From: Trichobilharzia regenti
Lineage: Eukaryota > Platyhelminthes > Trematoda > Strigeidida > Schistosomatidae
NCBI GenBank assembly: GCA_944472135.2
Contig: CALYDD020000407.1
Span: 124,001 to 188,000, forward strand
DNA: 64,000 bases
Direction of reading: 5' to 3'
The number at the start of each line of letters is the position of its first letter. Positions within the stretch are counted from its first letter, which is position 1. The notes below the pieces were generated by a model. The model was not told where the DNA came from and ran no database searches. It worked only from the letters and a program-made list of their open reading frames with translations. The translations under genes and the position numbers were made by a program. Below are positions 1-64,000 of the stretch, one piece after another.

Positions 1-870
1 AAGGGAGTGCCAAGAAAGTACATTGCACTAATCAAGGCACTATTCAAACTCACGTAGTCGTGTAAGGGCTTTTGGGGAATTGTCATCTGAATTGGTTACA
101 ACCAGTGGTGTCTGACAGGGATGTCCACTTCCCCATTTCTGTTTAACTTCATCATAGATATCCTGATGGAAGTATCCTTAACTGAAAGTAATGACTTAGG
201 AATCGACTTGTTACCAGGGAATAGTCTTATGGACTTAGAATATGCAGATGACATAGTCCTAATAGGGGAGGATGCTGACAAAATGCAGAGTCTTCTGAAC
301 ACCTTGATCAGCAATCTTCGTATGTTTGGCATGCGATTCGCCCCTGCTGTCAAATGTAAGATGCTGCTACTGGACTGGACCACGTCAACCCCTAACTTAG
401 TGATAGGGAGTGAAGTGATAGAACATGTTGACCACTTCACCTATTTGGGAAGTTGTATTAGCACCAACGGACTGATTGGCGATGAAATCTCAGCACGGAT
501 GCGAAAAGCTCGAGCTGCTTTCGCTGACTTACACCATCTCTGGCGTAGGCGTGACATCCGGCTATCAACCAAGGGATGTGTGTACTACTCAGCTGCAGTT
601 CGCTCCGTCCTTCTCGATGGCTCTGAAACATGGCCAATACGCGTTGAAGACATGAAAAGGTTGACTGCTTTCGATCATAGATGTCTGCGATCTCTGTCTC
701 ACGTTAGGTGGTTTAATAAGGTAAGTAATGCTGACGTTAGGTGTAGAGTGTTGGGCAGAGAGGAAAAATCAATCGACGAAGCTATAAAGTTACATAGACT
801 GAGATGGCTAGGTCAAGTGCTGCGCATGCCTAACCATCGCCTCCCCCGACGAGCATTACTAGCTGATGGG
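1..870 (+). pseudogene. RTE retrotransposon RT, C-terminal half (palindrome A, left arm)
   Basis: Fragment of an RTE-clade non-LTR reverse transcriptase. The open part from 121 encodes SPFLFNFIIDILME, then the catalytic LEYADDIVLIGEDA motif (YADD intact), then the RTE-type C-terminal region with TYLGSCIS, LLDGSETWPI, RCLRSLSHVRW and RLRWLGQVLRMP. Upstream, bases 1-120 still translate as RTE RT in another frame; a TGA interrupts the GV-Q-GCPL motif near 113-115 and a 1-nt frameshift follows it. The RTE match stops near PRRALLAD at about 870; the rest of the 300-aa ORF (to 1023) is unrelated sequence. The normal 3' continuation of this family is seen at 24374-24530 on the minus strand. Non-functional. 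Confidence 0.9.
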
Positions 871-1023
871 CAAGTCGACTTAAACAGTGAGGGTCAGCAT
901 CCAATGTTCAGAGTGATGAGTGCTGTGGTCAAAAATTTTGAGGAATTATATGCCGCTACACCGGAAATACAGTCCAGAAACTCTCCAGGTACGAAATACG
1001 CACTACATATCAAGAATAATTAA

Positions 1024-2120
1024 CCAAGCACAACAGTTAAGTAAGTACTCAAGAATCATTGATAATCTTCCCAACAAGATGGGGTCTGAACTCTGTCTTC
1101 AAGAGTCGAATGAAACGAAATACGTTTCCTTCAGTCATTCTAAGGTTAGGTGGTCGTCCTATGGCCTACGTCTGATTTCATTAGCACAAAACTGCAGTCG
1201 AAAAACAGCGCGCTATTATCAACATCATCATACAACATAAAAGAGAAGGATCAAAATTATGAATCAGCCAAAATCCACGACAAACCAACAGAAATCATAC
1301 AAGTTCTAGAACGATGATAAATACGTTATGGAAAAGGGTTTTGGTTGTGAAATTAGTTGAAATGCTCGGAATAAGCACCATGGAGGATTTTCATATAAAC
1401 TGTCCTGGTACAATTGATGAAGTTGAGTTTGCGTCACACATGTTTCTTTACTTATCGAGAGAGTACCAAATGAAATGATGAGTCATAACACTCGTTTTGA
1501 ATTTATTATTCATGCATCATGATCATCGCCCTCTATTATTCACTAACACATGAGGACTTTAAATGCATCAAATGTTTTGTACTAGAACATAGCCTGTCAA
1601 GCCAGATTGTGTGTATGTGAACGTTGTTTCTTAATTTGGTGAATGCCCTCCCCCTTCGCTAACTGTCTTCACTTCAAGGTTTGTAAGTTTACTAAATGTC
1701 TGCCTTTAAGAATTGATGGCCGTATTGTGACGTATTACGCTTATGTACGCATTTTCATAGTTTCCATAGCCAGATTCAATGGAACCGTATAATCTCAGCA
1801 TTCCATCTGAAGATTCAGATGAATACGAAGATGATGGTCCTGCTGATTTTCGATGAGGAATTTCTAAGAATATGCCGGTCCTGCTCAGTGGAAACGCTCA
1901 TATTACTACTGGAAGAAATCCGGCGTCTTTATCCTTTTCTACCACCTACCCGGTGGACATCAAGAAGGGAATATACTTGATGAAAAGATGGAAGATCCCG
2001 GCCCCTGGACAAGGTAATTTGGAAATGTTCCCTTAAACTAGTTTAATCTAAGAATGTGGCATATTTTCCGTGCTTTTAGGCCGCTGTGGGCTTTTCCTAA
2101 AGGAGGAAAAGATGCAATTT
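1024..2120. other. Unrecognised inner-arm sequence of palindrome A (left)
   Basis: About 1.1 kb between the truncated RTE and the palindrome centre with no recognised transposon motif. It holds short coding-like stretches: a 55-codon ORF from the ATG at 1312 (contains VKLVEMLGISTMEDF and EFASHMFLYLSREYQ), and a 25-codon acidic ORF starting at 1781 (SIPSEDSDEYEDDGPAD) followed after a stop by an open stretch to about 2036. The acidic start is reminiscent of the N-terminus of some DNA transposases, but nothing downstream confirms that. The same sequence is mirrored at 2163-3259 and repeated in palindrome B. Confidence 0.5.
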
Positions 2121-2170
2121 TCTTCCTCGTTAAGAAAGTTAGGATTTTTCTTAAAGGGGAGAAAATTGCA
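2114..2170. repeat. Centre of palindrome A
   Basis: The arms meet here with only a few unpaired bases. The inner sequence is imperfectly symmetric: left of centre reads TTCTTCCTCGTTAAG and right of centre, on the other strand, TTCTCCCCTTTAAG. Compared with the centre of palindrome B at 53450-53506 this asymmetric core is in the opposite orientation. The palindrome makes almost the same 63-aa ORF on both strands (2054-2245 and 2038-2229); these are by-products of symmetry, not genes. Confidence 0.85.
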
Positions 2171-3259
2171 TCTTTTCCTCCTTTAGGAAAAGCCCACAGC
2201 GGCCTAAAAGCACGGAAAATATGCCACATTCTTAGATTAAACTAGTTTAAGGGAACATTTCCAAATTACCTTGTCCAGGGGCCGGGATCTTCCATCTTTT
2301 CATCAAGTATATTCCCTTCTTGATGTCCACCGGGTAGGTGGTAGAAAAGGATAAAGACGCCGGATTTCTTCCAGTAGTAATATGAGCGTTTCCACTGAGC
2401 AGGACCGGCATATTCTTAGAAATTCCTCATCGAAAATCAGCAGGACCATCATCTTCGTATTCATCTGAATCTTCAGATGGAATGCTGAGATTATACGGTT
2501 CCATTGAATCTGGCTATGGAAACTATGAAAATGCGTACATAAGCGTAATACGTCACAATACGGCCATCAATTCTTAAAGGCAGACATTTAGTAAACTTAC
2601 AAACCTTGAAGTGAAGACAGTTAGCGAAGGGGGAGGGCATTCACCAAATTAAGAAACAACGTTCACATACACACAATCTGGCTTGACAGGCTATGTTCTA
2701 GTACAAAACATTTGATGCATTTAAAGTCCTCATGTGTTAGTGAATAATAGAGGGCGATGATCATGATGCATGAATAATAAATTCAAAACGAGTGTTATGA
2801 CTCATCATTTCATTTGGTACTCTCTCGATAAGTAAAGAAACATGTGTGACGCAAACTCAACTTCATCAATTGTACCAGGACAGTTTATATGAAAATCCTC
2901 CATGGTGCTTATTCCGAGCATTTCAACTAATTTCACAACCAAAACCCTTTTCCATAACGTATTTATCATCGTTCTAGAACTTGTATGATTTCTGTTGGTT
3001 TGTCGTGGATTTTGGCTGATTCATAATTTTGATCCTTCTCTTTTATGTTGTATGATGATGTTGATAATAGCGCGCTGTTTTTCGACTGCAGTTTTGTGCT
3101 AATGAAATCAGACGTAGGCCATAGGACGACCACCTAACCTTAGAATGACTGAAGGAAACGTATTTCGTTTCATTCGACTCTTGAAGACAGAGTTCAGACC
3201 CCATCTTGTTGGGAAGATTATCAATGATTCTTGAGTACTTACTTAACTGTTGTGCTTGG
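2163..3259. other. Unrecognised inner-arm sequence of palindrome A (right)
   Basis: Mirror image of 1024-2120, so the same short ORFs run on the minus strand. No recognised domain. It carries no independent evidence of function. Confidence 0.5.
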
Positions 3260-3412
3260 TTAATTATTCTTGATATGTAGTGCGTATTTCGTACCTGGAG
3301 AGTTTCTGGACTGTATTTCCGGTGTAGCGGCATATAATTCCTCAAAATTTTTGACCACAGCACTCATCACTCTGAACATTGGATGCTGACCCTCACTGTT
3401 TAAGTCGACTTG

Positions 3413-4471
3413 CCCATCAGCTAGTAATGCTCGTCGGGGGAGGCGATGGTTAGGCATGCGCAGCACTTGACCTAGCCATCTCAGTCTATGTAACTTTATA
3501 GCTTCGTCGATTGATTTTTCCTCTCTGCCCAACACTCTACGCCTAACGTCAGCATTACTTACCTTATTAAACCACCTAACGTGAGACAGAGATCGCAGAC
3601 ATCTATGATCGAAAGCAGTCAACCTTTTCATGTCTTCAACGCGTATTGGCCATGTTTCAGAGCCATCGAGAAGGACGGAGCGAACTGCAGCTGAGTAGTA
3701 CACACATCCCTTGGTTGATAGCCGGATGTCACGCCTACGCCAGAGATGGTGTAAGTCAGCGAAAGCAGCTCGAGCTTTTCGCATCCGTGCTGAGATTTCA
3801 TCGCCAATCAGTCCGTTGGTGCTAATACAACTTCCCAAATAGGTGAAGTGGTCAACATGTTCTATCACTTCACTCCCTATCACTAAGTTAGGGGTTGACG
3901 TGGTCCAGTCCAGTAGCAGCATCTTACATTTGACAGCAGGGGCGAATCGCATGCCAAACATACGAAGATTGCTGCTCAAGGTGTTCAGAAGACTCTGCAT
4001 TTTGTCAGCATCCTCCCCTATTAGGACTATGTCATCTGCATATTCTAAGTCCATAAGACTATTCCCTGGTAACAAGTCGATTCCTAAGTCATTACTTTCA
4101 GTTAAGGATACTTCCATCAGGATATCTATGATGAAGTTAAACAGAAATGGGGAAGTGGACATCCCTGTCAGACACCACTGGTTGTAACCAATTCAGATGA
4201 CAATTCCCCAAAAGCCCTTACACGACTACGTGAGTTTGAATAGTGCCTTGATTAGTGCAATGTACTTTCTTGGCACTCCCTTCACAGCCAGACATTGCCA
4301 TAGTACCTTTCGATCCACGGAGTCGAAGGCCGCCTTCAAGTCAAGAAATATGACAATTGTTGGACGCCGAAAAGTGTCTATGTTCTAGAATCTGTCAAAG
4401 AGTGAAGATATGATCTATGCACCCTCTACCTGGTCTAAAGCCTGCTTGATTTTCCCTTGTCTGTTCCTCCC
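3413..4471 (-). pseudogene. RTE retrotransposon RT, C-terminal half (palindrome A, right arm)
   Basis: Mirror copy of the left-arm RTE fragment, extended further 5': reading on the minus strand from 4471 it starts in the QAGFRPGRGC region of the RT (the Gln-Ala-Gly-Phe-Arg motif near 4440), continues through FLDLKAAFDSVDR near 4330-4290, and then matches the arm with the YADD motif. It has the same TGA codons and frameshifts as the other arm. At 4471/4472 it is fused to an R2-like fragment because of the 2,201-bp deletion relative to palindrome B; the missing part is the endonuclease and N-terminal RT. Confidence 0.9.
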
Positions 4472-4834
4472 AAGTCGGTAGGGTTATCGGGGTGTGATGT
4501 CTTGGTAATGAAAGTGACCCTGGAAGCTGACAGAGGTGAAGGTAGAAAAGACGTCAGCAAAAGAGTGTTTAGTTACCCAGCCAGACTAGTGTGGTTGATT
4601 TTCTTGAGGGTTGTTTGAGGTTGAGCTTGAACCATGGCACAGGCCATGGATTGTGATGAGGGTTGGCTTGGCATAGTTGACATGACTGGAGAATGCGGTA
4701 TCGCAGTCTCGAGTGTGGAGGACAACCAACGATGAACTGTTAATTGTTCCACTGACCGTTCATAGGCCCTCACCTGTGGCTTGACGAATGGTTAAACCAA
4801 AATAAACAAAACAAACAAAAATTAACAATAAAAA
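4472..4834 (-). pseudogene. R2-like non-LTR retrotransposon fragment (copy A)
   Basis: Minus-strand debris of an R2-like RT N-terminal region. The peptide from 4773 downward contains VRAYERSVEQLTVHRW, LETAIPHSPVMS and SLAGYLNTLLLTSFLPS, then SRVTFITKTSHPDNP. It is the truncated equivalent of the longer copies at 48600-49270 (+) and 57690-58370 (-), where the RT motifs FRPVSI and LDISKAFDS follow. The 3' side in copy A is lost at the deletion junction. The end near 4800-4840 is an A-rich tract. Confidence 0.7.
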
Positions 4835-5056
4835 AATTTAAAAAACGAAAATAGGTACTATTATAAAAGATCCCACGTAATCACTATGGGATTGAAGCAG
4901 GAAAGAAGACCGTAAATGAATGAGTGGGAGGACGTGATATGAGAGTCCACTTTCTTAAGCAATACGAGGGAGATGCAGCGTCAAAATGATTATAAATGAG
5001 AAGAGGGTGAGGATAGGAGTTGAGAGATACTAAGAACATCGGAAATAGGTGATGAA

Positions 5057-5305
5057 ATGTCGAATTTTCAAGAATTCGAGGAAGGCTGCGAAATGAATAC
5101 AATGGGTTTACTCAGTGGGGGTGGGGGTTTGGACGTCGATTGTGAGAAGTCAAGCTGTCTGAATTATTTCATTATCACCCTTCTAGATACGTATGAGAAT
5201 TGTAAAAAGGGTGGAGAGCTTTTGGGAAACTATGATCAAGGCACCAAGAAGGTAGAGACGAACGGTGACACGTTTCCAATGCCTAGTAGGAGACTGAAAA
5301 GGTAG
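5057..5305 (+). CDS. Hypothetical ORF, 82 aa (copy A)
   Basis: ORF with no recognised domain. It contains a run of acidic residues near the start (FQEFEEGCEMN), a glycine-rich stretch (LLSGGGGLDVD) and a basic end (PMPSRRLKR). It lies just outside the palindrome boundary (equivalent to 58501 in copy B) and immediately upstream of exon-like remnants, so it may be the first part of the same broken gene. The identical ORF exists at 58593-58841; because the two copies are a recent duplication, this is not evidence of selection. Confidence 0.25.
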   Translation: MSNFQEFEEGCEMNTMGLLSGGGGLDVDCEKSSCLNYFIITLLDTYENCKKGGELLGNYDQGTKKVETNGDTFPMPSRRLKR

Positions 5306-5339
5306 TTACCGTTTTTCTGTCTAACATATATTTTCACGG

Positions 5340-6234
5340 ATGGCAAAAAAATGAGATGAATTTCCTATACAACTCCATGGGTAATGATATAGCCGCCAGT
5401 GCAGTTGGTTGCATCAAAGCACAATATCCAGATGATAATTTATTTGATGACTTTGTAGCCCCAATTCCGAGGTATTAACCCAACTGAAAGCCATTCATTT
5501 TCAGTACTTCGAATGCTTCCAACTTCCATTCTTCATCTGTTGGCAAAAAGACAGTTGTATCTGACCGTTAGGAACAATTGTTACAATTTTTATTCGTGCT
5601 TTAAATTGCTGTCTAACGACGATGCCACCTGATCCATAATTAAGAAAATACTCGGTAATACTTCAAAGTAATTATTTATTTAAAGATACAAATATGGAAA
5701 TCATTAACCTGTGCACGAACATGCTGAACATTATGACTCCTGACAGAAAATCTCGACAGCAAACATACCTTCCAGCAAACGATGACTTCACACTGGACTT
5801 TCCGATCGAGAATGAAGACCACCTAGAGATGCTGAAGGCATCTTGAGGAGACTAAAAGTACAAACTACCATGTGTGAGTTGACATATTTAATGCTTATTT
5901 CTTGTAGACTGCTAAAATGGTTAGCTGCCTTCACAGAGGGATCCAAAGTTATCACTTTAGGTCATGATACACCATGTTCTAAAATCTGAAGTGGGTTTAA
6001 AGTTTACATTCCAGGGGACTTTGACTTTGACAAGGCATTGTGCCTTATGCCTTTCATTAAATAATGAGATGTAAGGTTCATTAATGAAGTACTTAGTTCT
6101 GTAGATGTAATTATGGCGCAGTTCTCCGGCCAACTAATGACTTCGAGAGAGGTTGGTGGCGACACAATGGATAAGGCCACAAAATCGTACTTTCATAATT
6201 TGAAAGATCGTGTCAGTAAGGCGTCAGTAAGCTG
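5340..6234 (+). pseudogene. Exon-like remnants of an unidentified gene (copy A)
   Basis: Several short open stretches read like protein-coding exons. Near 5348-5480: NEMNFLYNSMGNDIAAS then YPDDNLFDDFVAPIPR. At 5694-5846: MEIINLCTNMLNIMTPDR then FTLDFPIENEDHLEMLKAS. At 5909-6064: LLKWLAAFTEGSKVI, an internal stop, then KVYIPGDFDFDKALC. At 6113-6234: MAQFSGQLMTSREVGGD then SYFHNLKDRVSKAS. A GTGTGAGT donor-like site near 5872 and a TTTCTTGTAG acceptor at 5898-5907 would bound a tiny intron of about 35 nt. The second and third stretches, joined, loosely recall DUF4806-type domains; this is a weak impression. Stops and frameshifts indicate a pseudogene. Confidence 0.45.
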
Positions 6235-6534
6235 AAAAAAGGAATTCAGGTAATATATTGCGAAACGCCTGCTTACTCTTTTATAAGTCAACGTTTATTC
6301 AGCATGTAGTAATCATAAGATTGTTTTTATTTCTTCGCAAATGAAAAAGATACCAGGGGAAAGATATAACCAGTGGCAGTTATGTTGTAAATAAACTTTT
6401 CTAAATGTAAGTGCTGAAAAAATATGATGAGCACAATTTTTCAGTAGGGTGCAGCTGGTCGGGTGTGAGGACAAATACTCGCCGAAGACATTGGCTAGCG
6501 GTCGCGCTATGTCGTGAATTGGTAGAAGTTAGAA

Positions 6535-6760
6535 TTCAAGGACCATTGGATCGGGTCCCAGTGGCTGATGAATGGTCTACGAGCTCACTCGCCTTGTAAC
6601 CGGAAGGTCCTGGGTTCTAATCCCGGTGGGTGCGTACTGATGAAGAGTCCCAAACTAGGACGAAACAGCTGTCCAGTACTCCCAGGTTTACCAAGGGTTC
6701 TCTAACTAATGTCAGCTCATGATGAAATCCTGAAACCAATCAAATCCCTACAAACCAACA
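6535..6760 (+). mobile_element. tRNA-derived SINE with hammerhead-like core (copy A)
   Basis: Shows a tRNA-like head: an A-box-like stretch around AATGGTCTACGAGCTC and a good B box, GGGTTCTAATCCC, near 6612-6624. This is followed by a hammerhead-like core and a tail seen again on the minus strand at 14845-14965 (shared GAAACAGCTGTCCAGTACTCCC). A Pol III promoter arrangement is inferred from the A and B boxes. The element ends are approximate because no target duplication was identified. Identical copy at 60071-60296. Confidence 0.65.
6630..6690 (+). ncRNA. Hammerhead ribozyme-like core (copy A)
   Basis: CTGATGA at 6637-6643, a stem-II helix GTCC (6647-6650) with GGAC (6658-6661), then GAAAC from 6662: the order of a hammerhead catalytic core. 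Three extra bases (AGA, 6644-6646) sit between CTGATGA and stem II, which would probably impair folding. Schistosome Sm-alpha-type SINEs are known to carry hammerhead ribozymes, which supports the assignment. Activity is uncertain. Confidence 0.6.
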
Positions 6761-7232
6761 CTTGAAAACTAATCTTTTATTTTGCTTATTTACAGAATGC
6801 TACCAGTGGATGGATCTCATTCGACAAATTTACAGTGACATAGTACTACAGTTTCCAAAATACAAAAGTCTCTCAATTATAAAAACTGATTTCTTTCTGC
6901 AAACTAAATGAATTGTGCCTGTGTAGTACACAGGTGATGTGATAATAAGTAGCAGTCTTTTCGTTCTGAAGTAATGCTAGTCAGTGCTGAATGTGAGCTG
7001 AGAGGGCTGGAACAACGCTGATAAGCGAATCCAGTAGGTTCTGATATACTGCTGGAAATGCCTTGAAAAAGAATAGGGTGTTGAATCAGTGCCAGCCATG
7101 CTGAAAACCAGCACTGAGTTCTAGTCTGTGTCATTAAACAATCCATTTCAGAACAGATTCAGAATTTACTATAGAATGCTAGAATTATTTCAGAATTAGT
7201 GAGATTTAATTCGGAATTATAGTAAGCTTGGG
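6761..7232. other. Unassigned spacer
   Basis: No supported gene. The minus-strand ORF at 6904-7146 has no recognisable motif. AATTC/GAATT-rich short repeats lie at 7140-7215. Confidence 0.4.
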
Positions 7233-7418
7233 TAATTATCGGTTCGGAACGTCTTCTTAACAATAAGAACTTAGGGTTAGGTCCTTGACAGTCTTTATTC
7301 TTCTGTTCGTTTTCTGGAGCGACTTCTGGAACTCTTCTGGGATTACTTACTAGGTCTCCCGCCAGCATCTTTGGGCACGGATTATCACAACGCAATTTGG
7401 ATCGTTTGGTGACGTTGG

Positions 7419-8015
7419 ATGATGCATGGGCCAAAGAAGGGACGTGTCAACGTGGAAGCAGACAGAAAAGCAAGTAATGCTGAGTTGCCGGCTGTTTGTA
7501 ATGATGTGTTTGACGCTCAGCATGATAAGTCTGATGTTCACGGTTCGCCGTTTAGTGATAGTAGGAGTGTGAAGTTTGAGCCTCGTTACATTGATGGGAA
7601 CCCAGCTGACTATCCACAGTTTGTAAGGGAGTTTGAAGTCATGTTGGGTGGTTTTGTATTAAATGACGAAATGAAGTTAATGTATTTGTTGAGGTATTGC
7701 ACTGGTATTGCTGCAAGAGCCTTACAGTCCCCGGACGAAGGACATGCAGAGGGTATCAGGATATCACGTCAGAGGTTTGGAAAGCCATTTATGATAACCC
7801 GTAGTATTTTTGAGACCGTTAAAGGTAATCGGGCGCAGTTAAGTGATAACTCTGAGGAACTCGCAGAGTTCTTGGATAATTTAATGGTATACAGAAATAC
7901 TCTCGTTTATCTCAACACTATGGATAAGTTGAACTCAAGCTCTGTTCCTGAGACTATTTCTAATAGACTACCGGTTCGTTTGCAAAGAAAGAAAGAAAGG
8001 TCAGTGCCCGTCTAG
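7419..8015 (+). pseudogene. BEL/Pao-type gag-like protein, N-terminal part (copy A)
   Basis: 198-aa ORF matching the gag at 35739-36305: shared KFEPRYIDGNPADYPQFVREFE, KLMYLLRYCTG, and EFLDNLMVYRNTL. The pattern is that of the DUF1759-type gag of BEL/Pao elements, which forms the particle. The conserved KLP before KFEP is altered and the segment between ARALQS and EGHAE is shorter than in the relative. The ORF ends after the RLPVRLQRK block; the reading continues after the stop as the LEEEGLEPGLDD stretch in another frame. Non-autonomous and probably non-functional. Confidence 0.7.
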
Positions 8016-8095
8016 AGGAGGAGGGTTTAGAGCCCGGGTTGGATGATATTGTGAGCCTGGTGAAAGACAGTGTTAACTAAACTTTGAGCAAGTTT

Positions 8096-8229
8096 ATTTA
8101 TTTATTTAAACGCATAAAAACTTGGTACAATATGGCACCAAGAAGGATGCGCCACACTTGTGTGAGGGCTGAGATACTGCCCGGGCGCCCAGACCGAAGC
8201 AGGTGGTTTTATTAAGGGACCGCTCCCTG
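8096..8229 (-). mobile_element. 134-bp retro-insertion with 12-bp target duplication (copy A)
   Basis: TTGAGCAAGTTT occurs at 8084-8095 and again at 8230-8241, bracketing 134 bp absent from the related element at 36306-36420, where the gag reading runs straight through. On the minus strand the insert starts ACAGGGAGCGGTCCCTTAAT and ends in a tail of AAAT repeats (seen on the plus strand as ATTTATTTATTTAAA), as expected of a target-primed SINE-like insertion. Its family was not recognised. Confidence 0.75.
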
Positions 8230-9319
8230 TTGAGCAAGTTTGCTAGTATACTGCATCCCACCCCTGGAATAGGGAAATCAGAGCAAAACGCAATCATTTG
8301 TGACGAAACGGTCTCAGAGAAGTGGATATCGAGAAAGCTGTGTGTATGCAAACTTAATGAGTGTGATAGCTTCCGTGGGACGTCCCCAACAGATAGGTTA
8401 CAAGCTGGAAGACAAACACGGTTGTCTTTCGTCCGTTTGCAAGAAGTGGATACAAAGGCGAACTGTGAAGCAGTGAGCAAGTTTAGTGGAAATCCTTTGT
8501 TGAATAGAGTGTCACAGATGATACCGCAGCTCATGCAGAAGAAAAGAGTTACAGTTTCAGAGTCCAGTTCTGACTCCACAGATAGATGCGATGGTAATGT
8601 GGATATTTGTGACAATGATCATGATGGAGCACATTTGTCTTTTGCTGGTCATGATGAGATGAGCGGAATGCCTACTATTAGTACTACGACTGAGTTGAAT
8701 AAAAGTTCTGTACAGCTCGAACGTGAAGTAGAATTAAGAGATGATGTGATTGCAGAAGTTATGGACACTCGTGAAACCGTCAGTGTAAATGATCAGCGTG
8801 TAGCCCACCTATCGACAGATGTTAAGACTGAACTGGGGCTGATCATAAAATATAGCCGTGGGGGTAATTTTATGGTAAGACAACCTTCTAAAGGTCGAAC
8901 AGCAACAGCTTCTGATGCACCGCTGAGTTCATCGACTTGTATCGTTCAGTCGTTGTTGGTGTTGTCATCCACAATGAAAGGGATGTCCGTGAACTCAGGT
9001 GTCTTGCGTTATCGGTCCGTTTGAAAGGACGAAAGTCAATGGTCAGTTTAGTGAGTATAAGCCAAATGTGTATGAGAGAGTGATTGTTAAACTGACTTGC
9101 ACGAATAAAGGCATTTCAAGTTTCAAGTTACTATTTGAATGTTATTATCTTTGGTGTAAATTACTCTGTGCCTACGCTTGGTTGGTCAGATATGTCGTAT
9201 GTTTGTTAGTCGTCTACATTCCACGATACAATTACATGGGTGTGTCACTGTTCAGAGTTGAGGATATCGATGATGGAAGGAGGTCAGCAGATGAACTCTG
9301 CGACGATTTTCCAACCTAG
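8203..9319 (+). pseudogene. Gag C-terminal region and hydrophobic domain, frameshifted (copy A)
   Basis: Two overlapping frames (8203-9024 and 8999-9319) together match 36370-37700 of the complete element: SKFASILHPTPGI, a Ser/Thr/Asp-rich middle and a C-terminal hydrophobic domain (NKGISSFKLLFECYYLWCK, then RYVVCLLVVYI). The frame break near 9000 corresponds to a small deletion relative to 37320-37370. The first bases of the 8203 ORF come from the 134-bp insertion. The C-terminal roughly 60 codons are visibly the best conserved part relative to the other copy. Confidence 0.65.
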
Positions 9320-9896
9320 GGCGTCAACGTGAGAAAGGTTGTAGGCGTACTGCTGTAAGTCCTACAATTCTTCAAGGGTAGCTCGTCGAGGGAGAATCCA
9401 CAACATTTGACGTATTGACTGTACATATATATTTGTGTTAAGTAATTGATTGGGTTCCGAATCATCTAATTGTTGTCTGATTTTATAGTTGTCGCATTGT
9501 GTGAATCATGTAATATTATTGTAAGTACTTATGAAGTCGTTTCTAGTCTTCTAAACTTGTGAACGAATCGAGTAGTGTTAGAGTCAGTGTATGCGATTTG
9601 ATATGCCAGGGAGGGGATTGTGCCAGAGGGATGTGAAGCAATCAATACCCCGTGGACCAGATCAGTGGTGGTACTGTCGACAGAGAGCGAAGGAAAGTTC
9701 TGATCACTGAGGAAGATCTCACAGGCGGGGGAGAGCCTGCCGGTGTAATGTAGTATGCTTATTGTGTGCTGGGCTTTTTTTGTCTTGCTTTTCCATTTTA
9801 GCCTTGTCCAGGTTGGCCCAGGCTCCCGCGTTGGCAGTTGAGTTAAAGGTTATCGGCGCTATGGGAAAAAGGGATGGACCCTATTTTACCGGTGAG
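9320..9896 (+). other. 3' noncoding region of the LTR element (copy A)
   Basis: No ORF supported. It begins with one unit of a motif (GTAGGCGTACTGCTG...CCTAC, able to pair GTAGG with CCTAC) that is present three times in the related element at 37664-38230. It ends in a purine-rich run and CCGGTGAG just before the 3' LTR. Confidence 0.5.
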
Positions 9897-10192
9897 TGTC
9901 AATGGAGGTGAACACTGTATGTTGGTTCATTGGACTTGATCGCCATCGATGGGCAACTCGAAGGCGCGAATGGTTCTATCGTGTACATGTTGGAAGAAGA
10001 TGAATAAAATTGCATTATATTTTGTATAAAACATTTGTTTGTAGACTTGTAATTATCTTTACTTTAATTGCCAAACAATATAACTTTCCAACGAGTTCTG
10101 GTGTTTTGGATTTAAAGTCAAAGAAAGTACATAATAATTATCAGTTCGTAGCGTCTTCGTAACAATAGGAACTTAGGGTTAAGTCCTTGACA
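9897..10192 (+). repeat. 3' LTR of gag-only element (copy A)
   Basis: Starts TGTCAATGG like the LTRs at 35204 and 38800, ends CCTTGACA. Its last 58 bp match the 5' LTR remnant at 7233-7290 (TTCGTAACAATAGGAACTTA versus TTCTTAACAATAAGAACTTA). A TATA-like ATATTTTGTATAAAA lies near 10015-10030. Confidence 0.65.
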
Positions 10193-11417
10193 TATGTATA
10201 ACTCTCCATTTCACGGAATAGCGAAGTGGTTAGTGAAGATTCTGGGACCTTTACACAGAGAAATCGTGCAACATAGAATTAGTGATATCTTCGACTTTAA
10301 AATATCCGAGACTAATGTGAGGTATAAACGCATGTTTTCTATGGATGTATCATCCCTGTTCACTAATGTATCGCTTATGCAAAACAGTAGATTACATTTG
10401 TCAAGAAATCACCGAAAGGCAACTAGACTTAGGAATTCCTTTGTGTAGCCTCAAAGAATTACTTGTCAAATGTACAATGAACGTTCACTTTGTCTTCAAT
10501 AATTCATACTATCGACAAGTAGATGGAATAGCTATGGGTTCACCATTAGGCCCAATATTAGCTGACTTCTTTCTCGCAAAACTTGGAAACGGGAAATTGA
10601 AAGACATCATCAAGGAGTTTGATATGTATTACCGATATGTCGATGTTAGCTGATGGGAAGGCTAACGTATTGCTACGTAGGCGAGAAGATGGGTTACCTG
10701 GGAGAAGCGTGTGTAGAAAAACCACATTCACAGGGCAATACACACACTTCCTTAGTTCCATGCCCATTAAATATAAAAGAAATGTTAATTGTCTCGCGAG
10801 CAGAGCAAGAAATATATGTATGAATGACCTCTTACAAAAGGAACTTGAATATATTCACGATTCCTTGACGCAGATGGGCTATCCGAGTAGTTTCATAAAG
10901 AAGCATATGAAAACATCAGAGAGAAAACCTGAGACTCTGACTGCACTTAAAACACCTCTGTCTATTAACTTATAATTTAGTGGTGACTTATCAAGTGAGA
11001 TTTTATTCCAGAGACTTTCCAGGAGGATACGAAGAACGTTTTACGCAGGATACCTATTTTTGTCATCCTCTAGTCAACGAATGATCGGGACTCAAACGAA
11101 GGATAAGCTAGGTAGTTTTGCCACATGTATGTGCATTTATCAAGTCAACTGCACCTGAGGTGACAGTTATGTTGGGCGTACTACTAGACAACCTAGTCAA
11201 CGTGTCACTATTGAACATCTCCCATCGTGGTTTGACAAAGGATAGACAAAAACAATCCGCAGCTCAATTTTATCACATTTAGTTGATAGTGGTCATGTAG
11301 TGGAGAAAACGAGAGCTTTCAAAGTAATTCATCGTATCCCACCGAATCTTTCTAATAGACTTCGTATTCGTCTACTGTACACAGCTGAGTCAGGCGATAG
11401 GCATTCGAACTATTAAA
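10193..11417 (+). pseudogene. Penelope-like element RT and GIY-YIG endonuclease (copy A)
   Basis: 5'-truncated Penelope-like element. RT part: [36 protein letters not shown] (catalytic SxDV..LFTN region), frameshift, then [19 protein letters not shown] and [12 protein letters not shown], then YYRYVDVS where YVDD would be expected, so the second catalytic Asp is lost and a stop follows. Linker in the 10619-10975 frame: TFTGQYTHFLSSMPIKYKRN. C-terminal GIY-YIG nuclease signature near 11160-11260: DSYVGRTTRQPSQRVTIEH. At least three frame breaks. The 5' end is cut by the LTR element. The copy-B equivalent begins at 63729. Confidence 0.85.
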
Positions 11418-11692
11418 CCTAAACTATGCTCATTCAAAAGAAGTTCGAACAGCCACTATCCCTCCCTTATTGGGGTATTGAGACATAACCAACTAATGGC
11501 TTCTGCACCACCCCTTGTTTATATTTTCAACCCCTTTCTTATCATTCCTTAATCTTATCACATCTTCATTAAAAACGTGTCTCATTTACTTCCCTTACAA
11601 TCAGTCTAGCATTACTTAATCGGTTCATTTGTTTTTACTAGCCTTTATTGGCTGCTTCCACCTGAAGATTTGTTTGTTTAATCATGCTGTTT
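11418..11692 (+). other. Probable Penelope-like element 3' tail and AT-rich spacer
   Basis: No coding sequence. Pyrimidine-rich, with CACCTGAAGATTTGTTTG near 11662-11680. It follows the GIY-YIG region and ends at the start of the segmental repeat. Confidence 0.35.
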
Positions 11693-11929
11693 TTCATTAT
11701 TCGTGGTGTCATAGATTGCCTCACTTTTTCATCCTTATTATTGATAAGAGCATTGTTACTATTACTATTATTATTGTCATTACTACTATTATGACTAATT
11801 GCACAATTTATATCCTATAGACAAAATACCATGACTGGTTTATATTTGAATTTTTATTTGTAAAGTTCTGTAGGTATATTAGAGTTAAGCCTGATGAGAT
11901 GTAATTGAAACCACAATATTGTTCGCTTA

Positions 11930-13440
11930 AATGTGTTGTTCAAAGTTTTACTATTAGAATATTTAATATATTTGATATAACGTCCTGAGATCTCTTTCAC
12001 CTGGGACTTGTTCCGCTTCAGTTGCCGGTGTGTCGTAGAATTGTCTTTTTTCTTTCCTAGCATTCTTCTTCACTGCTCTATTCAGTGCAGTGTACATGGA
12101 ACTCAGCTTCTCATACTCTTGTCCATCTTTGCATTGTGTCATCTTCTCTCTCACTATCCCTCTCTCCCCAGTTAGCTTCCAGGTATCTGTTGACAGCCAT
12201 TCATTGTCTTGTCTCTTCCTTCTTCCTAAAACAGTTTTACACGTTTCCTTGAACATCACCTTCAGAGAGTTCCAGTGTTCTTCCACACAGGTTTCCTCAA
12301 TGATGCCACGTGGTGTGTCCGACTTTGCTCTGATCTGATCTGAAGCGAAGACATCCCTTGTAGTTTCGTCCTTCAGTTCAGTTTCTCGATGTTGAACTTG
12401 AATTACAGTGGTCTGTCTCCAGTTGTTTTCGTTGATTCCAGCTCCTCCTTGAAGGTTCCTTGAACTAGATGATGGTATGAGCCCACATCTGCTCTGCTTC
12501 TCGACTTTGCATCCAGCACACTAGCTGCATCTCCACTTCCTTGAGCAATATTGAGATGAAATCTATTTGGTTTGTTGTATGTCCGTCAGGCGAAATCCAT
12601 GTTGCTTTGTGTATATCCTTGTGTTTTTAGACGCTCCCTCCGACCACCAGATCATTGGGAGTACAGATACCTGAGAATAACTATCCGTTATTATTCATTT
12701 GTCCGAGCTAGAGCCTCTCGGCCCACGATGAGTTCTCTTCCTGTTTGGAACTCATATCACCCATAAGGATTTTGATGTCACCATTTGGGATGTTGTCCAT
12801 TACTGTTTGTGGTTGTCTGTAAGAGTCCTCCTTCTTTCCTTGTTCCGCGTTCTTCATAGCACTGTGCGTAGCATTGGATAACTGCTGCGTTCCTTCCTTC
12901 TTTTTGAGTTGAATGTCGCTGTCACCATCCTCCATGAGGTGATTGTTCCCCACTGCATTAGGACGTTTTTGCTGTCACTGGTGACATCATGATAGCCACT
13001 CACTGCCTCAGTGTGCTCGTGGTTTTCGTCTGGGTGACCGGAGTAGATTATTGACTCTCTTGTTGACAGTGTTGTCAATACACATCCATTCTATCTGCTT
13101 TCACAGATATCCAGTACTTCTAAGTCATATCTTCGCATCTCTTTGGCTACCTGGTCAGCCTGTCCAGTCTCGTCCAATGTACAGAAATTCCACGTACCCA
13201 TTCTTACTCTTGCTTTCGTCGGGAGAAGACATATCGACTGACTGGCTTCCCGAATGCTGGCTTTTACAAACCTGCGTCACTTCACCTCTCATATTCCAGC
13301 AAAGAATGAGATCATCCTTTGAAATTTTCGTATTTTTTAATATATTTTTTGAGTGCTGAATTTTCTTTAGCGGTTTGATACGTTTGTTGGTGTATAGTTG
13401 CTAACCCTACGCCCAGTCCTCCCCGTTTACGCGGGCTTGG
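11930..13440 (-). pseudogene. RTE retrotransposon 5' half: 5'UTR, endonuclease, linker (first copy)
   Basis: Minus-strand RTE. The APE-type endonuclease starts near 13215 with RVRMGTWNFCTLDETGQAD and LEVLDICES, then DNIPNGDIKILMGDM (normally GDFN/GDMN), ATWISPDGHTTNQIDF and ADVGSYHHL, where the catalytic SDH is SYH. The linker ORF (12286-11963) has HWNSLKVMFKETCKTVLGRR and WLSTDTWKLTGER. The RT domain is absent. Upstream to 13440 lies what looks like the 5'UTR. A different RTE family from the palindrome element. Frameshifted and dead. Confidence 0.8.
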
Positions 13441-13499
13441 GACGGGCTAGGAAACTAGTGAACTAGTTAAATAGGCGAGGTTTTCCTCATTGATTGCCT

Positions 13500-13790
13500 A
13501 GACGGCAATGCTCGGCTCAGTATACGGGCACTTCAGCTATAACCGAGGATAAACTTTCAGCGATTTGGTGAATGGTGACTAGCAATGGAATTCGAGAATG
13601 CGCAAGACGTGACTCTTGTGGTCCAAGTGGTCCAGTGAATGCCTGACTGTATGCAGCCTCAGTGGGAACATCACCATTCAATGGGGAATACAGGCACATC
13701 CAGTTGAGGAGTCCCAAATCTGACAAAATATGAACCCTAGATTCCACTGCTAGTCACCATCCACAAAATTACTTCAAGTTACAACTGCTT
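13500..13790 (+). mobile_element. Sm-alpha-like SINE remnant with decayed hammerhead (first copy)
   Basis: Contains TCAGTGGGAACATCACC and the block CAGTTGAGGAGTCCCAAATC followed by GATTCCACTGCTAGTCACC, in the same order as the repeat at 14470-14645. The hammerhead core is degraded: TTGAGGA (13704-13710) in place of CTGANGA and TGACAAAA in place of GGACGAAA. An inverted match of about 20 bp (ATGGTGACTAGCAATGGAAT near 13569 against its complement near 13740-13760) brackets the core. Confidence 0.6.
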
Positions 13791-14356
13791 GTTTTTAAAC
13801 TTATTCTGTCGATTTTTTTTTACCCGACTGGAATATTTCTTTGTGGTGATTGGTATACACTGCTCAAAAACACCATGAAGTTACTTTCATCCTCACCGGA
13901 TACAAAATGAGCAGACTTATTGAAACAGCCAATTAATAAATTTAAAGCGTATTTATTTCTAGGTTAATTTATTTGTCACTATCATCCGAAATAATATCAG
14001 TGTTAATTCTTGGATATCATCGAAGTGTCTGTACTATCAGGTGACATGCCAACAGTGAGCGGATGTAACCAGTCCAGCATAATGTATCAACAGGAAGTGT
14101 GAGTATTGCTCAAAGTTTGCTATTCGAAAGTATCATAGAACACTTATCCACATGATTTTAGAAGAGAAGGAAGATCCCCTCTTCAGCTTTATCCTGGAAA
14201 TCTCTAAGCGAATCTAGACACGAAACGAACCCACAAACCAACTACAAAGTCATCTACAGAATAAGTATGAATGTTGCTAAAGGATTACTAATTTAAAAAT
14301 GTTTCAAACGGCAGTTACAATATCAATCTACATGTTGGATTCTGAATTCTGTATAC

Positions 14357-14379
14357 AGAATATATATATATATATATAT
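14357..14379. repeat. (TA)n microsatellite
   Basis: Run of about ten TA units within an AT-rich stretch. Confidence 0.9.
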
Positions 14380-14469
14380 CTGTAAAGAGCAACTCTTAGT
14401 TTAACGCCGCTACTTTTAAATGAAAATTAACCTAAAGCAAGTGATAGCTGATATTCGTTGCGCAATAGG

Positions 14470-14645
14470 AACTTGTCGTAGCTTAGTGGTCTAGATGATA
14501 ACATCTTGGTATTTAGAAAGATGGGTGTTCGGTTGAAGTTTCAAGTGGGAACATCATCACTCACTAAGGATGCAGATACTTTCAGTGACGAGTCCCAAAA
14601 TAGGACGAAACGCACATTCTAGATTCCACCGGTAGACATTAGCTA
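14470..14645 (+). mobile_element. Sm-alpha-like SINE with hammerhead core
   Basis: tRNA-like start GTAGCTTAGTGGTCTAGATG (A-box region) at about 14475, GTTCGGTTGAAGTTTC in the place of a B box, the family block GTGGGAACATCATCACTCAC, and a hammerhead-like core at 14584-14633. Known schistosome Sm-alpha repeats have this architecture; ends are approximate. Confidence 0.65.
14584..14633 (+). ncRNA. Hammerhead ribozyme-like core
   Basis: GTGACGA at 14585-14591, stem II GTCC (14592-14595) with GGAC (14603-14606) closing an AAAATA-type loop, GAAAC from 14607, then GCACATTCTAGATTCCAC. This is close to the hammerhead consensus CTGANGA-stem II-GAAA, and stem II abuts the core with no extra bases. The first core base is G where C is expected, which would disrupt the core C-G contact, so activity is doubtful. 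Confidence 0.65.
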
Positions 14646-14844
14646 TCAAAATAAACATCGAAATGCAGTTAATCTAATAAAAATAGTCAATGGTATTCTC
14701 ATTATATCCTAATAAACTTGCATTTTTAAGATGCTGTAAGGTGTTTTCGTTAGTAATGTAGGTGAATGGCAGCAATGGATTTTTCACCGTAATTGCTTAC
14801 TTTTGAAATATATAGACATATAACTCTTCTATAGTTTGGTTTGT

Positions 14845-14965
14845 AAGGGTTAGTTTTGTTTTTACGAGTTGGTCACGGACTGATATCAGTTGGAGAACCA
14901 TTGAAAACCAGGGAGTACTGGACAGCTGTTTCATCCTAGTTGGGGAATCATCGGCAGTACGGATA
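14845..14965 (-). mobile_element. SINE remnant, 3' part, related to the 6.6-kb SINE
   Basis: The minus strand carries CTAGGATGAAACAGCTGTCC then AGTACTCCCTGG, matching the block after the B box of the SINE at 6535-6760. The hammerhead-like bases are further decayed (GATGATTCCCC before the loop). No tRNA-like head remains. Confidence 0.55.
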
Positions 14966-15277
14966 TAACTGTTCTCCTAACATTGACTTCAGTTTATTCC
15001 CTGAAGATTTCAGTTTCCTATCTTCGTTACTATTTTGTTTTATTATACTTAAAATGTTATACTACCTATTGTTATTAAGTAGTATGATTTACTTTATCCC
15101 ATTATTCTCCTGGAAATAATTTGACTTTACTGATATTCTTTTCCATCTATTAACTATACTGTACTCTCAGTAGGTGTCTTTGTGACATTCTACCTCTGTT
15201 TGAAGCTTTATTTATCCTATCAACACGTTTCCTGACTCTGGTAATAATTTGTAATGCTAATTTATTTTTATATTTCA

Positions 15278-16045
15278 GATTCAGATTTATTGGTTGAAGA
15301 TAGAAGGCTTAGAGCCTATGTTAATCCTTTTCTATTAAATTTCTGTGGTTGTCCAAACCCTTCTTCAATGAGTGATTTGAGGTTGCAGACACCACTTCTT
15401 CGGGGAGTCGGTTCCAAAGATTTATGAATCTATGTGAGAATCAGTACTCATCAACAATATGATTTCTTCTTGCCTTTTGAACTCTCCTGCTATGTTCTCT
15501 AAGGTGTTCCGACCTGGGGAAGGAAAGGAGAGAATAGGTCAGGTCCGTATTGTGATTAGATCTCCTCTCTGCCTACGGTTTGACAAGGAGAAGAGATTTA
15601 ATTGTCTAGTCTTTCGTCGTATGATAAGTTAGTCATGCCGTGAACCATACGTGTTGCCTTCCTTTGAACCCTTTCTAGAATGTGTGAGTCCCCTTTTAGA
15701 CAAGGACTGGCTGGCTTGCTGCCTGGATACAGTTTTTCAGTCTTGGCCTCATCAGAGATGTATATAAGGAGGTGAACATATCTCTGGTGATAATAGTAAA
15801 CGCTCTGCGAATCTCCCAGAATGATCTGAAAGTACGTGCAGCCATCGCGCGACATTGTGCTGTAGTTTTTAATTCGTGACTTACTATGACACTTAAATCC
15901 TAATGAGTCTGAGCTGATGCTTGCGTGTCCGATGCACATGGTTGCACATTTTGCTACATTGATCGGGAGCATCCATTCTCTGGACGACTCTGACGATTTG
16001 TTGAGGTCGTCTTGCAACGTGAGCATATCACTGTCGTCCTTCAGG
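15278..16045 (-). pseudogene. Jockey/CR1-superfamily element, RT C-terminal and 3' end
   Basis: Minus-strand fragment of the same lineage as 43690-45471: LQDDLNKSSES...WMLPINVAKCATM, PASPCLKGDSHILERVQRKA and GMTNLSYDERL correspond to LQNDLDKLAEW, AASPCFKKEVHILEKGQR and GISHLPYDMRM there. Both end in the same terminal motif, AATCTGAATCTGAA (here TTCAGATTCAGATT at 15278-15291 on the plus strand), marking the true 3' end. 5'-truncated; frames broken. Confidence 0.75.
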
Positions 16046-16155
16046 TCTTTTCAGAATTTTAACATATCTGGCGGTACGTTCGAAATTGGTGACATTTTTG
16101 CACGTGTTTGCTCTGAAATTTATTTACTGCTTATTGTCATATAATTCTTGAAATT

Positions 16156-17631
16156 ATGGTCCAAATCTCTAAAAAACGTGTTCGTAGAAACACAATTGTT
16201 TTAGATAGTGGCTTAAATTCGGTTATAACTGCATTACCGCCTCGTAATACAGTATCAACTACTAGCTCTCAAAATGGTTTGAGTGCAGATCTCACTCCTG
16301 TGATACAGGTGAAAGATGTTCTGTTAGAGAACTCTGAGTTCTGTAAACTAAACCTCCTTTTGAAAGATATGCAGAGGCAAGTAAGTGAAATTCAGAAAAA
16401 ATTAGATCAGTTTGATAGTATGTCACTGCCAATCTCAAATACCACGGAGAGCCGTTCTGATATTGGCCAGGTTAAGTGTTTACTGGATGTAACTCAAAAT
16501 AAGCTTTTGAATTTAGACCCAATAGCCTGTCTTTTAGAAAGGCATCCTAAAATATCTCCAGACAACCTAAATAAAGCTGAAAATCTGATTGACTGCTTGG
16601 CTACGGAGGTGATGAAGCGTATAACCTCTTCTCACCAAGCTATAGTTTACAACGTCCCAGATTCTCTGCCCCTGAAAACTGTAAGACACAAAATCCTGAT
16701 TTGTTGCGGCATGGCTAGTGTTCCATGTGAATGCAAACGACTTCGTAAAAAGTCTAACCAGGCTAATTGCCCAATCATTTTTAAATTCAGTAATTCCCTT
16801 GATGCTAGTAAGTTTACTAAATGTCAGGATCACTTAAGACTGAATAGCAGTTATAAGTCTATAACCGTAGCTCAGGATAAAACACCGTGTCAGCGCAGAA
16901 TAATGCGTAGTAATAACCTGGTCACCTCCTCTAGCTCTAGCTTTGATTTACCAAATAAGGATCGTGCACAGCAACAGACACCTAGTGCTGAAACTAGCAT
17001 TCAGCAAACTACACAACAACCACACCTGCCAATGGAACTAGGAACTGATTTAGATACCAGTACCCCTGTAAACAAAGCCTCATCGAAAGATGTTAAAATG
17101 ACTAGAACTTCTGCAAGTTGTTCTAAGAAATTTCCCCCCAAACGTAGTAACCTCACCACGATGAACAAATTTCGCAGGGTTGAGACTAATGATGGGGAAG
17201 AATACTTTGTATTCAATAAGCCTGCTGAGAGTAAGAATGCCAACAAACCATCACTTGTTACGAAAAACTCCTCTCGAAACATAAGTACATCTGGAGGTGT
17301 TCCGCATGCTCCACCTTATAGAAAGTCAGGCTCCAAGACTCCTAAAGTCTTGCAGCCAAAGCACCTTCCTTCACAATTCCCTTTAAGTTATAAAAACAAC
17401 CCGAAGGTGTATACCGGTATGACGAATAGCAGTTGGATGGGTAGACCTTCTGATGCTATGCCTTTTAACCGTCAACCTAGGCCCAACCTGTACTACCCTT
17501 ATATCCAGGAACACATGGTAAATTTTCCAGGTGTCCTGAATCACTGGTACGACCCATGGCACCTAGGACCACCTCATTGCACACCAACTCCGATGTGCAG
17601 ACACCCAGTCCGACCTCCTTTTCATTCATAA
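16156..17631 (+). CDS. CR1 ORF1 protein
   Basis: Intact 491-aa ORF. In non-LTR elements ORF1 binds RNA and acts as a chaperone in the ribonucleoprotein. The N-terminus has a short coiled-coil-like stretch (LLKDMQRQVSEIQKKLDQF, about residues 74-92). Residues about 155-250 look like the RRM-like core of this protein class: SHQAIVYNVPDSLPLKTVR, then CECKRLRKKSNQANCPIIFK. The C-terminal third is low in complexity, Pro/Ser/Asn-rich and basic, and ends in a Pro/His/Tyr-rich tail. The start follows a 5' leader without other good starts; ORF2 begins 76 nt before the stop in another frame. Assigned by position and resemblance. Confidence 0.75.
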   Translation: MVQISKKRVRRNTIVLDSGLNSVITALPPRNTVSTTSSQNGLSADLTPVIQVKDVLLENSEFCKLNLLLKDMQRQVSEIQKKLDQFDSMSLPISNTTESRSDIGQVKCLLDVTQNKLLNLDPIACLLERHPKISPDNLNKAENLIDCLATEVMKRITSSHQAIVYNVPDSLPLKTVRHKILICCGMASVPCECKRLRKKSNQANCPIIFKFSNSLDASKFTKCQDHLRLNSSYKSITVAQDKTPCQRRIMRSNNLVTSSSSSFDLPNKDRAQQQTPSAETSIQQTTQQPHLPMELGTDLDTSTPVNKASSKDVKMTRTSASCSKKFPPKRSNLTTMNKFRRVETNDGEEYFVFNKPAESKNANKPSLVTKNSSRNISTSGGVPHAPPYRKSGSKTPKVLQPKHLPSQFPLSYKNNPKVYTGMTNSSWMGRPSDAMPFNRQPRPNLYYPYIQEHMVNFPGVLNHWYDPWHLGPPHCTPTPMCRHPVRPPFHS

Positions 17632-20542
17632 ATTCTTGCGGTGCTGACGCACAAATAGATTTAGGTTATGGTGACATTTTAAGCCAGTTTGTAGTATCCC
17701 GTGACTTATTCACGATATTGCTAATTAATGCACGTTCCTTAATCAATAAGATATCTGAACTAAGGACATTATTATTAGTCGCCAAGCCTACTGTAGCTCT
17801 GATTACTGAGTCATGGTGCTCATCCTCTGTACTTGATGTGCATATAGGTATCGATGATTACACTGTACACCGTGCAAACAGAGATTGCAAGCGTGGTGGA
17901 GGATGTCTCATATATATACATAACTCATTTGTAGTCAGTAAGGTGGAAGATGAAACAATGAATAATGTACCTGACTCACTCTGGGTTGTCTTACATGGAG
18001 ATAAGTACAAACTTCTCATAGGCTGTGTTTATCGAGCACCAAGCGCAACAAAAGAAACTGATGCGTTATTAGCTAAATCGTTTGCACATGCATCCTCGTT
18101 TAGTGCTAATTACAAAATAATTGCAGGGGACTTCAATCTTCCAGAAGTTAATTGGCTAACTAGTTCCGGCCCCCAACGCTTCGACGAATTACTTGCCACT
18201 ATAGACTGTTATGGATGGCAACAACACGTCCAGACACCTACTCGTGGGGACAACATTTGGACCTTGTTTTTTGTCATGACACAATCCCAGTATCCACTTA
18301 TGTTGGTAATAGATTTTCCAGTAGTGACCATAGAATGGTACTCTGCTCTCTGCCTTTCTCACCACTAAATACAGGAAACAAACAAGACTCAGGAAGCACA
18401 ATATGTCGTAGTTACAAATATACAGACTGGGGATTAGTCCAAGAACTTATTCGACTCTGTCAATGGGATGACTATTTTACCACTGACTCCCTGGAGGCCT
18501 TAGTAACCCTGTTTTACAGGAATGTTACCCTTTGTCTAGATACAGTTGCCCCAAATAAAATAGTGAAATTAAGTAGACACCGAACTGAATATATTCCAAG
18601 GGCACACCGTAATAAGTTAAGGAAACTGAAGAAACAGTACTATTCCACTAAGGACATATCACTATTGCTCTCAATCCACGAGTCTCTTGAATCTATCAAG
18701 CGCCTACGTTCTCAAAAGGACCTCGACGAAGAGTTAACGGCACTTGAAAGTACCTCCAAAGTTTATAACTTAACGGCACTTCTTAAAAAACGAATGCAGT
18801 CAGCGAGGGAAATCCCATACTTACTTCACGACAAAGTAATCTACAATGAACCTGCCACTATCTGTGAACTTTCAGTGATTGGTTTGCAAACTTTAGTTTA
18901 GAAACACATATGCCTGGTGAAACCGCTCCCCTTACTATCTCTTCCCTTGAAAGCATTGTGTTCACTAATCAGTTAATAGTACAAGCAATTAAAAGCCTTA
19001 AACCTTCCACTAGTACGGGACCGGATGGCCTCGCTTCGATAATTTTCAAAAACAGTGGGTGTGATATACCCTGTTACTTCTTAAATTCTTCTCAATATCT
19101 ATGGACACTGGCACTTACCCTAGTGAGTGGAAAACTAGCTTCATAATTCCACATTACAAATCTGGTGATAGGGCAAACGTCCGCAATTACAGACCCATAA
19201 ATATAACCCCAGTTATCTCACGAATCATGGAGAAAGTTGTAAAGATCAATTGTCAGACTACCTAATTAGGGAGGATCTTGTTACAAGGTCTCAACACGGA
19301 TTTCTCAAAAATAGATCCTGCGTTACTTGCCACTTCGACTTTTTCAACTGCATCACTAGTAGTCGCGAAGCACGTAAGCTAGTCGTTGTTCTATACTTCG
19401 ATATATCTAGGGCATTTGACATGGTATCTCACAGTATTCTCTTTGAGAAGCTGTACTCTTGTGGAATTCGCAACCCATTACTGAACTGGTTAAAATCATT
19501 TCTAAGCAACAGGGTACAAATAACCAAAGTTGGATCTGTATTGTCTCACCCTAGGCAGATCTCAAGTGGGGTCGTGCAAGGTAGTGTCCTAGGTCCACTT
19601 TTATTCACAGTTTACATTAACAGCATTTGCAAGTGCTTCACCTCAGGTAAACCATTCCTATATGCTGACGACCTCAAAGTCGTCTACTCCTGCTACACTC
19701 ATGAATTAAGCGATATGGTTACTAAAATACATCTTGAACTAAGTAGCCTTGCAACGTGGTGTGCTGAATCCTGCCTAAATTTTAACATTGACAAATGCGG
19801 CTGGATTTGTATCGGCAACAGTAAGCTTGATCTAAACCTTGAAATAAATGGGCGAAAACTAGCTAAGCTCAATTCAGTCGTAGATCTCGGTATTAGATAC
19901 TCTAGTAACCTAACGTTCGCTGAACAGACTGATTATGCCAGACGTAAAACGCGTAGGCTGATAGGATGCATAACACGCAATTTCTTTTGTTGTGAAACTA
20001 GGGTTTTATTATACAAAGTATGTGTCCGACCTATCTTAGAATACTGCCCGTTTATTCTTAGCGGACTAAGACAAAATGACAAGCTTAAATTAGAGGGAGT
20101 GCAACGGCAGTTTACCTCAAGAACTCTTGGTTTAGAAAGTAGTCTGGAATACCATGAGAGATGCGTAAGACTAAGATTAGAACCCCTCTGGAAAAGACGC
20201 CTTAAGCTAAACCTAATCTTTTACTATAAGCTAACTAATCTTCTCTTGCATTCCTCCGAGCCAATAACTAAACCTACCGCTGTCGTCAGTTACAATCTTA
20301 GAAATCATCACAACCTAGCTGCTATGGAGCACTGTCAGACTTACGTGCGGTACAACTTCTTCTTAAATAAGTTTTCAGTCATTTGGAATAGACTACCAGC
20401 TAATGTGCGCGATGCAAACACACTTCCAGTGTTCATCTCCTCAGTCACCAGACTGCTCAAAGATGACAATGCACTTATACGTCTGACTCTTACACCCTCT
20501 TTTTCACCCTACATAGATATTTTAAGTTGTTTAAACGTGTAG
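17556..20542 (+). pseudogene. CR1 ORF2: endonuclease and reverse transcriptase, frameshifted
   Basis: APE-type endonuclease first: LLINARSLINKISELR, ALITESWC (catalytic Glu), CVYRAPS, IIAGDFNLPEVNW, then after a frameshift near 18245 LDLVFCHD and FSSSDHRMV (catalytic Asp-His). A linker follows, then RT: SLKPSTSTGPDGLAS, EWKTSFIIPHYKSGD, QHGFLKNRSC, VVLYFDISRAFDMVSH, GVVQGSVLGPLLFTVYIN, the active site LYADDLKVVY (intact), and a long C-terminal domain to 20542. Four frame breaks (about 18245, 18880, 19090, 19240) prevent translation. The last 430 codons (19250-20542) are open. Domain order and active-site residues make this one of the youngest elements here. Confidence 0.85.
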
Positions 20543-20620
20543 TTACAGCAAACTACAATTATAAATTTTAATATTATTGGAACTAGATGATTAACATTTC
20601 TACACAGGACAGTAATATTA

Positions 20621-21109
20621 GTTCACACATAATATAAAAGTTAGCATAACGGGACTAGTTAGTTTGTGTACCAAAATAACCACAGTTACTAAACAGAATA
20701 TATATGTATATATTTATTAATCACTCCTTAAGGACTCCCGTTGCTTTCTTTTGCGTTGCTGTTGTTTGTCTTCTTTTTTCTCTCACCATTTCAGCTTCCA
20801 TTTGACTTTTTGAATGAGAATGAATAATGTGGATATTTGACCATTTACAATGACAAATGATCTGCAAACATTATTGGTCCCGTATCTTTCAGTTGCCTGG
20901 TTAATAACGAATTAACTTTCTCCACGACGCAACCTGGATTACATTTGTGGAATATACTCTTATACCAATGGAAAAGTATCAATTTGTAATACAACTTCAC
21001 GATTGTAGCTTATAACATAACTGATCGTATCTGTAAAAATAGCTTCCTTATTACCCAATTTGGATATAAATCAAATCAAAAATGAGATTCGGATTTGTAC
21101 ACACCCAGG
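20621..21109. other. AT-rich spacer
   Basis: No gene, RNA or element recognised; short TA-rich tract at 20696-20722. Confidence 0.4.
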
Positions 21110-21371
21110 TTATATTGAGGAATTACTTCAAGCTTTATTTTTTCCCAAGTATTTTTAATCCATCCAAAACTTACTTGGGTTTTTTTGTTAATGCGAAGAC
21201 AATATTCCTATATTTCATGATGTGCTCCATTGAATGACTTGTTATATTGTGGAATAACTTCAAGCTTTATTTTTTCCCAAGTATTTTTAATCCATCCAAA
21301 ACTTACTTGGGTTTTTTTGTTAATGCGAAGTCAATATTCCTATATTTCATGATGTGCTCCATTGAATGACT
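21110..21371. repeat. Tandem repeat, two units of about 132 bp
   Basis: TTATATTG(A/T)GGAAT starts each unit, at 21110 and 21242. The units differ at only a few bases. Each contains the inverted pair CCCAAGTA...TACTTGGG, so a hairpin is possible. Confidence 0.9.
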
Positions 21372-21397
21372 GGTTATCATATTGTTCCCACAGACCT

Positions 21398-21460
21398 AAA
21401 AAAATGGCATGCATTTTCATGTAAATTTATATGTTTATATGAGAATATACATTATTATAA
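21398..21460. repeat. Short dispersed repeat
   Basis: AAAATGGCATGCATTTTCATG and the following bases recur at about 41965-42020, including the TTATGTTTATATGA block. The family is not recognised. Confidence 0.6.
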
Positions 21461-21752
21461 TTATTATTAAAACAAAAACGCCAGCAACCATGTAACTTAA
21501 CCATAAACCGAATTTATGAAATTTAATTAATGCTTATCCATGCCTGTATATTTGGTGTGTCCTACACAAGTAGGAAAAAATGTGTACTTTATTAAAACAT
21601 TATTATTAATTATGATTGCTAATCGTATATGTAATTTATCATATTGATGATGCCTGTAAACTGGCGTCTCTCATGTACAAAATGAGAATATACTATTATT
21701 ATTCGTGGTGTCATAGATTGCCTCACTTTTTCATCCTTATTATTGATAAGAC

Positions 21753-21791
<39 letters not shown>
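21753..21791. repeat. (ATT)n microsatellite
   Basis: About 13 ATT units; only a short, interrupted version is at the equivalent site near 11755-11795. Confidence 0.9.
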
Positions 21792-21929
21792 CACTACTAT
21801 TATTATGACTAATTGCACAATTTATATTCACCATCGTATTATCTTATAGACAAAACACCATGACTGCTTTATATTTGAATTTTTATTTGTAAAGTTCTGT
21901 AGGTAAGCCTGATGAAATCTAATTGAAAA

Positions 21930-23456
21930 CATTATTGTTCGCCTAAGTGTGTTGTTCAAAATTTTACTATTAGAATATTTAATATATTTGATATAACGTC
22001 CTGAGATATGTTTCACCTGGAACTTGTTCCGCTTCAGTTGCCGGTGTGTCGTAGAATTGTCTTTTTTCTTTCCTAGCATTCTTCTTCACTGCTCTATTCA
22101 GTGCAGTGTACATGGAACTCGGCTTCTCCTACTCTTGTCCATCTTTGCATTGTGTCATCTTCTCTCTCACCATCCCTTTCTCCCCAGTTAGCTTCCAGGT
22201 ATCTGTTGACAGCCATTCATTGTATTGTCTCTTCCTTCTTCTTAGAACAGTTTTACACGTTTCCTTGAACATCACCTTCAGAGAGTTCCAGTGTTCTTCC
22301 ACACAGGTTTCCTCAATGATGCCACGTGGTGTGTCCGACTTTGCTCTGATCTGATCTGAAGTGAAGACATCCCTTGTAGTTTCGTCCTTCAGTTCAGTTT
22401 CTCAATGTTGAACTTGAATTACAGTGGTCTGTCTCCAGTTGTTTTCGTTGATTCCAGCTCCTCCTTGAAGGTTCCTTGAACTAGATGATGGTATGAGCCC
22501 ACATCTGCTCTGCTTCTCGACTTTGCATCCAGCACACTAGCTGCATCTCCACTTCCTTGAGCAATATTGAGATGAAATCTATTTGGTTTGTTGTATGTCC
22601 GTCAGGCGAAATCCATGTTGCTTCGTGTATATCCTTGTGTTTTTAGACGCTCCCTCCGACCACCGGATCATTGGGAGTACAGATACTTGAGAATAACTAT
22701 CCGTTATTATTCATTTGTCCGAGCTAGAGCCTCTCGGCCCACGATGAGTTCTCTTCCTGTTTGGAATTCATATCACCCATAAGGATTTTGATGTCACCAT
22801 TTGGGATGTTGTCCATTACTGTTTGTGGTTGTCTGTAAGAGTCCTCCTTCTTTCCTTGTTCCGCGTTCTTCATAGCACTGTGCGTAGCATTGGATAACTG
22901 CTGCGTTCCTCCCTTCTTTTTGAGTTGAATGTCGCTGTCATCATCCTCCATGAGGTGATTGTTCCCTACTGCATTAGGACGTTTTTGCTGTCACTGGTGA
23001 CATCATGATAGCCACTCACTGCCTCAGTGTGCTCGTGGTTTTCGTCTGGGTGACCGGAGTAGATTATTGACTCTCTTGTTGACACTGTTGTCAATACACA
23101 TCCATTCTATCTGCTTTCACAGATATCCAGTACTTCTAAGCCATATCTTCGCATCTCTTTGGCTACCTGATCAGCCTGTCCAGTCTCGTCCGGTGTACGG
23201 CCATTCCACGTACCCATTCTTACTCTTGCTTTCGTCGGGAGAAGACATATCGACTGACTGGCTTCCCGAATGCTGGCTTTTACAAACCTGCGTCACTTCA
23301 CCTCTCATATTCCAGCAAAGAATGAGATCATCCTTTGAAATTTTCGTATTTTTTAATATATTTTTTGAGTGCTGAATTTTCTTTAGCGGTTTGATACGTT
23401 TGTTGGTGTATAGTTGCTAACCCTACGCCCAGTCCTCCCCGTTTATGCAGGCTTGG
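21930..23456 (-). pseudogene. RTE retrotransposon 5' half (second copy)
   Basis: Same content as 11930-13440: 5'UTR, endonuclease remnants (DNIPNGDIKILMGDM near 22800) and the linker. One informative difference is GDMNSKQ here versus GDMSSKQ in the first copy, so this copy keeps the ancestral catalytic Asn of the endonuclease motif. Still frameshifted. Confidence 0.8.
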
Positions 23457-23515
23457 GACGGGCTAGGAAACTAGTGAACTAGTTAAATAGGCGAGGTTTT
23501 CCTCATTGATTGCCT

Positions 23516-23806
23516 AGACGGCAATGCTCGGCTCAGTATACGGGCACTTCAGCTATAACCGAGGATAAACTTTCAGCGATTTGGTGAATGGTGACTAGCA
23601 ATGGAATTCGAGGATGCGCAAGACGTGACTCTTGTGGTCCAAGTGGTCCAGTGAATGCCTGGCTGTATGCAGCCTCAGTGGGAACATCACCATTCAATGG
23701 GGAATACAGGCACATCCAGTTGAGGAGTTCCAAGTCTGACAAAATATGAACCCTAGATTCCACTGCTAGTCACCATCCACAAAATTACTTCAAGTTACAA
23801 CTGCTT
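23516..23806 (+). mobile_element. Sm-alpha-like SINE remnant with decayed hammerhead (second copy)
   Basis: Copy of 13500-13790. Core remnant TTGAGGA at 23720-23726. Further decayed: GAGTTCCAAGTC replaces GAGTCCCAAATC. Confidence 0.6.
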
Positions 23807-24121
23807 GTTTTTAAACTTATTCTGTCGATTTTTTTTTACCCGACTGGAATATTTCTTTGTGGTGATTGGTATACACTGCTCAAAAACACCATGAAGTTAC
23901 TTTCATCCTCACCGGATACAAAATGAGCAGACTTATTGAAACAACCAATTAATAAATTTAAAGCGTATTTATTTCTAGGTTAATTTACTTGTCACTATCA
24001 TCCGAAATAACATCAGTGTTAATTCTTGGATATCATCGAAGTGTCTGTACTATCAGGTGACATGCCAACAGTGAGCGGATGTAACCAGTCCAGCATAATA
24101 TATCAACAGGAAGTGTGAGTA

Positions 24122-24867
24122 TTCTGTCTCTCTGGATTCAACATAGAACTTGGCACCGAAGTGCACCAGTTCGAGTTGCCACGTTCCAAATAGCACACAG
24201 AGGTAGACAAGAAGATGAGTGAAGAGAATCAATAGAGTTTGACAAGTATAAGAGTGAAACAGAATGGGTAAAGGTATAAAGGAATATGAAAGATTACAGA
24301 GACTGAATACATCTGCGCTGGCCATTGACAACGATTTTGAGCCATGTCACCTATTATCTCCAGCCATTGATTCCTAGAGTCCCGAGGCCCCCAACCCGGG
24401 AGTCTGCATCTCCCTACCTGACTGACTCAGTTTAACTATCAAGGATTTCATGGATTGATGAGGCCATGTTTTTGTTTGGCCACCACTAGCTCTTTTCCAA
24501 CCTGCACCTATATCAGCTGGCAATGCCCGTCGGGGAAGGCGGTGGTTAGGCATGCGCAGCACGTGACCTAGCCATCTTAGTCTTTGTAACTTTATAGCCT
24601 CGTCGATTGATTTTCCCTCTTTGCCCAACACTCTACGCCTAACGTCAGCATTACTTATCTTATTAAACCACCTAACGTGAGACAGAGATCTCAGACATCT
24701 ATGATCGAAAGCAGTTAACATTTTCATGTCTTCAACTCGTATTGGCCATGTTTCAGAGCCATCGAGAAGGACGGAGCGAACTGCAGCTGAGTAGTACACA
24801 CATCCCTTGGTTGATAGCCGGATGTCACGCCTACGCCAGAGATGGTGTAAGTCAGCGAAAGCAGTAA
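24122..24867 (-). pseudogene. RTE retrotransposon 3' end (palindrome family)
   Basis: Minus strand. [52 protein letters not shown] are nearly identical to the palindrome RTE, but here the normal 3' end follows ([20 protein letters not shown]) together with 3' noncoding sequence to about 24122. It shows what the palindrome copies lost beyond PRRALLAD. At 24867/24868 it is joined directly to Gypsy RT sequence. Confidence 0.85.
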
Positions 24868-26110
24868 GGTCATCTACAACGCGAAGAATTCCATGTCATC
24901 TGGAAGGCGAAGTGGAGCGACAAGTGCAAGAGACGTTAAAAGACGATACTATTGAGGAAGCTGATAGCCCGTACAACTCTCTAGTGCTGTTAGTAAAAAA
25001 AGCGAATGGGAAGTATAGATTCTGTGTTGATTTTCGACAGTTAAACAGTATGACAGAGTTAAGACCGTGTGCCATGCCAACAGTGGTAGAAACCTTAGAT
25101 CGCCTACAAGGCGCGAATGTGTTTTCGGTTTTCGATCTTCGCTTAGGACACTGGCAGATACCGAGAAAACCAGTTGATAGAGATAAGACGGCATTCATCG
25201 TGGGTCAGACACAATATCGATTTAAACGCATGCCATTCGGACTAGCAGGTGCACCGTTTACGTTCAGAAGACTGATGACGCTATTACTTAAGAACTTAAA
25301 AAACGTGGAGGTGTATGGTGATGATCTTGTCATATACAGTCAAAATGAAAACGATCATGTGAGCCATGTAGAAGCAGTGCTGCGACGCATCCAAGTGTTT
25401 GAACTGCGCGTCAACAAAACCAGGTCCAAGGTAGCCAAAAAGAATGTTAGCTGTTGGGACATAAAGTGGGAAATGGTGAGATTAAACCATTACCGGAGAA
25501 AATTTTGACGATTAAAACGATTCCAGCCCCGAGTTTAAAGAGAAAATTGAGACAATTCTTGAGTAGAGCGGCGTTTTATAGTCGCTTCGTGGAGAACTTT
25601 AATGAGATAGCAGCCCCTCTATACAGGCTACTGGGTGAGCCAAAGTTTGTTTGGTCGGAAGAATCGCAGAGGGCATTCGACAGAATTAAACACCTGTTCG
25701 ACCACCAACAAATGACGCTAAAACTACCCGTACGTGGAAGACAGTTCACGGTGTGCACAGATGCCAGTGACTACGCTATAGGTGCGGTCCTAAGACAGGG
25801 TGAGGGAATCGTTGAGCGTGCCAGTAGTGTTTTGACCCTCACAGAGAGAAAGTATTCAACGATAGAGAAAGAATGTTTAGCAATGATATGGGCAGCCGAC
25901 AAATGGAAACCTTATTTACTCGGCCAGTAGTTCCACATCGAAACTGATCATAAGCCGCTGCAATTTTTGAAGACAGCGATAGACTCACGGGGGTAATTGT
26001 CACGGTGGATGCTGAGTCTGCAGGAGTACGATTTTACGATCTCACACGTTCCTGGAAGTGAAAATGTCCTGGCAGATTTGTTATCGAGACCAGAAGATGA
26101 GTCTGAGTTG
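24868..26110 (+). pseudogene. Gypsy pol: reverse transcriptase and RNase H (copy 1)
   Basis: RT: TIEEADSPYNSLVLLVKKAN, YRFCVDFRQLN (catalytic Asp), FSVFDLRLGHWQI, FKRMPFGLAGAPFTFRRLM, and VEVYGDDLVIYS (the YxDD box is YGDD). A 1-nt frameshift near 25455 moves to the 25454-25930 frame with FLSRAAFYSRFVENFNEIA, APLYRLLGEP and RNase H FTVCTDASDYAIGAVL and YSTIEKECLAMIWA. A TAG at 25928-25930 interrupts before FHIETDHKPLQFL; a second stop (TAA) after SRG is unique to copy 1. Dead, but close to the active sequence. Confidence 0.88.
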
Positions 26111-26288
26111 CCCGAGGTCGCGTACGGAGTGCATGCTGTAGAACAAGACCCACTAAAACTTGAACGCAGGCAAAGGTTGGACGATACGCTGAATACAGTA
26201 ATACAGGTGATCACCAACGGGATAGAAGTAGATCAAGCTACGGAGAGTAAGGAGCTAACCACACTACTCAGACAGAGATTGACTAAGA

Positions 26289-27215
26289 ATGAATGCCTAC
26301 GGGACTCTGACCTGGCGAGAGAACGACGGAAGCTGGCTGGCTGTCATACCTCAATCGTCGCGCCACGACATGATAGAAGAATGTCACCAGCTAGCACATA
26401 CAGGCGTGGCCCGAACAACCGACCTCCTAAGACAAAGCGTGTACTGGCTAGGTATGAGAGAAGACGTAGCAAGATACGTACTTGGATGTTTACGGTACCA
26501 GCTAATGAAAGGCGACCGGTGCATACGACCACCGCTTCAGTCGATTCCAGTTACTGCGATAGGTGACTTGTGGTCCGTAGATGTCATGGGTCCATTTCCT
26601 CAGACATCCAATGGTAATCAGTACCTCTTGGTGATGACGGAACACGCGACACGATGGGTAGACGCCGTAGCAATCCCAGACCAACGTGCAAGGACCGTGA
26701 CAGATGCAGTCGTTAGACACATCGTTGAAGACCACGGCGTACCGAAGACAATACTGACAGACCAAGGTCCCTGTTTCGAGAGTGAAGAATTTACTTCCCG
26801 TTTGCAACAGCTGGGCATCAAGAGGATCAGAACGACCCCATATCATCCACAAACGAATGGCCTAACGGAGAGAAACAACCGTACACTGAAGGAGTGGCTG
26901 GCCTCGAAGGGCGGTAACTGGGAAACGGAACTTCCACTGATTTTACTAACACATCGTGCTACCACTCAGGAAACAACGAAGAAGTCACCCTTCCAACTGA
27001 TGTATGGTAGAAAACCACGATTACCGACACACAATAAGACCTGGCTCCTGCACCAAAAGCTGAGTACGACGAAATTAAAAGCAGAGCGGAAAGAGGCAGT
27101 CAAGAATGTAATACGCAAGCAGCGGAGTGATGTCGCGAAGTCTCAGATGAAAGAGAAGACGCAGTGTATTACCTTTGCAGTCGGGGACCAAGTGAAGTGT
27201 AGAGACAGGAGATAG
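26289..27215 (+). CDS. Gypsy integrase (copy 1)
   Basis: Open 308-aa frame covering the integrase region. Zinc-binding remnant: HQLAHTGVARTTDLLR (second zinc His present) and GCLRYQLMKG, where the second Cys of CxxC is Tyr. Catalytic core: DLWSVDVMGPFPQ (Asp 1), TILTDQGPCFESEEF (Asp 2), NGLTERNNRTLKEW (Glu of DD35E). The C-terminus has FAVGDQVKCRDRR then a stop, cutting the usual C-terminal tail short. It inserts element cDNA into the genome. It lacks its own start context and would be made from the pol polyprotein, which is broken upstream. Confidence 0.8.
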   Translation: MNAYGTLTWRENDGSWLAVIPQSSRHDMIEECHQLAHTGVARTTDLLRQSVYWLGMREDVARYVLGCLRYQLMKGDRCIRPPLQSIPVTAIGDLWSVDVMGPFPQTSNGNQYLLVMTEHATRWVDAVAIPDQRARTVTDAVVRHIVEDHGVPKTILTDQGPCFESEEFTSRLQQLGIKRIRTTPYHPQTNGLTERNNRTLKEWLASKGGNWETELPLILLTHRATTQETTKKSPFQLMYGRKPRLPTHNKTWLLHQKLSTTKLKAERKEAVKNVIRKQRSDVAKSQMKEKTQCITFAVGDQVKCRDRR

Positions 27216-27460
27216 ACAGTTGGAGGCGGGCCAGGTTCACGGAAACTCCTTCCGAAGCGGGAAGGACCATACGCAATCACAAAATGACGGGGTCAAGTAT
27301 ATACCATCCGAAGAGGTGACAAACAGAAACCAGTTAATGCCAGTCAGCTCCAACGATGGGTACAGTGGGACAAGCCGATCAGTGACAATCCTCAACTAGA
27401 GGATGTAGCACCCAGAAAGTCGGAAGGTTTACGTAAGAAGCTATTTGACGGGGGAACGAG

Positions 27461-27746
27461 TGTGGTGAGAGCAGACTACTGGCCAATTGGTAGGCATTAA
27501 CCTACGCTGATTAGTAGACATTAATCTAGGCTGATTCAACAACCAATCACAGCAGACCTAAACGCGGGCAAATACGATTCGCAGATAGAAGGCTCTACTT
27601 TCCGATAAATATCGAAAGAAACCAATCAGAAGACCTCCTTTTTCTGCTTGCATAAGCCTTATAAATGTACATAAAATATATATAAATAAGTGTTGATTTT
27701 CGTAATAAAACGATCTATTGCCTGGTCCTTGTCTTCTGTTGTTACA
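27461..27746 (+). repeat. Gypsy 3' LTR (copy 1)
   Basis: Begins TGTGGTGAGAG just after a purine-rich GACGGGGGAACGAG (polypurine tract) and ends TGTTGTTACA, so TGT...ACA ends. Contains a TATA-like CTTATAAATG at about 27658 and an AATAAAA polyadenylation signal near 27703. About 286 bp. No 5' LTR was found in the window. Confidence 0.7.
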
Positions 27747-29731
27747 CCAAAACCCTTTAAACTTTTGAGGGTTCTTATAGTTTGGTTAATATTAGTGTAG
27801 TTGAACTCAACAGTGCTAATTTCGTTTGGTGTGAGTGGAGATGGATTTTATGCCATATAAGTAATAGGGTGTATATCGAGTAGCTGGACTGAGGGCTTGA
27901 GGTAGTTACCTGCAAATGTTTTCTTGAATAGTTCACATATATCTGCAGAGTTAGTGCATAGCCCACCTTTGTCTATGAGGAGAGGAATGCTGTGCTTTTT
28001 GCGGTTCATTCGCTTCTTTAATATTTCTGTGAGTGCAAACACTCTAGCAGTACTGGCTACTGCGATGCATTCTTCGTTTCTCGTACGGAAATCTCGAGCT
28101 TGTGAGATGGAGCTAAGGGTGTTAAGTATAAGGCCTAGAGTGCCAAAGTCGTGGTGTTTGAAGTAACTTGCTTATAGTCTCTTCAGTTTCGTACGATCCT
28201 TTGGTTTTATGAATGACTTTCTGTGTGGGGAAACCTTTAGTGTTTGGAGTGGAATGACAGCATCTAAGCATGTGTTAGTGATATGGTAGAAGATGGTTAG
28301 GGCCCGCGATAGGTCATCAGTAGTGAAGTATTCATCCCATTCGGAGGATCTTAGCATTGATTCTACCAAGGCCTAGTTTGCCTTACTATAGTTCCTATAT
28401 ATTACTTGTTGTGAAGTGGAGGTATGGGATGCACTGCTACTCAGCGGAAGTGGCAGTGCACATATCACTGTTTTGTGGTCGCTCCCTGAAAACTCAGAAC
28501 CTACTAGGGTTGAAAGGCGGCTTATATTGTGGCAGAAGATTAAGTCTAGTACGTTATTACCTCTTGTGGGGGTAGTGACAGTTTGTTCCCAGCCAAGTAC
28601 ATCCAGTGCGTCTAAGAATTTATCAAATTTAGTTGGGCCTGTGGGTATATCCCAGTTGATTTCAGGTAAGTTAAAGTCGCCACATAGGATCTTATGGTCG
28701 TATTGTAAGTCGGATAATTGCTCCAGAGCATTAATAAGTTGGGTCTCGTAATTACTAAATGTGCCAGGTGCTCTGTAGGTGCATCCAATTAATGCTGTTA
28801 CGTTATTTAGGTGTACACTAACCCATAGAGTCTCAGGCACGTTAAGTGTACTACTCTCTAGCTGTGATACAGTAGGTGCATTAGGAAAGTACATGAGACA
28901 ACCCCCTCCATTACCACCTTCCCTGTCACACCGAAAGTGTGTGTAGTTATCTAAGCTTATTTCCTCGTCCAAGATGTTCGAATGACACCAAGATTCAGTG
29001 ATGACAATTACAGGGGGTTTGTATATTACTGTGAGTGCTCTGAGCATCGGCAATTTATTTAGAACAGATCTAGAATTTATGAGGATTTGGTAAAGGTGAG
29101 AGTTGAAATAGCATTTGAAGTATTTAAGTTCGTTAGTCAGCCCCGAATATGGTTCAGCACACAGTAGTTCTGCTGGACATGACGATCCTATGTTAAGAGG
29201 AGTTTCAGCATCCTGCTCACCTATGTCTATCGAGTTGGTGTGTGCTGTTTTCGGTGAAGAATTAGGAGTTTGAGTACTGGATTTGCTATAGATTAAGGAA
29301 TTTTTATTTTTAGTGAGGTTACAGAAGTGGGTAGGGTTCTTTATTTGACCTATACTTGTGCAAGTGTCAAGTGTGCCTAATGGATACAGGTGCACTAGAC
29401 CGTTCCTGTTTTCATGCAAGGAGGGAGCTAGCACTAGTGGTTTAGGAGTGTTAACATCCCTACCAGCTGTTTTTTCAACGCTGACAGGGACGCGGGGGAT
29501 AAAAAATGATTGAATCCTTGTGATGACCATGGCTTATTATTCCACCTATTGTTTGATGCTAGTTGTGTCCTTGTGTGGGTTTCGTATGTACTGCATTGTG
29601 GGTTAGTTCCCAGCAGACTTGTGCCATATATCCGGTCAAAATTTGTTTGTGTGCCATACTCTGAAGACCCTGAGTTGTTGATAGCCGAGTTCTGACTATT
29701 ACCACTTGTACTATTGAGGGTGACATAGAAA
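27747..29731 (-). pseudogene. CR1 fragment: ORF1 end, endonuclease, linker (copy 1, longer)
   Basis: Minus strand. ORF1 C-terminal debris near 29700-29530, then endonuclease: SHLYQILINSRSVLNKLPM, VIVITESWCHSN, GGGCLMYFPN, GCTYRAPG, ILCGDFNLPEINWD and LDLIFCHNIS, FSGSDHKTV. The linker (28369-27850) has FALTEILKKRMNRKKHSIP. Truncated before the RT, where it meets the Gypsy LTR. It is a different CR1 from the 16-20 kb element but has the same order. The ORF 28373-29530 (385 aa) is open. Fused to Gypsy gag at 29731/29732. Confidence 0.82.
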
Positions 29732-30825
29732 ATGAATATCCCACGGCCAACAGCGTTTGATGAACGAGACATACGGAGCTTCTTACGTGACGTCGAGGCT
29801 GTCGCTGAGCTGGTGGGCTTCAAGGATCAGGCGGCGAAGGCAGTTGTCCTGGGGACGCTGTTGAGAGGCCGAGCGAACGCGGCATATGGCTGCGTATTCA
29901 GGTTAAACGGCACAGTGTCTTGGAATAAATTGTTTGACAGTTTGGTATGGGAGTTTGACAGCGCAACAGACAGACAGCTGGCAAGGCAGCAGTTCCGGTC
30001 AACGAAGCTGGGACCTGATGGAGACCCGTTAGTATTGGCGGTGAAATTGACGAATTTACTTCGACGGGCGCTTCCCACGTTGGATAAAGAATCAGAAGAG
30101 CAGTTACTATCTTCTCAATTCATCGAGAGTGTCCCAGACCACATTTCTCAGCAATTACAACTGGTTAACGCAACGCAACCGATGGATATTAGTGAGCTAG
30201 CGAAGGTGACCAGACAGCTGCTGAGCACAACTGTAGCCGCTATAAAGCAGCCAAAACCAAACGAATACGAGCGGAAAATTGAAGCATTGCAGCGGGAAGT
30301 GGCGGCGTTAAAGTTGGCTGATAGAAAAAACCGATGTTTTGAATGCGGTAAGCCGGGACACTGGAGAAGACGGTGGAATAGTTGTTCTTTCTCTCGTATG
30401 AAACTAGATTTAGTGGGTGCTATTAAGAAAGGGGTCGTGTATTCGAAATTGCGAGTGAATGATCGAGAAATAGTATACTTAGTAGATACAGGAGCGGTCG
30501 TGTCGTTAATAGATAAGATATGTAAGAGTGTTAGTCAGTGTTCATTGACAATACAAACAGTAGGCGGGCATGTGTTGCGTATCACGGGTAGATCGAACTG
30601 TACGGTCGTTGTTGGCGGCTGTAAGGTGACGTTTCCTTTCATTTTTATACTCGAAATACAGCGAAAGATATTAGGAGCGGATTTTCTGCGGGAGATTGGT
30701 GCAATAATTGAATCGCAAGCGAACGTGGTGATCACGAAATACGGGCATATCAACATGTATGAGACCAGCGAGATAGCAGCGGTGAAGCTGTCGACGGTAT
30801 ACAATATGACAGAGTTAACTAATAA
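29732..30825 (+). CDS. Gypsy gag and protease
   Basis: N-terminal matrix/capsid-like helical region (FDERDIRSFLRDVEAVAEL, WNKLFDSLVWEF, RQQFRSTKLGPDGDPL), then a basic linker with a coiled-coil-like EYERKIEALQREVAALKL, a CCHC zinc knuckle (CFECGKPGHWRRRW, the last Cys replaced by Trp), then the aspartic protease active site YLVDTGAVVSLIDK (DTGA) and ILGADFLREIG. It packages the element RNA and processes the polyprotein. The frame is open from 29732 to the SINE insertion, which ends it at LTNK; past the SINE the frame resumes as YDHLFAGDGDPYG. No 5' LTR or primer-binding site upstream: it begins at a junction with a CR1 fragment. Confidence 0.82.
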
Positions 30826-31028
30826 ATTTTTTATTTTTATTTATTGTTTTTGATTTACAGCTTGATTCCACACTGTATTTTCGGTACAAGTATGGAATTT
30901 TCAGTATGGATATCGGTAGCCCAAATTTTGCAGGCCGACCATAGATATCAGGTGTGCGTCGGTGCGGACTCGAACCCCGGACCATGTGCATGTTCGGCGA
31001 GAGTCCTCACCACTGGGCCACCGACGCA
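30826..31028 (-). mobile_element. tRNA-derived SINE inside Gypsy
   Basis: On the minus strand: head GCGTCGGTGGCCCAGTGG (A-box-like), B box GGTTCGAGTCC, then CTATGGTCGGCCTGC and an A-rich tail. The 7-bp direct repeat AATAAAT flanks it, and removing the insert rejoins the Gypsy frame (LTNK-YDHL). One of four copies of this family in the window (also 42091, 46640, 48131). Confidence 0.85.
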
Positions 31029-33471
31029 CAAATAAATACGATCATCTGTTCGCTGGAGATGGCGACCCATACGGTTATTGCAACAAGGTAAATCATGAAA
31101 CTCCATTAAGTGATCCAAAAGTAAGGTCATCTACAACGCGAAGAATTCCATGTCATCTGGAAGGCGAAGTGGAGCGACAAGTGCAAGAGACGTTAAAAGA
31201 CGATACTATTGAGGAAGCTGATAGCCCGTACAACTCTCTAGTGCTGTTAGTAAAAAAAGCGAATGGGAAGTATAGATTCTGTGTTGATTTTCGACAGTTA
31301 AACAGCATGACAGAGTTAAGACCGTGTGCCATGCCAACAGTGGTAGAAACTTAGATCGCCTACAAGGCGCGAATGTGTTTTCGGTTTTCGATCTTCGCTC
31401 AGGACACTGGCAGATACCGAGAAAACCAGTTGATAGAGATAAGACGGCATTCATCGTGGGTCAGACACAATATCGATTTAAACGCATGCCATTCGGACTA
31501 GCAGGTGCACCGTTTACGTTCAGAAGACTGATGACGCTATTACTTAAGAACTTAAAAAACGTGGAGGTGTATGGTGATGATCTTGTCATATACAGTCAAA
31601 ATGAAAACGATCATGTGAGCCATGTAGAAGCAGTGCTGCGACGCATCCAAGTGTTTGAACTGCGCGTCAACAAAACCAGGTCCAAGGTAGCCAAAAAGAA
31701 TGTTAGCTGTTGGGACATAAAGTGGGAAATGGTGAGATTAAACCATTACCGGAGAAAATTTTGACGATTAAAACGATTCCAGCCCCGAGTTTAAAGAGAA
31801 AATTGAGACAATTCTTGAGTAGAGCGGCGTTTTATAGTCGCTTCGTGGAGAACTTTAATGAGATAGCAGCCCCTCTATACAGGCTACTGGGTGAGCCAAA
31901 GTTTGTTTGGTCGGAAGAATCGCAGAGGGCATTCGACAGAATTAAACACCTGTTCGACCACCAACAAATGACGCTAAAACTACCCGTACGTGGAAGACAG
32001 TTCACAGTGTGCACAGATGCCAGTGACTACGCTATAGGTGCGGTCCTAAGACAGGGTGAGGGAATCGTTGAGCGTGCCAGTAGTGTTTTGACCCTCACAG
32101 AGAGAAAGTATTCAACGATAGAGAAAGAATGTTTAGCAATGATATGGGCAGCCGACAAATGGAAACCTTATTTACTCGGCCAGTAGTTCCACATCGAAAC
32201 TGATCATAAGCCGCTACAATTTTTGAAGACAGCGATAGACTCACGGGGGGAATTGTCACGGTGGATGCTGAGTCTGCAGGAGTACGATTTTACGATCTCA
32301 CACGTTCCTGGAAGTGAAAATGTCCTGGCAGATTTGTTATCGAGACCAGAAGATGAGTCTGAGTTGCCCGAGGTCGCGTACGGAGTGCATGCTGTAGAAC
32401 AAGACCCACTAAAACTTGCACGCAGGCAAAGGTTGGACGATACGCTGAATACAGTAATACAGGTGATCACCAACGGGATAGAAGTAGATCAAGCTACGGA
32501 GAGTAAGGAGCTAACCACACTACTCAGACAGAGATTGACTAAGAATGAATGCCTACGGGACTCTGACCTGGCGAGAGAACGACGGAAGCTGGCTGGCTGT
32601 CATACCTCAATCGTCGCGCCACGACATGATAGAAGAATGTCACCAGCTAGCACATACAGGCGTGGCCCGAACAACCGACCTCCTAAGACAAAGCGTGTAC
32701 TGGCTAGGTATGAGAGAAGACGTAGCAAGATACGTACTTGGATGTTTACGGTACCAGCTAATGAAAGGCGACCGGTGCATACGACCACCGCTTCAGTCGA
32801 TTCCAGTTACTGCGATAGGTGACTTGTGGTCCGTAGATGTCATGGGTCCATTTCCTCAGACATCCAATGGTAATCAGTACCTCTTGGTGATGACGGAACA
32901 CGCGACACGATGGGTAGACGCCGTAGCGATCCCAGACCAACGTGCAAGGACCGTGACAGATGCAGTCGTTAGACACATCGTTGAAGACCACGGCGTACCA
33001 AAGACAATACTGACAGACCAAGGTCCCTGTTTCGAGAGTGAAGAATTTACTTCCCGTTTGCAACAGCTGGGCATCAAGAGGATCAGAACGACCCCATATC
33101 ATCCACAAACGAATGGCCTAACGGAGAGAAACAACCGTACACTGAAGGAGTGGCTGGCCTCGAAGGGCGGTAACTGGGAAACGGAACTTCCACTGATTTT
33201 ACTAACACATCGTGCTACCACTCAGGAAACAACGAAGAAGTCACCCTTCCAACTGATGTATGGTAGAAAACCACGATTACCGACACACAATAAGACCTGG
33301 CTCCTGCACCAAAAGCGGAGTACGACGAAATTAAAAGCAGAGCGGAAAGAGGCAGTCAAGAATGTAATACGCAAGCAGCGGAGTGATGTCGCGAAGTCTC
33401 AGATGAAAGAGAAGACGCAGTGTATTACCTTTGCAGTCGGGGACCAAGTGAAGTGTAGAGACAGGAGATAG
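31029..33471 (+). pseudogene. Gypsy pol: RT, RNase H, integrase (copy 2)
   Basis: Starts YDHLFAGDGDPYGYCNKV, the protease-RT linker missing from copy 1, then RT and RNase H as in copy 1. Lesions: a 1-nt deletion near 31351 (after PTVVET), the shared frameshift near 31711 and the shared TAG at 32184-32186. It keeps GELSRWML at 32247, where copy 1 has a stop. The integrase frame 32545-33471 is open, with the same DD35E motifs, the same Tyr-for-Cys change and one Arg/Leu difference (HQKRS versus HQKLS). Confidence 0.87.
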
Positions 33472-33716
33472 ACAGTTGGAGGCGGGCCAGGTTCACGGAA
33501 ACTCCTTCCGAAGCGGGAAGGACCATACGCAATCACAAAATGACGGGGTCAAGTATATACCATCCGAAGAGGTGACAAACAGAAACGAGTTAATGCCAGT
33601 CAGCTCCAACGATGGGTACAGTGGGACAAGCCGATCAGTGACAATCCTCAACTAGAGGATGTAGCACCCAGAAAGTCGGAAGGTCTACGTAAGAAGCTAT
33701 TTGACGGGGGAACGAG

Positions 33717-34002
33717 TGTGGTGAGAGCAGACTACTGGCCAATTGGTAGGCATTAACCTACGCTGATTAGTAGACATTAATCTAGGCTGATTCAACAACC
33801 AATCACAGCAGACCTAAACGCGGGCAAATACGATTCGCAGATAGAAGGCTCTACTTTCCGATAAATATCGAAAGCAACCAATCAGAAGACCTCCTTTTTC
33901 TGCTTGCATAAGCCTTATAAATGTACATAAAATATATATAAATAAGTGTTGATTTTCGTAATAAAACGATCTGTTGCCTGGTCCTTGTCTTCTGTTGTTA
34001 CA
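33717..34002 (+). repeat. Gypsy 3' LTR (copy 2)
   Basis: Copy of 27461-27746 with a few substitutions (for example ATCGAAAGCAACC versus ATCGAAAGAAACC), TGT...ACA ends and the same polypurine tract. Confidence 0.7.
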
Positions 34003-35009
34003 CCAAAACCCTTTAAACTTTTGAGGGTTCTTATAGTTTGGTTAATATTAGTGTAGTTGAACTCAACAGTGCTAATTTCGTTTGGTGTGAGTGGAGATGG
34101 ATTTTATGCCATATAAGTAATAGGGTGTATATCGAGTAGCTGGACTGAGGGCTTGAGGTAGTTACCTGCAAATGTTTTCTTGAATAGTTCACATATATCT
34201 GCAGAGTTAGTGCATAGCCCACCTTTGTCTATGAGGAGAGGAATGCTGTGCTTTTTGCGGTTCATTCGCTTCTTTAATATTTCTGTGAGTGCAAACACTC
34301 TAGCAGTACTGGCTACTGCGATGCATTCTTCGTTTCTCGTACGGAAATCTCGAGCTTGTGAGATGGAGCTAAGGGTGTTAAGTATAAGGCCTAGAGTGCC
34401 AAAGTCGTGGTGTTTGAAGTAACTTGCTTATAGTCTCTTCAGTTTCGTACGATCCTTTGGTTTTATGAATGACTTTCTGTGTGGGGAAACCTTTAGTGTT
34501 TGGAGTGGAATGACAGCATCTAAGCATGTGTTAGTGATATGGTAGAAGATGGTTAGGGCCCGCGATAGGTCATCAGTAGTGAAGTATTCATCCCATTCGG
34601 AGGATCTTAGCATTGATTCTACCAAGGCCCAGTTTGCCTTACTATAGTTCCTATATATTACTTGTTGTGAAGTGGAGGTATGGGATGCACTGCTACTCAG
34701 CGGAAGTGGCAGTGCACATATCACTGTTTTGTGGTCGCTCCCTGAAAACTCAGAACCTACTAGGGTTGAAAGGCGGCTTATATTGTGGCAGAAGATTAAG
34801 TCTAGTACGTTATTACCTCTTGTGGGGGTAGTGACAGTTTGTTTCCAGCCAAGTACATCCAGTGTGTCTAAGAATTTATCAAATTTAGTTGGGCCTGTGG
34901 GTATATCCCAGTTGATTTCAGGTAAGTTAAAGTCGCCACATAGGATCTTATGGTCGTATTGTAAGTCGGATAATTGCTCCAGAGCATTAATAAGTTGGGT
35001 CTCGTAATA
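34003..35009 (-). pseudogene. CR1 fragment: endonuclease and linker (copy 2, truncated)
   Basis: Copy of 27747-28753. GDFNLPEINWD, FSGSDHKTV and ILKKRMNRKKHSIP are present. The match to copy 1 ends after GGGTCTCGTAAT at 35009, where a different, plus-strand CR1 begins. Confidence 0.85.
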
Positions 35010-35203
35010 GATAATTACCGCCCCATGAACATTTCTTCTGAGTTTCACGTGTGTTGTAAAAGATTGTGAAGAAGCAAATTGTTCAGTATTTGCTCTCGAA
35101 TGACTTAATATCCCCCTTCCAATACGGTTTCCTAAATAGAAGATTGTGCATTACTTGCCAGTTAGATTTTTTCGACCACATTGCTGAATGTGCAGACAAA
35201 GGT
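35010..35203 (+). pseudogene. CR1 RT, 5' part, split by LTR element
   Basis: Reads DNYRPMNI (RT motif region NYRPI), then in another frame KKQIVQYLLSND, YGFLNRRLCITC and DFFDHIAECADKG. It stops at the LTR at 35204 and resumes at 39159-39163 with DKGRSAATLFLDVRKAFGKV. 5'-truncated. Confidence 0.85.
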
Positions 35204-35563
35204 TGTCAATGGAGTTGAAGATTGAACGATCAATTCACGGTTGTTTGCTCAAAATCAACTTCCCAATTTTCGCGGAGGCATCAATACGACAGTCATCGTC
35301 TCATCGGTCGCTGTTCAGAAAGAAGTCAGGAGACAACCATCAGAAGTAATATTGTGATTTATTATTGTAATATTTGTTCACAGACCCTAGTAAAAACATT
35401 ACTTTTATATGTTGGTGTAACAATAAAGAATCCTCGAGTCACCAATCGGTCTTTTGGTTTTTTCGTCCGTTAATACTAAGCGTTTCTGAAAAACTGCAAG
35501 GAACAGCGTGGGCCCGAGCGTAGCAAGAGCTGGGCATTAACGGTTTATGAGACGTGGCTGACA
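35204..35563 (+). repeat. 5' LTR
   Basis: 360 bp, TGTCA...TGACA. Near-identical to 38800-39158; differences include AACTTCCCAATT versus AACTTCACCAATT. Carries an AATAAAG polyadenylation-like signal near 35424. A possible primer-binding TGGTAG lies 8 bp downstream. Confidence 0.9.
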
Positions 35564-35738
35564 GTTTCTGATGGTAGAAACAGATTCCGGCCGATTCAGA
35601 TAGCTGGTAACAGTTTGGATAGTCACCGTTCATCTTTCCTGGTGCCGGTCAAGTCCTCTTTGAACAAGCAATATCTGGAAAGTTTTTCGAATTGGGTCAA
35701 GTTCAACAATACCTGGGTCAAAGAAGGGACAGAGCGTC

Positions 35739-36305
35739 TTGGATGCAAATTGGAAAGTAAGTCATGTTGGCTTGTCTGTTAATTGTGACGATGTGTCTGA
35801 TGTTAAGCATGACATGGTTGATGTTACTGTTTCGCCGTTCAGGGATAATAGGAACATCAAACTCCCTAAATTTGAACCACGGTGTTTTGATGGAAACCCA
35901 GCTGATTATTTACAATTTGTAAAGGAGTTTGAGATCATGTTGAGTAGTTTTCTATCAAGTGATGAATTGAAGTTAATGTATTTGATGAGATATTGCACTG
36001 GAGATGCTTCAAGAGCTATACAGTGCTGTAAGCTCATGCCCCCTAATGAGGGATACGCTGAGGCTATGTGCATATTACGTCAAAGGTTTGGAAGACTTTC
36101 AATGATTGTAAGGAACGTATACGAAGCTGTCAAAGGTAACGGCAGTCAACTTCAAGATGACTCCAAGGCATTTACTGAGTTTTTAGATAATCTTATGACT
36201 TATAAGAATACCTTGATTTCGATGAATTGCATGAGTGACCTCAACTCGAGTTTTATACTAGAAGTAATAGCAAGACGCCTACCTACTCGACTGCAAAGGA
36301 AGTAG
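35739..36305 (+). CDS. BEL/Pao-type gag-like protein
   Basis: 188-aa ORF. Conserved block: KLPKFEPRCFDGNPADYLQF (residues about 47-66), then ELKLMYLMRYCTGDASRAI, EAMCILRQRFGR, EFLDNLMTYKNTL and ARRLPTRLQRK. This is the DUF1759-like gag pattern of BEL/Pao elements, which forms virus-like particles. The ORF ends at a TAG directly before the next ORF (36306) in the same frame, so one stop separates the two; readthrough or a mutated sense codon are both possible. The relative at 7419 has its stop at a different site. The start Met is the first in the frame after the LTR. Confidence 0.7.
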   Translation: MDANWKVSHVGLSVNCDDVSDVKHDMVDVTVSPFRDNRNIKLPKFEPRCFDGNPADYLQFVKEFEIMLSSFLSSDELKLMYLMRYCTGDASRAIQCCKLMPPNEGYAEAMCILRQRFGRLSMIVRNVYEAVKGNGSQLQDDSKAFTEFLDNLMTYKNTLISMNCMSDLNSSFILEVIARRLPTRLQRK

Positions 36306-37700
36306 GTGAAGACAAGCTCCCGTATGGAGGATGAGGGTGATGATATCCTGAAACTAGTAAACAATAGCGTCAATCAATCTATGAGCAAGTTTGCCAGTAT
36401 ATTGAATCTCACCCCTAGAATAGAGCAGTCTGAGAGCGAAACGCAATCATTGATGACGAGTAGGCCTCAGAGAGGTGGATTTCGAGAAGGCTCCATGATG
36501 TCCACTAATGCATATAGACCTAGTGAGTGTAACAGGTTTCGTAGTACATCCTCAACAGATAAGTTACAAGATGCAAGACAAACACGGTTGTGTTTCACAC
36601 GTTTGCAAGAGGTGCATACAAAGGTGAACTGTGAACCAGTAAGCAAGTTCAGTGATAAGCTAAATGCAAACTCCAGGCCTGAATCCGAATTTTGTGACGA
36701 TAACGGTGTGGTCAAGAAGTCTGTAGTAGCAACTGGTAAGGCATTGTTGAATAGAGTGTCACAGAGTAGAGTTACTGCTTCAGAGTCCAGTTCTGGCTCC
36801 ACAAGTTTACAAGGTATTACTAGTCAGAGTGAAGTTATAAAACCTTTTAGGATTTGCGAGGAGGAACCAAAATTGTCTACTTCTGTCATTAAAGAGTTTG
36901 AAATTAATGAAGTCGACCAAATAGATGATGGTAAATTGAATATTTGTGATAATGACCATGATAGTGCAGATTTGTCTTTGGTTGACCATGATGAGATGAG
37001 GGATATGCCTACTACTTCTAAGTTGAACAAAGGTTCTGTACAACTTGAACGTGAAGTAGAAATAAATGCAGGTGCAGTTGCAGAAGGCATGAATACTTGT
37101 GAGACCGTCAGCGTGAGTGATCAGCATGTAGCCCACCTATCATCATATGCTAGTGCTAAACCTGAGCTGATAGTAAAAGACGGCAGTGGTGGTGGTCTTG
37201 CAGGTAGACAACTTTCTGAAAGCCGAACAGCATCAGCTTCTGATCCACCGCTAAGCTCATCAACTGTTATCAATCAGTCGTCGTTTGTGTTGTCATCCAC
37301 AATGAGAAAGATACCCATCAACTCAAGTATCTTGTGCAATGACTATGATAATATTGGTGCATTTGAAAGGACGAAAGATATTGCTCAGTTTAGTGAGGAT
37401 AGGCCAAGTGTAAACGAGAGAGTAATTGTTAAATTGACTTGCACGAATAAAGGCATTTCTAGTTTCAAGTTACTATTTGAATGTTATTATCTTTGGTGTA
37501 AATTACTCTGCGGCTACGCTTGGTTGACCAGATACGTCGTATGTTTGTTAGTCATGTATATTCTACTATACAATGACATGAGCGTGTTGCCATTCAGATT
37601 TGTGGATATAGATGATAGAGGGAGGTCAGCAAATGAACTCTGCAATGATTTTCCAACCTGGAGCATCAACCTGAGAAGGGTTGTAGGCGTACTGCTGTAA
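36306..37700 (+). CDS. Gag C-terminal region with hydrophobic domain
   Basis: 464-aa ORF in frame with the gag after one stop. The first 340 residues are Ser/Thr/Asp-rich with no enzyme motif (for example ESSSGSTSLQG and DNDHDSADLSLVDHDEM). Residues about 375-425 form a conserved hydrophobic segment: SSFKLLFECYYLWCKLLCG and RYVVCLLVMYILLYN, long enough for one or two membrane passes. The end, FRFVDIDDRGRSANELCNDF, is also kept in the relative at 8999-9319. No protease, RT, RNase H or integrase motif is present. A membrane anchor or envelope-like role is inference. The Met at 36306 is only nominal. Confidence 0.6.
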   Translation: MKTSSRMEDEGDDILKLVNNSVNQSMSKFASILNLTPRIEQSESETQSLMTSRPQRGGFREGSMMSTNAYRPSECNRFRSTSSTDKLQDARQTRLCFTRLQEVHTKVNCEPVSKFSDKLNANSRPESEFCDDNGVVKKSVVATGKALLNRVSQSRVTASESSSGSTSLQGITSQSEVIKPFRICEEEPKLSTSVIKEFEINEVDQIDDGKLNICDNDHDSADLSLVDHDEMRDMPTTSKLNKGSVQLEREVEINAGAVAEGMNTCETVSVSDQHVAHLSSYASAKPELIVKDGSGGGLAGRQLSESRTASASDPPLSSSTVINQSSFVLSSTMRKIPINSSILCNDYDNIGAFERTKDIAQFSEDRPSVNERVIVKLTCTNKGISSFKLLFECYYLWCKLLCGYAWLTRYVVCLLVMYILLYNDMSVLPFRFVDIDDRGRSANELCNDFPTWSINLRRVVGVLL

Positions 37701-38235
37701 GTCCTACAATTCTTCAAAGGGTAGCGCATCAATGAGCAGTCCAATGTGCTTGGTGTGTGATTTTGTACATATGTTCATATTGTATATACTGAATTGATAT
37801 CATCTGTCATCTATCTGTTGGTAATTCTGTTTGTGTCCGTACGACTTCCACTTGGATCATCAACCTGAGAAGGAATGTAGGCGAACTGCTGTAAGTCCTA
37901 CAGTTCTTCAAGGGTAGTTCGTCAAGGCAGAATCCACAACATTTGATGTGTTGATTGTACATATGTTTGTGTTAAATAATTGTGTGAGTTCCAATTATTG
38001 TAATTGTTGGTCATTCTTGTTTGTGTCCGGACATTCCACAAATTACAATCGTCAACGTGAGAAGGGTTGTAGGCGTACTGTTGTAAGTCCTGCGATTCTT
38101 CAAAGGAATTCCATCAAGATTTGATCCGCGAGTTTGTGTGTACTGTCTGCATATATGTGTGGTGTGTCATAGCAATTGGTGTTTTTTGGATTCATTGTGT
38201 TTACTTGTTGTTCTCGTATCTTGTTGTTATTGCAT
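37664..38235 (+). repeat. Three tandem units of about 192 bp in the LTR element
   Basis: Units start at 37664, 37858 and 38050 with CATCAACCTGAGAAGG (or CGTCAACGTGAGAAGG), each followed by a GTAGGCG...CTGTAAGTCCTAC-type block and TTTGTGTCC near the unit end. The first unit overlaps the end of the ORF. Only one unit exists in the related element at 9325. GTAGG and CCTAC can pair. Confidence 0.85.
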
Positions 38236-38799
38236 AATTTTGTTAAAATTTTCGCCGTGATTACTTCTGAAGTTGTGTCCACTCTTCTACATCCGTGAAT
38301 AAATTGATTGATGTTAAGGACGGCAGATGGGTCGTATACGCCGGAGAGTCTATTTCTGAGAATGAAATGCACACGGAGATAATTGTTAGCTGCGGTCCGA
38401 CACGCCGAGGAGAAAGAGTGTAAACGACTGAGGCTCGCATACGTCACCGTTACTAGAACTGAGGCAGAATGAGTGACAAGCGATTGCATTGGTAATTGGT
38501 AGTGAGTAGATAAGAGGATGTGCGTAGAGTATCATGAGTTAGTGCTATGGTCACGTTGCATTCTGCAAGAGTCATTCTAGCAAGTGGCGATTGTGTTGAA
38601 AGAGGATGCCTTTAACTTGAACGCGTAGGTCGTCATTGATAAGTGAGATTGTGCTGTGAGTATGCTTCTGGTGTGTTGGCTTTTCTGTTTGTTTTCCATT
38701 TCAGCTCTGTACGTGTGACCCAGGTTCTCGCAATGGCATCCAAGTCAACGTGTATTGGTCGTGAAGAAAAAAGGAATGGATCCCTTTTTTGCCGGGGAG
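38236..38799 (+). other. 3' noncoding region of the LTR element
   Basis: No supported ORF. It ends with a purine-rich stretch (GAAGAAAAAAGGAATGGAT) and CCGGGGAG just before the 3' LTR, candidates for the polypurine tract. Confidence 0.5.
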
Positions 38800-39158
38800 T
38801 GTCAATGCAGTTGAAGATTGAACGATCAATTCACGGTTGTTTGCTCAAAATCAACTTCACCAATTTTCGCGGAGGCATCAATACGACAGTCATCGTCTCA
38901 TCGGTCGCTGTTCAGAAAGAAGTCAGGAGACAACCATCAGAAGTAATATTGTGATTTATTATTGTAATATTTGTTCACAGACCTTAGTAGAATTATTTTT
39001 TATATGTTGGTGTTACAATAAAGAATTATCGAGTCGCCAAACTGAGTTTTGGTTTTTGCGTCCGTTATTACTAAGCGTTTCTGAAAAACTTCAAGGAACA
39101 GCGTGAGCCCGAGCGTAGCGAGAGCTGGGCATTGACGGTTTACGAGACGTGACTGACA
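38800..39158 (+). repeat. 3' LTR
   Basis: 359 bp, TGTCAATG...GTGACTGACA. Followed by AAGGT, the target duplication. Confidence 0.9.
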
Positions 39159-40290
39159 AAGGTCGTTCGGCAGCAACATTATTTTTAGATGTTAGGAAAG
39201 CTTTTGGTAAAGTCCCACATAACAGACTCATACTGAATCTCCTATCTTATGGAATAAGTGGAAGGCTTCTTGAGTGGATAACTTCCTTTTTTACAGGAAG
39301 AGAACAGTTAGTTAAAGTCAACCATCACTTATCAACATCCAAACCGATAACCAGCGGCGTGATACAAGGTAGTGTTCTTGGCCCTACCCTATTCATTGTA
39401 TTCATAAATGATATTGTCTCTGTGATCAAGTATGGCAAGCCATACCTCTTTGCAGATTACCTCAAAGTTGTCTATGATTTTGACTATAGTGATATGAATA
39501 TTGTTAGTAAAATGCAAGAAGACCTAAATAGTCTATGTAATTGGAGTGAAAAGAGGCAGTTAACGTTCAATCCAGCTAAATCTGGGATAACATACTTCGG
39601 ACATTGGAAACCTAGCATGCGTCTATACATGCACGGTGACCTTGTCTCAAACACGAACACAGTCACAGATCTCGGGGTAACATATTCAGATCTTACCTTT
39701 ACTGAACATGCAAATAAGGTGGTATCTGATCGTAAACGTCTAACCGGCTTTGTGCTACGCAACTTTTACACTCCAGAAGCCAGATTAGCCATATATAAGG
39801 TATTGAATTCGCCTCAAACTTGAATACTGTGCCCACTTATACAGTAGCTTTAAATCAGCAGACAGAAAAAAAGTTGAAAGCGTCCAAAGATTCCTCACGA
39901 AACGCATATTAGGCTATGGTCAGCAAATAGAATACCTTGACAGATGTATTCGACTGGACTTAGAGCCCTTATGGTTAAGGAGAGTGAAGTGCAATTTATT
40001 TCTCTTATGCAAAGTTATAAGAAAGCACTGCAACAGCAACTCGTCCATAACCTGGGCTAATCCTAAATCTTATAGACTACGCAATCATAACTACCTTCTC
40101 AAGGTTAACACCCATAAACTCACCACTAGAGCTAACTTCTTCACCATTAAATATTGCAAACTTTGAAACCAACTACCCTCTGAGATTAGATCCTGTGAAA
40201 GGCCTGACAGTTTCAAAAGGAGCCTAGAAAAACATATTAATATGTCCACCCTAGCCCGCCTCAAAGATCTCAACTGCTGGTAGAGTGGAG
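39159..40290 (+). pseudogene. CR1 RT, 3' part, split by LTR element
   Basis: Continues the RT of 35010-35203: LFLDVRKAFGKVPHNRL, SGVIQGSVLGPTLFIVFIND, then the active site YLFADYLKVVYD, where the second Asp of the (Y/F)ADD box is Tyr, so catalysis is lost. LTFNPAKSG, TDLGVTYSDLTF and RKRLTGFVLRNF follow. After a frameshift near 39810 the C-terminal domain continues (FLTKRILGYGQQIEYLDR, LEPLWLRRVKCNLF) to about 40280. Dead. Confidence 0.85.
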
Positions 40291-42090
40291 AGACAATGGC
40301 ATTTCAATATTTAACTACAGAAAGTACACTGGTTCCCAGACTAATATAATACTTAGTAATTATGTAGGTTCAATACTTGAAACTAGATTGTCATTAAAAT
40401 ACGCGGCAAATGTTCTCTTGGTTTACCGTCCTATTTACCTTATAACACTCAGTTATTGAGCCTAATGTATTCTTTGATAATACGAATTATGACACTGATT
40501 ATGCATAGATTATACATAGATTGATTTACTTTACGACTACCTGTAGTACTATATACCCTTCTGTAGTATTGTTAAACAAATGCTGAAATTTTGTTGGTTC
40601 CGTTAATATCTTTTTATAATATATGTAGACAGGTTACTTTGCAATGTCAGATGTTAACTATATATAAGACTGTCATGATAATTTAGTACACTATGTCCTG
40701 CCAACCGACCTTACCTTCAGTCCATACTACCTAAATTGAACCTTAACTATAGTGTTCTGCTGAATTTTCCTCCACTATTCACAATACCTATACGTTTTAC
40801 TCTTTAAGTTTTCGACTTCTTATAAAGTAATCTGTTCGTTAGGATGCATGCACACATATACAATATGTTCATAAAGATGTACGTGGAGACCTATTGGAAG
40901 CACTCATTAAGAAGGCTAGGGAGATGGAATATGGGGTACGAACATGTCTGGTACCAAGCGATATATTTGCGGTAGCCACGATAATCATGGTCTCAGAGCC
41001 TAACATCAAAAAAGGAGGGAGGGTGGCGCTAGCTGATCAGTAGATATGGTGGTGGTCACTAAGGTGAATCACCCCATTCTGCAGGAACAGCAATATGCAA
41101 TTTGAAGGCTCGAGATATTTCTGAGTTTTATGGGGGCTTAGATCTTTATCTTGAAAAAGATAATAATGAACGCCTTGACAGATCATGCTTCTACCTTTAA
41201 ATATATACCATTCGCTCAGCCTATTGTTGAGATGCGACCACGCGGGATCTGCACAGATTTATGGGGCATCTTATAAATTAACTTGCTATCCATCGTCAGG
41301 TCTTCAAATACCACTTCACAATGTCTTGTCTCACTTATTTTCTAACAACGTCTTTACTTGATCGTCATTATATTCCATTAAACCTAACATTTTATAGCCC
41401 TTTATGAATTTGATTCGACTTATTCTATTCCTAATCTCTGTTGGGTACGGTTGTGCACCAAATAGAAAAAAGGCATGAAATAAAAAAACTGGCTTGAAAA
41501 TAATTGTATTAAACCCAAAAGTGGACATAATGATAGTACGAAGTATATTGGTATTATTATACATTGCAAATGAACGTTGTCGGCCTAAGGATTAATTACT
41601 TCCCCATTCTGTTTTCCATGTAAATGTATTTATTAGTGATATGTTTCATTCACTTAATTCATTACACTTTAATGATTCACCTTAGCACTTTAACTTTTCT
41701 AAAACAGCTTCCAATCCCTTGTAAACGTTGTACTTACCTCAATATTGGTTGGTTGTCATTTGCCTACAACCACGGGATGAAAACGAAACGAAGTCAGTTT
41801 TCCCGCGCAACCTGGAGGACAACTGTACACTTCAATAACTATACGGCCTGGTTCAGACAATGAGTTTAATTATATATATGTATCAAATATTTAACTGTTT
41901 GAACATTATCAACTTGTAGACAATTTAAGATTTGACATTATACCATACTTGATCGTTCCTGTAAAAATGGCATGCATTTTCATGTAAACTTATGTTTATA
42001 TGAAAGTAGAAATTATTATTATTGAAAAGACACAGTTGTAGGGCTTTTTATAGCTGCGTCATAATCATTATAAAGTCAACTAAACACTAT
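40291..42090. other. Spacer, no gene seen
   Basis: AT-rich. The minus-strand ORF 41331-41564 has no convincing motif. The dispersed repeat block shared with 21398-21460 lies at 41965-42020. Confidence 0.4.
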
Positions 42091-42290
42091 CCGCGTCGGT
42101 GGCACAGTGGTTAGGACTCTCGCCGACCATGCACATGGTCCGGGGTTCGAGCCCGCACCGACTCACACCTGATATCTATGGTCGGCCTGCGAATTTTAGG
42201 CTACCGATATCCACGCTGAAAATTCCATGCTTTACCAAAAATACAGTATGGAATCAAGCTGTAAATCAAAAATAAATAAATTAAGAAAAT
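42091..42290 (+). mobile_element. tRNA-derived SINE
   Basis: Head CCGCGTCGGTGGCACAGTGG (A box TGGCACAGTGG), B box GGTTCGAGCCC near 42144, body CTATGGTCGGCCTGCGAATT and a tail of AAATAAAT repeats. Same family as 30826, 46640 and 48131. Confidence 0.85.
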
Positions 42291-43685
42291 AAATCTGCAT
42301 CAGTTCGCCTACGTTGGTAGTGGTGCAGGACCAGTCTTCGCAGTTTTTGTCACCACCAGATCCGTTCAGGGAAACTGGATGTGGACTTTTCAAGCAGAGA
42401 TTGAGATTGTATTCCTTCGAATACCTTCGGCCGTGTTGAGAAATATCTAGGGATGCATACATACCACGTGAATGAATCTTACCTCTGGTGAACAATTCCT
42501 TGTCTTAGCCACACTGAATATGTGAACAATGGAGGGAACAATCACAGAGTTGTTGAAATTCTATAGATTAGTCGTCCATGCATTCCACGATAGAGTTGGA
42601 GAATTGTGGAACTTCCGAATCACATGCCACAATTTCTCTTCTGTAAAAAGCAAATAGTATACACGTGACTCTCATCCATCCGTTACAACCAACTGAAAGA
42701 GATCAAATCTTCAAACTTTATACTCCTTTGATTAAGTTATCCAGCAATATTCTTCTTGTAAGTGGATCCAATTCTTATCACATCTGTGAAATTTTCACAC
42801 ACGTTAGCTTGTTCCCTTAAGCTAAAAGATATAATGTCTACTCGATTTTATCATTGCTATTCCAAAGCCCGCCTCAGTAACGTACAACAAGTATCAGCCG
42901 TAACGTTTACGCAAAGGAAAATCTACCAATCACAGTGTGTGTAAGTGACCTTTAAGTGCTCAGCCTCTCCGTAAGTCATTCGTTCCACTATCCTTTGTCT
43001 AATTTAACGATTGGTATGTGTTCAAGGTCGTGACTGCTATTCTTCAGGTAGGCTAGAAATGAAATAAAACGTTGGTAAATAAAAGCATCAGTTAAATTTT
43101 TATTTTATCTGCATCTGAATCCAAAAATGTCACAGCTATTGACTTCCAAAACACTGCCGAATAAACTTTTATCAGATTATGAAATTAGCAGGAACCTAGA
43201 CGTGAGAAGAATTGTTCTTAAGCAACTCGTAGCAGTATCACCTAGGCAAACAATTAAGTGATACTTAAACTCCTTTTTAAGTCAGTTGATGCACACGATA
43301 TGTGATACTTGAGATAGGAATCGTATACGTAGTAAACTGTGGTGCAGAGTTTTAACTGAGGACTTTAGTATCTAAGATTGAACAAAACATCCCTGCAGAG
43401 AATTAATAAGGAAGCTTTACTCTTTTTTACCAAGTTATTCGGATGACGGTATAAGACATGTAGATAGGTTATTCGAATGCTGTAGAACACAATGTGTCCA
43501 TATACTACTTCACTGATAATTGTATATCTTATACCGGCTACAACGACCAAAACCAATCATATTAATCCGAATTCATGAAATGAGTCAGAGAAAGCAAGTT
43601 AATACTTCTCATACGACATGCTGAGTTTACAGTTTAGAGGCTGAAGGTATTGTAAAGATCGTATAGAGTGTGAGAGACAGTTAGT
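42291..43685. other. Spacer, no gene seen
   Basis: No ORF with recognisable motifs and no repeat identified. Confidence 0.4.
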
Positions 43686-43689
43686 ACTG

Positions 43690-45471
43690 GATTGTGTGCA
43701 TTATCCAAAAAGACTTTACTCGTATATCAAGCGCAAGACTAAAACTGGCAGCGGTATACAGTCCCTCATTAGCGACACAGGAGAGGCTGCCTAGTCAGAT
43801 GAAACAAAAGCTGAGAAGCTCTCCGAATACTTTTGTGATGTTTTCTCGCCTAATCCTACCACCCCGGGGTGTAGCGAGGTAACTGATGTAGCTCCTGAAA
43901 TGCCCCCAATTGTGGTAGATGACGCAGTGGTTCTGACACTACTGTCTAAGTTGAGGCCAGGTAAATAACCTGAACCAGACGGACTACACCCCAGACTGCT
44001 AATCACCTTGGGGATATAATATACATTCCACTAACGGAGATTTTTCAGATGTCTCTGACTCAGGCTAGGCTAACCAGGGACTGGAAAGATGCTTTTATAA
44101 GCCCCGTGTTCAAAGATGGGAACAGGCAGTTAGTATCTAACTATCGGCCTGTAAGTCTGACCTGCATTGTAGCAAACGCGTTAGAAAAACGAATAAGGAA
44201 TCAGCTCTTAGCTCATACGGAAAAACATTGCTTACTGGCAGTGGAACAGCATGGATTCCGAACAGGACGATCCTGCTTGAAAAACTTGCTGTTAGCTAGG
44301 GAAGATTGGGTCGAGGCCAGGGATAAAGACCATCTACTGGACTCTGTATTTATCGATCTTAGTTAAGCATTCGATTAGGTATCACATTTAGATCTGCTTA
44401 GCAAACTTAAACATTTTGGATTAGATCAAAGCTTATGTGAGTGGTTCAGTGACTACTTGATGGATAGGAGGCAGAAGGTAAGGGTTAATGGTGTACTGTC
44501 AGGGTGGAAAGCAGTAACAAGTGGAGTACCCCAGGGAACTGTACTTGACCCCCTGCTATTCCTATTATACGTAAATGAAGTGCCGAAAATTCTTACCTTA
44601 TCTTCCTTACTATTTTCAAACGATATTAAGATATGGAAAACTGTAAATAGTAACGATGATAGCTTGGTACTACAAAACGATCTAGATAAATTAGCCGAAT
44701 GGGCTGACCTTTGGAGTCTGGAAATTGGTTCCAAGAAAAGCGTGGTAATGCACCTAGGTCAGAAGTCTTACACGTCGTACTCCATGGGGGACACAGAACT
44801 GCCAGATGTTAGGAGACAAAAGGACTTAGGAATTATTGTAAGCCATGACTTAAAAACAGCGGCAAATTGTAATCGAGCCACAGCTAGGGCTTTTCGAATT
44901 CTATGGGCACTTCAAAGGGATTTTAAACGATTAGACGAGGGTATGTTTCAAGTACTCTATACAATATATGTCAGACCCCACCTAGAGTACCGCATACAAG
45001 CGGCGAGTCCATGCTTCAAAAAGGAGGTACATATCCTGGAAAAAGGACAGAGGGTAGGAACCAAATTATTTAGTGGTATCTCACACCTTCCTTATGATAT
45101 GAGGATGGAGCATTTAAATCTCCTCCCATTATCATGCCAAAGGAGGAGAGGCGACTTAATTTCGGCTTACCGTATATTCAAGGGTGATTTAGGGATTGAC
45201 CTTTCAAACCTTTTCTCTCCCTCTAGGATACATTTACGAGGTTGCCACAAGAAAATGCTCAAACTGAGGATGACTAAAATACGTGCAGTAATTAGATTCT
45301 CTCACAGAGTGGTCAACGACTGGAACTCCTTACTTGATTCAGTAGTAACAGCTCCATCGGTGAACGCTTTCAAAGAGAAGCTGGATCTCTACAGAGGTAT
45401 ATATATCGCGAAGATTAACATAGGCAACAAGAGCCTTCTATCCTTATAATCTGAATCTGAATTTTCAGCCC
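43690..45471 (+). pseudogene. Jockey/CR1-superfamily RT, 5'-truncated
   Basis: Starts in the endonuclease-RT linker (KRLYSYIKRKTKTGSGIQSL, SEYFCDVFSPNPT), then RT: LRPGK then PDGLHPRLL, WKDAFISPVFKDGN, SNYRPVSLTCIV, QHGFRTGRSC, VFIDLS-AFD, GVPQGTVLDPLLFLLYVNEV, and the active site LLFSNDIKIWKTV, where FADD has become FSND and the first Asp is lost. Then QKDLGIIVSHDLK, VRPHLEYRIQAASPCF and ISHLPYDMRMEHLNLLPL. The 330-aa frame 44457-45449 is open. It ends with the AATCTGAATCTGAA terminus shared with 15278. Three stops or frame changes upstream. Confidence 0.83.
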
Positions 45472-46190
45472 CTAAACGTCACGAAGTTCACAGATAGTAC
45501 GAAGTATACTAACGGAAGATCTAATACCCACAACTTCTACAGAATTCATTCCTTGTAGACCAAAGGCAAAGCGAAACACCAGAATTGATCGTCCAAATTA
45601 CGAGGCATATTTCTCAGCCAAATCGGAACGCAAGGCTATTACTTGTGGTACATTTGCATTCGAACTCTTCATACTGTAAACAAGCTATTTACAGACAATA
45701 TCTGCCGGAAACTTGAATTTTCACATTCAGCACATAGAAATATATTAAAGATACATTTACGCTTTGGAATTATTATGTAAACTCTGTTTTTACTGACCCT
45801 GCCCTCTGCAGGTTTGTGGAGTACGTAATATGATTGGGCACTTTTTGTTAGATGTTGAAATTAGAGACATTGTACATGATTTTTGTTTAAAACGGTTCAT
45901 GTTTAAATCTATATATTTTACGAGTACAATTCGAAATACATTGCTGTTGGGCTATCCTCTATCTGGGCTTCGATTTCTCTCTGGCCGTTACTGTCTACTT
46001 GCTCCACTCATACCGTGTTATATGCTTCGGATTATGCAGAAAACTTTTATCCTTATCTGAAGACTATTCTACAACCGAAACAGCTTCTTTCGGTAGACAC
46101 GATTCCAACAATCAACGCTTCTGTGGATTTTCTAAATAGTTTGTAGCAGTGGACTTCAAGTGTATCCAAGTGACCTTTTAATTAATATAA
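45472..46190. other. Spacer, no gene seen
   Basis: No recognisable coding or RNA feature; the ORF at 45830-46060 has no motif. Confidence 0.4.
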
Positions 46191-46619
46191 CCCAGTCGGT
46201 TAATGCACATGGGCAAAGTGGGCAAAACGTGGGATAAAAGGGTTATTTTGATCGGCAAACACGTGGGCAAAAGATGGTGTAAATGCAACCGATTTTACCC
46301 ACTTTGACCACATTGGCCACTTTTTCCCCGTTTTCCCATGTACGGATAAAATTTGTTTGTCCCAGCTTTTCTCAGTTTTCCCACGTAACCCACGTTTTCA
46401 CCCACTTATCCCATGTGCAGGAATTCGAAATATACCCACTTTTTCCTCGTTTGCCCATGTCATTTTAGAAAACAGCCCACTTATTCCCACTTTGCCCATG
46501 TTACAAACGAAAACAGCCCACCTTATCCCACTTTGCCCACATATGAACGGAAAACTGCCCACGTTTTTACCCACATATCCCAGGTCCACAAAAAAAGTAA
46601 CCGACTGGGAACTCATTAC
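46191..46619. mobile_element. MITE-like element with 12-bp terminal inverted repeats
   Basis: Begins CCCAGTCGGTTA and ends TAACCGACTGGG: a perfect 12-bp inverted repeat. The inside is built of degenerate copies of a CCCACTTTGCCCAT-type motif, in one orientation in the right three quarters and in the opposite orientation at the left end (ATGGGCAAAGTGGGCAAAACG near 46209). No transposase. Target duplication unclear (at most AA on both sides). Overlapping ORFs at 46283-46736 are by-products of the repeated motif. Confidence 0.75.
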
Positions 46620-46639
46620 TGCATCTTTGATAATGTATA

Positions 46640-46822
46640 TTTTTTGATTACAACTTGATTCCACACTGTATTTTGGGTGTAGGTATGGAATTTTCAGCAT
46701 GTGATTTCGGTAGTTCAAATTTTGCAGGCCGACCATGGATATCAGGTGGGCGTCGACAGGGGATTAGACCCCGGACCATGTGCATGATCAGCGAAAGTCA
46801 TAACCATTTTACCACCGACGCA
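46640..46822 (-). mobile_element. tRNA-derived SINE, diverged
   Basis: Minus-strand copy of the SINE family: the head is GTGCGTCGGTGGTAAAATGG and the B box is decayed (GGTCTAATCCC). Body CCATGGTCGGCCTGC present. The most diverged of the four copies; it lies 20 bp beyond the MITE-like element. Confidence 0.75.
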
Positions 46823-48122
46823 CTATCATCTCGGTGACTTGGAGTTTTATTCGGATATTTATGTTAATATGCTCTCTCTAGACAGTCCCCTACTGGTTTC
46901 CAATGTATATTTTATGGGATGTATCGGGTTCAATTCGGTGAGTCTGTGCAATTTTTCTAGTTTTTACGTAGTATATGATATTTACTGGTTATTCTGGTTT
47001 TTCGACAAACTCCACCCTTGACTCAAGTAGCCCCATTTTAGGCATCTTTATTATACCAATAGGAGGATTATTGTCGGTTAATGGCTGTCGTTTTTGTTCT
47101 TAGTAGTTTGTTTTCATTTACTTAGTGTTAGTTATGAGGGAAAACTGGCGTTTTCATCTCCAGTCGTCTCAGTTGAATGATAGTCCGAATCTGCCGTAAA
47201 CCCCCTGAATTCGAAATTTACTTTTTCGTTATATTCTGCTGAAATATAAGCTTTTTCTCAATTATTTTTAGCACGGTGTTACCAGTCCCCAAACACGTTC
47301 TTTCCACTTACTTTTTACCAAGGAATTGCCTCAACTTACGATATTTGCTTGCTAACTTCCAGTATCTGACTGAAAAACAGTGAATTCCCACTATTTTCAC
47401 CTATTATTTCTTTTGCATCTCATTCTGACTTTCTGAAATTGTAATTCTTAGTTGCAGCTCGCCGAGCGGAATCTTCTGATACCTATATACCCATTGTTTG
47501 TTCATTTCTCTTTCACACCATTTTGTTTTTGGTGCTTTCAGCTGTTTCTGCCGAAAACATACCTTGTACTCAATAAGGGATTTTCCGATCTAGTGACAGT
47601 GATACTACCAGTCTTTATTTTAAATTTCCCTTGGTCTAACTGGTAAGACCGAGGCCACTTAATATCCTGTAATCACCTTTCGCCTTCCCTGCAAAAGAGC
47701 TTTTCCCATTTTCCCTCCTAATCTCACCCCGAGTATTTCAAATTTATTCAGTCTTCTTGTCCATATATACACATATATTAATAGGAGTGGCTTTTTCTTG
47801 CATATCCTATTTTATCCTCATGATTTATTATTTCAGATTGACATTGAGCTTGGTATCTTTGTACTCTCGTCGAGACCTGTCGATTGATACCCATATCGAC
47901 AGTCCATCTCCTGTGGTTTCTCTAGTTCTGTAACTCATCAACTTTCCCATTACGTAATCCTCCCGCCCAATTTATCAAATTTAAACCCCTTTGAATTCCA
48001 CAGCCTTTTACTTTCATCCCGTGTCAATACTCATTCTGCTGCTCTCTTCGAGTTCTATCGACTGGAGGCCGTATCGTCATATCATCTTCCATAGTCTTAG
48101 TCTCCGGGATGCGACCACTCCC
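46823..48122. other. Spacer, no gene seen
   Basis: No ORF with a recognisable domain. Pyrimidine-rich. Confidence 0.4.
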
Positions 48123-48130
48123 CATTACGT

Positions 48131-48325
48131 GCGGCGGTGGCACAGTGGTTAGGACTCTCGCCGACCGTGCACATGGTCCGGGGTTCGAGCCCACGCCGGC
48201 GCACACCTGATGTCTATGGTCGGCCTGCGAATTTTGGGCTACCGATATCCATGCTGAAAATTCCATACTTGTACCAAAAATACAGTGTGGAATCAAGCTG
48301 TAAATCAAAAATCAAATCAAAAAAT
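48131..48325 (+). mobile_element. tRNA-derived SINE with 8-bp target duplication
   Basis: Head with GCGGCGGTGGCACAGTGG, B box GGTTCGAGCCC, body CTATGGTCGGCCTGCGAATT and an A-rich tail. CATTACGT occurs at 48123-48130 and again at 48326-48333, giving both ends exactly. Confidence 0.9.
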
Positions 48326-48599
48326 CATTACGTCACCCCCGAACACGATTTAGATGCTTAGTTTGCATTGCCGTAACCACCACATTTCATCACTTTTTTC
48401 TGTTATTGGTATATCTCGAACCTCTCTTCACGCTCTACTGATTTACAGTCACCGTATTGTTTAAGAAAGTGGACTCTCATATCACGTCCTCCCACTCATT
48501 CATTTACGGTCTTCTTTCCTGCTTCAATCCCATAGTGATTACGTGGGATCTTTTATAATAGTACCTATTTTCGTTTTTTAAATTTTTTTATTGTTAATT

Positions 48600-49270
48600 T
48601 TTGTTTGTTTGTTTATTTTGGTTTAACCATTCGTCAAGCCACAGGTGAGGGCCTATGAACGGTCAGTGGAACAATTAACAGTTCATCGTTGGTTGTCCTC
48701 CACACTCGAGACTGCGATACCGCATTCTCCAGTCATGTCAACTATGCCAAGCCAACCCTCATCACAATCCATGGCCTGTGCCATGGTTCAAGCTCAACCT
48801 CAAACAACCCTCAAGAAAATCAACCACACTAGTCTGGCTGGGTACCTAAACACTCTTTTGCTGACGTCTTTTCTACCTTCACCTCTGTCAGCTTCCAGGG
48901 TCACCTTCATTACCAAGACATCACACCCCGATAACCCTACCGACTTCCGGCCTGTCTCCATAACTTATGTTGTTACGCGCTGTCTGCACAAGATTACCAT
49001 CAGGTGTTGGTCATTCCAGATCATTCCCAATGGAAAAACTACAACTTGCCTTCCTGCAACGTGATCGCTGCTTCGAAGCGACCAATCTTCTTCCCACCAT
49101 CTTGAGAGAAGCGCACTCCAATTACACAAGTCGCGAATTAGCTATTCTTGACATTTCAAAAGCTTTCGACAGCGCCCTACATCAAACAATTTTAAGGGTG
49201 ACTGTAAGTCTCGGTATGCCCCAAATGCTTAGAGAATATCTTACACACAAAACCTCTCTAATCCTCAATT
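48600..49270 (+). pseudogene. R2-like RT fragment (palindrome B, left arm)
   Basis: Two frames together give VRAYERSVEQLTVHRW, ASRVTFITKTSHPDNPTDF followed by RPVSITYVVTRCLHKI, then LQLAFLQRDRCFEATNLL, LREAHSNYTSRELAILDISK and AFDSALHQTILR. The FRPVSI and LDISKAFDS boxes are RT motifs, and their context resembles the R2 clade. The fragment stops near 49262 where the RTE element begins. Truncated and frameshifted. Confidence 0.7.
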
Positions 49271-49274
49271 ATCT

Positions 49275-51224
49275 TTGTCTTCATCTTCATCTTTATTACC
49301 TTGCCTTCCTCCCACTGATGTAACTCTACTTGATGGCTCCTTACTCCCTCTTCACTCTGTGTCCACTAAAAACGACGGAAGCCAAAAAACCACCGATAGT
49401 CTCCTAAAGCCACGCCACCAATTTCATATAGGAGCATTTAATGTTAGGACACTTTGCCAAATAGGACAACAAGCATCACTAGCTAAGACCCTGGCATCCC
49501 GAGCCATTGATGTATGTTGTGTTTCAGAAACACGCATACAAGACCCAAGTGTGGTTATTCACCTAACCCCACCTGACCAACAGGATGAATCTTCAAAATT
49601 CACCTTGAGGGTGTCAGGAGATGCCACAGCCAGTTCACGAGGATTAGCTGGCGTAGGGATAGCCTTGAGTACTAGGGCAGAAAAGACATTACTTGACTGG
49701 ATCCCAGTAGATAGCCGAATATGTGCTGTCCGTCCAAACGGATCAGTAAGAAGGAGAAAGGACTGCACTACTCGCCGATGCCTTTTCGTAATCTCCGCCT
49801 ACGCCCCAACTGACTGCAGTTCAGATGAAACGAAGGATGAGTTCTACCAAAAGCTGTCTAGTTTGGTGAGAAAGGCTAAACGCTCAGATATAGTCGTTCT
49901 AGCTGGTGACTTTAATGATCAAGTAGGGAAATTGTGTCAATCTGAGAAGGTTATCGGTGGCACCTATGGAGTCCCGTGCCAGCGAACCGACAACGGTGAC
50001 CGTCTCCTACAGTTCTGTTCAGATAATCATTTGTTTCTCGTAAGTACTAACTTTAAACACAAGGAGAGACACTGTTTAACCTGGCGACCCCCATCATCAA
50101 ACCAACGCTGGACACAAATAGACCACATAGCAATAAGCTATCGTTGGCGTGGATCAGTAGGAGATTGTCGCTCCTTCTGGAACACGTGTGTAGACACCGA
50201 TCACGCACTGGTCCGGGCTCGCGTGTGCTTACGACTAAACGGATGTAGGAAACAGCTGGCGGTAAAACCATCACGTCCCCACCTCGATCAGGAAACTAAA
50301 TCCGTATTTGAGGAAGAACTAGCTAAACGCCTATCCGAGTTCGACAGCTGTGCTCACCCTGAAGAAGCCTGGAAGAATATTCAGTCAGCTATAGATACAG
50401 CGGTAAAAGCTGTGAACAAGGTAAACCCAAAGGCGAGTAAAAACCACTGGATTTCAACTGCCTCATCCGAACTGATAGATGCTAGAAGACTTATTCCGGC
50501 GAGCTCCGAATTCAAAGAGGAGCGAAAGCTGCACAAAAGGAAACTTACTAAAAGTCTCCGCAAGGACCGAGAACAGTGGTGGCTGACTAAGGCAAAAGAG
50601 ATGGAAAAAGCATCGGCGATAGGAAACACCAGGCAACTCTTTAGACTCATCAGGGAAACGGGTGGGAGAAGGCAAATCATAAGTGAGACTATTTCTGAGA
50701 AAAATGGCTCCTTAATTAGCTCTCAGGATAGACGCCTTGAGCGCTGGAAAGAACACTTTGAGGGACAATTTAACTTGCCTACAGCCACACTGAACCTCCC
50801 CGACATCCAGCACACATCCGAATGGGATATAGACACTGGTCCGCCGTCTGTAAGTGAGGTCACAAAAGCTATCAGTAATTTGAAACGAGGCAAAGCGACA
50901 GGACCCGACGGAATTATTCCGGAGGTGTTTAAATATGGGGGTGACATACTAGTTTGTAGATTAACTGAGGTCCTAGGCAAAGTCTGGGAATCAGAGACAG
51001 TGCCATCAGACTGGGGTAAGTCACTTATTATACCGATATTCAAGAAGGGAAACAAGTCCTCGTGTGATAATCATAGGGGGATCAGCCTAACGAACATAGT
51101 CTCTAAAATCCTAGGCTCAATAATCATGCATAGACTAAGCAGAACTCGGGAGGAACAGACAAGGGAAAATCAAGCAGGCTTTAGACCAGGTAGAGGGTGC
51201 ATAGATCATATCTTCACTCTTTGA
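49275..51224 (+). CDS. RTE endonuclease and N-terminal RT (palindrome B, left arm)
   Basis: 649-aa ORF of an RTE-clade element. APE-type endonuclease, residues about 50-330: FHIGAFNVRTLCQIG (Asn), CCVSETRIQD (catalytic Glu), VISAYAPTDC, VVLAGDFNDQVG (Asp, Asn), WTQIDHIAISYRW and DTDHALVRARV (final Asp-His). Linker: ASKNHWISTASSELIDAR. RT N-terminal motifs: NLKRGKATGPDGIIPEVFK, WGKSLIIPIFKKGN, NHRGISLTN and QAGFRPGRGCIDHIF. It ends at a TGA (51222-51224) where an Arg codon is expected, so the polymerase is cut before its catalytic motifs. Endonuclease residues look intact. The start Met lies at the junction with the R2-like fragment. Confidence 0.85.
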   Translation: MSSSSSLLPCLPPTDVTLLDGSLLPLHSVSTKNDGSQKTTDSLLKPRHQFHIGAFNVRTLCQIGQQASLAKTLASRAIDVCCVSETRIQDPSVVIHLTPPDQQDESSKFTLRVSGDATASSRGLAGVGIALSTRAEKTLLDWIPVDSRICAVRPNGSVRRRKDCTTRRCLFVISAYAPTDCSSDETKDEFYQKLSSLVRKAKRSDIVVLAGDFNDQVGKLCQSEKVIGGTYGVPCQRTDNGDRLLQFCSDNHLFLVSTNFKHKERHCLTWRPPSSNQRWTQIDHIAISYRWRGSVGDCRSFWNTCVDTDHALVRARVCLRLNGCRKQLAVKPSRPHLDQETKSVFEEELAKRLSEFDSCAHPEEAWKNIQSAIDTAVKAVNKVNPKASKNHWISTASSELIDARRLIPASSEFKEERKLHKRKLTKSLRKDREQWWLTKAKEMEKASAIGNTRQLFRLIRETGGRRQIISETISEKNGSLISSQDRRLERWKEHFEGQFNLPTATLNLPDIQHTSEWDIDTGPPSVSEVTKAISNLKRGKATGPDGIIPEVFKYGGDILVCRLTEVLGKVWESETVPSDWGKSLIIPIFKKGNKSSCDNHRGISLTNIVSKILGSIIMHRLSRTREEQTRENQAGFRPGRGCIDHIFTL

Positions 51225-52206
51225 CAGATTCTAGAACATAGACACTTTTCGGCGTCCAACAATTGTCATATTTCTTGACTTGAAGGCGGCCTTCGACTCC
51301 GTGGATCGAAAGGTACTATGGCAATGTCTGACTGTGAAGGGAGTGCCAAGAAAGTACATTGCACTAATCAAGGCACTATTCAAACTCACGTAGTCGTGTA
51401 AGGGCTTTTGGGGAATTGTCATCTGAATTGGTTACAACCAGTGGTGTCTGACAGGGATGTCCACTTCCCCATTTCTGTTTAACTTCATCATAGATATCCT
51501 GATGGAAGTATCCTTAACTGAAAGTAATGACTTAGGAATCGACTTGTTACCAGGGAATAGTCTTATGGACTTAGAATATGCAGATGACATAGTCCTAATA
51601 GGGGAGGATGCTGACAAAATGCAGAGTCTTCTGAACACCTTGATCAGCAATCTTCGTATGTTTGGCATGCGATTCGCCCCTGCTGTCAAATGTAAGATGC
51701 TGCTACTGGACTGGACCACGTCAACCCCTAACTTAGTGATAGGGAGTGAAGTGATAGAACATGTTGACCACTTCACTTATTTGGGAAGTTGTATTAGCAC
51801 CAACGGACTGATTGGCGATGAAATCTCAGCACGGATGCGAAAAGCTCGAGCTGCTTTCGCTGACTTACACCATCTCTGGCGTAGGCGTGACATCCGGCTA
51901 TCAACCAAGGGATGTGTGTACTACTCAGCTGCAGTTCGCTCCGTCCTTCTCGATGGCTCTGAAACATGGCCAATACGCGTTGAAGACATGAAAAGGTTGA
52001 CTGCTTTCGATCATAGATGTCTGCGATCTCTGTCTCACGTTAGGTGGTTTAATAAGGTAAGTAATGCTGACGTTAGGTGTAGAGTGTTGGGCAGAGAGGA
52101 AAAATCAATCGACGAAGCTATAAAGTTACATAGACTGAGATGGCTAGGTCAAGTGCTGCGCATGCCTAACCATCGCCTCCCCCGACGAGCATTACTAGCT
52201 GATGGG
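51225..52206 (+). pseudogene. RTE RT, C-terminal half (palindrome B, left arm)
   Basis: Continues the preceding ORF after lesions: the TGA at 51222, a frameshift near 51245 leading to FLDLKAAFDSVDR, a TGA in the GV-Q-GCPL motif near 51449, and a 1-nt frameshift near 51467. From 51457 the frame gives SPFLFNFIIDILME, LEYADDIVLIGEDA (YADD intact) and the C-terminal domain to PRRALLAD, where the RTE is truncated. The same lesions are present in the other arm and in copy A. Confidence 0.88.
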
Positions 52207-52359
52207 CAAGTCGACTTAAACAGTGAGGGTCAGCATCCAATGTTCAGAGTGATGAGTGCTGTGGTCAAAAATTTTGAGGAATTATATGCCGCTACACCGG
52301 AAATACAGTCCAGAAACTCTCCAGGTACGAAATACGCACTACATATCAAGAATAATTAA

Positions 52360-53450
52360 CCAAGCACAACAGTTAAGTAAGTACTCAAGAATCATTGATA
52401 ATCTTCCCAACAAGATGGGGTCTGAACTCTGTCTTCAAGAGTCGAATGAAACGAAATACGTTTCCTTCAGTCATTCTAAGGTTAGGTGGTCGTCCTATGG
52501 CCTACGTCTGATTTCATTAGCACAAAACTGCAGTCGAAAAACAGCGCGCTATTATCAACATCATCATACAACATAAAAGAGAAGGATCAAAATTATGAAT
52601 CAGCCAAAATCCACGACAAACCAACAGAAATCATACAAGTTCTAGAACGATGATAAATACGTTATGGAAAAGGGTTTTGGTTGTGAAATTAGTTGAAATG
52701 CTCGGAATAAGCACCATGGAGGATTTTCATATAAACTGTCCTGGTACAATTGATGAAGTTGAGTTTGCGTCACACATGTTTCTTTACTTATCGAGAGAGT
52801 ACCAAATGAAATGATGAGTCATAACACTCGTTTTGAATTTATTATTCATGCATCATGATCATCGCCCTCTATTATTCACTAACACATGAGGACTTTAAAT
52901 GCATCAAATGTTTTGTACTAGAACATAGCCTGTCAAGCCAGATTGTGTGTATGTGAACGTTGTTTCTTAATTTGGTGAATGCCCTCCCCCTTCGCTAACT
53001 GTCTTCACTTCAAGGTTTGTAAGTTTACTAAATGTCTGCCTTTAAGAATTGATGGCCGTATTGTGACGTATTACGCTTATGTACGCATTTTCATAGTTTC
53101 CATAGCCAGATTCAATGGAACCGTATAATCTCAGCATTCCATCTGAAGATTCAGATGAATACGAAGATGATGGTCCTGCTGATTTTCGATGAGGAATTTC
53201 TAAGAATATGCCGGTCCTGCTCAGTGGAAACGCTCATATTACTACTGGAAGAAATCCGGCGTCTTTATCCTTTTCTACCACCTACCCGGTGGACATCAAG
53301 AAGGGAATATACTTGATGAAAAGATGGAAGATCCCGGCCCCTGGACAAGGTAATTTGGAAATGTTCCCTTAAACTAGTTTAATCTAAGAATGTGGCATAT
53401 TTTCCGTGCTTTTAGGCCGCTGTGGGCTTTTCCTAAAGGAGGAAAAGATG
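52360..53450. other. Unrecognised inner-arm sequence of palindrome B (left)
   Basis: Same as 1024-2120: no recognised element, short coding-like stretches only. Confidence 0.5.
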
Positions 53451-53506
53451 CAATTTTCTCCCCGTTAAGAAAAATCTAATTTTCTTAACGAGGAAGAAAA
53501 TTGCAT
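53450..53506. repeat. Centre of palindrome B
   Basis: Arms meet with only a few unpaired bases (around AATCTAA). Left of centre reads TTCTCCCCGTTAAG and right of centre carries the complement of TTCTTCCTCGTTAAG. This is the reverse orientation of the centre of palindrome A, and 1 bp shorter. Confidence 0.85.
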
Positions 53507-54594
53507 CTTTTCCTCCTTTAGGAAAAGCCCACAGCGGCCTAAAAGCACGGAAAATATGCCACATTCTTAGATTAAACTAGTTTAAGGGAACATTTCCAAA
53601 TTACCTTGTCCAGGGGCCGGGATCTTCCATCTTTTCATCAAGTATATTCCCTTCTTGATGTCCACCGGGTAGGTGGTAGAAAAGGATAAAGACGCCGGAT
53701 TTCTTCCAGTAGTAATATGAGCGTTTCCACTGAGCAGGACCGGCATATTCTTAGAAATTCCTCATCGAAAATCAGCAGGACCATCATCTTCGTATTCATC
53801 TGAATCTTCAGATGGAATGCTGAGATTATACGGTTCCATTGAATCTGGCTATGGAAACTATGAAAATGCGTACATAAGCGTAATACGTCACAATACGGCC
53901 ATCAATTCTTAAAGGCAGACATTTAGTAAACTTACAAACCTTGAAGTGAAGACAGTTAGCGAAGGGGGAGGGCATTCACCAAATTAAGAAACAACGTTCA
54001 CATACACACAATCTGGCTTGACAGGCTATGTTCTAGTACAAAACATTTGATGCATTTAAAGTCCTCATGTGTTAGTGAATAATAGAGGGCGATGATCATG
54101 ATGCATGAATAATAAATTCAAAACGAGTGTTATGACTCATCATTTCATTTGGTACTCTCTCGATAAGTAAAGAAACATGTGTGACGCAAACTCAACTTCA
54201 TCAATTGTACCAGGACAGTTTATATGAAAATCCTCCATGGTGCTTATTCCGAGCATTTCAACTAATTTCACAACCAAAACCCTTTTCCATAACGTATTTA
54301 TCATCGTTCTAGAACTTGTATGATTTCTGTTGGTTTGTCGTGGATTTTGGCTGATTCATAATTTTGATCCTTCTCTTTTATGTTGTATGATGATGTTGAT
54401 AATAGCGCGCTGTTTTTCGACTGCAGTTTTGTGCTAATGAAATCAGACGTAGGCCATAGGACGACCACCTAACCTTAGAATGACTGAAGGAAACGTATTT
54501 CGTTTCATTCGACTCTTGAAGACAGAGTTCAGACCCCATCTTGTTGGGAAGATTATCAATGATTCTTGAGTACTTACTTAACTGTTGTGCTTGG
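53507..54594. other. Unrecognised inner-arm sequence of palindrome B (right)
   Basis: Mirror of 52360-53450. Nothing further recognised. Confidence 0.5.
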
Positions 54595-54747
54595 TTAATT
54601 ATTCTTGATATGTAGTGCGTATTTCGTACCTGGAGAGTTTCTGGACTGTATTTCCGGTGTAGCGGCATATAATTCCTCAAAATTTTTGACCACAGCACTC
54701 ATCACTCTGAACATTGGATGCTGACCCTCACTGTTTAAGTCGACTTG

Positions 54748-55729
54748 CCCATCAGCTAGTAATGCTCGTCGGGGGAGGCGATGGTTAGGCATGCGCAGCA
54801 CTTGACCTAGCCATCTCAGTCTATGTAACTTTATAGCTTCGTCGATTGATTTTTCCTCTCTGCCCAACACTCTACACCTAACGTCAGCATTACTTACCTT
54901 ATTAAACCACCTAACGTGAGACAGAGATCGCAGACATCTATGATCGAAAGCAGTCAACCTTTTCATGTCTTCAACGCGTATTGGCCATGTTTCAGAGCCA
55001 TCGAGAAGGACGGAGCGAACTGCAGCTGAGTAGTACACACATCCCTTGGTTGATAGCCGGATGTCACGCCTACGCCAGAGATGGTGTAAGTCAGCGAAAG
55101 CAGCTCGAGCTTTTCGCATCCGTGCTGAGATTTCATCGCCAATCAGTCCGTTGGTGCTAATACAACTTCCCAAATAAGTGAAGTGGTCAACATGTTCTAT
55201 CACTTCACTCCCTATCACTAAGTTAGGGGTTGACGTGGTCCAGTCCAGTAGCAGCATCTTACATTTGACAGCAGGGGCGAATCGCATGCCAAACATACGA
55301 AGATTGCTGATCAAGGTGTTCAGAAGACTCTGCATTTTGTCAGCATCCTCCCCTATTAGGACTATGTCATCTGCATATTCTAAGTCCATAAGACTATTCC
55401 CTGGTAACAAGTCGATTCCTAAGTCATTACTTTCAGTTAAGGATACTTCCATCAGGATATCTATGATGAAGTTAAACAGAAATGGGGAAGTGGACATCCC
55501 TGTCAGACACCACTGGTTGTAACCAATTCAGATGACAATTCCCCAAAAGCCCTTACACGACTACGTGAGTTTGAATAGTGCCTTGATTAGTGCAATGTAC
55601 TTTCTTGGCACTCCCTTCACAGTCAGACATTGCCATAGTACCTTTCGATCCACGGAGTCGAAGGCCGCCTTCAAGTCAAGAAATATGACAATTGTTGGAC
55701 GCCGAAAAGTGTCTATGTTCTAGAATCTG
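54748..55729 (-). pseudogene. RTE RT, C-terminal half (palindrome B, right arm)
   Basis: Mirror copy of 51225-52206, including the same stops and frameshifts and the intact YADD. Confidence 0.88.
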
Positions 55730-57679
55730 TCAAAGAGTGAAGATATGATCTATGCACCCTCTACCTGGTCTAAAGCCTGCTTGATTTTCCCTTGTCTGTT
55801 CCTCCCGAGTTCTGCTTAGTCTATGCATGATTATTGAGCCTAGGATTTTAGAGACTATGTTCGTTAGGCTGATCCCCCTATGATTATCACACGAGGACTT
55901 GTTTCCCTTCTTGAATATCGGTATAATAAGTGACTTACCCCAGTCTGATGGCACTGTCTCTGATTCCCAGACTTTGCCTAGGACCTCAGTTAATCTACAA
56001 ACTAGTATGTCACCCCCATATTTAAACACCTCCGGAATAATTCCGTCGGGTCCTGTCGCTTTGCCTCCTTTCAAATTACTGATAGCTTTTGTGACCTCAC
56101 TTACAGACGGCGGACCAGTGTCTATATCCCATTCGGATGTGTGCTGGATGTCGGGGAGGTTCAGTGTGGCTGTAGGCAAGTTAAATTGTCCCTCAAAGTG
56201 TTCTTTCCAGCGCTCAAGGCGTCTATCCTGAGAGCTAATTAAGGAGCCATTTTTCTCAGAAATAGTCTCACTTATGATTTGCCTTCTCCCACCCGTTTCC
56301 CTGATGAGTCTAAAGAGTTGCCTGGTGTTTCCTATCGCCGATGCTTTTTCCATCTCTTTTGCCTTTGTCAGCCACCACTGTTCTCGGTCCTTGCGGAGAC
56401 TTTTAGTAAGTTTCCTTTTGTGCAGCTTTCGCTCCTCTTTGAATTCGGAGCTCGCCGGAATAAGTCTTCTAGCATCTATCAGTTCGGATGAGGCAGTTGA
56501 AATCCAGTGGTTTTTACTCGCCTTTGGGTTTACCTTGTTCACAGCTTTTACCGCTGTATCTATAGCTGACTGAATATTCTTCCAGGCTTCTTCAGGGTGA
56601 GCACAGCTGTCGAACTCGGATAGGCGTTTAGCTAGTTCTTCCTCAAATACGGATTTAGTTTCCTGATCGAGGTGGGGACGTGATGGTTTTACCGCCAGCT
56701 GTTTCCTACATCCGTTTAGTCGTAAGCACACGCGAGCCCGGACCAGTGCGTGATCGGTGTCTACACACGTGTTCCAGAAGGAGCGACAATCTCCTACTGA
56801 TCCACGCCAACGATAGCTTATTGCTATGTGGTCTATTTGTGTCCAGCGTTGGTTTGATGATGGGGGTCGCCAGGTTAAACAGTGTCTCTCCTTGTGTTTA
56901 AAGTTAGTACTTACGAGAAACAAATGATTATCTGAACAGAACTGTAGGAGACGGTCACCGTTGTCGGTTCGCTGGCACGGGACTCCATAGGTGCCACCGA
57001 TAACCTTCTCAGATTGACACAATTTCCCTACTTGATCATTAAAGTCACCAGCTAGAACGACTATATCTGAGCGTTTAGCCTTTCTCACCAAACTAGACAG
57101 CTTTTGGTAGAACTCATCCTTCGTTTCATCTGAACTGCAGTCAGTTGGGGCGTAGGCGGAGATTACGAAAAGGCATCGGCGAGTAGTGCAGTCCTTTCTC
57201 CTTCTTACTGATCCGTTTGGACGGACAGCACATATTCGGCTATCTACTGGGATCCAGTCAAGTAATGTCTTTTCTGCCCTAGTACTCAAGGCTATCCCTA
57301 CGCCAGCTAATCCTCGTGAACTGGCTGTGGCATCTCCTGACACCCTCAAGGTGAATTTTGAAGATTCATCCTGTTGGTCAGGTGGGGTTAGGTGAATAAC
57401 CACACTTGGGTCTTGTATGCGTGTTTCTGAAACACAACATACATCAATGGCTCGGGATGCCAGGGTCTTAGCTAGTGATGCTTGTTGTCCTATTTGGCAA
57501 AGTGTCCTAACATTAAATGCTCCTATATGAAATTGGTGGCGTGGCTTTAGGAGACTATCGGTGGTTTTTTGGCTTCCGTCGTTTTTAGTGGACACAGAGT
57601 GAAGAGGGAGTAAGGAGCCATCAAGTAGAGTTACATCAGTGGGAGGAAGGCAAGGTAATAAAGATGAAGATGAAGACAA
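55730..57679 (-). CDS. RTE endonuclease and N-terminal RT (palindrome B, right arm)
   Basis: 649-aa ORF, mirror of 49275-51224, with the same endonuclease and RT motifs and the same TGA. Differences noticed: NLKGGKATGPDG where the other arm has NLKRGKATGPDG, and a Leu/Phe-type difference in a shadow frame, meaning one more base change near 56367. The Gly form is the one expected in active RTE elements (K-GKATGPDG with Gly/Arg variable), so neither arm is clearly the ancestral one. Confidence 0.85.
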   Translation of the reverse strand: MSSSSSLLPCLPPTDVTLLDGSLLPLHSVSTKNDGSQKTTDSLLKPRHQFHIGAFNVRTLCQIGQQASLAKTLASRAIDVCCVSETRIQDPSVVIHLTPPDQQDESSKFTLRVSGDATASSRGLAGVGIALSTRAEKTLLDWIPVDSRICAVRPNGSVRRRKDCTTRRCLFVISAYAPTDCSSDETKDEFYQKLSSLVRKAKRSDIVVLAGDFNDQVGKLCQSEKVIGGTYGVPCQRTDNGDRLLQFCSDNHLFLVSTNFKHKERHCLTWRPPSSNQRWTQIDHIAISYRWRGSVGDCRSFWNTCVDTDHALVRARVCLRLNGCRKQLAVKPSRPHLDQETKSVFEEELAKRLSEFDSCAHPEEAWKNIQSAIDTAVKAVNKVNPKASKNHWISTASSELIDARRLIPASSEFKEERKLHKRKLTKSLRKDREQWWLTKAKEMEKASAIGNTRQLFRLIRETGGRRQIISETISEKNGSLISSQDRRLERWKEHFEGQFNLPTATLNLPDIQHTSEWDIDTGPPSVSEVTKAISNLKGGKATGPDGIIPEVFKYGGDILVCRLTEVLGKVWESETVPSDWGKSLIIPIFKKGNKSSCDNHRGISLTNIVSKILGSIIMHRLSRTREEQTRENQAGFRPGRGCIDHIFTL

Positions 57680-57689
57680 AGATAATTGA

Positions 57690-58370
57690 GGATTAGAGAG
57701 GTTTTGTGTGTAAGATATTCTCTAAGCATTTGGGGCATACCGAGACTTACAGTCACCCTTAAAATTGTTTGATGTAGGGCGCTGTCGAAAGCTTTTGAAA
57801 TGTCAAGAATAGCTAATTCGCGACTTGTGTAATTGGAGTGCGCTTCTCTCAAGATGGTGGGAAGAAGATTGGTCGCTTCGAAGCAGCGATCACGTTGCAG
57901 GAAGGCAAGTTGTAGTTTTTCCATTGGGAATGATCTGGAATGACCAACACCTGATGGTAATCTTGTGCAGACAGCGCGTAACAACATAAGTTATGGAGAC
58001 AGGCCGGAAGTCGGTAGGGTTATCGGGGTGTGATGTCTTGGTAATGAAGGTGACCCTGGAAGCTGACAGAGGTGAAGGTAGAAAAGACGTCAGCAAAAGA
58101 GTGTTTAGGTACCCAGCCAGACTAGTGTGGTTGATTTTCTTGAGGGTTGTTTGAGGTTGAGCTCGAACCATGGCACAGGCCATGGATTATGATGAGGGTT
58201 GGCTTGGCATAGTTGACATGACTGGAGAATGCGGTTTCGCAGTCTCGAGTGTGGAGGACAACCAACGATGAACTGTTAATTGTTCCACTGACCGTTCATA
58301 GGCCCTCACCTGTGGCTTGACGAATGGTTAAACCAAAATAAACAAAACAAACAAAAATTAACAATAAAAA
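57690..58370 (-). pseudogene. R2-like RT fragment (palindrome B, right arm)
   Basis: Mirror copy of 48600-49270. The start of the 48645 frame is altered (GGTTTCGC versus GGTATCGC), leaving a shorter open stretch. It extends to the A-rich tract near 58340-58380. Confidence 0.7.
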
Positions 58371-58592
58371 AATTTAAAAAACGAAAATAGGTACTATTAT
58401 AAAAGATCCCACGTAATCACTATGGGATTGAAGCAGGAAAGAAGACCGTAAATGAATGAGTGGGAGGACGTGATATGAGAGTCCACTTTCTTAAGCAATA
58501 CGAGGGAGATGCAGCGTCAAAATGATTATAAATGAGAAGAGGGTGAGGATAGGAGTTGAGAGATACTAAGAACATCGGAAATAGGTGATGAA

Positions 58593-58841
58593 ATGTCGAA
58601 TTTTCAAGAATTCGAGGAAGGCTGCGAAATGAATACAATGGGTTTACTCAGTGGGGGTGGGGGTTTGGACGTCGATTGTGAGAAGTCAAGCTGTCTGAAT
58701 TATTTCATTATCACCCTTCTAGATACGTATGAGAATTGTAAAAAGGGTGGAGAGCTTTTGGGAAACTATGATCAAGGCACCAAGAAGGTAGAGACGAACG
58801 GTGACACGTTTCCAATGCCTAGTAGGAGACTGAAAAGGTAG
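58593..58841 (+). CDS. Hypothetical ORF, 82 aa (copy B)
   Basis: Identical to 5057-5305. No recognised domain. It lies just right of the palindrome edge. Confidence 0.25.
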   Translation: MSNFQEFEEGCEMNTMGLLSGGGGLDVDCEKSSCLNYFIITLLDTYENCKKGGELLGNYDQGTKKVETNGDTFPMPSRRLKR

Positions 58842-58875
58842 TTACCGTTTTTCTGTCTAACATATATTTTCACGG

Positions 58876-59770
58876 ATGGCAAAAAAATGAGATGAATTTC
58901 CTATACAACTCCATGGGTAATGATATAGCCGCCAGTGCAGTTGGTTGCATCAAAGCACAATATCCAGATGATAATTTATTTGATGACTTTGTAGCCCCAA
59001 TTCCGAGGTATTAACCCAACTGAAAGCCATTCATTTTCAGTACTTCGAATGCTTCCAACTTCCATTCTTCATCTGTTGGCAAAAAGACAGTTGTATCTGA
59101 CCGTTAGGAACAATTGTTACAATTTTTATTCGTGCTTTAAATTGCTGTCTAACGACGATGCCACCTGATCCATAATTAAGAAAATACTCGGTAATACTTC
59201 AAAGTAATTATTTATTTAAAGATACAAATATGGAAATCATTAACCTGTGCACGAACATGCTGAACATTATGACTCCTGACAGAAAATCTCGACAGCAAAC
59301 ATACCTTCCAGCAAACGATGACTTCACACTGGACTTTCCGATCGAGAATGAAGACCACCTAGAGATGCTGAAGGCATCTTGAGGAGACTAAAAGTACAAA
59401 CTACCATGTGTGAGTTGACATATTTAATGCTTATTTCTTGTAGACTGCTAAAATGGTTAGCTGCCTTCACAGAGGGATCCAAAGTTATCACTTTAGGTCA
59501 TGATACACCATGTTCTAAAATCTGAAGTGGGTTTAAAGTTTACATTCCAGGGGACTTTGTCTTTGACAAGGCATTGTGCCTTATGCCTTTCATTAAATAA
59601 TGAGATGTAAGGTTCATTAATGAAGTACTTAGTTCTGTAGATGTAATTATGGCGCAGTTCTCCGGCCAACTAATGACTTCGAGAGAGGTTGGTGGCGACA
59701 CAATGGATAAGGCCACAAAATCGTACTTTCATAATTTGAAAGATCGTGTCAGTAAGGCGTCAGTAAGCTG
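58876..59770 (+). pseudogene. Exon-like remnants of an unidentified gene (copy B)
   Basis: Copy of 5340-6234, with one seen change (GACTTTGTCTTTGAC versus GACTTTGACTTTGAC near 59556, an Asp to Val change in the conserved-looking peptide). Same stops and same tiny intron-like gap. Confidence 0.45.
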
Positions 59771-60070
59771 AAAAAAGGAATTCAGGTAATATATTGCGAA
59801 ACGCCTGCTTACTCTTTTATAAGTCAACGTTTATTCAGCATGTAGTAATCATAAGATTGTTTTTATTTCTTCGCAAATGAAAAAGATACCAGGGGAAAGA
59901 TATAACCAGTGGCAGTTATGTTGTAAATAAACTTTTCTAAATGTAAGTGCTGAAAAAATATGATGAGCACAATTTTTCAGTAGGGTGCAGCTGGTCGGGT
60001 GTGAGGACAAATACTCGCCGAAGACATTGGCTAGCGGTCGCGCTATGTCGTGAATTGGTAGAAGTTAGAA

Positions 60071-60296
60071 TTCAAGGACCATTGGATCGGGTCCCAGTGG
60101 CTGATGAATGGTCTACGAGCTCACTCGCCTTGTAACCGGAAGGTCCTGGGTTCTAATCCCGGTGGGTGCGTACTGATGAAGAGTCCCAAACTAGGACGAA
60201 ACAGCTGTCCAGTACTCCCAGGTTTACCAAGGGTTCTCTAACTAATGTCAGCTCATGATGAAATCCTGAAACCAATCAAATCCCTACAAACCAACA
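60071..60296 (+). mobile_element. tRNA-derived SINE with hammerhead-like core (copy B)
   Basis: Copy of 6535-6760, with B box GGGTTCTAATCCC. Confidence 0.65.
60166..60226 (+). ncRNA. Hammerhead ribozyme-like core (copy B)
   Basis: CTGATGA at 60173-60179, GTCC/GGAC stem II, GAAAC. Same three-base insertion between core and stem II as in copy A. Confidence 0.6.
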
Positions 60297-60954
60297 CTTG
60301 AAAACTAATCTTTTATTTTGCTTATTTACAGAATGCTACCAGTGGATGGATCTCATTCGACAAATTTACAGTGACATAGTACTACAGTTTCCAAAATACA
60401 AAAGTCTCTCAATTATAAAAACTGATTTCTTTCTGCAAACTAAATGAATTGTGCCTGTGTAGTACACAGGTGATGTGATAATAAGTAGCAGTCTTTTCGT
60501 TCTGAAGTAATGCTAGTCAGTGCTGAATGTGAGCTGAGAGGGCTGGAACAACGCTGATAAGCGAATCCAGTAGGTTCTGATATACTGCTGGAAATGCCTT
60601 GAAAAAGAATAGGGTGTTGAATCAGTGCCAGCCATGCTGAAAACCAGCACTGAGTTCTAGTCTGTGTCATTAAACAATCCATTTCAGAACAGATTCAGAA
60701 TTTACTATAGAATGCTAGAATTATTTCAGAATTAGTGAGATTTAATTCGGAATTATAGTAAGCTTGGGTAATTATCGGTTCGGAACGTCTTCTTAACAAT
60801 AAGAACTTAGGGTTAGGTCCTTGACAGTCTTTATTCTTCTGTTCGTTTTCTGGAGCGACTTCTGGAACTCTTCTGGGATTACTTACTAGGTCTCCCGCCA
60901 GCATCTTTGGGCACGGATTATCACAACGCAATTTGGATCGTTTGGTGACGTTGG

Positions 60955-61551
60955 ATGATGCATGGGCCAAAGAAGGGACGTGTCAACGTGGAAGCAGACA
61001 GAAAAGCAAGTAATGCTGAGTTGCCGGCTGTTTGTAATGATGTGTTTGACGCTCAGCATGATAAGTCTGATGTTCACGGTTCGCCGTTTAGTGATAGTAG
61101 GAGTGTGAAGTTTGAGCCTCGTTACATTGATGGGAACCCAGCTGACTATCCACAGTTTGTAAGGGAGTTTGAAGTCATGTTGGGTGGTTTTGTATTAAAT
61201 GACGAAATGAAGTTAATGTATTTGTTGAGGTATTGCACTGGTATTGCTGCAAGAGCCTTACAGTCCCCGGACGAAGGACATGCAGAGGGTATCAGGATAT
61301 CACGTCAGAGGTTTGGAAAGCCATTTATGATAACCCGTAGTATTTTTGAGACCGTTAAAGGTAATCGGGCGCAGTTAAGTGATAACTCTGAGGAACTCGC
61401 AGAGTTCTTGGATAATTTAATGGTATACAGAAATACTCTCGTTTATCTCAACACTATGGATAAGTTGAACTCAAGCTCTGTTCCTGAGACTATTTCTAAT
61501 AGACTACCGGTTCGTTTGCAAAGAAAGAAAGAAAGGTCAGTGCCCGTCTAG
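60955..61551 (+). pseudogene. BEL/Pao-type gag-like protein, N-terminal part (copy B)
   Basis: Same 198-aa product as 7419-8015. Confidence 0.7.
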
Positions 61552-61631
61552 AGGAGGAGGGTTTAGAGCCCGGGTTGGATGATATTGTGAGCCTGGTGAA
61601 AGACAGTGTTAACTAAACTTTGAGCAAGTTT

Positions 61632-61765
61632 ATTTATTTATTTAAACGCATAAAAACTTGGTACAATATGGCACCAAGAAGGATGCGCCACACTTGTGTG
61701 AGGGCTGAGATACTGCCCGGGCGCCCAGACCGAAGCAGGTGGTTTTATTAAGGGACCGCTCCCTG
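61632..61765 (-). mobile_element. 134-bp retro-insertion with 12-bp target duplication (copy B)
   Basis: Same insert and same TTGAGCAAGTTT duplication as at 8084-8241; the insertion predates the segmental duplication. Confidence 0.75.
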
Positions 61766-62855
61766 TTGAGCAAGTTTGCTAGTATACTGCATCCCACCCC
61801 TGGAATAGGGAAATCAGAGCAAAACGCAATCATTTGTGACGAAACGGTCTCAGAGAAGTGGATATCGAGAAAGCTGTGTGTATGCAAACTTAATGAGTGT
61901 GATAGCTTCCGTGGGACGTCCCCAACAGATAGGTTACAAGCTGGAAGACAAACACGGTTGTCTTTCGTCCGTTTGCAAGAAGTGGATACAAAGGCGAACT
62001 GTGAAGCAGTGAGCAAGTTTAGTGGAAATCCTTTGTTGAATAGAGTGTCACAGATGATACCGCAGCTCATGCAGAAGAAAAGAGTTACAGTTTCAGAGTC
62101 CAGTTCTGACTCCACAGATAGATGCGATGGTAATGTGGATATTTGTGACAATGATCATGATGGAGCACATTTGTCTTTTGCTGGTCATGATGAGATGAGC
62201 GGAATGCCTACTATTAGTACTACGACTGAGTTGAATAAAAGTTCTGTACAGCTCGAACGTGAAGTAGAATTAAGAGATGATGTGATTGCAGAAGTTATGG
62301 ACACTCGTGAAACCGTCAGTGTAAATGATCAGCGTGTAGCCCACCTATCGACAGATGTTAAGACTGAACTGGGGCTGATCATAAAATATAGCCGTGGGGG
62401 TAATTTTATGGTAAGACAACCTTCTAAAGGTCGAACAGCAACAGCTTCTGATGCACCGCTGAGTTCATCGACTTGTATCGTTCAGTCGTTGTTGGTGTTG
62501 TCATCCACAATGAAAGGGATGTCCGTGAACTCAGGTGTCTTGCGTTATCGGTCCGTTTGAAAGGACGAAAGTCAATGGTCAGTTTAGTGAGTATAAGCCA
62601 AATGTGTATGAGAGAGTGATTGTTAAACTGACTTGCACGAATAAAGGCATTTCAAGTTTCAAGTTACTATTTGAATGTTATTATCTTTGGTGTAAATTAC
62701 TCTGTGCCTACGCTTGGTTGGTCAGATATGTCGTATGTTTGTTAGTCGTCTACATTCCACGATACAATTACATGGGTGTGTCACTGTTCAGAGTTGAGGA
62801 TATCGATGATGGAAGGAGGTCAGCAGATGAACTCTGCGACGATTTTCCAACCTAG
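61739..62855 (+). pseudogene. Gag C-terminal region and hydrophobic domain (copy B)
   Basis: Same as 8203-9319: two overlapping frames (61739-62560 and 62535-62855) and the same frame break. Confidence 0.65.
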
Positions 62856-63432
62856 GGCGTCAACGTGAGAAAGGTTGTAGGCGTACTGCTGTAAGTCCTA
62901 CAATTCTTCAAGGGTAGCTCGTCGAGGGAGAATCCACAACATTTGACGTATTGACTGTACATATATATTTGTGTTAAGTAATTGATTGGGTTCCGAATCA
63001 TCTAATTGTTGTCTGATTTTATAGTTGTCGCATTGTGTGAATCATGTAATATTATTGTAAGTACTTATGAAGTCGTTTCTAGTCTTCTAAACTTGTGAAC
63101 GAATCGAGTAGTGTTAGAGTCAGTGTATGCGATTTGATATGCCAGGGAGGGGATTGTGCCAGAGGGATGTGAAGCAATCAATACCCCGTGGACCAGATCA
63201 GTGGTGGTACTGTCGACAGAGAGCGAAGGAAAGTTCTGATCACTGAGGAAGATCTCACAGGCGGGGGAGAGCCTGCCGGTGTAATGTAGTATGCTTATTG
63301 TGTGCTGGGCTTTTTTTGTCTTGCTTTTCCATTTTAGCCTTGTCCAGGTTGGCCCAGGCTCCCGCGTTGGCAGTTGAGTTAAAGGTTATCGGCGCTATGG
63401 GAAAAAGGGATGGACCCTATTTTACCGGTGAG

Positions 63433-63728
63433 TGTCAATGGAGGTGAACACTGTATGTTGGTTCATTGGACTTGATCGCCATCGATGGGCAACTCGAAGG
63501 CGCGAATGGTTCTATCGTGTACATGTTGGAAGAAGATGAATAAAATTGCATTATATTTTGTATAAAACATTTGTTTGTAGACTTGTAATTATCTTTACTT
63601 TAATTGCCAAACAATATAACTTTCCAACGAGTTCTGGTGTTTTGGATTTAAAGTCAAAGAAAGTACATAATAATTATCAGTTCGTAGCGTCTTCGTAACA
63701 ATAGGAACTTAGGGTTAAGTCCTTGACA
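63433..63728 (+). repeat. 3' LTR of gag-only element (copy B)
   Basis: Copy of 9897-10192. Confidence 0.65.
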
Positions 63729-64000
63729 TATGTATAACTCTCCATTTCACGGAATAGCGAAGTGGTTAGTGAAGATTCTGGGACCTTTACACAGAGAAAT
63801 CGTGCAACATAGAATTAGTGATATCTTCGACTTTAAAATATCCGAGACTAATGTGAGGTATAAACGCATGTTTTCTATGGATGTATCATCCCTGTTCACT
63901 AATGTATCGCTTATGCAAAACAGTAGATTACATTTGTCAAGAAATCACCGAAAGGCAACTAGACTTAGGAATTCCTTTGTGTAGTCTCAAAGAATTACTT
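63729..64000 (+). pseudogene. Penelope-like element RT, cut by window end (copy B)
   Basis: NSPFHGIAKWLVKILGPLH and [17 protein letters not shown] as at 10193; the window ends within the RT. Confidence 0.8.

Follow-up and report, generated by a model that had tools for sequence, protein, structure and literature searches.

Results

Features of the locus

The window (the whole 64-kb stretch of Trichobilharzia regenti DNA that was analysed, in which no N occurs) holds in its right part a palindrome of about 10 kb, the arms of which meet almost without a spacer and carry broken retroelement sequence. Another copy of this palindrome, with a centre near 2141, lies at the left edge of the window. 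We refer to the left one as copy 1, and to the right one as copy 2. The features are listed below by position.

1..2123, plus strand: left arm of copy 1, cut by the window start (self-BLAST, alignments)
2124..2159, no strand: centre of copy 1, 36 nt, reversed relative to copy 2
2160..4966, minus strand: right arm of copy 1, from which 2,201 bp are deleted at 4471/4472 (self-BLAST, alignments)
4472..10464, plus strand: first direct duplicate, consisting of the outer 495 bp of the right arm and the right flank (alignment)
48382..48451, plus strand: left outer flank, a diverged inverted homologue of 58523-58597
48453..53459, plus strand: left arm of copy 2 (repeat finder, self-BLAST, arm alignment)
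49233..52203, plus strand: broken RTE-type retroelement of the left arm, with endonuclease and reverse transcriptase domains, mirrored at about 54751-57721
52204-53459: inner part of the arm, about 1.2 kb, no recognised element, 15 open reading frames (ORFs) listed
53460..53494, no strand: centre of copy 2, 35 nt, asymmetric, proposed as the fold-back start site
53495..58502, minus strand: right arm of copy 2 (repeat finder, self-BLAST, arm alignment)
57634..58186, minus strand: R2-like reverse-transcriptase fragments of the right arm, mirrored at about 48.8-49.3 kb (PDB, Pfam)
58008..64000, plus strand: second direct duplicate, running off the window, at an offset of 53,536 bp
58523..58597, minus strand: right outer flank, a diverged inverted homologue of 48382-48451 (alignment, shuffles)

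The arms and centre of copy 2

A near-perfect palindrome of about 10 kb, extending from 48453 to 58501, had been reported in a preliminary description of the locus. The alignments bear out both the palindrome and its start, while its end has to be moved by one base, to 58502. When the central 35 nt were omitted, the two arms aligned with 5,001 matches, 6 mismatches and 1 gap column, the differences being 6 substitutions and one 1-bp indel. In a self-BLAST, segment 48453-58502 matched its own reverse complement at 99.78% identity over 10,054 columns. A repeat finder returned arms of 4,902 nt, 3 nt apart, and an additional outer pair (48453-48624 and 58331-58502). An identity of 99.9% over approximately 5 kb was judged sufficient without a chance model. 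Our test for a fold-back inverted duplication was the presence of near-identical inverted arms around a short loop, and such arms were found here around a loop of 6 nt.

Outside the centre of copy 2 pairing is nearly perfect, and the mismatches confined within the centre contrast with the arms. The centre is an imperfect hairpin rather than a perfect mirror: an 11-bp stem closed by the 6-nt loop is followed by an interrupted stem. Its folding energy as DNA is -9.7 kcal/mol, a strength attained by 4 of 9,764 35-mers that were sampled every 5 nt from the window outside the palindromes. The motif TTAA is found on either side of the central loop, and might be a piggyBac target site.

Copy 1 and the direct duplication

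Copy 1 had been missed in the preliminary description. Positions 1-4282 are self-complementary at 99.6% by self-BLAST, and the arms (1-2123 compared to 2160-4282) show 2 differences; in a multiple alignment of all four arms, it is the right arm of copy 1 that deviates each time. The right arm of copy 1 has no equivalent of 55807-58007, a loss of 2,201 bp, and inspection of the deletion junction by eye revealed no microhomology there.

The sequence from 4472 onward matches that from 58008 onward (5,993 bp, 7 substitutions, no gap). The palindrome and its right flank are therefore duplicated in direct orientation in this assembly, 53,536 bp apart. As both copies run off the window, the duplication was traced as far as the window ends.

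The centre of copy 1 forms a moderate hairpin, with an 8-bp stem and a 9-nt loop (-5.7 kcal/mol, a strength attained by 138 of the 9,764 sampled 35-mers). It aligned with the complement of the copy-2 centre with a score of 55, compared to 13 in the direct orientation; after reversal, 2 substitutions and 1 indel remained between the two centres. In the assembly, the centre is inverted between the copies relative to their common right flank, or was so placed by the assembler. We infer that it was inverted in the animal itself.

Content of the arms

From the edge to the centre, each arm contains the R2-like fragments, the RTE-type element and about 1.2 kb without a recognised element. That RTE-type sequence lies in both arms in mirror orientation, as had been proposed, was borne out by endonuclease and reverse transcriptase domains found in the two arms. 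The name RTE follows the preliminary description. The frames of this element are broken, and its similarity to another fragment of the window ends at 52203. The top-scoring protein match of an RTE-type arm frame was from Schistosoma rodhaini (68% over 93%), and the most similar proteins were from T. regenti (85% and 83%, each over 31% of the query). The proposed R2-like content was also recovered, though weakly: the fragments matched R2 retrotransposon chains of the PDB with an E value of 1.7e-4 and a reverse-transcriptase-like chain of the PDB with an E value of 0.027, and Pfam RVT_1 gave 18.6 bits, under its cut-off. As this whole patchwork is mirrored, the arms must be copies of each other, and not the products of independent insertions. 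Away from the palindromes, a reverse-transcriptase frame (19172-20539) matches a T. regenti protein at 99% identity across 95% of its length, and its best T. szidati matches are at 53-54%.

Seven ORFs of the arms were scanned against Pfam, which does not amount to an exhaustive gene search. They gave either reverse-transcriptase or endonuclease domains, or nothing above the cut-off, and no host gene was recognised among them. Three of the 15 ORFs of the inner 1.2 kb were scanned, with no Pfam match above the cut-off for these three; an ORF that starts in the RTE-type element was also scanned among the 15. ARAGORN detected no tRNA in the window, and the three Rfam matches of the window all fall outside 48453-58502. 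The recognised content of the arms is broken retroelement sequence, and we propose no host function for the palindrome.

Differences between arms and between copies, and probable sequence exchange

Arms this similar had been considered to be either very recent or kept alike by gene conversion, and we find support in part for exchange. Five of the seven differences between the copy-2 arms are placed within the outer tenth of the arm (binomial P = 1.8e-4, in a test made post hoc). When the copies are compared, the right arm differs at 5 of its outermost 495 positions, and the contiguous flank at 2 of 5,498 (Fisher P = 7e-5, in a comparison framed after the sites had been seen). This contiguous comparison supersedes an earlier one counted by hand (6 of 2,826 compared to 2 of 5,498, P = 0.02, also post hoc). 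The clustering in the outer tenth and the excess of the arm over the flank point to sequence exchange.

At three of the five sites that differ between copies, the right arm of copy 1 has the base of the left arm of copy 2, and at the remaining two it is unlike both copy-2 arms. At position 58109, both copy-2 arms carry the same base. The variants of the outer edge are at 48460, 48607, 48718, 48765 and 48790. The two outermost differences between the copy-2 arms are 48460 and an indel at 48607, and there the right arms of the two copies agree. A single inversion that broke between 48607 and 48718 would account for the centre as well as for the three sites, although three changes private to the right arm of copy 2 would explain these sites equally; the inversion is demanded by the centre only. 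At the inner site 51777 and its partners, both arms of copy 1 have the same base, which neither arm of copy 2 has. This pattern, seen at a single site, may reflect conversion.

The outer edges of the palindrome

The near-perfect match ends at 48453 and 58502, and a diverged inverted match goes on beyond. It begins on the right after 20 nt without a partner (58503-58522), and counts 57 identical positions in 76 columns, or 57 in 69 ungapped columns. Its score of 75 was reached by none of 1,000 dinucleotide shuffles (mean 31, standard deviation 5.3, maximum 61), and by one of 630 segments of the window, which is the right flank itself; the next-best segments scored 61 (the same flank in copy 1) and then 43. 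The left edge of the palindrome therefore sits at a sequence homologous to the right flank. Save for these approximately 70 bp of diverged homology, the left and right flanks differ. From its sequence, the outer homology fits closure by recombination between diverged inverted relatives, and it also fits the end of a conversion tract.

A fold-back transposable element, of which the arms would be the terminal inverted repeats, was also considered and rejected, as there is no target-site duplication at the outer edges; inspection of the edge sequences by eye revealed no direct repeat adjoining 48453 and 58502.

Discussion

A probable fold-back origin

Because the arms are near-identical, the centre is an imperfect hairpin, homology is found beyond the edges, the centre is common to two copies and the differences cluster towards the outer end of the arms, we favour a natural fold-back inverted duplication in a retroelement-rich region of the T. 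regenti genome, with a probability of about 0.55. The series of events might have been the following. A break near 53.48 kb would have exposed single-stranded DNA. This strand may then have folded at a short imperfect hairpin, which survives as the 35-nt centre, and its folded end would have primed synthesis in the reverse direction along one arm. Recombination with a relative, inverted and diverged, would have closed the new strand near 48453, a step suggested by the sequence at the edge: the remnant of this relative would be what is seen outside both edges, with 57 of 69 ungapped columns alike. The palindrome and its right flank would next have been placed twice in direct orientation, 53.5 kb apart, as they stand in the assembly. 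Later exchange between the arms or with relatives, in which at least the centre was inverted in one copy relative to the other, probably took place, and one arm of copy 1 would last have lost the 2,201 bp that it lacks in the assembly.

The following observations speak against a fold-back origin. The centre of copy 1 is the weaker hairpin. The gradient of identity at the outer end of the arms is equally expected from conversion of an older inverted repeat. Short-loop events are suppressed in yeast by MRE11 and SAE2, the median loop being 35.5 nt where both work (PMC7467729, from the portion of the article consulted), and the human spacers discussed below are far longer.

Alternative explanations

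A fold-back assembly artefact had been mentioned as a possibility from the start, and it has to be considered at two levels. At the level of the assembly it may hold, though we consider it rather unlikely. A palindrome would exist in some form, and its two copies would be haplotypes, or copies of a repeat, that were joined one after the other, the orientation of the interior having been chosen by the assembler. The flanks of the copies differ at only 2 of 5,498 positions, and an arm longer than the reads would, we infer, leave the orientation of the centre ambiguous. On the other hand, the window contains no N, and the copies differ by the 2,201-bp deletion, the orientation of the centre and three changes in the centre, although haplotypes may differ in this way too. 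There is less evidence against such a false duplication than against an artefact of the reads, since haplotypes joined in this manner, with the interior in either direction, would look much as the window does.

Still less probable, in our view, is an older, diverged inverted repeat, the arms of which would have been homogenised by gene conversion with no need for a fold-back. The diverged homology beyond both edges resembles a fading conversion tract, and the greater density of differences toward the outer edge, as well as the inner site common to the copy-1 arms and unlike both copy-2 arms, go in the same direction. However, the near-identity of the arms breaks off only some 17 nt before the centre on each side, and the entire nested patchwork of elements is mirrored; besides, conversion alone does not place two old copies back to back.

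At the level of the reads, a fold-back artefact, whether from a missed adapter, a nanopore fold-back or whole-genome amplification, appears highly improbable. Palindromic reads are described as common after amplification, with 45.8% in one amplified set, and inverted duplications derived from amplification have entered an assembly (PMC6218980, as excerpted). Fold-back reads are given as approximately 0.55-0.6% of nanopore genomic reads in one survey, and artefactual ones can recur at the same places, whereas among the samples surveyed PacBio HiFi fold-backs were virtually absent (PMC12870357, according to the sections available). Here one centre is found in two diverged copies, which speaks against such an artefact. 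The recurrence of artefacts weakens this argument, but not those drawn from the flanks and the substitutions: an artefact would leave a mirror without two flanks, whereas two different flanks adjoin the arms, and the differences are substitutions and one indel.

An ampliconic palindrome of the W sex chromosome, with arms kept alike because they protect genes, is most doubtful: schistosomes are female-heterogametic (PMC8662593, in part) and W palindromes are reported in willow and in certain birds (PMC7023750, in part), but no host gene was recognised among the seven arm ORFs scanned with Pfam, where a palindrome of this kind would carry genes, no tRNA was detected in the window and no Rfam match falls in the arms. 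That no gene was recognised in the arms speaks against a gene-protecting palindrome of the Y or W type, as described in the available text of PMC7023750, and not against a location on the W.

Significance

Instability is expected of long palindromes whose arms are hardly separated. We tentatively suggest, as a broader and rather uncertain reading, that this near-spacerless palindrome of 10 kb, in which no host gene was recognised, may persist in the germline as part of a direct repeat spaced at about 53.5 kb, flipping by crossing-over between its arms and kept alike by exchange between them without any gene to protect, possibly on the W. If so, the identity of the arms would follow from palindromy itself and would not indicate selection. 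As the window holds two copies whose centres are opposed, the rate of arm exchange in an animal germline can be tested directly, as can the question whether arm identity needs genes under selection. With the hairpin as its candidate start site and the diverged homology as its candidate closing site, this natural example serves as a useful fossil of inverted duplication, and the locus is a test case for the assembly of repeat-rich schistosome genomes. A search of the open-licence PMC literature, limited to titles and the start of abstracts, returned no report of a comparable structure in a trematode, which is weak evidence of absence.

Comparison with known systems

The W palindromes of Salix purpurea resemble the one described here in their very similar arms, in a deletion in one arm and, possibly, in their signs of exchange between arms. 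Unlike it, they have genes and spacers in the kilobase range; for W.P1, the spacer is 2.6 kb in the text and 3,586 bp in a table (PMC7023750, in the extract consulted).

A fold-back model has been put forward for human inverted duplications, which have inverted copies and an unduplicated spacer flanked by short inverted homology, as is the case here. Their arms are much larger and lie at chromosome ends, and their spacers measure 766-70,466 bp, compared to 6 nt in T. regenti (PMC3907307, as far as the excerpt goes).

In Saccharomyces cerevisiae, fold-back inversions are started by short-loop hairpins, a class with loops under 15 nt and stems down to 4 bp, and are mostly closed by homology-mediated rearrangements. 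The palindrome shares with them the inverted arms around a short-loop hairpin and, possibly, closure through homology. The yeast events are selected laboratory rearrangements, with short loops in repair mutants and capture of a chromosome end (PMC7467729, in the passages at hand), whereas the palindrome is interstitial, natural and duplicated.

Palindrome centres and hammerhead ribozyme matches

When the hairpin centres of the two palindrome copies were compared (2124-2159 in copy 1, 53460-53494 in copy 2), both substitutions were found to give copy 2 a more regular stem than copy 1. Template switching in a quasi-palindrome would give such a pattern, as judged from an unpolarised comparison of the two sequences.

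The type I hammerhead ribozyme had three Rfam matches in the window, for a cut-off of 34 bits.

Type I hammerhead ribozyme matches (Rfam)
6634-6679, + strand, 50.8 bits
60170-60215, + strand, 50.8 bits
14915-14960, - strand, 34.4 bits

The first two are the same site in the two copies of the palindrome's duplicated flank. Around the third match, 127 bp of sequence are 79% similar to that flank.

Other repeats and mobile elements

Self-comparison of the window revealed a second direct duplication (24848-28752 and 31107-35008, 99.4% over 3,905 columns), which carries integrase and reverse-transcriptase-element pieces and is more diverged than the duplicated flank. A third direct pair, 11696-14107 and 21698-24123, is about 96% alike over 2.4 kb.

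A frame with a DUF1759 match sits between a pair of direct repeats at 35204-39158; the repeats are about 360 bp long, share 93% identity and are spaced 3.6 kb. This is perhaps an LTR element, and a relative lies within the duplicated flank (7427-9912).

Four related copies of a repeat of about 190 bp, 81-93% alike, occur in both orientations.

Copies of the 190-bp repeat
30826-31029
42093-42294
46631-46823
48129-48320

The beginning of the copy at 48.1 kb appears to resemble a tRNA, and the family is possibly a SINE. ARAGORN found no tRNA in the window.

Finally, 16117-20542 holds a LINE-like element that contains long open frames. The RT frame of this element matches a 26-member T. regenti protein cluster at 99% identity, so its family may have been active recently.
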